DNA from: a virus | DNA length: 27,973 nt | Reading direction: 5' to 3' (one strand) | IMG/VR virus record: IMGVR_UViG_3300010885_032458 | Coordinates: 1 to 27,973 of that record | Part shown: positions 1-27,973 of the stretch, piece by piece | How positions within the stretch are numbered: position 1 is the first letter of the stretch | How the letters are laid out: each line of letters starts with the position of its first letter | Notes under the pieces: model-generated | The model's database searches: none | Told to the model about the DNA's origin: nothing | Seen by the model: the letters and a program-made list of their open reading frames with translations, nothing else | Position numbers and translations under genes: made by a program

Positions 1-1804
1 ACAACTTAATCTTATTTAAGTTTACTGTTGATATGGTGATGTCTTCTTCTTCTAATCTCAAGATTTGATTGCGAAGTGAGATCACATCATCATTCTTTGG
101 CTTAATGAAGATATCAATATATATCTGATCGCGTGGAATTCTGTCCACGTAGATGTTTTCAATATGTATCTTTCCATTGGCATAATCAACTGTACCCACA
201 TTGTTGTTCACAATCACACGAGTGTTATTCAGTGTGTAGTATAGGTAGAGTTTGCCAAGACCATCATCAGCAAGTTTTACCGAAGTGCCTTTGTAAATGA
301 ATTCTGTGCTGTTGATTGCAGAATTGTTGTTTTTAGCATCACCAGTGTCAATTGCGTTATTCAACGTAATATCTTTGTTGAAATATGTGTAGAAAGGTGG
401 CACAAGTCTGTACTTGATCTTCACATCTGTTGTGTTACTTTCAATTGCACTATCAAGTGAGTCAATTGTGCGAACTAACTTTGAGTGTCTGAAATCGGCA
501 TCAAACCCAGACAAGTTTGCAATTTTGAAGTTTTTAATGCCATCAACAACAATCTTCTTGAGATCACCATCTTGCTTGTTTGTCTTATCAGCAAAGTAAT
601 TTACTGTTGTGTTTGTTGTGATGTAGATATACTCAGGCTCAACAAGTTCAACATCAAGCGACAAGATACTCCGCGGCTTAATGTAGTTGTCAATCAAGCG
701 TTTCTTATCATCAGTGTTTAATTCAAAACCAGAGATTGGCTTAATTGAACAAAACACTTTACCATATATGGGTGGATCATTATCTTCGCCACCCCACACA
801 CGAAGATGTTCAATGATTGGAATATCTTTCTTCAAGATTGTTTCATAGTCTAGTTTTGTGACTGCTCTGTTCTGTGCTGCATATGCACGAGGCGCAACAA
901 GTTTGATTGAATCGTTTGATTCTGGACCAACATAGTTTGATGCTGCTTGTGTGCATGTGATTGTTGTGCGACCAGAAGCATCTGGAGAAAGAAGTTTTGC
1001 TGGTACAAATGTTTTAGCATTTTTAGCGCCGTCGCCAGATGATGCAATGTAGTCGAGTGTTACTATATTACCGGTCTCAAGTCCTTTACCAAGAATACCA
1101 TCACCAAACACAACTTCATATAGTCCATCACCATAAGGCTGTATGAAATACACAGGCAACTTTGGTGACAATAAGTTAATGTCTTTAGCTTGTGTGAACA
1201 CTTCTTCAGCTGAGTTTGTTGCAGATTGTTTGACAGTAACAACAAGAGTTGAAAGGTCAACAAGAGCGTTTGGTATCACATAATGCTGTTTTAATGGAGC
1301 ATTCAAGTCAATAACATACTGATGCTTCAGTCGTGTGCCTTGTATGAGTGTAAGACCAGTTGTTGCATACCTCTTTGCAGAGTTTAATTCTAAGTACAAA
1401 GAACGTTCTGGAATAAATGTGTACTTTTTATTATCAACGGCTGTTGTAAATTCTGTATCTCTGTTGATGTAAATGCGTCCTTGGGGATTAGCAACACTCG
1501 ACACGTCAATTGAGATGTTGATGGTAGCTCGTAATGAATTCACACTTCGTGGAACGTAGCCTAAATGTTTTGCCCTTGATATGATACTCTCACGCATCGC
1601 GGCAGAGTCTAAGAACATTTCACTTGAAAGCATGTTCAAGTAGAAGCCATTGTATGCTGTGTTGTATGCAAGAACGTCTAGTAAGATTGATAATGATGAG
1701 CCTTCAAAGTTGTAATCTTTGAACTGCTCTTGACTCTTGAGGAATTGTTTTAAGTTTGACTTAATAGTATCAAAATCTAACTTGTCATACTTTACATGTG
1801 TCAT
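1..1804 (-). CDS. 6: Baseplate wedge protein, T4 gp6-like (C-terminus cut by window edge)
   Basis: Structural subunit of the baseplate wedge; in T4, gp6 dimers join neighbouring wedges into the baseplate ring. The frame runs open from the ATG at 1804 to base 1, giving about 601 residues; T4 gp6 has 660, so only a short C-terminal part is missing. The first 80 residues have the gp6 pattern: KLDFDTIKSNLKQFLKSQ, then FKDYNFEGSSLSILLDVLAYN, and later residues such as AKHLGYVPRS. The middle contains the usual gp6 motifs YFIQPYGDGLYEVVFGDG and LDYETILKKDIPIIEHLRVW. It starts one base after the TAG of the gp25-like gene, so the two are probably translationally coupled. Family assignment is from memory of the family; fairly sure. 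Confidence 0.9.
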   Translation of the reverse strand, partial: MTHVKYDKLDFDTIKSNLKQFLKSQEQFKDYNFEGSSLSILLDVLAYNTAYNGFYLNMLSSEMFLDSAAMRESIISRAKHLGYVPRSVNSLRATINISIDVSSVANPQGRIYINRDTEFTTAVDNKKYTFIPERSLYLELNSAKRYATTGLTLIQGTRLKHQYVIDLNAPLKQHYVIPNALVDLSTLVVTVKQSATNSAEEVFTQAKDINLLSPKLPVYFIQPYGDGLYEVVFGDGILGKGLETGNIVTLDYIASSGDGAKNAKTFVPAKLLSPDASGRTTITCTQAASNYVGPESNDSIKLVAPRAYAAQNRAVTKLDYETILKKDIPIIEHLRVWGGEDNDPPIYGKVFCSIKPISGFELNTDDKKRLIDNYIKPRSILSLDVELVEPEYIYITTNTTVNYFADKTNKQDGDLKKIVVDGIKNFKIANLSGFDADFRHSKLVRTIDSLDSAIESNTTDVKIKYRLVPPFYTYFNKDITLNNAIDTGDAKNNNSAINSTEFIYKGTSVKLADDGLGKLYLYYTLNNTRVIVNNNVGTVDYANGKIHIENIYVDRIPRDQIYIDIFIKPKNDDVISLRNQILRLEEEDITISTVNLNKIKL

Positions 1805-1805
1805 A

Positions 1806-2198
1806 CTATCTTAGCCTTTCTAAGAAGAAGTCTACTGTTACGACTTCTGAAATTTGATCTATAGCAAATAGCAGATATACGTTATAGCCATTTTCATCTG
1901 GTGATACTCGCACATCAAGTTTAATAATTTTTGCTCTCGGCTCAAATGCATGAATAACATCTGAGATCAAGATGCGAATGCTCATCTCAGCCATCGGCGT
2001 GATTGGCTCAAATAATAACTGCTTCAAGTTGGCGCCGAGGCTTGGCTGAAACATGCGCTCATAGTATCCAGTGAACATAAGGTTTCTGATCGCCCTCTTG
2101 ACAGCATCACCATCTTTCAATGGAACAATATCCCCTGAAACAGGATGCGCCGCGAAGTCGAAATCCAAATCTGTAATTTTCTTAGTTGTCTGAGCCAT
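1806..2198 (-). CDS. 25: Baseplate wedge protein, gp25-like (GPW/gp25 family)
   Basis: 130 residues, the normal size for gp25 (T4: 132). gp25 is part of the wedge core near the sheath-initiating ring. Visible family signs: KRAIRNLMFTGYYERMFQP, then LGANLKQLLFEPITPMAE, and an R-I-x-x-D-V-I-x-x-x-EPR segment (residues about 86-100), followed by a beta-rich C-terminus. The ATG at 2198 (MAQTTKKITDL) was chosen over an upstream TTG at 2216 because family members begin close to this point. No clear Shine-Dalgarno precedes it; an AATAAATA late-promoter-like element is 26 bases upstream. It lies between the hub gene and gp6 in one leftward block. Confidence 0.9.
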   Translation of the reverse strand: MAQTTKKITDLDFDFAAHPVSGDIVPLKDGDAVKRAIRNLMFTGYYERMFQPSLGANLKQLLFEPITPMAEMSIRILISDVIHAFEPRAKIIKLDVRVSPDENGYNVYLLFAIDQISEVVTVDFFLERLR

Positions 2199-2223
2199 GA
2201 GATTGCAACAAAACAATACGTTT

Positions 2224-2231
2224 TATTTATT
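2224..2231 (-). promoter_or_regulatory. Candidate T4-type late promoter before gp25-like gene
   Basis: Reads AATAAATA on the minus strand, one mismatch from the T4 late consensus TATAAATA, 26 bases before the ATG at 2198. The hub gene's exact TATAAATA lies at nearly the same distance (27 bases) from its start, which supports the call. No -35 element is expected for this promoter class. Confidence 0.5.
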
Positions 2232-2280
2232 GCACTATTTTGAAGTGCTTTGAGCAATCTTGGCTTATTGTTGGATACCC

Positions 2281-5049
2281 CTATGCCTTTCTCGAAGTGC
2301 CTGGCAGCGGCGCAGGAGAGTCGCTAGGACGAACGCTATTGCGTTTATTACTCTTAGCTGCTCTGTCGCTTGCTCTATCATCTTCTGTTATTGTAGATGC
2401 TGTAATACTCCCTGTGGCAGTTCCAGAATTGGCTGTCGTTGTATCAGTCTTGATAACTTTCTCATCGAATCCATTTGGAAACGGAGGTGAACACTGATGT
2501 CTGGATGCTGGATCTGCAATGAAACTTACAATCTTGGATGCGCCTGAGCCATCTTTGACAACCCAAAAGATGTTTTTTGGATACCCTGCGCCTGGTTTGT
2601 TCCACCTACAGAGATGTCTAGCACCATCAAGGAACATTGTGTTCATGCGAGGCTTATCAATCAGCGCACCCATCTTGAATACAGGTCGTGTAATGGTCCA
2701 CTGCGTTACAGTACCACTAATATTGAGATACTTGATCTGAACAACCTCTTTTTCGCCAGTGTCTATTGCTTCATACAACTCATGATTGCCGCCTGCTGCA
2801 CTGAGTGTGACCAAGTTGCCGTCGCTCTCTGAGATTGGTTTCCATACGTCACCATTTTTACCCTTTGGTAACAAATACCCAAACTTAGGCGATGCTGTAC
2901 CATCTTCTTCACTGCCAGCTTCAGGTCCAGCCGTCATTACGTCAAAGTCTAACTGCTCATCATTTTCTGTAAAAGCTCCGTCAAGGTTCTGGTGTCTGAT
3001 TGCGCTATCAAGAATTAAGTTTTCAATGCCGCCGATGTCCCAGATGAGTTGCTTTGGATATGCTTTACCAGGCTTAGGCCATCTATACATTGTTCTACCA
3101 TCTAAGAACGTGTCTCTGCGTGGAGCACCAAACATAGATGTAATCTCTTTGCCCTTCTCATGAACTGGGCGCACAGTGTCCCAGAATGTTTTTGTGCCAT
3201 CTTCATGTTGATATGCAATGCGAACTGCTTCAAGCTCACCTGTAGGAATAGCTTCATAGAACTTATGTTCAGCTGCATTGCCGTGTGGCGCAAGTGTAAC
3301 AAGTTTTTTATCGCTGTCTGATATTGGTTTCCATACAGCACCAGGTCCAGACTTAGGAAGCAAGAACCCAAACTTTTTTGATGCATCTTCTGGTGACTCT
3401 TTGTACCAGCTATCATCGCCAGCTCTGTTATCTTCAATACCACGAGGCGTTGCAATAGGTGGTAAAAACAACAATGGATCTACTGGCTCTACTACAGCTG
3501 CAACCATTGCAGTGTGTGCCATCAAGAAAATTGATTTAATATCAACAGACACCATATTGACTGATGTGAGACCACCACCATGACCTTGCATAGTAGTGAT
3601 TGGTGCAGAAAGTTTTATATGCTGCTTTGATTTAAGTTCGATTGTTGCATCTGAATCAATTACAATTTTTTTCTTTGCTTTGATGTGAAGTTCACCATTC
3701 TTAACACAAAAGAACGAGTCACCTAATACGTGCTTCCAGGTGTCTTCATCGATGATTGTATATGTGCCACCTTTAACTCGTGTGTTGCCATCACCGTCTA
3801 CTACAGTGTTAAGATCTTCACCAACTTGAGTGTTGAGAGTAGACCCGGCGTTTAATATTATTGCTTGATCTGCTTTCATTCTAAGTGCTTCTGTTGCATG
3901 AAAGTTCATGCTACCACCGGATGTACTATAGAAATCTTTGATTACAAAGTTGTAATCATTCTTTTTGACTTTTGTGACTTGCGTGCCATCTGGATGAATT
4001 TCTCTGAAGGTGCCAGAGCGATGATACCAATGAAGACGCTCTGCACCAGGCGTGTCGTCTATCTCAACAACGTGACCAGCTTCACTTTCGTATACGTGAT
4101 TAAATGGATACTTGGCATCGTATGGTGTCTCAGGTTCATCGAATGGTTGCGGCGCAACTGTAGCTTGTAGTCCAACACCACCATCTTCAAATCCTGCTGT
4201 TGTGCCTGTCGCAAGTTGACCCTTCTTTAAGCCAACAATAGTTTGATCAATCTTCTCATTACGAGCAAGACGACTTGTTGTTGGCTCCATAAGCCTATCT
4301 TGCAAAGGATATGGCGACTGGGTTGGTGGTGTCAACTCTTCAGGGGTGATTTTTACATTACCCGCGGCGTCGAGAAACTTAGATATGACGTTTGCTGCAA
4401 CACCTATTATTTGTGCTGCGCCACCAAATATAGACTGACCAAATATGTTTGTTGCTGCTTTGACAATGAGTGACGAATCGTTTGCATCGTATGAGCCGTC
4501 TTTATTGATATCGAACTTATAGTTTGCAGGATCGTAGAACTTGATCAACTCACCAAACGCAACATTGCTACCAGGCAACTTGTCTGTATTAAAAAAACGA
4601 CCACTAGGTGTGTCTTCTGTTTTTTCTGTGCTGTTGTCTTCTGTTTTTTCTTCAAGCTCTGCTGCGTTAAGATCCGGTGGACGTGGGCAGCTATCTGGTG
4701 TGACTTGTTCTGGTGGAGTGGGATCACCGAAACCAAGCTCAGGTGTAGCTGGCTTTTCATCGATACCTGGTATGGAGCCAACAACAATTGGACGCTGTGC
4801 TTCTGCACCGTCCATAAAGAAGCCCCATACCCAATCTCCTTCTTTGAGACCGACGGGGTTGCGACCAGTATCAAATGGAACACTTGGCATCGCCCACGGC
4901 AATTCTTCTGTAGGTATTTGTTGTCTATCTTCTGAGTGCCATCCAAAAATGCGCACACGGACACGACCAAGCATGATAGGATCTTTTCGATCTTCTACCA
5001 CACCTTTCCACCAAATGAAACCGTCTTTTCCTAAGAATGTTGAGTCCAT
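2281..5049 (-). CDS. 5: Baseplate hub / tail-spike protein, T4 gp5- and VgrG-like, with EF-hand insert and duplicated C-terminal domain
   Basis: 922 residues. Residues 1-97 form a gp5/VgrG OB-fold (KGVVEDRKDPIMLGRVRVRI, then PVGLKEGDWVWGFF and RPIVVGSIPG). Residues 98-310 are a low-complexity insert holding a dockerin/EF-hand loop, DINKDGSYDAND (180-191), and a weaker one near 227-238. Residues about 318-500 match the gp5/VgrG beta-helix, starting with ESEAGHVVEIDDTPGAERL. Residues 559-688 and 722-852 are two copies of an unidentified domain (KFG[FY]LLPK, VWKPIS[DE]SD, LDG, KPGxxYPK, RHQ). I found no T4 lysozyme domain, so cell-wall digestion may be done by another protein. The tail (865-922) is Ser/Thr-rich. 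It should form the membrane-piercing spike in the baseplate. An exact late promoter lies 27 bases upstream. Confidence 0.9.
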   Translation of the reverse strand: MDSTFLGKDGFIWWKGVVEDRKDPIMLGRVRVRIFGWHSEDRQQIPTEELPWAMPSVPFDTGRNPVGLKEGDWVWGFFMDGAEAQRPIVVGSIPGIDEKPATPELGFGDPTPPEQVTPDSCPRPPDLNAAELEEKTEDNSTEKTEDTPSGRFFNTDKLPGSNVAFGELIKFYDPANYKFDINKDGSYDANDSSLIVKAATNIFGQSIFGGAAQIIGVAANVISKFLDAAGNVKITPEELTPPTQSPYPLQDRLMEPTTSRLARNEKIDQTIVGLKKGQLATGTTAGFEDGGVGLQATVAPQPFDEPETPYDAKYPFNHVYESEAGHVVEIDDTPGAERLHWYHRSGTFREIHPDGTQVTKVKKNDYNFVIKDFYSTSGGSMNFHATEALRMKADQAIILNAGSTLNTQVGEDLNTVVDGDGNTRVKGGTYTIIDEDTWKHVLGDSFFCVKNGELHIKAKKKIVIDSDATIELKSKQHIKLSAPITTMQGHGGGLTSVNMVSVDIKSIFLMAHTAMVAAVVEPVDPLLFLPPIATPRGIEDNRAGDDSWYKESPEDASKKFGFLLPKSGPGAVWKPISDSDKKLVTLAPHGNAAEHKFYEAIPTGELEAVRIAYQHEDGTKTFWDTVRPVHEKGKEITSMFGAPRRDTFLDGRTMYRWPKPGKAYPKQLIWDIGGIENLILDSAIRHQNLDGAFTENDEQLDFDVMTAGPEAGSEEDGTASPKFGYLLPKGKNGDVWKPISESDGNLVTLSAAGGNHELYEAIDTGEKEVVQIKYLNISGTVTQWTITRPVFKMGALIDKPRMNTMFLDGARHLCRWNKPGAGYPKNIFWVVKDGSGASKIVSFIADPASRHQCSPPFPNGFDEKVIKTDTTTANSGTATGSITASTITEDDRASDRAAKSNKRNSVRPSDSPAPLPGTSRKA
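2494..3375 (-). repeat. Tandem duplicated ~130-residue domain in the hub protein
   Basis: Copy 1 is encoded at 2986-3375 (residues 559-688), copy 2 at 2494-2886 (residues 722-852). Shared anchors in order: KFGxLLPK, VWKPISxSD, LVTL, YEAIxTGE, a GT-x3-W segment, RPVxKxG, FLDG, RWxKPGxxYPK and RHQ. A 33-residue acidic linker joins the copies. Protein-level identity is clear, DNA-level identity is low, so the duplication is old. Confidence 0.85.
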
Positions 5050-5075
5050 AGAATCTGCAAATCACATCTCTTGTG

Positions 5076-5083
5076 TATTTATA
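5076..5083 (-). promoter_or_regulatory. T4-type late promoter (exact TATAAATA) for the hub gene
   Basis: Minus strand reads GCTATAAATACACAAG, an exact match to the T4 late promoter octamer that is used by the gp55-type sigma factor. It is 27 bases upstream of the hub ATG (5049) and in the short gap after the gene at 5091-5498. Confidence 0.8.
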
Positions 5084-5090
5084 GCAGATC

Positions 5091-5498
5091 CTAAGGTAAC
5101 TCTGATGAGGCTTTTTTATTCAAATCCGCATCTCGTGTGTGCTCATCACACGCTGCGTATAACCAAACTCGACCTCTAAGTATACCAGGCTTGCCACACT
5201 GTTCACAGGTATGTGCAGATTTTTTCTCTGCATCTTCAACACATAGCTCAATTAGTTCATCATAATATGACAAATAAAATCGCAACGTACCATATTTTTC
5301 TTTCACTTGTAATGCCACAATATCTTTGGCAAAATCCTTATCAAGAATGTTTAGACGACTTTGTATCTTTTGACACAACTCTACGAGCAAATCTGCCCAG
5401 CCGTCGCCACATTCAAAATAGAAATTTAACTCCCCATTAACCGTTTCAAATAGCGACGGGCATGCATCAACAATGCGCTTCGTGTTCTGCTCATTCAT
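5091..5498 (-). CDS. Conserved phage protein with C-terminal zinc-ribbon-like motif
   Basis: 135 residues. It resembles a small-protein family common in phages, with YFECGDGWADLL near residue 28, QVKEKYGTLRFYLSYYD near residues 64-80, then CEQCGKPG (98-105) and a later C-D-E-H (residues 116-119), which together could bind one zinc ion. The biochemical role is unknown. The ATG at 5498 lies 3 bases after the stop of the preceding gene (5502-5804), so they are co-transcribed. It is the last gene before the hub late promoter. Confidence 0.8.
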   Translation of the reverse strand: MNEQNTKRIVDACPSLFETVNGELNFYFECGDGWADLLVELCQKIQSRLNILDKDFAKDIVALQVKEKYGTLRFYLSYYDELIELCVEDAEKKSAHTCEQCGKPGILRGRVWLYAACDEHTRDADLNKKASSELP

Positions 5499-5501
5499 AG
5501 C

Positions 5502-5804
5502 TTAGATACAATCTTGATAGCCGAGTTTATCTGCAACTTTCATCTCTTGAGAGTCAATGTGTACAAACATCTTTTGATAAAAGTCTCGAATTGCTTTTGC
5601 TTTCTTTGCCATTTCGAGAAGTCTCATCTCTTTCTTGTTGCGAAACGCACGTACGATGTCGTCTTCATCGACGGTGAATCCCAACTTCGAGTAAACAAAG
5701 TCAAGTGCTTTTGTATCACCCATTCGCATCATTTCGTGGAGATCTGTAGAATCTGGAAACAAATTCTTTGCCTCTGTCATCAATGCATTCGTGTATTTTA
5801 TCAT
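5502..5804 (-). CDS. Hypothetical protein, 100 residues, helical
   Basis: No function recognised. The ATG at 5804 (MIKYTNALMTEAKNLF) is preceded by GGAG at good distance, and was preferred over an in-frame TTG at 5819. The sequence is charged and probably helical, with a DEDDIVRAFRNKKEMRLLEM segment in the middle. It sits between the 211-residue MGCDIH protein and the zinc-ribbon-like protein with only a few bases between genes. Confidence 0.75.
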   Translation of the reverse strand: MIKYTNALMTEAKNLFPDSTDLHEMMRMGDTKALDFVYSKLGFTVDEDDIVRAFRNKKEMRLLEMAKKAKAIRDFYQKMFVHIDSQEMKVADKLGYQDCI

Positions 5805-5824
5805 AATATATTTCTCCAATTAAA

Positions 5825-6460
5825 TTAAGAATCGAACCAACAAACCAATCGAGTTTCCGTATCTGCGTTTTCACTGGCACGCTCAAGTGCCATCATTGCG
5901 CAGATTGCTGCATAGAGTGTGGTGTTTTCAAACTCTGGAAACGAATATTTCATCAATTCACGGGCACCAATACCTCTGATAAAATTGAGCATATCACTTT
6001 TCTTTTGATTCGATATGTTTGACCAGAACTCAATGATCTCTAGCAAGTACATTTTGCGAATTGTGAGAAGTTCATCAAGTGTCACCCAGGTAGGCGTGTG
6101 AAAATTGGGATTCGTGATCCTCATTTTTGAATCATCAACGTATGTTGATTGTGCGTCTAAAACATACTCTTGAGCGAGAGATTGACGAATCGAATTTGGA
6201 GAAACGCGAGTTGCTTCATCAGATACAACACTCAAATAGTAGTCATCGGCAACTTCGTATGACAAACCGGGCTTTGTAGGAATACCTTTAGGATTTATAA
6301 GTGGCGGAACACTGTGACGAACTCCAGCAATAAGTCCGAAAAGAGTGTAGTCTCTACCAAGAGATAGCTGACCAGAAAAACAACCAACATAACAATTGCT
6401 GGTATTCTTATGCTCAGTCTTAGAGAAAAATTCAATGTACGCATGAATGTCACAACCCAT
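5825..6460 (-). CDS. Conserved phage protein of the MGCDIH type, function unknown
   Basis: 211 residues. The N-terminus MGCDIHAYIEF and the segment LGRDYTLFGLIAGVRH (residues 33-48), followed by Pro/Gly-rich KGIPTKPGLSYEVADDYY, are typical of a protein family seen in many phages and some prophages, with no known biochemical role. The invariant-looking C3-D4-H6 triad near the N-terminus suggests a metal or catalytic site, but that is only inference. The start is supported because the family begins MGCDIH. Confidence 0.85.
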   Translation of the reverse strand: MGCDIHAYIEFFSKTEHKNTSNCYVGCFSGQLSLGRDYTLFGLIAGVRHSVPPLINPKGIPTKPGLSYEVADDYYLSVVSDEATRVSPNSIRQSLAQEYVLDAQSTYVDDSKMRITNPNFHTPTWVTLDELLTIRKMYLLEIIEFWSNISNQKKSDMLNFIRGIGARELMKYSFPEFENTTLYAAICAMMALERASENADTETRLVCWFDS

Positions 6461-6472
6461 GCTTTAATAATA

Positions 6473-6694
6473 TCAATTCCTGAACTCAAAGTCAATACGA
6501 ATCGCGGAGATTTTGTTTCTTTTTTCAGAATCCATTTTTTGGATGTCGTCTGCCATTTTGGATATTATGAGATTAGCGAGGTTAGACACATCTTTAGGAA
6601 GTATCCAAAGAGCTACTTTAACACGCACCTTTCCAAATGTGGAAACAACACCTTCAAAAATGTGGCGAGAAAGTATTGTTAATGCGTCTGTCAT
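6473..6694 (-). CDS. Hypothetical protein, 73 residues
   Basis: Starts at the ATG at 6694 in a TAATATG junction, where the stop of the upstream gene (6696-6908) is one base away; AAGGA lies about 10 bases before. Begins MTDALTILSRHIFEGVV and has an amphipathic middle and a basic-acidic end. A longer in-frame extension upstream overlaps the neighbouring gene fully and was not used. No family recognised. Confidence 0.7.
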   Translation of the reverse strand: MTDALTILSRHIFEGVVSTFGKVRVKVALWILPKDVSNLANLIISKMADDIQKMDSEKRNKISAIRIDFEFRN

Positions 6695-6695
6695 A

Positions 6696-6908
6696 TTACA
6701 TATATCCTTTGTTGATTGCTCTTCGGTCTTTTTCGTCAATTGCCACGTCACGCATTTCGATGGCATCGTGCGCACGTTGATCATCTTCACGTTGTAAGTA
6801 TTTAATGTGTTCATCAAGAAGCCAGATTTCTTTTCTTAACTCATCATCACTGAGTTGCACAACTGAAAGTCGATATGCATTGTGTGTTTTTCTGTTTATT
6901 GCCGGCAT
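6696..6908 (-). CDS. Hypothetical protein, 70 residues, charged helix
   Basis: Begins MPAINRKTHNAYRLSVVQLS with a GGAG ribosome binding site 8 bases before the ATG. The middle (DDELRKEIWLLDEHIKYLQ) looks like a coiled-coil helix rich in Glu, Lys and Arg. Overlaps the end of the upstream gene (6896-7078) by 13 bases and ends in a TAATATG junction with the next gene, so the three are translated as a coupled set. Role unknown. Confidence 0.75.
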   Translation of the reverse strand: MPAINRKTHNAYRLSVVQLSDDELRKEIWLLDEHIKYLQREDDQRAHDAIEMRDVAIDEKDRRAINKGYM

Positions 6909-7078
6909 GGCTGTTCTCCAACTTCAAGCAAGTCATTAAACACAGCATCAAGTTTGAATACAAATGTATTCACATCATTTTTGTTAAGAACAAAACAATT
7001 TTGTGAGCCATCCGTAAACGTGATGTCTAATTGTACGTTGTCTGAGTCAATAATTTTGTAGTCAATCTGCTTGATCAT
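6896..7078 (-). CDS. Hypothetical protein, 60 residues
   Basis: Begins MIKQIDYKIIDSDNVQLDI at the ATG at 7078, which lies 5 bases after the stop of the gene at 7084-7473. A longer frame to 7129 would overlap that gene and was not used. Pattern suggests a small beta-rich domain (VQLDITFTDGSQNCFVL) followed by a helix (FVFKLDAVFNDLLEV). No clear ribosome binding site; coupling to the previous gene is likely. Function unknown. Confidence 0.65.
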   Translation of the reverse strand: MIKQIDYKIIDSDNVQLDITFTDGSQNCFVLNKNDVNTFVFKLDAVFNDLLEVGEQPCRQ

Positions 7079-7083
7079 ATCAA

Positions 7084-7473
7084 TTATGCAACCATACTTA
7101 AAGCAACCCATTGGTTCGCCGCAACACACAAGTAAAACTTACCAGTCGCTGTATCTGCACAATACTGACCAGGAGAGCCAGGTGCAGCCAAAGATGCTGG
7201 AGGACCAACTGCTTGTAATGAGAACGACGATGCTTGAAGCTCTTGTAGTGCTGTGAGCACTTTATCAAGAACCGAGGCAAGTAGTGCTGCATCCAGATCC
7301 TTTTTAGAGAGATCTACTGATGGCATGCTTGACGCATCAGCACCATCTTGAGACTTTGCCGATGAGAGTGTTGATGCAAAGACAGAACGTGCACTAGCAT
7401 CTCTCGCGGCTTTTTGTTCCAGCTGAGTTTTAAGTGTTGGTAGTAATGTTGCTAAGTCGGTTATTGCACTCAT
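7084..7473 (-). CDS. Probable virion-associated protein with a fibre-type PGxxYxC motif
   Basis: 129 residues. The N-terminal 80 residues are helical and Ala/Ser-rich with a coiled-coil look (DLATLLPTLKTQLEQKAARD). The C-terminal 35 residues, GSPGQYCADTATGKFYLCVA followed by ANQWVAL, resemble a short motif that recurs near the ends of phage fibre and neck proteins. That suggests, but does not prove, a structural role. The ATG at 7473 has no strong ribosome binding site. Confidence 0.7.
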   Translation of the reverse strand: MSAITDLATLLPTLKTQLEQKAARDASARSVFASTLSSAKSQDGADASSMPSVDLSKKDLDAALLASVLDKVLTALQELQASSFSLQAVGPPASLAAPGSPGQYCADTATGKFYLCVAANQWVALSMVA

Positions 7474-7498
7474 ACATTATAAAATGACACGTTTTCAA

Positions 7499-7720
7499 TT
7501 ATGTGTCAAAGTTTTTCAAAATCAATTTTGCAAGATCCGTTACTCTTCCATTTATGGCTCGACTCATAACACTCTCTGCACTTGTGCGAGCGCCAGTAGC
7601 TGTTCCATAAGTAAGTGTATGACGAAGTTTTACAAGACCTGTGATCTCTTCAATGAGAGCATTCATTTCTGGAGTCACGCCGTTTGCCACTTCAGTTTCA
7701 TCTTTCTTTTTAGCTGCCAT
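7499..7720 (-). CDS. Hypothetical protein, 73 residues
   Basis: Begins MAAKKKDETEVANGVTPEMN; a Lys-rich start then a helical body (NALIEEITGLVKLRHTL) and AINGRVTDLAKLILKNFDT at the end. Lies 8 bases after the stop of the gene at 7729-8010. No family recognised. Its place in a run of genes after the tail-like motif protein fits a late or structural operon. Confidence 0.7.
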   Translation of the reverse strand: MAAKKKDETEVANGVTPEMNALIEEITGLVKLRHTLTYGTATGARTSAESVMSRAINGRVTDLAKLILKNFDT

Positions 7721-7728
7721 AATCAGTC

Positions 7729-8010
7729 TTAACTTCTAGTCAATTTAACGATTTTCTGTATCTGAGATTCAATCACCGGCTTTCTGTTAGGCCAGTAAAT
7801 GTACTCTTTGTCCGCAGTCTTGAGTAGCTTGATCAAAAATGGAACAATGAGTTTTTCAACTTCGGCAAGTTTTTCTTTGTAGTTTTCGACAGTTTGTTCT
7901 GAGTCTGTAACAACTCTGTTGTACTCTTCTTCACTGACGGCTGAGAACCCGAAGTCATCTTCTTCAAGTAAATATTCGCCAAGAATCTTTTTGAGATCAA
8001 TATCAGCCAT
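7729..8010 (-). CDS. Conserved T4-like phage protein, 93 residues
   Basis: Begins MADIDLKKILGEYLLEEDDF. The C-terminal part LLKTADKEYIYWPNRKPVIE (about residues 62-81), followed by IQKIVKLTRS, resembles a short protein I remember as recurring in marine T4-like phages near structural genes, with no assigned role. Acidic N-terminal half and a helical middle (EKLAEVEKLIVPFLIKLL). Starts 2 bases after the upstream gene's stop. Confidence 0.75.
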   Translation of the reverse strand: MADIDLKKILGEYLLEEDDFGFSAVSEEEYNRVVTDSEQTVENYKEKLAEVEKLIVPFLIKLLKTADKEYIYWPNRKPVIESQIQKIVKLTRS

Positions 8011-8012
8011 AA

Positions 8013-8189
8013 TTAAAACTCCACAGAAAATAAGTACACACCATTTGATTGAATTCGCCTCTCAACTTTTGGCTCATGGTCAAAAATGCTAATAAACAAC
8101 ATACCACCTTCAGTTGGTGACGAACCGTCCGGTAGCGAACCCAGACCAAACGCAATATATGATAGCATAGCGAGTAGAGTATTCTTCAT
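8013..8189 (-). CDS. Hypothetical protein, 58 residues, hydrophobic N-terminus
   Basis: Starts at ATG 8189 in a TAATATG junction with the stop of 8191-8577. MKNTLLAMLSYIAFGLGSLP looks like a short membrane or signal segment; the rest (GGMLFISIFDHEPKVERRI) is beta-like. A longer frame to 8327 lies entirely inside the neighbouring gene and was rejected. Function unknown. Confidence 0.65.
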   Translation of the reverse strand: MKNTLLAMLSYIAFGLGSLPDGSSPTEGGMLFISIFDHEPKVERRIQSNGVYLFSVEF

Positions 8190-8190
8190 A

Positions 8191-8577
8191 TTATATCTTT
8201 GCTGCTTTACGTACTGGATCAAATGGCACATTAAACACATCAAGTCTTTTATGTAGTGCTCGAAAACCTGCGACCTCAACTGCATGAAACGTTTCTGCAA
8301 CAAGAAGATGTTGTCGCAAGTCTTCAAGAACTTTTACTTCACGCTTGAGATCGTGTCGTGCAAGATCAATTAACTCTGGCTTAACTGGACGATCATGAAA
8401 CTTTGCTTCTTCAAGTGTCGAGATGTGCGACTCACGAGTACGAACTTCAAGTTTCTGTTTGCTGATTTTTGTAATCAGTGCTTTGCGCTGTTGTTTGTTT
8501 TCGTCCAAACGTTCTTTTGACGTTTGTATAGCCGACCGAATGTTTTCAATAAGATTATGGCTTGGTGTAATTTTCAT
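8191..8577 (-). CDS. Hypothetical coiled-coil protein, 128 residues
   Basis: Starts at ATG 8577 (MKITPSHNLIENIRSAIQ) in a TAATATG junction with the gene upstream. Residues 15-55 are strongly helical and charged (SKERLDENKQQRKALITKIS), as are residues 60-100, so a long coiled coil is likely. An in-frame extension to 8739 overlaps the previous gene and was not used. No domain recognised. Confidence 0.75.
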   Translation of the reverse strand: MKITPSHNLIENIRSAIQTSKERLDENKQQRKALITKISKQKLEVRTRESHISTLEEAKFHDRPVKPELIDLARHDLKREVKVLEDLRQHLLVAETFHAVEVAGFRALHKRLDVFNVPFDPVRKAAKI

Positions 8578-8578
8578 A

Positions 8579-8941
8579 TTACTCATTCGTATTTGAAGTA
8601 GACGTTGAACTCGCCGCGTGAACGCAGTGTGTTTGATATGGATACATCGACTTACAAGTTGGGCAAATGGTTTCAGCCACAACTGGCGTTGCGGTGTTAC
8701 TACCATAACGAACTGCTGGCGCATGGTGTGGCATGCCAATACCGTACTGATATGCTGCTACACTATAATCAAGTTGTTCATTGCGTTGCTGCGATGCCAT
8801 GAACTTAACAAACTTGAGAATTGATTTTGTAAGATTCACTTCGCTGTATTCGAGTGGATCGCCGCCAGCTGCTTCAAGTGTTTGAATCTTCATTTCAAGC
8901 CACTTCTCAAGTTGTTCAAGTTCGTACAGTGGGTACATCAT
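8579..8941 (-). CDS. Hypothetical protein with CxxC zinc-knuckle-like segment, 120 residues
   Basis: Begins MMYPLYELEQLEKWLEMKI; the next ATG (8938) is equally possible. The N-terminal half is helical; the C-terminal part holds CPTCKSMYPYQTHCVH, a spacing that could bind zinc, followed by a Ser/Thr/Asn tail. No ribosome binding site is visible, and the start lies 21 bases downstream of the tRNA-Thr 3' end, so it may be translated from a transcript trimmed by tRNA processing. Function unknown. Confidence 0.7.
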   Translation of the reverse strand: MMYPLYELEQLEKWLEMKIQTLEAAGGDPLEYSEVNLTKSILKFVKFMASQQRNEQLDYSVAAYQYGIGMPHHAPAVRYGSNTATPVVAETICPTCKSMYPYQTHCVHAASSTSTSNTNE

Positions 8942-8962
8942 ATATCTAATAGTAAAAAGTGG

Positions 8963-9036
8963 AGCCACCTAAGGGATTTGAACCCCTGACCTACGGTTTA
9001 CAAAACCGTCGCTACTACCAACTGAGCTAAGGTGGC
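8963..9036 (-). tRNA. tRNA-Thr (UGU)
   Basis: Full cloverleaf on the minus strand. Acceptor GCCACCT pairs with AGGTGGC; D-arm TAGCTCAGTTGGTAGTAGC; anticodon stem ACGGT/ACCGT with loop TTTGTAA (anticodon TGT, Thr); T-arm AGGGG-TTCAAAT-CCCTT. No CCA is encoded. It lies between the 244-residue protein and the CxxC protein. Confidence 0.95.
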
Positions 9037-9145
9037 TCGTGTCATTATCTCTTCAATTGCTTAAACATCTCTCTATACATTTTAAATGTTTCTTTCACTT
9101 CAACATTTCTATATGCTTGTCGCACATACTTATATAGGCGTCGTA

Positions 9146-9880
9146 TCATTTCTTGTCCATTCTTTTTACGAGTATCTTGAGTTCATCAAGAAACCACCAG
9201 TGCCATGTGTCTGTCTCATAGTTGTGTCGTATCTCTGCATCATGAGTGATCACAAACTCTCTATCTGGATGATCTTTATATTCAATTAATCGAATCGAAA
9301 ATTCTTTAGAGTCTTTGAATGTGTATCGCAAATCTGCTTCAATCTTTTTAAAGAACCGTTGTGCTGCTTGTTTATACGTGTCGTTGTGAAACAACTTGCG
9401 GTTATATTCCATGCTTGATGCTTTAAGTGTGAAGATTACTCCACCAGCTTCGTTGTCTGTCCATTCAATCTTTGGCTCACCCGGCGTTGACACTCTCGCT
9501 AACGTATCGAATGAAGTCTTTGCTGCATACTGACTTGAGTGTGACTGATTATAGAATCCTTGAAGTTGTTGATGTGATGCTGAGCCACTTGATGATCCAT
9601 GTTGCTGTATGGGTGACGAACTGCTTTGTGGTGGCGTGACTGGAGTTCCAGTTGGCACAAAACCAAACCCGCCTGTGCTACCATTTGCTGACATTGCTTT
9701 CTGTATATTACTTGCTGTTGCAGGGTCTGGATCAAGCGACGGATCAACAATCGTCGAATTCGTGCCAGATCCTGTCGTTGACTGTGTGCTGCTACTGACT
9801 GCATCTGCTGGCTGTGTGGCGTCTGCACTGATTGGAGGAACTGGTCGTGCTTTAATTTTTTGTACCATATAATGTGACAT
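9146..9880 (-). CDS. Hypothetical protein with Ser/Thr/Gln/Pro-rich linker, 244 residues
   Basis: A short N-terminus (MSHYMVQKIKARPVPP) leads into a low-complexity linker of about 110 residues rich in Ser, Thr, Pro, Gln and Gly, then a folded domain of about 110 residues beginning near KIEWTDNEAGGVIFTLKASS and ending ETDTWHWWFLDELKILVKR. The domain is not recognised. No ribosome binding site marks the start: ATG 9880, ATG 9868 and a GTG at 9934 that overlaps the previous gene by 20 bases are all possible. Linker plus domain suggests a virion or surface-associated protein, but this is inference. Confidence 0.75.
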   Translation of the reverse strand: MSHYMVQKIKARPVPPISADATQPADAVSSSTQSTTGSGTNSTIVDPSLDPDPATASNIQKAMSANGSTGGFGFVPTGTPVTPPQSSSSPIQQHGSSSGSASHQQLQGFYNQSHSSQYAAKTSFDTLARVSTPGEPKIEWTDNEAGGVIFTLKASSMEYNRKLFHNDTYKQAAQRFFKKIEADLRYTFKDSKEFSIRLIEYKDHPDREFVITHDAEIRHNYETDTWHWWFLDELKILVKRMDKK

Positions 9881-9914
9881 GCGAGCGTAGTATGTTAATG
9901 TTGGTTGTTTATTG

Positions 9915-10196
9915 TTATCCAACTTTACCCTCACTTCTGACGATACGTTCTTGTGCTTCTTCGATCATACGTTCAAAGAAATTCATCTGCATCGAAATGT
10001 GTTGCTTGAGCTGTCGCCCGTCCATGTGACACGGCACACCCATCACTGACACATTCAACATATCTTCACCACGAACATGAGAAATTGCTATCGCAACTGA
10101 AGCAAGCTCTTGCAATACATGCTGATAGTGCGCAACAAGCTCAAAGTCGCTCATCGTTGATGTTTTAGAATATTCGTGGTTTACATTTATCATCAT
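9915..10196 (-). CDS. Hypothetical protein, up to 93 residues
   Basis: Candidate starts are ATG 10196 (MMINVNHEYSKTS), 10193 and 10154 (MSDFELVAHYQHVLQEL). The body is mostly helical (VAHYQHVLQELASVAIAISH) with a late Met/Gln-rich helix (LKQHISMQMNFFERMIEEAQ). No domain recognised. No strong ribosome binding site at any start. Confidence 0.7.
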   Translation of the reverse strand: MMINVNHEYSKTSTMSDFELVAHYQHVLQELASVAIAISHVRGEDMLNVSVMGVPCHMDGRQLKQHISMQMNFFERMIEEAQERIVRSEGKVG

Positions 10197-10297
10197 AACA
10201 CTAAACAGTCTAGCAGATATAAGTTTCGTTGTCTTGCTTTTGTCCGCTTATTATCATTCTTCCAAATTGTTTTCGCTTTGCTAGTATCGCTAGTCAA
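10193..10297 (-). CDS. Possible small basic protein, 34 residues (TTG start)
   Basis: Frame beginning TTG at 10297: MTSDTSKAKTIWKNDNKRTK, then ARQRNLYLLDCLVL. Its stop overlaps the next ATG as ATGA, the junction this genome uses repeatedly, and it fills the gap between two small genes. Against it: no ATG, no clear ribosome binding site, and short length. Treat as tentative. Confidence 0.3.
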   Translation of the reverse strand: MTSDTSKAKTIWKNDNKRTKARQRNLYLLDCLVL

Positions 10298-10305
10298 TCC
10301 AAAAT

Positions 10306-10398
10306 TTATTTACATCCAATCGCTGTAATAGCAATCACCACCATCGTTAAGACAAACGTAACAGCGAGATTGCCAGCTTCAATAAGTATCATGTGCAT
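10306..10398 (-). CDS. Single-span membrane peptide, 30 residues
   Basis: MHMILIEAGNLAVTFVLTMV followed by VIAITAIGCK: almost all hydrophobic, with one Glu near the start and a Lys at the end, as in a small transmembrane peptide. AAAGGGA lies about 8 bases before the ATG. It follows the 40-residue membrane peptide by 23 bases. Too small for homology; function unknown. Confidence 0.7.
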   Translation of the reverse strand: MHMILIEAGNLAVTFVLTMVVIAITAIGCK

Positions 10399-10421
10399 AT
10401 GAATATCCCTTTCTAGCCAAT

Positions 10422-10544
10422 TTAATTAAGCTCGTCGTCATCATCTTCTGGCCCCAATAAATCGTGGAGCATTAGGACTATATTAAATTGCACAATGATC
10501 AGAAGAACAAGAAGTAACAACGTCGCAAGAGGATCATGAAACAT
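10422..10544 (-). CDS. Single-span membrane protein with acidic tail, 40 residues
   Basis: MFHDPLATLLLLVLLIIVQF opens a single membrane span (about residues 6-26), then LMLHDLLGPEDDDDELN forms a strongly acidic tail. GGAGAG stands 6 bases before the ATG. The layout (short N-terminus, one span, acidic soluble tail) is seen in small phage inner-membrane proteins that modify host functions, but no specific role can be named. Confidence 0.75.
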   Translation of the reverse strand: MFHDPLATLLLLVLLIIVQFNIVLMLHDLLGPEDDDDELN

Positions 10545-10624
10545 ACTGACTCTCCATATATAAAGTGGATGCTATAACGTTTCTCTAGTAGTGCAATCTA
10601 GCGTGTCTGTGTCTGAGCGTTCTG

Positions 10625-10900
10625 TTACTTAGTAGGCTCTGTAACGGGCCTGTCTACAAGTTGTGATAACAATTCTTTATGGTTCTCAACAATTGCGTCA
10701 ACTGCTTCTTTTGTGATTGTGCGCACATTCTGAAATTCTTCTGAACTATTCTGTATAGCTTCTGCAACAAGTGCAACATCTTTCAGAAAGAACGGACACA
10801 CTGCGCTACCTTGTGCTGTGCCACGAATAACGGCTGCTGAACGAGTCTTGAGCATAGCTACTGCGACTTGCTGAAAGAGTGCTTTTCTGTCTGTACTCAT
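10625..10900 (-). CDS. Hypothetical protein, 91 residues
   Basis: Begins MSTDRKALFQQVAVAMLKTR; helical with two Ala/Val-rich helices and a Glu/Lys-rich end. Its ATG overlaps the stop of the zinc-ribbon-like gene by 4 bases (ATGA), so it depends on that gene for translation and shares its promoter at 11122-11151. No family recognised. Confidence 0.75.
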   Translation of the reverse strand: MSTDRKALFQQVAVAMLKTRSAAVIRGTAQGSAVCPFFLKDVALVAEAIQNSSEEFQNVRTITKEAVDAIVENHKELLSQLVDRPVTEPTK

Positions 10901-11115
10901 ACTAGGGGTGTGTCCTTTTTTGTGTCTTCTGCAAATGTACTCAACTCTTCAAGATTTTCGAGAGCTCCACCACGACGGAGGTAATCTTTACCACCATCGA
11001 CAAAGATAGCGCCACACTGACACTGAACAAAGTCACGACGATGCTTACTCTCAATTATTTCAAGGCACCGCAGGCACTTCGCTTTATTGGATGTAATGTG
11101 TGTTTTGCTTGTCAT
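10897..11115 (-). CDS. Small conserved zinc-ribbon-like protein (IESKHRRDF type), 72 residues
   Basis: The core CLRCLEIIESKHRRDFVQCQ and CGAIFVDGGKDYLRR hold two CxxC-like pairs (C-L-R-C and C-Q-C) and match a small family frequent in phages and bacteria, usually annotated only as a domain of unknown function. Zinc binding is likely. Start at ATG 11115: the promoter -10 ends exactly 6 bases upstream, so the mRNA probably begins at the start codon itself, and no ribosome binding site is present. An in-frame extension to 11214 runs through the promoter and was rejected. Confidence 0.8.
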   Translation of the reverse strand: MTSKTHITSNKAKCLRCLEIIESKHRRDFVQCQCGAIFVDGGKDYLRRGGALENLEELSTFAEDTKKDTPLV

Positions 11116-11121
11116 ATAGTA

Positions 11122-11151
11122 AGTATACAACAATTGTTTTAATGGAGTCAA
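11122..11151 (-). promoter_or_regulatory. Sigma70-like promoter for the 10897-11115 operon (leaderless type)
   Basis: -35 TTGACT (11146-11151), 18-base spacer, -10 TATACT (11122-11127) on the minus strand. Six bases separate the -10 from the ATG at 11115, putting the expected +1 on the A of ATG. Confidence 0.8.
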
Positions 11152-11373
11152 GCAAAAAAGTCTGGGAGCAATTTTTGGATTTGGTGGATTTTTTGAGATA
11201 CTGTATGGAAACAATTTTGATAGATTAAGCTATCAAAATTCATAGATCAAGCTATCAAATTTGTGAGATGCAACTTTGGACCATGAAAAGTTAGTCGTGT
11301 GTTCTAGTTACGTTCTTAGTGTTTGTTCATACCGCCGGTGGTTATAAAACACACAAAACGAAACAACTGCCGT
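11152..11373. other. Intergenic region with no gene seen
   Basis: 222 bases between the leaderless promoter and the end of the gene at 11374-11646. It holds the inverted and direct repeats described at 11213-11262. I see no open frame with a credible start, no tRNA and no T-run terminator in the remainder. Confidence 0.6.
11213..11262. repeat. AT-rich inverted repeat followed by a second copy of its right arm
   Basis: AATTTTGATAG (11213-11223) and CTATCAAAATT (11230-11240) form a perfect 11-base-pair hairpin with a 6-base loop. A 20-base unit starting at 11221 (TAGATTAAGCTATCAAAATT) recurs at 11243 with two mismatches, a period of 22 bases or about two DNA turns. Either a paired operator or a weak AT-rich terminator; no T-run follows on either strand. 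Confidence 0.75.
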
Positions 11374-11646
11374 TTACTTAACTTTCCTTAATTGGTCTTT
11401 AAAGGAATTCGCCCATTTTCGTATATGCTCTATCTCTATATCAAATGAGTCCCAATCTTTAGGATAGTTCTCTGCACCATAATCAAGGTTGCCTGTCTCG
11501 TCTAGTAGGTGAGACCAGTCTGAAAGGAGATCTTTTGATGCTGTTACGAATACTTCGAGGCTTCTTAGTGTTCGAGTTGCGTGTTGTCTGTGTGAACCTT
11601 TCTCTTTAGAGATAAGGTTCTTTTTGAAATCTTTGTGGATGTTCAT
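11374..11646 (-). CDS. Hypothetical protein, 90 residues
   Basis: Begins MNIHKDFKKNLISKEKGSHR; basic N-terminus, then helices (TRTLRSLEVFVTASKDLLSD) and a Trp-containing C-terminus (IRKWANSFKDQLRKVK). ATG 11646 was preferred over ATG 11652 because AGGT is then about 9 bases upstream. The ribosome binding site lies in the 3' arm of a 9-base-pair hairpin (11651-11680), so translation may be controlled. Function unknown. Confidence 0.7.
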   Translation of the reverse strand: MNIHKDFKKNLISKEKGSHRQHATRTLRSLEVFVTASKDLLSDWSHLLDETGNLDYGAENYPKDWDSFDIEIEHIRKWANSFKDQLRKVK

Positions 11647-11650
11647 ATGC

Positions 11651-11680
11651 ATATACCTGTATTATGTAGAGCAGGTATAT
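11651..11680 (-). promoter_or_regulatory. Hairpin covering the ribosome binding site of the 11374-11646 gene
   Basis: On the minus strand ATATACCTG (11680-11672) and CAGGTATAT (11659-11651) are perfectly complementary across a 12-base loop. The 3' arm contains the only Shine-Dalgarno-like bases (AGGT) before the ATG at 11646. The same repeat at DNA level could be an operator. Confidence 0.5.
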
Positions 11681-11688
11681 GTATCGAG

Positions 11689-11729
11689 TTGGACCAAGAA
11701 TGGCTGTTACAACAGGTAACTTGGTCCAA
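11689..11729. repeat. Inverted repeat, two-step hairpin
   Basis: TTGGACCAAG (11689-11698) pairs with CTTGGTCCAA (11720-11729), 10 perfect pairs, and inside it GTTA/TAAC can pair as well. Each arm is itself nearly palindromic, as for a dimeric protein site. It lies in the gap between the genes at 11374-11646 and 11784-12011. Confidence 0.6.
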
Positions 11730-11783
11730 GCGGTATGATGCCCATTGCGTGGCTCAATGGTAGAGCTATGTGGTGGGTGCGTA

Positions 11784-12011
11784 TTACTTAACTGTGTGAG
11801 CGCACTGTTTCATGCTCTCTACGTTATAGAACACGAGGGTCTTGTCGTCGTCTATCTGAAATGACTCGTACTCTGTAGGTGCTTTGAGGCTTACGAATGA
11901 TGCGAGTCTGAGGGTGTTATAGGGATTGGCTATTGATCCATATATGGAGAATGAATATCTGTACTTAGCTGTGAGTCTGTCGAGCTGTGTCTTTTGTTGT
12001 TTTGTGAGCAT
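11784..12011 (-). CDS. Hypothetical protein, 75 residues
   Basis: Begins MLTKQQKTQLDRLTAKYRYS; a short N-terminal helix, then beta-like segments (FSIYGSIANPYNTLRLASFV) and a C-terminal strand-helix (KTLVFYNVESMKQCAHTVK). It follows tRNA-Glu by 17 bases, so its 5' end may be created by tRNA processing. Function unknown. Confidence 0.65.
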   Translation of the reverse strand: MLTKQQKTQLDRLTAKYRYSFSIYGSIANPYNTLRLASFVSLKAPTEYESFQIDDDKTLVFYNVESMKQCAHTVK

Positions 12012-12028
12012 AAGGTTGGGGGTAATGG

Positions 12029-12101
12029 TGTCTCCTACGGGAGTCGAACCCGTGTTACCTGCGTGAAAGGCGGGTGTCCTAGGCCACTAGACGAAGGAGA
12101 C
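12029..12101 (-). tRNA. tRNA-Glu (UUC)
   Basis: Minus strand GTCTCCT acceptor pairs with AGGAGAC; D-arm TCGTCTAGTGGCCTAGGAC; anticodon loop CTTTCAC (TTC, Glu) on a CCCGC/GCAGG stem; T-arm CACGG-GTTCGACT-CCCGT. Discriminator A, no CCA encoded. Typical tRNA-Glu sequence throughout. Confidence 0.95.
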
Positions 12102-12111
12102 GTTTGTTGTG

Positions 12112-12327
12112 TTATCTATCGAAAATGTTTTGCTTGTCCCATATCATAATCGTTTCTAAATCATCTGCGAGATGGGTGATGCTATCTTTCAACTCTTCGA
12201 TGGTTTGAATGAGTTCGTACCGTATTGATGGCGTCATTACTTTTGAGAGTTGTGATTCCATCTGGGCGATGCTATCTTCCATTATGCCGATTTGGCGTTC
12301 GATGTCTTTTACTGTTATTGTCTTCAT
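12112..12327 (-). CDS. Hypothetical coiled-coil protein, 71 residues
   Basis: Starts at ATG 12327 in a TAATATG junction with 12329-12643. Two long amphipathic helices (DIERQIGIMEDSIAQMESQL and ELIQTIEELKDSITHLADDL) with heptad-like spacing; ends IWDKQNIFDR. Likely oligomeric. A longer frame to 12360 overlaps the previous gene and was rejected. Confidence 0.75.
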   Translation of the reverse strand: MKTITVKDIERQIGIMEDSIAQMESQLSKVMTPSIRYELIQTIEELKDSITHLADDLETIMIWDKQNIFDR

Positions 12328-12328
12328 A

Positions 12329-12643
12329 TTACATAGCAAATTGGTGAGGTTTCTGCCCAAATAGGATTGCAGTACAAGTATAACGATTTTCTATTCCAGG
12401 TTCAACAATAAAAAGACCAGCCTCAAACATTCTCTCTTGGATGGTTCTGAACATTGAACTTGGAACACTGGCTTCTAGTGTGTCGCCTGTGTCGAGTGTG
12501 AGATCAAGTTCGATATTGCCCTTAACGGGGCTATCTTCAAGTGGATAGCAATGGACTTTCATAATGCGTCCAGTGAGTGTGTGCTTTCCTTGAATGAGTT
12601 CAGCATACTTATCTTCGAGGGCAAGGTCATCTTGTTTTGACAT
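12329..12643 (-). CDS. Hypothetical protein, 104 residues, beta-rich
   Basis: Begins MSKQDDLALEDKYAELIQGK with AAGGA 6 bases before the ATG. After an acidic helix, alternating hydrophobic residues suggest a small beta domain (HTLTGRIMKVHCYPL, then GNIELDLTLDTGDTLEASVP), perhaps an OB-like barrel, though not provable by eye. Second gene of a tightly packed leftward operon that starts further right. Confidence 0.75.
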   Translation of the reverse strand: MSKQDDLALEDKYAELIQGKHTLTGRIMKVHCYPLEDSPVKGNIELDLTLDTGDTLEASVPSSMFRTIQERMFEAGLFIVEPGIENRYTCTAILFGQKPHQFAM

Positions 12644-12650
12644 GGTTTCC

Positions 12651-12875
12651 TTATTCTACTACAACATAATCCGAAACGTCTGGCGCATCTGATGTTTTGA
12701 GGGTCAGTACCGCGCGATTGACATCATACACTTTTATTGGATGCTCAAGAATAACAGTGTGTTCAATTGCGGCTTGCGATCCGTAACACACACGGCTGCT
12801 AATGACGACACCCCTGAAAGGTATGCCGTAATACTTTCCTTCGATAATATGGTTCTCAAGATTCCAGATTTCCAT
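12651..12875 (-). CDS. Hypothetical protein, 74 residues, beta-rich
   Basis: Starts at ATG 12875 (MEIWNLENHIIEGKYYGIPF), one base after the TAA of the 40-residue gene upstream and 9 bases after GAGGA. A start at 12893 is in frame but would overlap that gene. Strand-rich pattern with SSRVCYGSQAAIEHTVILEH in the middle. Function unknown. Confidence 0.7.
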   Translation of the reverse strand: MEIWNLENHIIEGKYYGIPFRGVVISSRVCYGSQAAIEHTVILEHPIKVYDVNRAVLTLKTSDAPDVSDYVVVE

Positions 12876-12876
12876 G

Positions 12877-12999
12877 TTAGTAGTCCTCATCATTCTCTTC
12901 TATAATTCCGTCGATGCCCTCAGATAGCAGAACATCGAGCGCCAGGTTCGTTGCCTCTCTGAGATACTTCACATCGTGATGTACTATTAAGGGTAGCAT
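12877..12999 (-). CDS. Small acidic protein, 40 residues
   Basis: MLPLIVHHDVKYLREATNLA, then LDVLLSEGIDGIIEENDEDY. Its TAA is one base from the next ATG (TAACATG), matching the coupled junctions used elsewhere. No strong ribosome binding site before its own ATG. Helical with an acidic tail; no function recognised. Confidence 0.55.
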   Translation of the reverse strand: MLPLIVHHDVKYLREATNLALDVLLSEGIDGIIEENDEDY

Positions 13000-13019
13000 C
13001 TTCGACACGGAAGCACACG

Positions 13020-13193
13020 CTAGGCTTTGAGCAGGCTTAGGCGTTTAAGCTCTTTCATAGACTCTTTCAAGTCACTGATTTCACATCGGTTGGCGTAATG
13101 TTTAACCTGGTCGGCTTTTAGCTTACGTTGCTCCTTGTTGAGCTGGTCGATTCGTGCTCGTACTGCTTTGATCTCTTCTTCGATGTTTCTCAT
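13020..13193 (-). CDS. Hypothetical coiled-coil protein, 57 residues
   Basis: MRNIEEEIKAVRARIDQLNK continues as a highly charged heptad-like helix almost to the end (ESMKELKRLSLLKA). The ATG is one base after the TAA of 13195-13440 (TAATATG), so translation is coupled. Similar in size and style to the coiled-coil genes at 12112-12327 and 14824-15217. Confidence 0.75.
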   Translation of the reverse strand: MRNIEEEIKAVRARIDQLNKEQRKLKADQVKHYANRCEISDLKESMKELKRLSLLKA

Positions 13194-13194
13194 A

Positions 13195-13440
13195 TTATGC
13201 TACCTGGCTGGTTGTGCTTGTACTATCAACAAACTCCTCAAATTGATCTTCGAGTGCTTCGACCACAGCCTCAAACTCTTCCTCAGTCAATTTAACTGAG
13301 TCGGTGAGGTTCAGCATAGCCCGAAACCCTGCGATAAAGCATTCAATAGCGAGGGTTGTTTCTCCAGGACGGAGCTGGTTGTATCTGTCTGCGTTCTTAA
13401 AGTGGTTGAGTACCATTTTAATTGCTTGCTGTTTTGTCAT
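13195..13440 (-). CDS. Hypothetical protein, 81 residues
   Basis: Begins MTKQQAIKMVLNHFKNADRY with AAAGGA 8 bases before the ATG. Helical; the C-terminal half is very acidic (KLTEEEFEAVVEALEDQFEE) and ends in Ser/Thr. The acidic surface would suit a protein or DNA-mimic partner, but nothing more can be claimed. First gene after 13452-13751 in the same operon. Confidence 0.75.
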   Translation of the reverse strand: MTKQQAIKMVLNHFKNADRYNQLRPGETTLAIECFIAGFRAMLNLTDSVKLTEEEFEAVVEALEDQFEEFVDSTSTTSQVA

Positions 13441-13451
13441 AGTGTTTTCCT

Positions 13452-13751
13452 TTATGATGAAAATTTGAATCGTGGGCTTGCGAACTGGCGTTCTTTATAA
13501 AGGTTAGCTGCGTTTACTGTGTGAATTGCTCCAACTTTGTAGTAATCACAATCGGAATCAAGGACTTCAACTGTAACGGAGGAGTTAAATCCAGCTCTGT
13601 TTTTTTTCGTACTCTTTTCGAGGACTCGAACCGTTGCGCCCTCTTTATCAAGAAAGTGGCTAAGGAAATAATTCTCACCAACGTTTGTCATATTGTGTTT
13701 TGTTTTGACTGCGGCGTGGAGGGATTTCATGTTTAACTTTACTTTTCGCAT
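13452..13751 (-). CDS. Hypothetical protein, 99 residues, basic N-terminus
   Basis: Begins MRKVKLNMKSLHAAVKTKHN, then beta-like segments (NYFLSHFLDKEGATVRVLEK and SSVTVEVLDSDCDYYKVG). GGAAA precedes the ATG by 6 bases, and the ATG follows the TAG of 13753-13920 by one base. Possibly a small nucleic-acid-binding beta protein; not recognised. Confidence 0.75.
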   Translation of the reverse strand: MRKVKLNMKSLHAAVKTKHNMTNVGENYFLSHFLDKEGATVRVLEKSTKKNRAGFNSSVTVEVLDSDCDYYKVGAIHTVNAANLYKERQFASPRFKFSS

Positions 13752-13752
13752 A

Positions 13753-13920
13753 CTATTTCCTTTTTCTATCTCCTTGTAACACTCTCTTGGCAGCTTGAAG
13801 GCGAAGGTTCTCTTCTGGTGTATTCATGTACCCTCCGAACATCGAGAGGGCTTTAACCATGTTTTGTAGTGCCCACTTGGGCTGATTTCCGACGATCTTT
13901 TTTGCCTCTTCGTATGTCAT
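13753..13920 (-). CDS. Conserved small phage protein ([14 protein letters not shown] type), 55 residues
   Basis: [20 protein letters not shown], then [30 protein letters not shown]. The [19 protein letters not shown] stretch recurs in small proteins of many phages, with no known role. AAGGA stands 6 bases upstream of the ATG. Its TAG is one base before the next ATG. Confidence 0.85.
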
Positions 13921-13928
13921 AGTGTTCC

Positions 13929-14135
13929 TTAGTTGATTGCTTCACTTGTCATTACACATCGGTCAACAAGGATGTTTTTGGCTGCGTAGTATGCTTCTAC
14001 TGAAACTTCTCCAGTGAGCATCATCTGCCGAGCGTGTTCAATACACATCAGAACAACGGATGGAGTCAACTCAACTCCAGTGTCTTCGATCATCTTGAGG
14101 AACTTATTCTTTTCTGTATTTGTTGCTGGTCGCAT
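13929..14135 (-). CDS. Hypothetical protein, 68 residues
   Basis: Begins [20 protein letters not shown]; helical throughout, with [20 protein letters not shown] then [19 protein letters not shown] is about 9 bases before ATG 14135. A longer frame to 14180 runs into the promoter at 14171-14199. It is the promoter-proximal gene of the operon running left to 12112. Confidence 0.75.
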
Positions 14136-14170
14136 ATCGAAAAACCTTTCTTTTTCTTTTCTATAGGAAT

Positions 14171-14199
14171 AGTATATCACAGCCCGGCACTATAGTGAA
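14171..14199 (-). promoter_or_regulatory. Sigma70-like promoter for the 13929-14135 operon
   Basis: -10 TATACT (14171-14176), 17-base spacer, weak -35 TTCACT (14194-14199). The 10-base palindrome CACTATAGTG (14188-14197) overlaps the -35 and could be an operator. The -10 is followed by ATTCCTATAG, close to the initial sequence after the 15579 promoter (GATCCTATAG). Confidence 0.6.
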
Positions 14200-14305
14200 G
14201 CTCCAATCCAATCTGGAAACAAAGGGTTATATGCTAAGTGAAAACTATTTTAACCAGCCATATTAGCTACTTACGGCATACCTGGGATACGCAATTCTCG
14301 TATTA

Positions 14306-14737
14306 CTATAACTTACCCCTGTCCTGGAACGAATAGTAGTCCGTATCTGTTATGATGATATGGTCGAGAAACTTGATTCCGAGCATCTTGGAACACTCCT
14401 TAGCAAGTTTCGTGACGGCGAGATCTTCCTTACTTGGTTCGTTGTTATTTGATGGATGGTTGTGTGCTAGTATAATCGACACTGAGCCAACTGCAATTGC
14501 AGGTTGAAACACCTCACGTGGATGGAACGTGCATGAAGTTGCTGTGCCAATTCCAATAGTGTTGTATGCTATCACGTCATGATTACCATCGAGACACAAA
14601 ACGATCAAGTGTTCCTTAGCGTTCGTTGTGAGAACTTTCTTTCGTATGAAGTCCGCGACCTGTTGTGGAGATCTAATCGCATCAACAATAGGAACTTTCT
14701 TGCCGTACTTGACCTGAACTTCACGAATATACTTCAT
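14306..14737 (-). CDS. radC: RadC-like JAMM (MPN) domain protein
   Basis: 143 residues, essentially only the JAMM domain of the RadC family. The zinc/catalytic set is complete: E42, H92-N-H94, S102 and D105, giving the exact H-x-H-x7-S-x2-D pattern in AHNHPSNNNEPSKED. Bacterial RadC proteins are longer and carry an N-terminal helix-hairpin-helix region, absent here. JAMM enzymes are usually isopeptidases or related metallohydrolases; the true activity of RadC is not established, and an old link to DNA repair is disputed. GAGG lies 7 bases before the ATG. The mRNA segment just upstream (14756-14822) is a hammerhead ribozyme whose cut would leave a 24-base leader with this ribosome binding site intact. 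Confidence 0.9.
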   Translation of the reverse strand: MKYIREVQVKYGKKVPIVDAIRSPQQVADFIRKKVLTTNAKEHLIVLCLDGNHDVIAYNTIGIGTATSCTFHPREVFQPAIAVGSVSIILAHNHPSNNNEPSKEDLAVTKLAKECSKMLGIKFLDHIIITDTDYYSFQDRGKL

Positions 14738-14755
14738 AGTAACCTCATAACCTTA

Positions 14756-14822
14756 TCGCACTACACCAGGGGAAAAGGTATTAACCCCTGGTGTTTCGTC
14801 CTTACGGACTCGTCAGGTGCGA
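14756..14822 (-). ncRNA. Hammerhead ribozyme, type I, self-cleaving
   Basis: All core parts are present on the minus strand. Stem I: TCGCAC (14822-14817) with GTGCGA (14761-14756), 6 perfect pairs. Core CTGACGA (14816-14810). Stem II: GTCC (14809-14806), loop GTAA, GGAC (14801-14798). Then GAA (14797-14795). Stem III: ACACCAGGGG (14794-14785) with CCCCTGGTGT (14772-14763), 10 perfect pairs, 12-base loop. Cleavage triplet GTA, cut expected after A14762. The open ends are in stem I, so it is type I. It starts directly after the TAG of 14824-15021 and ends 18 bases before the RadC-like ATG. The cut would split the two cistrons. Both required G and A residues and the A-U pair next to the cut site are intact. 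Confidence 0.93.
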
Positions 14823-14823
14823 A

Positions 14824-15021
14824 CTAATAATTGATTGGTCTCCGTAACAATTCTAAGTGGGAGATCAGATCGTTGCGGATCGCATCCACTTGCGATATTG
14901 TATCCTTCGTCGTGATGTACTCTTGAGCAGAAAGGAAGTCACTGCTCAATTTACGGACCAGCTCCATGCGGTATGCGTTTAACTGGTCAAGGCGTTCGAC
15001 GGTTTCAATAGTGTTCAACAT
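14824..15021 (-). CDS. Hypothetical coiled-coil protein, 65 residues
   Basis: MLNTIETVERLDQLNAYRME, then helices rich in Leu, Arg and Asp (QVDAIRNDLISHLELLRRP). Start at ATG 15021 in a TAATATG junction with 15023-15217. Its stop codon directly abuts the hammerhead ribozyme, so its mRNA would end in a 2',3'-cyclic phosphate after cleavage. Function unknown. Confidence 0.75.
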   Translation of the reverse strand: MLNTIETVERLDQLNAYRMELVRKLSSDFLSAQEYITTKDTISQVDAIRNDLISHLELLRRPINY

Positions 15022-15022
15022 A

Positions 15023-15217
15023 TTACAGGATCCCTTCGTATTGTGTCTCCAGTTTCTCCAACTCTTTTCGAGCATCAACTAACTCGCCGTAGAGTTGATC
15101 GGCTTCATCGTACTTGCCCCAAAGGGAGCAATTATCCAGCTCGGCTGTAAGATATGTGATAGTGTCGTGGAGATCTCTAAGTTTCTCAATAATGTTTTCA
15201 ATGCTTTCGTGGCTCAT
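15023..15217 (-). CDS. Hypothetical coiled-coil protein, 64 residues
   Basis: MSHESIENIIEKLRDLHDTI, then a second charged helix (GELVDARKELEKLETQYEG). AAGGG and AAAGG precede the ATG. Similar layout to the gene that follows it; both could be subunits that pair with each other. No family recognised. Confidence 0.75.
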   Translation of the reverse strand: MSHESIENIIEKLRDLHDTITYLTAELDNCSLWGKYDEADQLYGELVDARKELEKLETQYEGIL

Positions 15218-15246
15218 AAAACCTTTCCCTTTTTAATTAAAACCCA

Positions 15247-15546
15247 TTAAGCCCAAGGTACAACAAGTCCACAGGTGTCGCGGACGATCTTTTTAATCAC
15301 ATCATGATCAACTCGGACCACATCAAACGTCTCACCTTTTTTGATAAGGTCTCCGATGTAGTGTGTAATGTGCTTAGAGGTTGTAACACTGAACTTTGTA
15401 GTGGTGACAAATAGTTCCGTGCCCATCTTAACTGCAACCGGAGTCGCATAAGACACAAGGATGTTTTTGTCATTAACCGTGACTTCCTTCAATTGCTTGC
15501 TTCCGAAGTTTCTGATTTTTGCTTGGAGACTTTTTTGAACTTGCAT
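15247..15546 (-). CDS. Conserved phage protein with TSKHI motif, 99 residues
   Basis: Basic N-terminus (MQVQKSLQAKIRNFGSKQLK), then VSYATPVAVKMGTELFVTTT and KFSVTTSKHITHYIGDLIKK. The pattern Y-x-TPV then T-x-KFSVTTSKHI is shared by a small protein family of unknown function common in phages. A consensus promoter lies upstream and AAAAGG stands before the ATG, so expression is probably strong and early. First gene of the operon that carries the ribozyme and RadC-like gene. Confidence 0.8.
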   Translation of the reverse strand: MQVQKSLQAKIRNFGSKQLKEVTVNDKNILVSYATPVAVKMGTELFVTTTKFSVTTSKHITHYIGDLIKKGETFDVVRVDHDVIKKIVRDTCGLVVPWA

Positions 15547-15578
15547 AATGTTTACCTTTTCTTATTCTCTATAGGATC

Positions 15579-15608
15579 ATTATAGCATACAATCCACGTG
15601 GATGTCAA
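15579..15608 (-). promoter_or_regulatory. Consensus sigma70-like promoter with a palindromic spacer
   Basis: -35 TTGACA (15603-15608), 18-base spacer, TGC-extended -10 TATAAT (15579-15584): a perfect consensus. The spacer contains the perfect 12-base palindrome ATCCACGTGGAT (15592-15603), which touches the -35 and looks like a repressor site. Drives 15247-15546 and probably the RadC operon. Confidence 0.9.
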
Positions 15609-15609
15609 C

Positions 15610-15705
15610 CTATTCTTCCAGATTTACCATAATCGTAAGTAACGTAAGTGGTGCAAATATCAGGGCTTTTATGAAGATGTAAACTATGAATATCTTTAAG
15701 ACCAT
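15610..15705 (-). CDS. Small hydrophobic peptide, 31 residues
   Basis: MVLKIFIVYIFIKALIFAPL, then TLLTIMVNLEE: one membrane span with an acidic end. Starts 16 bases after the stop of the gene at 15721-15996 and ends next to the -35 of the following promoter. No convincing ribosome binding site. Resembles in style the two membrane peptides at 10306-10544. Confidence 0.5.
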   Translation of the reverse strand: MVLKIFIVYIFIKALIFAPLTLLTIMVNLEE

Positions 15706-15720
15706 ACTGGAATCAACTAC

Positions 15721-15996
15721 TTAGAAGGTAACTTTATCTTTGCTTACGAATTCGATGTTATAGTCAGCCCCTGCATACGGAGCCAACGTTATTTGAGCGA
15801 GTCGGAACTTCTTCTCAGGGCAGTATACGTTAGCACCGTTCGGATTGTAGTCTAAACGAACGTGATATCCGAAATCACTCTTGTCCCACAGTGTGCCTGT
15901 GAAAGGCTGCCCTGCGTACGTTCCCTGTACACGAATCAAATAGGGATACTCTGCACTCTTACGTTCAAACTCAATTTCGATTTTCTTATTGTTCAT
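15721..15996 (-). CDS. Hypothetical protein, 91 residues, beta-rich, leaderless start
   Basis: MNNKKIEIEFERKSAEYPYL then beta-like segments (GQPFTGTLWDKSDFGYHVRL and RLAQITLAPYAGADYNIEFV). ATG 15996 sits exactly 6 bases after a TATAAT -10, so the mRNA should start at the start codon; there is no ribosome binding site. A longer frame to 16044 crosses the promoter and was rejected. Function unknown. Confidence 0.75.
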   Translation of the reverse strand: MNNKKIEIEFERKSAEYPYLIRVQGTYAGQPFTGTLWDKSDFGYHVRLDYNPNGANVYCPEKKFRLAQITLAPYAGADYNIEFVSKDKVTF

Positions 15997-16002
15997 GGGA
16001 TC

Positions 16003-16032
16003 ATTATAGCATGGCAAATTGGATAAACGCAA
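16003..16032 (-). promoter_or_regulatory. Sigma70-like promoter, leaderless type
   Basis: -35 TTGCGT (16027-16032), 18-base spacer, TGC-extended -10 TATAAT (16003-16008). The 15 bases covering the -10 are identical to those at 15574-15588 (GCTATAATGATCC core), so the two promoters look like copies of one module. Expected +1 is the A of the ATG at 15996. Confidence 0.8.
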
Positions 16033-16084
16033 CGAATATTCCAAAATAATGGAACCTACGAGAAATCAGTAACTTACGCATACG

Positions 16085-16129
16085 AAAAACCCCTAGTAAG
16101 CCTATGTAATTTTCACATCTCACTAGGGG
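16085..16129 (-). terminator. Intrinsic terminator after the 16161-16307 gene
   Basis: Minus strand: CCCCTAGTGAG pairs with CTTACTAGGGG (11 pairs, one G-U), with an inner ATGT/ACAT helix, followed by TTTTT. Sits 30 bases past the stop of the 48-residue gene and before the promoter of the next operon. Confidence 0.8.
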
Positions 16130-16160
16130 CTGCCGTGTGTTGATTATTACACTGTATTGT

Positions 16161-16307
16161 TTACCAGTGCATGGCTCGCTTCTGACCCTTGTTCCACATC
16201 TCTATACGGTGATGTCTCTTGCCCGTCTTAATGAAGCCTAGAACGTGGTCAAGCTCTGTGAAGATGTGTCCTATAGTCGATTCTGTAAGGAAGATAACGT
16301 AAACCAT
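16161..16307 (-). CDS. Hypothetical protein, 48 residues
   Basis: MVYVIFLTESTIGHIFTELD, then a basic C-terminus (GFIKTGKRHHRIEMWNKGQK). ATG 16307 was chosen because AAGGAG lies about 10 bases upstream; the more upstream ATG at 16352 overlaps the promoter. It forms a single-gene unit with its own promoter and terminator, which suggests a real, strongly expressed early gene of unknown role. Confidence 0.75.
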   Translation of the reverse strand: MVYVIFLTESTIGHIFTELDHVLGFIKTGKRHHRIEMWNKGQKRAMHW

Positions 16308-16483
16308 GTGTAAGAGTCTCCTTCTAAGAGGTTTTGCTATGAAGTGTAGCATACTGTACTAATGTGTCAACGATTATATGTGCACAATCATGCGGGGAAC
16401 TTGCATCACGTATAACAGCGTAGAATCGTCCTAGGCGAGTTCTAGCGTAAAGTGCTGTGTATCTGCAAGCGTCAAAACATGAA
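16308..16483. other. Divergent intergenic region
   Basis: Separates the leftward 48-residue gene from the rightward genes. Contains the leftward promoter at 16343-16370. No clear rightward -35/-10 pair could be found by eye, nor any RNA gene. Confidence 0.5.
16343..16370 (-). promoter_or_regulatory. Sigma70-like promoter for the 48-residue gene
   Basis: -35 TTGACA (16365-16370), 16-base spacer, TGC-extended -10 TACACT (16343-16348). Expected leader of about 30 bases, containing the AAGGAG ribosome binding site. Confidence 0.75.
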
Positions 16484-16666
16484 ATGCGACAGGCGAGCGT
16501 ATACCGTGCGATAAAAACAAATGCGTTCCATAAGAATGTTTCGCATCATCTCAAAAAACTTATTCCATTATTTTTGAGGTTTGTGCTTGAGTATTCCCCA
16601 TGGATAGTCGAAACTAGAAATATGAAGAGCAATCAAGCTCGACAATGTGAAACGGAGATAATATGA
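16484..16666 (+). CDS. Possible small basic protein, 60 residues
   Basis: Frame from ATG 16484: MRQASVYRAIKTNAFHKNVS, then HHLKKLIPLFLRFVLEYSPW. Its stop overlaps the AT-hook gene's ATG as ATGA, the usual junction here. Against it: no ribosome binding site and an odd composition. It may be just the leader of the AT-hook gene. Confidence 0.25.
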   Translation: MRQASVYRAIKTNAFHKNVSHHLKKLIPLFLRFVLEYSPWIVETRNMKSNQARQCETEII

Positions 16667-17130
16667 AGATTGATGATGTAAACTTTGTTGATGAGAATTC
16701 GAGTGTGCTTCATGACGATACACACCAAGCTCTGCCAGCTCAAGCAAAGTCGCGACGTGGGCGACCCAAGGGCTCAAAGAATCGTAAGAGTGTTTACATG
16801 CTTCCAGAAGAGGGATGGGACACTGAGGGTTCTATTGAAATGGTAGCCCCAACAGCAACAGCCGCACCTGTAGGGAAAGCTCGTAGTGCTGCACTTCACA
16901 GACGATGGCAGCGTGAGTGGATTCGTCCACAGTTTTCACTCACACGAAAAGATGCGTATGAGATCTTCTTTAAGTTTCTGCGTTCTGCTAAAGGCAAAGA
17001 AGCTCTCAAGAAGCTCATCACGAATGGCTCGCCTGGTGTTGGCAAGCTCAACGATGTGCAACTTGGCAAATATCTTGAGCAAACAAACTTGCTCTCACGA
17101 TATCCACATGAGGTTGTAATCAAGGGGTAA
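16663..17130 (+). CDS. AT-hook DNA-binding protein, 155 residues
   Basis: Residues 31-42, RRGRPKGSKNRK, form a textbook AT-hook (core RGRP flanked by basic residues) that binds the minor groove of AT-rich DNA. Before it is an acidic stretch, after it a Pro/Ala linker, then a basic-aromatic region (HRRWQREWIRPQFSLTRKDA) and a helical C-terminus. GGAGATAAT precedes the ATG. It is one of two well-supported rightward genes in the window and ends at a terminator. Likely role: binding host or phage DNA, possibly transcriptional; this is inference. Confidence 0.85.
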   Translation: MKIDDVNFVDENSSVLHDDTHQALPAQAKSRRGRPKGSKNRKSVYMLPEEGWDTEGSIEMVAPTATAAPVGKARSAALHRRWQREWIRPQFSLTRKDAYEIFFKFLRSAKGKEALKKLITNGSPGVGKLNDVQLGKYLEQTNLLSRYPHEVVIKG

Positions 17131-17142
17131 TGTATGTCTAAG

Positions 17143-17182
17143 ATTGTGCACCCTCGTTAGTGGGGGTGCTACAATTCTTTTT
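17143..17182 (+). terminator. Intrinsic terminator after the AT-hook gene
   Basis: ATTGTGCACCC pairs with GGGTGC-T-ACAAT (11 pairs, one bulge), followed by TCTTTTT. It lies 12 bases after the AT-hook stop and just before the next rightward gene, so that gene may be partly protected from read-through. Confidence 0.75.
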
Positions 17183-17199
17183 AATTGTGTGAGGTTGTT

Positions 17200-17490
17200 A
17201 TGGCAAAGATAAACAAGAAACAAGCAAAGGTTATGGTTGAGTCTCTTGCGTCTGAGTTTTTATCTCTTGATCTTGAGAGACAGCGCATCGAGAGGGAAGC
17301 CCGGCAGCTAAAGAAAAGACTCGATGAACTAAAACAAGGACTGCAAGGTGTGGTAGGAGTTGCTGAAGAATTAGATGTGCCATACGTTGCTCGAATTGGT
17401 CGTTACTACATCACACAAATTAAAAAGCACCGTGATGTTGATTCATACTCATACGAGTTCATTGACTTCAAGGTGGCTGATGTGCAATAA
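17200..17490 (+). CDS. Hypothetical coiled-coil protein, 96 residues
   Basis: MAKINKKQAKVMVESLASEF, then a very charged helix (LERQRIEREARQLKKRLDEL) that should form a coiled coil, and a small beta-like end (YVARIGRYYITQIKKHRDV). GAGG is 6 bases before ATG 17200. Follows the AT-hook gene on the same strand across a terminator. Function unknown. Confidence 0.8.
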   Translation: MAKINKKQAKVMVESLASEFLSLDLERQRIEREARQLKKRLDELKQGLQGVVGVAEELDVPYVARIGRYYITQIKKHRDVDSYSYEFIDFKVADVQ

Positions 17491-17503
17491 TTGTTATAAC
17501 AGA

Positions 17504-17863
17504 TTAACACTCAAGCAAAACAAGACCACGTTGGGACGAGTAGTAATGAGAAACCAATTCGTAGCAAGCCTTCTCAAACGTCTTAAAGAAACCTTTGTAT
17601 TGAGCCCAAGCTGGCTGCACTATGTAGCCCTTGCTCAGAGAACAGGGCGAGATATATCCAATACAGCGACTTTCAAAGTAGATGAGCTGTGTTTGAGACC
17701 CGTCTCCAGCTCGGCGAATATAGTAGCTTTGATACTCTTGCATAGTGTGTCTGAGTATGTTAGAAAAAAGACCCTTGTGTTTCATCCATGCTGAGGTTAC
17801 ATGGAAGCCACTTACTCCAAACTCGATGCAAGGGTCCCCACCGAGGTGATGAATGGGAGGCAT
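17504..17863 (-). CDS. Hypothetical protein with an internal repeat, 119 residues
   Basis: Two similar segments of about 28 residues: VTSAWMKHKGLFSNILRHTM (near residue 22) and VQPAWAQYKGFFKTFEKACY (near residue 84), both followed by an E-x-x-S-x-Y motif. Common pattern AW-x3-KG-x-F. Such internal repetition argues that this strand, not the opposing open frame, is the coding one. Start uncertain: ATG 17863 or a GTG 9 bases earlier, with GGAG upstream. It ends convergently with 17200-17490. Confidence 0.65.
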   Translation of the reverse strand: MPPIHHLGGDPCIEFGVSGFHVTSAWMKHKGLFSNILRHTMQEYQSYYIRRAGDGSQTQLIYFESRCIGYISPCSLSKGYIVQPAWAQYKGFFKTFEKACYELVSHYYSSQRGLVLLEC

Positions 17864-17911
17864 TCGATCCACGTCTCCAGATTCATCAGCGCATTATATA
17901 CGGGCTTTGTA

Positions 17912-18181
17912 TTATGCTACACTGGCTTCTGTCGAAGTGTTGACTGCGCTAGAATCAACAAGTGGTGCGAGGGTATACTGACCACGCCCTGCTCTGAATA
18001 GCTTGTTATTGAACAACCAACGAACGTCAGCTGTTCCCTTTCCGGCTGCTGTGGCGTGAGCAAGGATCTGCTTACGCGTGACTACAAGACCATGTGCTTC
18101 AACGATACTCTGCACGAGTGCTTGACGCTCTGCTGGATTACGTCCCCAAAGTCCTGCTGTATTTGTATTAAGGGCTACCAT
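17912..18181 (-). CDS. Hypothetical protein, 89 residues, possible winged-helix
   Basis: Begins MVALNTNTAGLWGRNPAERQ; ATG 18181 is preferred over 18187 and 18193 because GGAG then sits 6 bases upstream. Residues 21-60 (ALVQSIVEAHGLVVTRKQIL, then AHATAAGKGTADVRWLFNNK) look like helix-turn-helix followed by a wing, so DNA binding is possible. A Ser/Thr tail closes the protein. Confidence 0.7.
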   Translation of the reverse strand: MVALNTNTAGLWGRNPAERQALVQSIVEAHGLVVTRKQILAHATAAGKGTADVRWLFNNKLFRAGRGQYTLAPLVDSSAVNTSTEASVA

Positions 18182-18204
18182 TTTCATCTCCATTACACTA
18201 ACAA

Positions 18205-18597
18205 TTAAACATTAACTGGCAAATCACTGTCATCGGCAACAGGCGGCAACACTGTCACTGAGTCTCCTCTCTTGGTACATGCTTTCGCAAATAAGATTGG
18301 GTCTGGGTAACGTTCTGACACATCACCAACACCACTGATCATTACTTTGAGGGAGATCTTGTCGCCTTTGCGTACGTTGTCAAACTTACTAGAGAACGTA
18401 CCGAAGTAGATAGCGCCAAGCTCTGGATGCTTCACGACTATCTTACCAATTGATGCAACTGTGTAACGGCCAACTGGGCGCGGCTCCCACTTGATAGAGA
18501 CTACATCTGCTGCGTCGAGTATGAGCGTAACGGTACGACCATTCTTAACGTGGTCGATTACTTCTTGGCGATTTAATGAATTTGGAAGTTTATTCAT
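18205..18597 (-). CDS. Hypothetical protein, 130 residues
   Basis: Begins MNKLPNSLNRQEVIDHVKNG, then a beta-rich body (GRTVTLILDAADVVSIKWEP, YTVASIGKIVVKHPELGAIY) and DKISLKVMISGVGDVSERYP near the end. ATG 18597 is 8 bases after a TATAGT -10, so the leader is about two bases and there is no ribosome binding site; the in-frame TTG at 18603 lies upstream of the expected start point. No family recognised. Confidence 0.75.
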   Translation of the reverse strand: MNKLPNSLNRQEVIDHVKNGRTVTLILDAADVVSIKWEPRPVGRYTVASIGKIVVKHPELGAIYFGTFSSKFDNVRKGDKISLKVMISGVGDVSERYPDPILFAKACTKRGDSVTVLPPVADDSDLPVNV

Positions 18598-18605
18598 ATA
18601 CAACT

Positions 18606-18635
18606 ACTATAGCATGATATGGATGTGGCTGTCAA
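18606..18635 (-). promoter_or_regulatory. Sigma70-like promoter, near-leaderless type
   Basis: -35 TTGACA (18630-18635), 18-base spacer, TGC-extended -10 TATAGT (18606-18611). The ATG at 18597 is 8 bases beyond the -10. Confidence 0.8.
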
Positions 18636-18691
18636 TTACTATTCCCTTTAACGCCATTTTTAGCGAGGAATAATCATCTCACGATTTTGGA

Positions 18692-18934
18692 TTAACGTAT
18701 ATATGGTCCAGAAACGCCAGTTCCCTGTGCGTTGACTTTGTAAATTGCGATCTTCCCGTTGCGAAACGTCACGATCACTTGGTTACCATTCAGAACGGCT
18801 GTAGTAGCACCAGTTCCAAATGTAGCAACTGGGGACCCTATGTCCATCTTGCGTAGCTCAACCCTGTTGTTACGAACGACAACATACGAGGGGGCTGATT
18901 CTGACTCGCAAATGTATTGCTTAAATGATTTCAT
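18692..18934 (-). CDS. Probable head-internal protein with capsid-targeting-like N-terminus, 80 residues
   Basis: The start MKSFKQYICES resembles the T4 capsid-targeting peptide (MKTYQEFI-E type) that directs internal proteins into the head and is cut by the prohead protease after Glu. The rest is a compact beta-rich domain (YVVVRNNRVELRKMDIGSPV, then VLNGNQVIVTFRNGKIAIYK). AGGAG precedes the ATG and a TCTAAATA late-like element lies just before that. So it is probably made late, packed in the head and injected. Assignment is by N-terminal pattern only. Confidence 0.75.
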   Translation of the reverse strand: MKSFKQYICESESAPSYVVVRNNRVELRKMDIGSPVATFGTGATTAVLNGNQVIVTFRNGKIAIYKVNAQGTGVSGPYIR

Positions 18935-18942
18935 ACGTCTCC

Positions 18943-18950
18943 TATTTAGA
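18943..18950 (-). promoter_or_regulatory. Weak candidate late promoter element
   Basis: Minus strand TCTAAATA, two mismatches from TATAAATA, 8 bases before the ATG at 18934 and partly merged with the ribosome binding site region. Supported only by the similar element before the other two capsid-targeting-like genes. Confidence 0.3.
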
Positions 18951-18975
18951 ACCTTTTACAACCTCAGACACAACC

Positions 18976-19194
18976 TTACTTACTACTGTTCACTATGCTT
19001 ACAACATACTCGACCATGTAGGCAAGATACATTTTGTCATTTTCCTGCCCTAAGTCTCTGTTGATGCGACTAATGTTCGGCTCAATAATGACACGACAGA
19101 TCTCTTTCGCCACTTTGAGCTGTTGAGCCAGCTTGATCTCATCAGCCGTTAGAAAGTCATAGAGTGTGATCGATGTTTTTGGTTTGCGTTCCAT
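18976..19194 (-). CDS. Hypothetical protein, 72 residues
   Basis: MERKPKTSITLYDFLTADEI, then helices (LAQQLKVAKEICRVIIEPNI and MYLAYMVEYVVSIVNSSK). AAGGAG stands before ATG 19194; the in-frame extension to 19260 enters the previous gene and was rejected. Downstream member of the operon beginning at 19757. Function unknown. Confidence 0.75.
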   Translation of the reverse strand: MERKPKTSITLYDFLTADEIKLAQQLKVAKEICRVIIEPNISRINRDLGQENDKMYLAYMVEYVVSIVNSSK

Positions 19195-19204
19195 AAAGCT
19201 CTCC

Positions 19205-19501
19205 TTAGCTATACACGACGAGGGCAAGCTCTTTGCCTCGGCTTGATGTCTTACACACAAGTACCTCGTTGGTTGCTAATGTATCACAACGAAGGTTTAA
19301 CTTATCATAAGGCGTACCGTTCTGTGGAATCACTTTACAAGCTCCAGAGAACGTGTTTATAATGTACCAATAGTCACGATGACCCCCGTCCCAATATGAG
19401 TTGACCATCATGCCAGGGCGGAACTGTTTATATACAAAAGGCTTGCGGCCCTTATATTCCACAATACTCTTAATCATCTTCTCTGTTCGTTCTGCTAACA
19501 T
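19205..19501 (-). CDS. Hypothetical protein, 98 residues
   Basis: MLAERTEKMIKSIVEYKGRK, then an aromatic-rich middle (FRPGMMVNSYWDGGHRDYWY) and IINTFSGACKVIPQNGTPYD. ATG 19501 is one base after the TAA of 19503-19757 (TAACATG), and AGGTG precedes it. Could be a small beta-barrel type domain; not recognised. Confidence 0.75.
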   Translation of the reverse strand: MLAERTEKMIKSIVEYKGRKPFVYKQFRPGMMVNSYWDGGHRDYWYIINTFSGACKVIPQNGTPYDKLNLRCDTLATNEVLVCKTSSRGKELALVVYS

Positions 19502-19502
19502 G

Positions 19503-19757
19503 TTAAGCACCTATGCGACCACGAAACTCTTCAATCGCCATCTCTTCTGAGATAGAAAGCATCATACTTGCACGGAGCTGTTCCACCTTTGCATCAAACA
19601 ATTTACGGAGACAATACAGGTCCATCCGTTCATGCTGTTCAAAGATGTTACTAACACACACCGCAACCCCTGCGATGGCATCAAGCCCCGCGGTCATCGT
19701 ATCGAATATCTCAATACAATCTTCTACAGTGACCAACTTGTTTTGTTCTGTTCTCAT
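19503..19757 (-). CDS. Hypothetical protein, 84 residues, leaderless start
   Basis: MRTEQNKLVTVEDCIEIFDT, then helices (MTAGLDAIAGVAVCVSNIFE, DAKVEQLRASMMLSISEEMA). ATG 19757 is exactly 6 bases after a TATACT -10, with no ribosome binding site. A frame extending to 19796 crosses the promoter. First gene of a three-gene leftward operon ending near 18976. Confidence 0.75.
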   Translation of the reverse strand: MRTEQNKLVTVEDCIEIFDTMTAGLDAIAGVAVCVSNIFEQHERMDLYCLRKLFDAKVEQLRASMMLSISEEMAIEEFRGRIGA

Positions 19758-19763
19758 ACTAAT

Positions 19764-19791
19764 AGTATAGCACAACCGAACTCGAATCCAA
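19764..19791 (-). promoter_or_regulatory. Sigma70-like promoter, leaderless type
   Basis: -10 TATACT (19764-19769) with TGC extension, 16-base spacer, weak -35 TTGGAT (19786-19791). Expected +1 at the A of ATG 19757. Confidence 0.7.
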
Positions 19792-19799
19792 AACACATC

Positions 19800-19991
19800 C
19801 GTTTCGACGCTTCAGCTACTTAGCACTTAAGTCCCAATTATTTTGGATATTCACACCATTTCAATAACTTATAAGTCCCTGAATCCACGACCAACCTGGA
19901 GTTCCTGACTATTCCTGTCCCGGACCCATACTCCGACAGGCTTTAACTGACTTAAAGCCAATTCACTCGCACGAATGAAATTGATACAACT
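19800..19991. other. Structured intergenic region without a gene
   Basis: Two adjoining hairpins stand out: CCTGT...CGGA/TCCG...ACAGG (19914-19940) and GGCTTTAA/TTAAAGCC (19939-19959), which share two G bases, so they cannot both form fully. A third, weaker one is at 19963-19980. No T-run follows on the minus strand, so a standard terminator is not evident. No open frame with a credible start. Confidence 0.55.
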
Positions 19992-20390
19992 TTAGCCTAT
20001 TGATTTTGAACTTCCGGCGCCAGACCCATCCAGCCCCACATACGCCAAAGAAACGTTCTCCGGAAGAACTCCCGCAACATATTCAAGAGCCTGCACATAT
20101 AGTTTATGGTTTTCAAAATTCGTAACACACCGCCAACGAAACATATCAAGAGAGAGTGGTGCAGTAGTAGCATTTGATTCTGAATGCTTTTGAAGATACA
20201 GATGATGGGCATACTCCCAAGCTAGAAAGGCACACCGTAATGGGAACACAGGCGCATATTTTTGTAAAGTGGATTCCAAAATCTTTTTTGGATTTTCTGA
20301 ATTATTTGGCGCCGCCACGGAATTTGGCAGGCCTAAGGATTTGCGGTCTGCGGCGATTACCAGGGATTCCACAACTCTCTCTATATCCAT
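19992..20390 (-). CDS. Hypothetical protein, 132 residues
   Basis: Begins MDIERVVESLVIAADRKSLG at ATG 20390 with GAGG about 11 bases upstream; an in-frame TTG at 20405 is possible. The middle has an aromatic helical part (RCAFLAWEYAHHLYLQKHSE) and the C-terminus is Gly/Ser-rich. Its base composition is somewhat richer in G and C than the genes to its right, hinting at a different origin. A shorter opposing-phase frame (20302-20490) overlaps its start. Function unknown. Confidence 0.65.
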   Translation of the reverse strand: MDIERVVESLVIAADRKSLGLPNSVAAPNNSENPKKILESTLQKYAPVFPLRCAFLAWEYAHHLYLQKHSESNATTAPLSLDMFRWRCVTNFENHKLYVQALEYVAGVLPENVSLAYVGLDGSGAGSSKSIG

Positions 20391-20509
20391 ATTGGAAGGC
20401 CTCAAATGTCATTAAAACGACTTTTTTAAATATACGCAATCCTAATGCTGTATTCGTCTCAGTATGTATCTCTCTGTAGGATACCCTCAATAGGCTTATT
20501 TTACCCTAG

Positions 20510-20800
20510 CTAAGTATCTGTTTTTATAGCTGCTTTGGAACTGAAATTTCTCGTTTGCTGCTCTTGTTCTGTTCTGTCTAAGAATATAATGAGTGCTATA
20601 TTGTACCCATAGCCAGCGATGGCTGTTCTGTACTTGTACTTTGATTCTATATGATTCTGCACGTCTCGTACTTTCTGTCTCTGTGTATGTGGGAATCTGA
20701 ATACTACATCAACTCTCGTGGCATGGGGCGTCAGTGTATACGTGAGCTTGTTGTTCTCTTGTGCGTTATCGAGTTCTGCTTTTAATTTTGGATTGATCAT
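20510..20800 (-). CDS. Small-paralogue family member, 96 residues
   Basis: One of at least ten related proteins here. N-terminal helix MINPKLKAELDNAQENNKL, strand VDVVFRFPHT, helix VRDVQNHIESKYKYRTAIAG, then a hydrophobic strand (NIALIIFLD). It shares VQ-x-HIE-x-x-Y-x-YRT with its neighbour at 20797-21042, its closest relative. Start at ATG 20800 overlaps that gene's stop as ATGA. Function of the family unknown. Confidence 0.75.
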   Translation of the reverse strand: MINPKLKAELDNAQENNKLTYTLTPHATRVDVVFRFPHTQRQKVRDVQNHIESKYKYRTAIAGYGYNIALIIFLDRTEQEQQTRNFSSKAAIKTDT

Positions 20801-21042
20801 GTGTTCTTCTTGAGGGGTTGTTCTGGATAGACCCACATGACTGGACCTGTAATGCCTTCTATGACTTCTGTTCTATAGTTATATGCTGCTTCGATGTGCT
20901 GCTGCACTTTATGTATCTGGTCGAGGGTTGTGCTTTTGTTTGAAAATCTGATGTAGGCGTGGTCGTCACTGCTCACAAGGTATTTGAGAAACTGCTCGTC
21001 TTCTGCGTGTTTGAGTTCTTTGAGTAGTTGGAAGCTGATCAT
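20797..21042 (-). CDS. Small-paralogue family member, 81 residues
   Basis: MISFQLLKELKHAEDEQFLK is a clear family N-terminus. Then AYIRFSNKSTTLDQIHKVQQ, HIEAAYNYRTEVIEG and a final hydrophobic strand. Overlaps the genes on both sides by ATGA (21039-21042 and 20797-20800), making a translationally coupled trio with 21039-21332. Confidence 0.8.
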   Translation of the reverse strand: MISFQLLKELKHAEDEQFLKYLVSSDDHAYIRFSNKSTTLDQIHKVQQHIEAAYNYRTEVIEGITGPVMWVYPEQPLKKNT

Positions 21043-21332
21043 TGTGGTTTTGCTTTCTGCAATTCTTGTATCTCTTTCTTTGAGAGTGTGCGATTGAAAT
21101 ATGGATAGTATTGTGCTCGCTGTCTGTTGATGAGCTTTCTGAGATGCCCGACGATTTTGAGAGCATCTGGATCTCGTGCTAATGTGTCGAGGACGAGACG
21201 TTGATTGTGCACGTACGTGTGTCTATCGAATCGTGTGTTGCCTATTTTGATTGTGTCTCTGGGCGAGCCTGAGTACACGAGTGTGCGGAGCTTGTTGTGG
21301 TTGATGAATGGAAATTCATTTTTAAGGTTCAT
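21039..21332 (-). CDS. Hypothetical protein, 97 residues
   Basis: MNLKNEFPFINHNKLRTLVY, then a Asp/Arg/His-rich middle (RFDRHTYVHNQRLVLDTLAR) and a basic C-terminus (INRQRAQYYPYFNRTLSKKE). Not a family member. Promoter with TGC-extended TATATT lies 34 bases upstream. No ribosome binding site visible. First gene of the coupled trio; role unknown. Confidence 0.75.
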   Translation of the reverse strand: MNLKNEFPFINHNKLRTLVYSGSPRDTIKIGNTRFDRHTYVHNQRLVLDTLARDPDALKIVGHLRKLINRQRAQYYPYFNRTLSKKEIQELQKAKPQ

Positions 21333-21365
21333 ATTGGTTTTTGTCGAAGTTGGGCAACGATATCA

Positions 21366-21395
21366 AATATAGCACATGGCAAATGTATGCGTAAA
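21366..21395 (-). promoter_or_regulatory. Sigma70-like promoter for 21039-21332 and the two paralogues behind it
   Basis: -10 TATATT (21366-21371) with TGC extension, 18-base spacer, -35 TTTACG (21390-21395). Leader of about 27 bases. Confidence 0.65.
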
Positions 21396-21403
21396 CATTT
21401 TTA

Positions 21404-21673
21404 TTACGCTTCCCAAAAAATTAGCCACATAAGTTTTAACAATTGTTTTCGTGCTTCCATACTCATAGGTGTGTTCGATGCGTATGATGCTACTAAGAGT
21501 GCATTAAAATGTGCAAACAGCTGATTAACTGCCATGAAGCCTTCAGGCGTTTGTAGTAGCAAGTTGTGAACAGTGTCATGTAATAGCCACGGGGGTACGA
21601 AATAAGTATCATCTACTGTGTGCATGATTCCAATATGTGAGATGTATTTGTCGTATGGTCTTCCACGAATCAT
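21404..21673 (-). CDS. Hypothetical protein, 89 residues
   Basis: MIRGRPYDKYISHIGIMHTV, then FVPPWLLHDTVHNLLLQTPE and a long hydrophobic-aromatic C-terminal helix (EARKQLLKLMWLIFWEA). AGGGAG precedes the ATG by about 10 bases. Not a paralogue family member. The hydrophobic end may touch a membrane or a partner. Unknown. Confidence 0.7.
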   Translation of the reverse strand: MIRGRPYDKYISHIGIMHTVDDTYFVPPWLLHDTVHNLLLQTPEGFMAVNQLFAHFNALLVASYASNTPMSMEARKQLLKLMWLIFWEA

Positions 21674-21749
21674 ATAGCGTTGCTCCCTTTTTTGGTGACA
21701 TGCGTATCACACACCAGCAACGTAGGTTAGCACCGCGATCATAGTAGTG

Positions 21750-21974
21750 TTAGTTAAATGGCTTTTGTCGAATGTATATGATAAGTGATCCTGGAGTGTA
21801 TGCTTCCACATCATAGTGTTCTCTGATGTATCGTGTGAGTGCTGTTCTGCGTTTTCGTGAGTCTATTGAAAACACGATGTCTGCTGTTACTTTGTTTATA
21901 ACATAAACTTGTATGAGGTCTTGCTTCACTGCTGGCTGAAGGTCGTCTATCAGTTTTTGAAATGAGTCTTTCAT
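21750..21974 (-). CDS. Small-paralogue family member, 74 residues (divergent)
   Basis: MKDSFQKLIDDLQPAVKQDL is a family-like helix, followed by the strand ADIVFSID, helix TALTRYIREHYDVEAYTPGS and a last strand LIIYIRQK. It is the shortest and most divergent member. Starts inside the stop of the RHH/HTH gene (ATGA overlap), so the regulator and this protein are made together. Confidence 0.7.
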   Translation of the reverse strand: MKDSFQKLIDDLQPAVKQDLIQVYVINKVTADIVFSIDSRKRRTALTRYIREHYDVEAYTPGSLIIYIRQKPFN

Positions 21975-22345
21975 AAGTCTGTATAGTGCAATTCGTCGAT
22001 GATGAGTCTTCTGATGTGTGACACGGTGAAATGTATGTCGTAGTCTTGTGCAAGTGTGCGTTGAATGTGTGTATAGCTCATGCCAATGCTTGTCATGTAG
22101 AGCATGTGTTTGAGCACTTCACGTTCTTCGGGAGAGTTACGTCCAAAGCGTTTTGGCTTTGTCGAGTTTTTAAGTGTTTGTGGTTTTACTGTGAAATCTA
22201 CTTCTTTGCCGTCGAGCATGTTGAGGCAGTATGAAACACACCTCTTGATGAATGCTGCTTCTGTTTCATCGTAGTGTGATGCTGCACGTTTTACTGATTG
22301 CTTTACGGTCTTGTCGAGCGTGAGTGTGTATCGTGATTGTTTCAT
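21971..22345 (-). CDS. Putative transcription regulator, RHH-like plus C-terminal HTH, 124 residues
   Basis: N-terminus SRYTLTLDKTVKQSVKRAAS then DETEAAFIKRCVSYCLNMLD fits a ribbon-helix-helix fold (strand, helix, turn, helix). The C-terminal SPEEREVLKHMLYMTSIGMS and THIQRTLAQDYDIHFTVSHI look like a helix-turn-helix. A basic linker (NSTKPKRFGRNS) joins them. Likely binds DNA as a dimer; candidate operators are the palindromes near early promoters. AGAGAG upstream is a weak ribosome binding site. Confidence 0.7.
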   Translation of the reverse strand: MKQSRYTLTLDKTVKQSVKRAASHYDETEAAFIKRCVSYCLNMLDGKEVDFTVKPQTLKNSTKPKRFGRNSPEEREVLKHMLYMTSIGMSYTHIQRTLAQDYDIHFTVSHIRRLIIDELHYTDL

Positions 22346-22379
22346 GGATTTTATCTCTCTTTACTGTATAAACACTGTG

Positions 22380-22667
22380 TCAGTCGCATATTGTAAACGT
22401 AATGAATCGTCTTGAGTTGTTATCGCAGGTTTGACTGTCGCCAAAGTATTTCAGTGCACTAAAATAGTTATCGTCTCTGATTTGTGCGCCGTACTTGTGG
22501 ATGAGAATGTCTTTTAATTTTTGGATTTGATCATCGCTCGTCGTCGGCAACAAAACAACATCAATTTTCGCCGTTCGTCTATTGTAATCAAAACTATAAT
22601 TCCAGTGCTCAACAAGCCGCCGTTCTTCTGCATGATTGAGCTGAGTTAAAATTTTGTTGAGATTCAT
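22380..22667 (-). CDS. Small-paralogue family member, 95 residues
   Basis: MNLNKILTQLNHAEERRLVE (helix), KIDVVLLPTTSDDQIQKLKD, ILIHKYGAQIRD, then an insert and a last strand RFITFTICD. The LTQLNHAEERRLVE segment is one of the clearest copies of the family helix. No ribosome binding site; a 12-codon leader frame precedes it. Confidence 0.75.
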   Translation of the reverse strand: MNLNKILTQLNHAEERRLVEHWNYSFDYNRRTAKIDVVLLPTTSDDQIQKLKDILIHKYGAQIRDDNYFSALKYFGDSQTCDNNSRRFITFTICD

Positions 22668-22688
22668 ACGATGTGTTGTTATAGCTCT

Positions 22689-22727
22689 TCAATGGTCGCA
22701 ACAATTAAATCTGAGTGAATCGAGCAT
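22689..22727 (-). CDS. Possible leaderless 12-residue leader peptide
   Basis: MLDSLRFNCCDH, with its ATG 7 bases after the TAGAGT -10 of the promoter at 22735-22764, and its stop 21 bases before the next ATG. Too short to be sure; the arrangement matches the leaderless promoters elsewhere. Confidence 0.25.
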   Translation of the reverse strand: MLDSLRFNCCDH

Positions 22728-22734
22728 ATAATAT

Positions 22735-22764
22735 ACTCTAGCATACAGCGGATGGGTCTGTCAA
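22735..22764 (-). promoter_or_regulatory. Sigma70-like promoter for the 22380-22667 paralogue
   Basis: -35 TTGACA (22759-22764), 18-base spacer, TGC-extended -10 TAGAGT (22735-22740). Just downstream of the 60-residue gene's stop. Confidence 0.7.
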
Positions 22765-22795
22765 TACTTTTGGACAATCAGTGAGAAATGGAGAT

Positions 22796-22978
22796 TTAAT
22801 CGTCTTGGTCAAGAGTGTCTAATCCAAGAACTTTTGCTGCTTCTGCACATAGTTCTCGACCACGTTCTTGTGTGGTGTCTGCACTGTTTGTGGACTCTGC
22901 GTGAATTTCTGCGATTCGTCGCCATGTGCATCCGATGTCTCTGAGTGCTCTGATGAGTGTTGCTTCGAGTCTTGTCAT
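22796..22978 (-). CDS. Hypothetical protein, 60 residues, possible HTH
   Basis: MTRLEATLIRALRDIGCTWR, then RIAEIHAESTNSADTTQERG and an acidic end. The LIRALRDIGCTWRRIAE part looks like helix-turn-helix, which would suit a small regulator. Overlaps the preceding paralogue by ATGA. Role unknown. Confidence 0.7.
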   Translation of the reverse strand: MTRLEATLIRALRDIGCTWRRIAEIHAESTNSADTTQERGRELCAEAAKVLGLDTLDQDD

Positions 22979-23211
22979 GTGAGTGAGTGTCGATGTCTGT
23001 GGTACACGGAGAGCGATTTTTTACTTATCGACAAGTATGTATTGTAGTCATACACGAGTCTGATGTAAGCTGCGAGATTTTCTTTTTGGATAATCGTGAT
23101 GTTTGGATCCTTGAATCGTATCGTCGTCACGTAATTGCTCTGAATCGTAACTTTGATCAAGTGTTGCTCTTCTGCTTTGCTGAGTTGTCGTATAAGTTTT
23201 GTTGCAATCAT
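22975..23211 (-). CDS. Small-paralogue family member, 78 residues
   Basis: MIATKLIRQLSKAEEQHLIK (textbook family helix), TTIRFKDPNITIIQKENL, AAYIRLVYDYNTYLSIS, then a short basic end. Its start region, ATAGTAGCACTATGAT, is identical over 16 bases to that of 23498-23827, so the translation start was copied with a gene or exchanged. No Shine-Dalgarno. Confidence 0.8.
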   Translation of the reverse strand: MIATKLIRQLSKAEEQHLIKVTIQSNYVTTIRFKDPNITIIQKENLAAYIRLVYDYNTYLSISKKSLSVYHRHRHSLT

Positions 23212-23234
23212 AGTGCTACTATCTTGTTGTGTAC

Positions 23235-23501
23235 TTATCCCAAATCTTGGAACACGAACAACACGTTTGATGTTTCTGTCGAATTTGTCGTAAGTGGGCG
23301 CACTTTACACTGATATTCTTTTTCAATCTGAGCTGTGAGTGCAATTCGTGTATTGTACGGCGTTGTCTCGTTCAGTGTGATGAAGAGTGCGGTGATAGCG
23401 TTCTTCATTTTGTGCTTCTCTTTTTGTGGATATATTTCAACTCGTTTGATGAGCTTTTGAGCTTCTGCGATTTTGAGTTGTTCGATCAGTTTTTCAATCA
23501 T
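23235..23501 (-). CDS. Small-paralogue family member, 88 residues
   Basis: MIEKLIEQLKIAEAQKLIKR, the clearest family helix; then a basic insert, ALFITLNETTPYNTRIALTA, QIEKEYQCKVRPL and a last strand NVLFVFQDL. Overlaps the stop of 23498-23827 as ATGA, so it is translated after that gene. Confidence 0.8.
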   Translation of the reverse strand: MIEKLIEQLKIAEAQKLIKRVEIYPQKEKHKMKNAITALFITLNETTPYNTRIALTAQIEKEYQCKVRPLTTNSTETSNVLFVFQDLG

Positions 23502-23827
23502 GCAACGTAGAAGTTTAGCTCATACTTGCCAGACTTTTCCATTCTGTAAATTTGAATGTGGAGCATCTTTCTTTGTGGTTTGCCGTTCTTGTACAATTCA
23601 AGATGAAACTCGTCTGTCTTCCCTACACCGAGGTTTTTGTATGCAGTTGTTACCTTGTTAAACTCTTCTTCATCACTAATTTCATAGCCGTCTTTTTTCG
23701 TGTGATCGAGAGCTGTCTGTACAGCACTATGGAGTGTGTCATGATACAACTTATAGCGTGGCGCTTCGTTGAGCTGCTTACGGGCTGTTGTTGCGAGATG
23801 CTGCTTGAAAAGTTTCATGTCTATCAT
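23498..23827 (-). CDS. Conserved phage protein with capsid-targeting-like N-terminus, 109 residues
   Basis: N-terminus MIDMKLFKQHLATTARKQLN resembles a capsid-targeting peptide. The body YHDTLHSAVQTALDHTKKDG, then DEEEFNKVTTAYKNLGVGKT, ELYKNGKPQRKMLHIQIYRM and GKYELNFYV resembles a small protein I recall from many T4-like phages (pattern YHD-x-SAV-ALDHA, GKT, KNGKPQ). Function unknown but likely packed in virions. CATAAATA lies 8 bases before the ATG. Start may instead be the Met at 23818. Confidence 0.75.
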   Translation of the reverse strand: MIDMKLFKQHLATTARKQLNEAPRYKLYHDTLHSAVQTALDHTKKDGYEISDEEEFNKVTTAYKNLGVGKTDEFHLELYKNGKPQRKMLHIQIYRMEKSGKYELNFYVA

Positions 23828-23835
23828 AGTGCTAC

Positions 23836-23843
23836 TATTTATG
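23836..23843 (-). promoter_or_regulatory. Candidate late promoter for 23498-23827
   Basis: Minus strand CATAAATAG, one mismatch from TATAAATA, 8 bases before the ATG at 23827. It overlaps the stop codon of the paralogue at 23839-24138. Gives this capsid-targeting-like gene separate late control inside an early region. Confidence 0.45.
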
Positions 23844-24138
23844 ACTGCGGCACTTTCATCGTAATCATATCATCTGTTGGCATCTTGATCAACGTGCATC
23901 CATACTTGTCATGTAAAAGATTCATGAGAGCTTGAATCGTCTTTGAGGGTGTTGTCTTATGAAAATAAATCGAGAGATCGTAGTCTGTTGGCTTTTTGCT
24001 GCCGTTTCGCACGAGGTCTTGCGTCTCCGTGTAGTATAGAATGTTTGAGTCTGTGACGAGTCGAGCGTTCCACGACTTGATAAGGTTCTGTTCTGTTGCT
24101 GTTGTAAGCTGTCGAGCGATGTGTTCGATTGTTTTCAT
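23839..24138 (-). CDS. Small-paralogue family member, 99 residues
   Basis: MKTIEHIARQLTTATEQNLI K is the family helix, with HLK-like basic start. Then an insert, YDLSIYFHKTTPSKTIQALM, NLLHDKYGCTLIKMPTD and a final strand MITMKVPQS. Longest family member. ATG 24138 is 7 bases after a TATACT -10, so the leader is one base or none. Confidence 0.75.
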   Translation of the reverse strand: MKTIEHIARQLTTATEQNLIKSWNARLVTDSNILYYTETQDLVRNGSKKPTDYDLSIYFHKTTPSKTIQALMNLLHDKYGCTLIKMPTDDMITMKVPQS

Positions 24139-24145
24139 ATGAATC

Positions 24146-24175
24146 AGTATACACGATTCTGGAGCTTTCTGTCAA
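24146..24175 (-). promoter_or_regulatory. Sigma70-like promoter, near-leaderless type
   Basis: -35 TTGACA (24170-24175), 18-base spacer, -10 TATACT (24146-24151). ATG at 24138 follows after 7 bases. Drives the paralogue and probably the genes to its left. Confidence 0.8.
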
Positions 24176-24230
24176 TAGTGAAATTTGTTGGAAAGCTAAA
24201 TGTGCAGAAATGCTAAGAATCCAATTTGGA

Positions 24231-25424
24231 TTACGTTCGGCTTCTGTATGCCTCAAGTGCTTTCTTGATGATCTTTGCTGCTTGCTGTAAATCATCACAC
24301 GATAACACAAACGCAATTCGTACATAATCAGTGTGCTGTGTTGAGTGAAAGAAGAACGAGTGTGCTGGCGACACAAAAACAGTTTCGTCATTAAGGGCAA
24401 ACTCTTGCAACATGAAACGTGCAAAGTCTGCTGAGTTTTCTACTGGCAATTTTGCGAGCACGTAAAATCCACCTTCAGGTGTCTGAAACTCTACGTCTAA
24501 AATCTCTTTGAGCCCTGCGACTAAAACGTTTCGTCGCTGTTCATACTCTTGGACAGCATCGAGTAAATAACTGTCACTGATGTGCTTGAGCATATGCGCT
24601 GCTGCGACTTGTTCAACTGTTGGTGCTGATACTCGTGTGCTGGCAAAATTTGTGGCTGCATCGAGTAGTTCTTTGTTCCATGTGAGAATGCAACCAATGC
24701 GGGCGCCACATAAGCTGTAACGTTTTGAAATACTATCAACAACGACAACGTGCTTATTTTCTGGCGCAATCTGAAACACACACGATGGCTTTCTATCATC
24801 AAACACAAACTCACGATAGACTTCATCGACGATTAACACGATGTCGTGTTTTTCACATACTGAGATGAGTAGTTTCATTTCGTCGTGTGTATATACAGTG
24901 CCAGATGGATTGTTTGGGTTGCAAATGAGTATTGCTTTCGTGCGTTGTGTGATGAGCTTGTCGAGTTGTGTTTCTACATCGTGTGGCAAATGGAAGTTGT
25001 CTGCTAGTGAACACTCAACTGGAACAAGTTTCGCACCAGTAATAGTGGCGAAGCCAGCATAGTTTGCATACGATGGCGAAAACACTATAATTTCATCATC
25101 AACATCACAACACGTATTGAAGATGAGTGTGAGTGCTTCACTTGAGCCAGATGTGATGAGTAGCTGCTCATGTGTGACGTTCAGTGTGTATTGTGTGTTG
25201 AGTGTTGTTGACCACTCTTCAAGAAGAGCTTTGTTGCCTGATGCTGCATCGTATGCGAGCACTGGTGAGGTGAATGTGCGCAAGCCATCAAAAAATTCTT
25301 GTGGTGAATGAAGATCAGGCTGACCAATGTTAAGCCCGTAGACACGAGAGATCGTCGTCTTAGGTGGGACTAAGTTTCGTATCGGCGAAACTGATGTTGA
25401 TTGCGCACGTTTTGATAACTTCAT
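24231..25424 (-). CDS. PLP-dependent aminotransferase, class I/II fold
   Basis: 397 residues, a normal full length. It should move an amino group between an amino acid and a 2-oxo acid using pyridoxal phosphate. Key residues read directly: NPNNPSG (169-175, N172 contacts the cofactor), D200 and Y203 in VDEVYREF, catalytic K234 in SISK, R242 in GARIG, and R369 in YVRIAF for substrate carboxylate. N-terminal LNIGQPD and the ITSGSSEALTLIF segment also fit. Substrate unknown; aspartate or aromatic amino acids are the commonest for this fold. Aminotransferases are rare in phage genomes. CATAAATA lies 6 bases before the ATG, so it may be a late, leaderless mRNA. Confidence 0.9.
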   Translation of the reverse strand: MKLSKRAQSTSVSPIRNLVPPKTTISRVYGLNIGQPDLHSPQEFFDGLRTFTSPVLAYDAASGNKALLEEWSTTLNTQYTLNVTHEQLLITSGSSEALTLIFNTCCDVDDEIIVFSPSYANYAGFATITGAKLVPVECSLADNFHLPHDVETQLDKLITQRTKAILICNPNNPSGTVYTHDEMKLLISVCEKHDIVLIVDEVYREFVFDDRKPSCVFQIAPENKHVVVVDSISKRYSLCGARIGCILTWNKELLDAATNFASTRVSAPTVEQVAAAHMLKHISDSYLLDAVQEYEQRRNVLVAGLKEILDVEFQTPEGGFYVLAKLPVENSADFARFMLQEFALNDETVFVSPAHSFFFHSTQHTDYVRIAFVLSCDDLQQAAKIIKKALEAYRSRT

Positions 25425-25430
25425 CGAACA

Positions 25431-25438
25431 TATTTATG
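25431..25438 (-). promoter_or_regulatory. Candidate late promoter for the aminotransferase
   Basis: Minus strand CATAAATA, one mismatch from TATAAATA, with 6 bases to the ATG at 25424. It overlaps the stop codon of 25434-25946. The gene has no ribosome binding site. Confidence 0.4.
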
Positions 25439-25946
25439 TCCACAAGAAACCACGAACTTTCAGTACCTTTTGCATCATCTTCGTGTCTTCGTCGTAGTAT
25501 TTGTTTTCGAGCTTTTCTGCCTTTAAAATCATCGGCATGAGGAGCGTTTCGTCTCGCTGCTCGACTGGCAGTTCAAAAAATGCGTTAAGACCCGCTACTT
25601 CGTCTGGATTTGGTCGTGCGGATCGAAGATCTTTCCACCATATGTACACATCGCGAATGACTTCAGGTCCGTTTGGTACTGTAAGGCCTACGCTAGTGTA
25701 GCACGATTCCATACTGTTCAAGTGCTGTAAACCACGCTCACGAGATCTGATTAAGTTGTCTGAGCGAAGCCACCGAGGTAGTTTTAACCATAACCAATCT
25801 TTGAGTGTGTATGGTGCGTCCACCTCCATGAACGAACATTCAATTTCAACAAAATCGACAACGATCTGCATGACTGCATGAAGAAGAATTGAATCAGAAT
25901 CAAAATGGTCTTTTTTGTTGAGTGTTTGTATGTTTAACTTTTTCAT
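25434..25946 (-). CDS. Conserved phage-type protein, 170 residues, function unknown
   Basis: MKKLNIQTLNKKDHFDSDSI, then a helix (LLHAVMQIVVDFVEIECSFM), KDWLWLKLPRWLRSDNLIRS, ESCYTSVGLTVPNGPEVIRD and VYIWWKDLRSARPNPDEVAG. Similar tryptophan-rich proteins occur in other large phages without assigned role. Start at ATG 25946 chosen because a longer frame would run into tRNA-Pro. No ribosome binding site; the transcript's 5' end may come from tRNA-Pro processing. Confidence 0.7.
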   Translation of the reverse strand: MKKLNIQTLNKKDHFDSDSILLHAVMQIVVDFVEIECSFMEVDAPYTLKDWLWLKLPRWLRSDNLIRSRERGLQHLNSMESCYTSVGLTVPNGPEVIRDVYIWWKDLRSARPNPDEVAGLNAFFELPVEQRDETLLMPMILKAEKLENKYYDEDTKMMQKVLKVRGFLWT

Positions 25947-25959
25947 ATGAATATCAATG

Positions 25960-26034
25960 TCGGGGTAGCTGGATTTGAACCAACGACCTCCTGCTCCCAA
26001 AACAGGCGCTCTAGCCGGGCTGAGCTACACCCCG
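25960..26034 (-). tRNA. tRNA-Pro (UGG)
   Basis: Minus strand acceptor CGGGGTG with TACCCCG (one G-U); D-arm TAGCTCAGCCCGGCTAGAGC; anticodon stem CCTGT/GCAGG with loop TTTGGGA (TGG, Pro); T-arm GTTGG-TTCAAAT-CCAGC. First base C and discriminator A as usual for tRNA-Pro. Confidence 0.95.
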
Positions 26035-26043
26035 ATGAAAAAA

Positions 26044-26119
26044 TGGCGGAACCGATGGGACTCGAACCCACGACCTCTCCCGTGACAGGGGAGCGTTCTA
26101 ACCACTGAACTACGATTCC
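26044..26119 (-). tRNA. tRNA-Asp (GUC) with encoded CCA
   Basis: Minus strand acceptor GGAATCG with CGGTTCC, discriminator G; anticodon stem CTCCC/GGGAG with loop CTGTCAC (GTC, Asp); T-arm CGTGG-GTTCGAGT-CCCAT (one mismatch-type pair). The CCA end is encoded (26044-26046), unlike the other three tRNAs here. Confidence 0.95.
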
Positions 26120-26182
26120 GTAATAATCACTATATCAAAACTATATGGCGATGTCAATTATAAAATTTTGTGGATATTCTTA

Positions 26183-27070
26183 TTAGTATATATCCACTTT
26201 GTTTCTCAAATTTTTTGTGAGAAGATTTTCACGTGCCATACGAGTAAACATGAGCTTGCGAAACTTTGCGCCATATCGTCTGTTCAATCCATCAAGTGAT
26301 GGCATATACGTCATAATGTCTGCCCATGTGAGCTTATCATACTTTTTGTCACCAATTCTACGTTTCAATTCTTGAATTTGATTCACAAACGGTGTGATCT
26401 CAAGTGGCGTCAAGTAAATATCCTCTTCACCTTTTGTGACGTGCTTTTTGTATGATGCATCAACTGCGTTGCGTGTTGATACTATGTCACCATCTGCTTG
26501 CTTGATTTTTTGAAGATCGGCGTTGAATCGTGAAAACTTTTTATTCAAATGTTGATTGTGTAGCGAGTCATCAAGCCAATGTGTCAACTCATGGCGAATC
26601 GTAGACAATAAACGAATATCTGATGTTTCGTTCGTGAGCATGGCAAGCTGATGGTGTGGTATGTGATTCAGTCGATATGCCATAGCTTCCCACACACTCA
26701 ATGGTAAACCAATCACAATTTCTTTTGTGAGCATATTGTATGAATTGCTGGCGCCGTGTGGCAGTATAGCATACACTTTAATTTTAATTGGATTGATTTT
26801 GTGTGCTTGTTGTGCTGCGGCTGAAGATAGTTGTCCACTACTAAACGTTTTGATCACTTTGTGATTGACTGAGCCGCCGACTACGTGGCGCGACACAACT
26901 TCTTTGAACTGTTTTTCTAGCTCTTCAACACTAAGAACCCCATGCTTTTTCCAAACTGCTTGTAAATCTTTGTATAGCCGCTTCAAAGGAGCAAAAACCA
27001 TGTCGATGTCTTTTTTATCAACATCAATGAGCTTTTCGACTAAAAATTCTTTAAAAAGTTTAATTGCCAT
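26183..27070 (-). CDS. HExxH zinc metalloprotease with capsid-targeting-like N-terminus
   Basis: 295 residues. H160-E-L-T-H164 in STIRHELTHWLDD is a standard zinc-protease helix; a likely third ligand is the Glu in YLTPLEITPFVN about 60 residues on (gluzincin style). Before it, IKVYAILPHGA and KEIVIGLPLSVW suggest the strands of a peptidase fold. N-terminus MAIKLFKEFLVEKLIDVD resembles a capsid-targeting peptide, and GATAAATA lies 7 bases upstream. The simplest reading is a protease loaded in the head and injected to act on host proteins, or one acting in virion maturation. Substrate unknown. No ribosome binding site. Confidence 0.8.
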   Translation of the reverse strand: MAIKLFKEFLVEKLIDVDKKDIDMVFAPLKRLYKDLQAVWKKHGVLSVEELEKQFKEVVSRHVVGGSVNHKVIKTFSSGQLSSAAAQQAHKINPIKIKVYAILPHGASNSYNMLTKEIVIGLPLSVWEAMAYRLNHIPHHQLAMLTNETSDIRLLSTIRHELTHWLDDSLHNQHLNKKFSRFNADLQKIKQADGDIVSTRNAVDASYKKHVTKGEEDIYLTPLEITPFVNQIQELKRRIGDKKYDKLTWADIMTYMPSLDGLNRRYGAKFRKLMFTRMARENLLTKNLRNKVDIY

Positions 27071-27076
27071 ATAGTT

Positions 27077-27346
27077 TTATTTATCAAGCGTGATGTTTAA
27101 TACATAATGATAGTGTCGTGATGCATAATGTCGATGGCATTCAATACGCATTTTATGGATTGACTGATAATTCTTTTTAATTGTCTCAACAACTTTATCA
27201 ATTGTGATCGCATCAGTCTCTTTGTGGAACGTGATTGTCACATGTGGGCAATTTACACTGAGAGACAAAATGAGATTGCGGTCATGCGCAACAACAAGCT
27301 GCTCAAGAAACAATTCGACAGGTTTTCTACCATGCTGCGTTGTCAT
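27077..27346 (-). CDS. Small-paralogue family member, 89 residues
   Basis: RKPVELFLEQLVVAHDRNLI family helix, HVTITFHKETDAITIDKVVE, TIKKNYQSIHKMRIE and a final strand HYVLNITLDK. N-terminus a bit longer than others. Overlaps the previous paralogue by ATGA. Its stop lies next to the metalloprotease start, but coupling there is loose. Confidence 0.8.
   Translation of the reverse strand: MTTQHGRKPVELFLEQLVVAHDRNLILSLSVNCPHVTITFHKETDAITIDKVVETIKKNYQSIHKMRIECHRHYASRHYHYVLNITLDK
27078..27085 (-). promoter_or_regulatory. Candidate late promoter for the metalloprotease
   Basis: Minus strand GATAAATA, one mismatch from TATAAATA, with 7 bases before the ATG at 27070. It lies over the last codons of the paralogue at 27077-27346, so coding constraint (D-K-stop) may explain part of the match. 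Confidence 0.35.
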
Positions 27347-27603
27347 GCGCCTTGATACGTTTGTTTGACTTCCATGTACAGTGTAAGATGTCTTTTGTGA
27401 CTTGGTGATATGTACTCACCAATCTGCATATATTGCATATCGTAGTTCTTATCGATGTAATCTTTGATTTTTGATACTGTGTCGAATGGTGTATACTTTT
27501 GAAATACAATTTCTACTCTTGGAAACTGTATGATGCGAGCGTGAATTAGTTGCGACTCGTCTGCTTGTTTTAGCTCTTTGTACAATTGTTCAATGGGTTT
27601 CAT
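27343..27603 (-). CDS. Small-paralogue family member, 86 residues
   Basis: MKPIEQLYKELKQADESQLI family helix, RVEIVFQKYTPFDTVSKIKD, YIDKNYDMQYMQIGEY and a last strand HLTLYMEVKQ. Coupled by ATGA on both sides: middle of a three-gene paralogue run. Confidence 0.8.
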   Translation of the reverse strand: MKPIEQLYKELKQADESQLIHARIIQFPRVEIVFQKYTPFDTVSKIKDYIDKNYDMQYMQIGEYISPSHKRHLTLYMEVKQTYQGA

Positions 27604-27881
27604 GGTTTGCTTGGGGCTTTTATTTTCATCTCAACTTTCATGGCGTTCGTATCCGCGTTTGATTCGTCGTTTACAACTGATAGCCATGCTTCTGTGTCTT
27701 CATATGCTCGTTCGATGTGTTTTCGTAGTTGGATGATTGACATGGAACTTGTTCCAATTGGAAACACAACTCGAATGCTCAAAAACCCAGGTGCGTGATG
27801 ACGAGTACACACCGCACTGTCGATAAGACCTTTTGCGTGTGCTGTTTGTAATTGGAGCAATAGGTGTTCTGTTGTCTTCAT
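27600..27881 (-). CDS. Small-paralogue family member, 93 residues
   Basis: MKTTEHLLLQLQTAHAKGLI family helix, LSIRVVFPIGTSSMSIIQLR, KHIERAYEDTEAWLSVV, then a basic beta-like tail (MKVEMKIKAPSKP). ATG 27881 has no ribosome binding site. First paralogue of the three-gene run at the window's right end. Confidence 0.75.
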   Translation of the reverse strand: MKTTEHLLLQLQTAHAKGLIDSAVCTRHHAPGFLSIRVVFPIGTSSMSIIQLRKHIERAYEDTEAWLSVVNDESNADTNAMKVEMKIKAPSKP

Positions 27882-27973
27882 GAAAAGTATCAGTTTAACA
27901 CAATAGCCGTTCTGTTTAAAGTATTTAATTGTGGCATTTTGGATACCTTAAAAAGCATGATCGTGCTCATCCA
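27882..27973. other. Right-edge stretch, possible end of an upstream leftward gene
   Basis: Two minus-strand frames are open to the window edge, ending at 27948 (DEHDHAF-stop) or at 27890 (a 27-residue tail ending RTAIVLN). I cannot decide between them. A weak TAAACT -10 with TTTAAA -35 may serve the paralogue at 27881. Confidence 0.3.

Follow-up and report, generated by a model that had tools for sequence, protein, structure and literature searches.

A type I hammerhead ribozyme abutting a stop codon in a T4-like virus is a probable divider of a polycistronic phage mRNA

We identified a complete type I hammerhead ribozyme on the minus strand (14823-14756) of a 27,973-base IMG/VR record, hereafter the window. 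The window is probably a fragment of a virus genome. The virus is T4-like, with the baseplate hub gp5 and wedge gp25 identified in the window, and no direct DNA relatives were found among 50,697 named phages. On the balance of the evidence below we think it probable that the hammerhead is functional and would cut its own nascent polycistronic mRNA once, dividing the mRNA of a set of small genes from that of a RadC-like protein, in a role that is not specific to RadC.

All required core bases (C3 U4 G5 A6 N7 G8 A9 and G12 A13 A14) were present. Both base-level features of type I hammerheads were also found, the A15.1-U16.1 pair as A14794-U14763 and H17 as A14762, which is not G. Stems of 6, 4, and 10 bp surround the core, with stems II and III closed by loops and stem I open (Table 1). 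Counting against the functional reading, the cleavage triplet, GUA, is a minority type, with A at position 17 in 13/121 phage hammerheads and C in the rest. An initial annotation, made from the letters of the window, had placed the stems, core, GUAA loop, and cleavage triplet exactly where we found them, and its 24-base leader with a ribosome binding site was likewise recovered (AUG at 14737, preceded by GAGG). It had also started the ribozyme directly after the stop codon. Stem I in fact begins one base further on, with U14823 in between, although this base is apparently part of the peripheral motif described below.

Table 1 Features of the hammerhead ribozyme and its transcription unit in the window.
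Feature	Position	Strand	Evidence or remark
Sigma-70 promoter TTGACA-18-TATAAT, TG before the -10 (extended -10)	15608-15579	minus	12/12 consensus matches, best site in the window
First gene of unit, 99 aa	15247..15546	minus	orthologue in syntenic relatives
Second gene, 64 aa, coiled-coil-like	15023..15217	minus	sub-threshold coiled-coil profile match
Third gene, coiled-coil-like, ~65 aa from ATG 15021 (84 aa from a TTG)	14824..15021	minus	
TAG stop of third gene	14826-14824	minus	
U(-1), unpaired, 5' of stem I, faces U14755	14823	minus	
Stem I 5' strand, UCGCAC, 6 bp with 14761-14756	14822-14817	minus	sequence, fold, covariance model
Catalytic core CUGACGA (C3 to A9)	14816-14810	minus	sequence, covariance model
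Stem II, 4 bp, GUCC/GGAC, GUAA tetraloop 14805-14802	14809-14798	minus	sequence, fold, covariance model
Catalytic core GAA (G12, A13, A14)	14797-14795	minus	sequence, covariance model
Stem III, 10 bp, 14794-14785 with 14772-14763, 12-nt loop, includes A15.1-U16.1	14794-14763	minus	sequence, fold
A17 (H17), base 5' of the predicted cut 14762/14761	14762	minus	hammerhead alignment; predicted cleavage
Stem I 3' strand, GUGCGA, predicted 5' end of downstream mRNA	14761-14756	minus	sequence, fold, covariance model
UAA tail 3' of stem I, probable partner of GUAA loop	14755-14753	minus	co-occurrence in unrelated phages
24-nt leader of predicted downstream mRNA, GAGG ribosome binding site before AUG	14761-14738	minus	sequence
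RadC-like JAB-domain protein, 143 aa, HNHP motif intact	14306..14737	minus	Pfam PF04002 E 1.9e-40, PHROG 10276

The minimum free energy structure of the segment was precisely the hammerhead fold (z = -3.1 for 96 nt and -5.6 for 74 nt). Stems of at least 6/4/10 bp occurred in 0/1500 dinucleotide-preserving shuffles of the window, and even stems of 4/4/5 bp arose at a rate of 0.0007 per window shuffled in this manner. A covariance-model search, the check proposed with the initial annotation, detected the ribozyme at 46.4 bits (E = 4.3e-11) using a model trained on 47 hammerheads from other viral contigs with the window's own excluded. The training rows were picked by pairing, and their 100% pairing is therefore by construction and not evidence. 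With speed filters on, this phage model retained only a 23.7-bit partial match in the window; a run of the full model without these filters found no second hammerhead in the 28 kb, the next-best site scoring 9.7 bits. At the level of sequence, the hammerhead is confirmed to the base.

Against the Rfam 15 models RF00163, RF00008, and RF03152 the window ribozyme did not reach the gathering thresholds, with sub-threshold matches to RAGATH-1-hammerhead (25.0 bits, cut-off 56.3) and Hammerhead_3 (20.5 bits, cut-off 48.5). A gathering threshold is a curated library cut-off and not a biochemical definition. Across the same 13 loci, Rfam at its own thresholds reported 2 hammerheads vs 57 with the phage model, for which some of these loci had contributed training rows. 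In the phage loci tested, almost every type I hammerhead escapes standard Rfam annotation, which weakens the one point in favor of a chance structure that is merely hammerhead-like, namely the Rfam thresholds. With none of the shuffles reaching stems this good and an E-value of 4e-11 under the phage-trained model, such a chance resemblance is in practice already refuted by the shuffle and covariance-model statistics, and we give it a negligible probability.

We scanned IMG/VR with a core pattern holding three fixed stem II pairs. Among the 120 viral matches with enough flanking sequence, 103 closed into hammerheads (82 type I and 21 type III) vs approximately one closure expected in all from shuffled flanks. 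This count is a non-circular test of pairing, and the excess indicates that the core pattern marks real ribozymes. Hammerheads of this sort proved common in uncultured phages. Several uncultured phage contigs contained 4 to 9 type I hammerheads between co-directional genes. Contigs L176, L132, L135, L136, L141, L032, L092, and L024 had 4-9 each at successive gene ends, and in several of them the TAA stop formed the final three bases of the stem I 5' strand. L132 also codes for a phage RNA polymerase. Three of these contigs (L135:2072-2188, L141:2766-2884, L132:6654-6750; reverse strand numbering) appear to have very long insertions in stem III, 60 to 100 nt in length, which may hold content of their own. 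A hammerhead in L061 (2860-2740, minus) starts just past a TTGACA/TATACT promoter and upstream of a winged-helix HTH_39 gene; from there it would shorten the transcript at its 5' end instead of dividing an operon. A near-identical ribozyme occurs in L065. HTH_39 was found after 5/81 hammerheads. The 81 proteins downstream of hammerheads matched 60 different PHROG families.

The positions of 208 independent phage hammerheads from later-gathered loci were compared with random nearby positions. Relative to the 5' edge of stem I, an upstream open frame ended between -12 and +10 in 75% of the 208 vs 7% of random positions, the stop abutted stem I exactly (-1 to +1) in 24% vs 0.9%, and the core CUGA supplied the stop codon through its UGA in 17% vs 0.4%. 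The next start codon with a ribosome-binding-like sequence followed at a median of 30 nt past the cut. Co-directional gene gaps without a hammerhead had a median of 2 nt. The window case has its stop one base before stem I and its AUG 24 nt past the predicted cut. Compact genomes alone account for part of this rule; the stop overlapping the ribozyme is the less trivial part.

The periphery of the window ribozyme also follows a pattern found elsewhere. The initial annotation had noted no obvious loop-loop partner for the GUAA loop, a view that the recurrence of a GUAA loop, 6-bp stem I, and 3' UAA in unrelated phages does not support. Loop II type was linked to the sequence just outside stem I in the first set (P = 2e-10, uncorrected for relatedness), and the motif was retested on loci gathered afterwards by patterns fixing only the core and loop. 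Hammerheads with UNAAU loops had a 6-bp stem I flanked by A and A in 119/119 cases, spanning 48 different stem I sequences. Those with GUAA loops had U directly 3' of stem I in 38/45 independent cases vs 0/119 for UNAAU. Where the GUAA loop was combined with a 6-bp stem I, the 3' U was present in 37/37 cases, which comprise 21 different stem I sequences, and in 24 the next two bases were AA; Y(-1) in these cases follows from U(+1) and the stem-length definition and was left uncounted. The window ribozyme matches the GUAA class (GUAA, 6 bp, U.U, UAA), which makes its UAA tail a probable candidate partner of the loop. As a negative control, the GUAA pattern had 17 matches in 257 Gb of bacterial and archaeal genomes, none of which was type I and 15 of which had no stem II. 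In the whole phage set, 4-mer complementarity between loop II and the first 8 nt 3' of stem I was in modest excess (18 vs 6.6 expected). For the window we do not claim a Watson-Crick pseudoknot (kissing helix) between loop II and the flank, which would involve just UAA/UUA, or a distant UUAC before the AUG.

Together, the 208 hammerheads and the window case yield a precise rule: the ribozyme sits on a stop, a start lies approximately 30 nt past the cut, and two loop II classes have matching stem I ends. Ever since phage hammerheads were discovered, their role has been in question (PMC6155905), and this rule makes it easier to test. As far as a partial search of the freely accessible literature shows, neither the stop-codon statistics nor the pair of loop classes seems to have been described.

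The unit containing the ribozyme opens with a promoter just ahead of the first of three small genes, after which come the ribozyme and RadC. The promoter probably starts the operon, and from its sequence and position we infer that it drives the unit. The early operon of the initial annotation is therefore plausible, given a 12/12 promoter immediately ahead of the first gene of the unit, and its RadC-like assignment of the downstream gene was supported by Pfam (RadC, E = 2e-40). Near-perfect sigma-70 promoters on the minus strand were found at 26157, 24175, 22764, 18635, 16370, and 15608, each just before a gene or tRNA and several with an extended -10. These six are probably early promoters of the phage. 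The region 20510-27881 of the window held many tandem genes for proteins of 74-109 aa in a similar layout, with at least three pairs of recognisable paralogues (BLASTP, E 1e-6 to 1e-8) and others too diverged, and a class I/II aminotransferase gene (24231-25424, minus) adjoined this small-gene array. On the strand opposite the four tRNA genes, 11739-11779 (+) contained a tRNA-like D arm (GTGGCTCAATGGTAGAGC) that ARAGORN did not call and that may be a tRNA remnant.

A special tie between ribozyme and RadC was not supported by comparison with other viruses. A single-sequence RadC scan of viral contigs had no match, and a two-sequence RadC profile recovered 19 RadC-bearing viral loci, 0 of which had a hammerhead near RadC. 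Among the 81 genes after hammerheads, the RadC family accounted for two, one being the window's own, and hammerhead-bearing phage DNA had one RadC only, located two genes downstream of a hammerhead. We rejected RadC as the cargo of the ribozyme on these counts (0/19 and 2/81). In a syntenic relative whose hub is 60% identical, the first gene, RadC (58%), and the gene following RadC are retained. There, the RadC AUG lies 2 nt past the preceding stop with no hammerhead, and the gene directly before RadC is not recognisably equivalent to the third gene of the window. The hammerhead was also absent from all recovered baseplate-hub relatives. Judged from these comparisons of sequence, the window ribozyme is sporadic, a probable phage processing element, and its RadC neighborhood looks incidental.

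Hammerhead cleavage yields a 2',3'-cyclic phosphate and a 5'-OH. By this established chemistry, a single co-transcriptional cut between 14762 and 14761 would leave an upstream mRNA carrying the promoter-proximal small genes and ending in the ribozyme body, with its 10-bp hairpin and cyclic phosphate, while the RadC mRNA would begin with a 5'-OH and the 24-nt leader. Once cut, the leader with its ribosome binding region is predicted to fold no more stably than shuffled sequence. A likely benefit would be to let the two mRNAs differ in stability or dosage. With the upstream stop directly at the ribozyme, a ribosome terminating there would sit over stem I and some of the core, and translation may gate the cut. 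The mRNA-divider use proposed in the initial annotation agrees with the 208 other phage hammerheads and with an earlier prophage proposal (PMC3088659).

In a broader reading, the window ribozyme would be one instance of a widespread, virus-specific, translation-coupled RNA-dicing system. Its type I hammerheads would be built on stop codons, with a TAA or TAG inside stem I or at its edge, or with the core UGA itself as the stop, and ribosome termination would expose or hide the ribozyme, timing the separation of each gene's mRNA. We regard this general scheme as speculative and rather unlikely. A possible reading, though one we find clearly less probable than an mRNA divider, is that the selected feature is the upstream 3' end, where the ribozyme body stays as a terminator-like stabilizer (hairpin plus cyclic phosphate), with any consequence for RadC a by-product. 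The upstream product would indeed keep the GC-rich stem III of 10 bp, a search of the interval from the third gene to RadC returned no intrinsic terminator, and many phage hammerheads occur at gene ends whatever follows (81 proteins in 60 PHROG families, RadC 2). However, phages of this kind also commonly have type III hammerheads, in which the body remains with the downstream RNA.

The ribozyme could also be a recently acquired or decaying passenger that may cut without anything depending on the cut. Its absence from the syntenic relative with the 2-nt stop-AUG gap, from all other RadC loci, and from the baseplate-hub relatives gives no sign of long-term conservation of this instance, and its single copy in the window is consistent with such an origin. 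Yet all core bases, the three stems, and the peripheral motif are intact, although drift should quickly have cost a 67-nt element one of them, and its placement obeys the same rule as hundreds of others, so we consider a passenger improbable. Hammerheads elsewhere mark retrozymes and viroid-like circles (PMC7761336), which raises the idea of an RNA circle or retrozyme-like mobile element, or of a twin ribozyme pair excising RNA. That origin is already disfavored and very improbable here: the ribozyme is a single copy, the window contains no other hammerhead, none of the genes tested is a reverse transcriptase, and the flanks consist of ordinary phage genes in conserved order.

Type I hammerheads are already known from phages, and an mRNA divider is a known kind of element, proposed for prophages in 2011. 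Perreault et al. 2011 reported type I, II, and III hammerheads in prophage intergenic regions whose flanking genes had no constant identity, and proposed that long phage transcripts are cut into operon- or gene-length mRNAs (PMC3088659). Clustered prophage hammerheads from A. tumefaciens and others cleave in vitro, and one set does so in E. coli (PMC3088659). The window differs from these: its virus is T4-like, and its one type I hammerhead abuts a stop codon and has a GUAA-loop/UAA-tail periphery. The term "stop codon" is absent from the main text of PMC3088659, and the position rule was apparently not stated there. RAGATH-1-hammerhead (RF03152), the best sub-threshold Rfam match, has the hammerhead core in common with the window ribozyme, but the extra upstream hairpin of that model is missing in the window, where only AU/AU at the stop codon fills its place in the alignment. 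Type I hammerheads of metazoan satellite DNA and retrozymes share the open stem I and catalytic core, and their loop II contacts stem I (PMC6155905, PMC7761336). Located in repeats, they frequently combine a weak stem III with a looped stem I extension (PMC6155905, PMC7761336), whereas the window ribozyme is a single copy with a 10-bp stem III and a 6-bp stem I that ends in a terminal mismatch.

Follow-up and report, generated by a model that had tools for sequence, protein, structure and literature searches.

The ten small proteins encoded in the right part of the window, by which we mean the whole 27,973-nucleotide stretch of viral DNA analyzed, are members of one paralogous family. The family is old, its fold is predicted to be permuted ferredoxin-like, and our leading but tentative reading is that its members act early as non-enzymatic binders in host takeover or counter-defence, with each paralogue directed at a target of its own.

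All ten open reading frames proposed in the initial annotation were found intact on the minus strand with the left ends given there (Table 1). With leave-one-out HMMs, each member scored 26.5–46.4 bits from the profile of the other nine, while the best of 1,000 shuffled sequences per member reached 8.9–13.9 bits; every member was therefore well above shuffled sequences, in agreement with the array of related proteins first described. Non-member open reading frames of the region scored at most 5.4 bits against the family HMMs. With a profile of the window's ten members, 34 of the 37 members of other phages outscored every one of 1,850 shuffles. Mean column identity was 28% for the ten and 16% for all 47 members, i.e., the window's ten and the 37 from three related records. 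For member 1, the most likely start codon is the ATG at position 20,800, which gives a four-nucleotide overlap with member 2, and not the GTG at 20,836. Seven four-nucleotide ATGA overlaps involve members, as had been noted for several of them, but only three join one member to another (members 1 and 2, 8 and 9, and 9 and 10).

Table 1. Members of the family, other genes and candidate promoters in the array (scores are leave-one-out HMM bits against the best shuffled sequence).
Feature	Positions	Strand	Remarks
Member 1 (96 aa from ATG at 20800)	20510..20800	-	26.5 bits vs 9.6
Member 2 (81 aa)	20797..21042	-	46.4 bits vs 11.2
Member 3 (74 aa)	21750..21974	-	28.4 bits vs 10.8
RHH/HTH regulator	21971..22345	-	ATGA-coupled to member 3
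Member 4 (95 aa)	22380..22667	-	30.1 bits vs 12.6
Sigma70-like promoter TTGACA-18-TAGAGT	22735..22764	-	about 68 nt before member 4
60-aa HTH-like protein	22796..22978	-	among best conserved array genes, 81–83% between phages
Member 5 (78 aa)	22975..23211	-	29.6 bits vs 8.9
Member 6 (88 aa)	23235..23501	-	34.0 bits vs 11.4
Non-member ORF with N-terminal tag MKLFKQHLATTARKQLNE	23498..23827	-	G045 orthologue 57% identical
Member 7 (99 aa)	23839..24138	-	41.6 bits vs 11.5
Sigma70-like promoter TTGACA-18-TATACT	24146..24175	-	ends 7 nt before member 7 ATG; predicted leaderless
Class I/II aminotransferase inside array	24231..25424	-	Pfam PF00155, E=1.4e-56
Conserved neighbour, no assigned function	25434..25946	-	48% identical in G038
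Zincin-like protein (HELTHW), N-terminal MAIKLFKEFLVE	26183..27070	-	conserved array neighbour
Member 8 (89 aa)	27077..27346	-	32.9 bits vs 13.9
Member 9 (86 aa)	27343..27603	-	45.7 bits vs 11.8; ATGA overlap with members 10 and 8
Member 10 (93 aa)	27600..27881	-	27.1 bits vs 10.1; recovered de novo by profile search

AF2 models of member 2 (pLDDT 93.0, pTM 0.78) and member 9 (pLDDT 93.3), whose input alignments overlap so that they do not count as independent, gave the same element order, alpha-beta-beta-alpha-beta-beta. The shared plan of the initial annotation thus holds as a common predicted fold, but not in its strand count, as two strands follow each helix in both models. Its second motif, given as I-x6-Y, is actually [Y/H]-I-x3-Y (alignment columns 111 and 115), since the examples quoted for it (HIEAAY, YIDKNY, and QIEKEY) all fit I-x3-Y. 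The best PDB fold matches included circular permutants of S6 and EpsM/PulM with TM-scores up to 0.60 (EpsM: TM 0.54/0.60, Foldseek E=0.17), none of them significant and none with E<0.001. One model had S6 permutants and a Rep-domain permutant among its top matches, the other SUI1 and ribosomal proteins, all weak. With the strand order taken from these matches, the fold is predicted to be a circularly permuted ferredoxin-like (alpha-beta-beta)2 fold, a permutation that has been described together with its dimerisation (PMC6233222; PMC3815138). It starts near residue 4 in the models and fills the chain. Among the 47 members the conserved columns are nearly all hydrophobic (L, L, A, L-I, I-x-F, L, I, Y, L-x-I), the main polar one being E/Q on helix 1. 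Net charges range from -7 to +7, no basic position is conserved, and surfaces are predicted to vary freely on one compact fold. Because conservation is almost confined to buried hydrophobic positions, the members are probably binding proteins and not enzymes.

The array is located in a hyperplastic region flanked by gp53/hub and gp5, and uncultured T4-like myophages of one clade carry it. In three related IMG/VR phage records, which like the window are fragments, there are 16, 13, and 8 members, in each case at a single locus; one of these records (G038) was reached via the neighbour ORF at 25434. The family is lineage-specific and consists of small single-domain proteins of about 70–105 aa. 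Its profile found no member in T4, HTVC008M, or 10 other T4-like and related phages, and 37 records found through gp6, many of them too short or ending short of the locus, gave no family match. No stretch of the ten-member alignment was conserved enough to pick out viral contigs by a direct profile search. Scans with single members and with the zincin-like protein were negative as well, as was tblastn of six members against 50,697 phage records. Neither a family model nor a match common to several members turned up in Pfam, PHROGs, NCBIfam, or PADLOC (best single-member match, E=0.0012), which bears out the statement that the family was not a recognised one. Two resemblances in G004 (6.8 and 5.5 bits) were too weak to be counted as members, and single matches in Cr30 and S-8S56 ran across stop codons and were discarded.

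Nine orthologue pairs were found to be perfectly colinear between the phages G038 and G039, so that each paralogue appears to be separately kept. These orthologues are 37–57% identical (median 48.8%), compared to 49.1% for other gene pairs of the two phages. The expansion had been called old or fast-evolving; since the orthologues are colinear and conserved like other genes, it is old and stable, and not simply fast-evolving. Codon positions 1 and 2 were 0.55–0.71 identical between orthologues versus 0.27–0.47 at position 3. Third positions were near saturation, and dN/dS was given up as a test of positive selection since dS was mostly saturated. A recent burst within each genome was rejected, since members of one phage do not group together (26 label changes vs 25.3 in shuffled data). 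The window's own members pair less readily, with reciprocal matches at about 35% identity and most of them lacking a clear orthologue, a pattern that would fit an old family that gains and loses members. In the tree, member 8 groups with G038_10978/G039_10942, which are likewise located next to the zincin-like gene.

Other genes of the array are also shared between these phages. The aminotransferase is 56–58% identical to its G038 and G039 copies, and the zincin-like protein has reciprocal matches of 46.9% to G038 and 38.9% to G039, with distant matches in Microcystis and Vibrio phages. Its N-terminal MAIKLFKEFLVE resembles a capsid-targeting tag with an LxE cleavage site, and the tag MKLFKQHLATTARKQLNE of the ORF at 23498 is similar to the MDINLFRKSLASKQxxLxE tag of G039. 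The RHH/HTH regulator named among the members was recovered, its G045 orthologue matching DUF6290, NikA-like, RHH_1, and HTH_32 models. For the 60-aa HTH-like protein, no relative was found in a scan of genome contigs.

Early promoters had been assigned to several members. Counting consensus matches only (at least 10 of 12 positions), sigma70-like promoters in the four arrays were found 12 times on the coding strand and once on the opposite strand, as expected from that assignment. In these phages they stand 6–9 nt before start codons, and leaderless early mRNAs are therefore predicted. The only exact T4-type late TATAAATA was found at position 5076, before gp5, and there was none within the array.

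The most likely role of the members would be that of early host-takeover or counter-defence binders. Host-type promoters would drive their early synthesis, in part from leaderless mRNAs, and the shared scaffold would serve binding and not catalysis, with every paralogue having come to bind a separate host target. Binding as homo- or heterodimers may occur, by analogy with the same fold in GspL/GspM. The colinear retention at the identity of other genes is a pattern unlike a short-term arms race, and in this respect speaks against this role.

Alternatively, the members may be subunits of one hetero-oligomeric assembly, in which neighbouring, translationally coupled genes would encode pairing partners as in GspL-GspM. 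We consider this unlikely, even though nine paralogues are kept colinear, ATGA overlaps link members 1-2 and 8-9-10, and the same fold class both homo- and heterodimerises (PMC3815138; PMC6233222): the number of members varies widely between these fragmentary records and most window members lack a clear orthologue, which would be loose for a fixed complex, and many members are single genes among unrelated ones. A speculative, and again rather unlikely, extension of the binder reading is that an evolvable permuted ferredoxin-like scaffold, with 8–16 diverged and separately retained copies per genome, would supply combinatorial early binders, made from leaderless promoters of host type, that pair with one another and with numerous targets in the host; this would be a previously undescribed phage system.

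Ferredoxin-like and RRM-type sheets often bind RNA, and the S6 and Rep-domain permutants, SUI1, and ribosomal proteins among the fold matches, as well as the regulators in the array, would agree with the members being nucleic-acid-binding or transcription-modulating proteins, e.g., regulators of middle or late genes or RNA binders. However, the fold matches are weak, and the spread of net charge and lack of a conserved basic position make this improbable. The charge range also led us to reject DNA mimics.

The tagged neighbour genes and T4 IPI*, a likewise small inhibitor of 76 residues with a compact alpha/beta structure and a conserved CTS (PMC3012670), suggest that the members might be internal proteins of the head that enter the host together with the DNA, as IPI-IPIII of T4 do. 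The family has no common tag, however; LxE occurs in the first 25 residues of 21 of 47 members versus 17.9 when shuffled, the first helix belongs to the predicted fold, and the array lacks the exact late promoter motif. Capsid-tagged members were rejected for this missing LxE enrichment, and internal head proteins in general are quite improbable. The tandem layout and low paralogue identity might suggest that the array merely arose as genes were duplicated again and again and then drifted, leaving most copies with little function, but this is hardly credible given ten intact reading frames, a hydrophobic core kept in 47 members, and orthologues more conserved at codon positions 1 and 2 than at position 3.

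Compared to known systems, the ferredoxin-like domains of GspL/GspM (EpsM, PulM) and PilN/PilO are similar in size to the array members, but are periplasmic domains of membrane proteins, whereas the members are free single-domain proteins; the family profile gave no match to them against PDB sequences. IPI-IPIII are also small compact proteins of a T4-like phage but have diverse bodies, in contrast to the one predicted fold here. The LAGLIDADG core (I-SceI, TM 0.45) and the SUI1/eIF1 fold (eIF1, TM 0.46) partly match in element order, but scores were weak and the family has no third helix and no conserved acidic catalytic residues; LAGLIDADG endonucleases were rejected for the missing acidic residues and the low TM. 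Hyperplastic regions of T4-like phages, such as g15-g18 of cyanophages, likewise hold lineage-specific insertions between conserved structural modules and are considered to help phages adapt to their hosts (PMC2984593). The array differs in its site and in that much of the inserted gene content belongs to one paralogous family.

Altogether, one predicted fold accounts for a whole block of orphan, probably early genes, and early genes of T4-like phages are mostly orphans. A family profile is now available to recognise members, dozens of naturally diverged copies of one scaffold can be screened for host targets or anti-defence activity, and the leaderless-promoter pattern offers a rule, open to testing, for where genes start in the clade. 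The array also shows that an expansion of this kind may have a long, colinear history and need not be the passing product of an arms race.

The ten ORFs of the array (members 1–10, numbered by left ends 20510 to 27600) were all confirmed on the minus strand of the window, and profile comparison of their sequences demonstrates that they form one family. Tested with a profile built from the remaining nine, every member scored 26.5–46.4 bits, while the top score among its 1,000 shuffled versions was 8.9–13.9 bits, below every true member score; 14 other local proteins scored 5.4 bits or less against the family profiles. The mean column identity of the ten members is 28%. The start of member 1 should be the ATG at 20800. 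The isoleucine and tyrosine of the second motif described in the initial annotation are present, but their spacing, given as I-x6-Y, was wrong and the correct form is [Y/H]-I-x3-Y. No match common to the members was found in Pfam, PHROGs, NCBIfam or PADLOC, and tblastn of six members against a collection of 50,697 phage records gave no match.

The order of structural elements is established as a prediction. AlphaFold2 gave alpha-beta-beta-alpha-beta-beta for member 2 (pLDDT 93.0, pTM 0.78; 27-row alignment) and member 9 (pLDDT 93.3, pTM 0.80; 47 rows), the two models being built on a partly common alignment. Structure comparison of the predicted models gave no match at E<0.001; the best PDB matches of member 9 include two ribosomal protein S6 circular permutants, a Rep-domain permutant, and EpsM and PulM domains. 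The predicted fold class is permuted ferredoxin-like, as assigned by element order alone.

A scan with the conserved neighbour ORF 25434 (25434–25946, minus strand) led to G038, an 87.6-kb IMG/VR phage record in which the surroundings are the same as those of the window's array, and alignments of ORF 25434 and of the zincin-like protein led to further records. Searches with iterated profiles brought the member counts to 16 for G038, 13 for G039 and 8 for G045, or 47 when the window's ten are included. A single locus holds all members in each of these three records, which are fragments from uncultured phages. E-values from the iterated profiles are inflated because the hits themselves are included; in the independent cross-phage test, using a profile of the window's ten only, 34 of the 37 foreign members exceeded the best of 1,850 shuffles. 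The alignments used for structure and searches (A5 and A7) include one divergent row below the inclusion threshold, L098:4305-4535, and A7 omits one counted member, L147:14397. The divergent row and its G039 orthologue L144:5470 resemble further diverged members, as does the C-terminal part of L098:3731/L144:4913; none was counted. The family profile found no credible match in T4, HTVC008M, Mosig, Melnitz-3, DLP_6, phiN3, SRB7757, Mel-JY01, PVA8 or F86, and just single weak matches spanning stop codons, also uncounted, in Cr30 and S-8S56. Another T4-like phage, G004 (L087), carries two mutually related small proteins of similar helix-strand-strand-helix look, with minus-strand offsets of 4486 and 5980. 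These scored 6.8 and 5.5 bits against the family profile, below significance, and are a possible distant relative.

Nine orthologue pairs of G038 and G039 were found in identical order (chance of perfect order 2.8e-6). Their median identity was 48.8%, compared to 49.1% in 26 other reciprocal pairs, a rough comparison as some of the 26 are antisense ORFs. Identity within orthologue pairs was 0.55–0.71 at codon positions 1+2 and 0.27–0.47 at position 3, with dS mostly saturated. In a tree from a short alignment, with many forks unresolved, the members were not grouped by phage. The tree, colinearity, pair identities and codon-position pattern together indicate that the paralogues predate the split of these phages and were retained separately. 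The window is more distant: reciprocal partners, roughly 35% identical, exist for only a few of its members, so turnover probably occurs at greater distance.

The window, an IMG/VR virus record of 27,973 bases, is from a T4-like myophage. Its gp6 (2–1804) has 37% identity to gp6 of Pelagibacter phage HTVC008M over 97% of the length and is followed by gp25 and then gp5; Megablast of bases 1–19000 found no relative among the 50,697 phage records. In HTVC008M only a short distance separates gp5 from gp53 and the structural gene after it, whereas in this clade tens of kilobases of small genes part gp53/hub from gp5, and the array occupies the first part of this region. Conserved neighbours of the array are the zincin-like protein, aminotransferases of classes I/II and III, an RHH/HTH regulator, an HNH-type endonuclease, a Zeta-toxin-like P-loop protein and a 60-aa HTH-like protein. 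The PLP aminotransferases of the array region are 56–79% identical between related phages. The HTH-like protein, without a match in Pfam or the phage collection, keeps 81–83% identity between phages that share mostly 35–58% identity in their other genes, and is a candidate regulator of the array. A 93-aa protein (window 7729–8010; no Pfam match at E<0.05) also has unusually high identity, 80–85%, in G039 and G045. A strong sigma70-like promoter at 26157–26129 stands immediately upstream of the tRNA Pro-Asp pair.

A consensus scan of the four arrays, at 10 or more of 12 matches, found 12 coding-strand sigma70-like promoters, compared to a single one on the opposite strand. In the four phages the -10 box ended 5–9 nt before an ATG in 15 of 85 such promoters, compared to 1.6 expected (P ~5e-11), where promoters are consensus matches and an ATG was counted if the ORF it opened was 50 aa or longer. 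The commonest gap was exactly 6 nt. This pattern was first noticed in the arrays and later counted on whole records; applied to parts of T4, HTVC008M and Cr30, this test gave counts of 0, 0 and 1. Because the -10 box of these promoters ends 6–9 nt before start codons that lack a Shine-Dalgarno sequence, the clade is predicted to have leaderless mRNAs. Only one exact T4-type late motif was found, upstream of gp5.

Positions of features in the window and in related phage records (L144 is a sequence of G039; L098, L101 and L147 are sequences of related records)
Feature	Position	Remark
sigma70-like promoter close to start codon	window 24175-24146	member 7, ATG at 24138
sigma70-like promoter close to start codon	window 18635-18606	
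sigma70-like promoters close to start codons	L098 17337-17365; L147 17610-17582	also in records G038, G039, G045
proteins with N-terminal MKxFxxFLxE / MKxFxxYLxE tag	window 26183-27070, 18692-18934; L098 15473, 16276, 10115; L101 about 18858	
PLP aminotransferases, classes I/II and III	window 24231-25424; L098 5333-6610; L144 6541-7818	within array region
60-aa HTH-like protein	window 22796-22978; L098 17139-17312; L147 17610-17780	
tRNA-Thr	window 8960-9036	
tRNA-Glu	window 12026-12101	
tRNA-Pro	window 25959-26034	within array
tRNA-Asp	window 26044-26119	within array

Two N-terminal tags were observed in these phages. Six G039 ORFs, five in tandem at L144 14989-16729 and one at L145 8048-8440, have the N-terminus MDINLFRKSLASKQ in common. 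In most of them an LxE-like site comes next, and the bodies that follow are apparently unrelated; judged from sequence, these are likely to be a set of internal head proteins that carry a common capsid-targeting tag. One of these ORFs had no tblastn match among the 50,697 phage records. The second tag, MKxFxxFLxE or MKxFxxYLxE, opens several proteins including the zincin-like protein, and its sequence resembles the T4 capsid-targeting sequence with LxE cleavage.

Across the 47 members the kept positions are nearly all hydrophobic core (L, L, A, L-I, I-x-F, L, I, Y, L-x-I), an E/Q on helix 1 is the main conserved polar position, and net charge ranges from -7 to +7. This conservation of almost only the core and the spread of charge argue for members being binding proteins on a common scaffold that do not share an enzyme activity. 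The main rival is that the members make up one hetero-oligomeric complex. A role as internal head proteins is disfavoured: no tag is common to the family, and LxE sites are not enriched in it. The conserved core and the charge range also argue against DNA mimicry. The best supported explanation is an early, non-enzymatic, lineage-specific set of binding proteins on one scaffold, in which early timing, binding and targets are what we infer, while the family itself, its predicted element order, its one locus per record and the retention of its members are demonstrated. Such proteins may dimerise, and the set would most likely serve host takeover or counter-defence.
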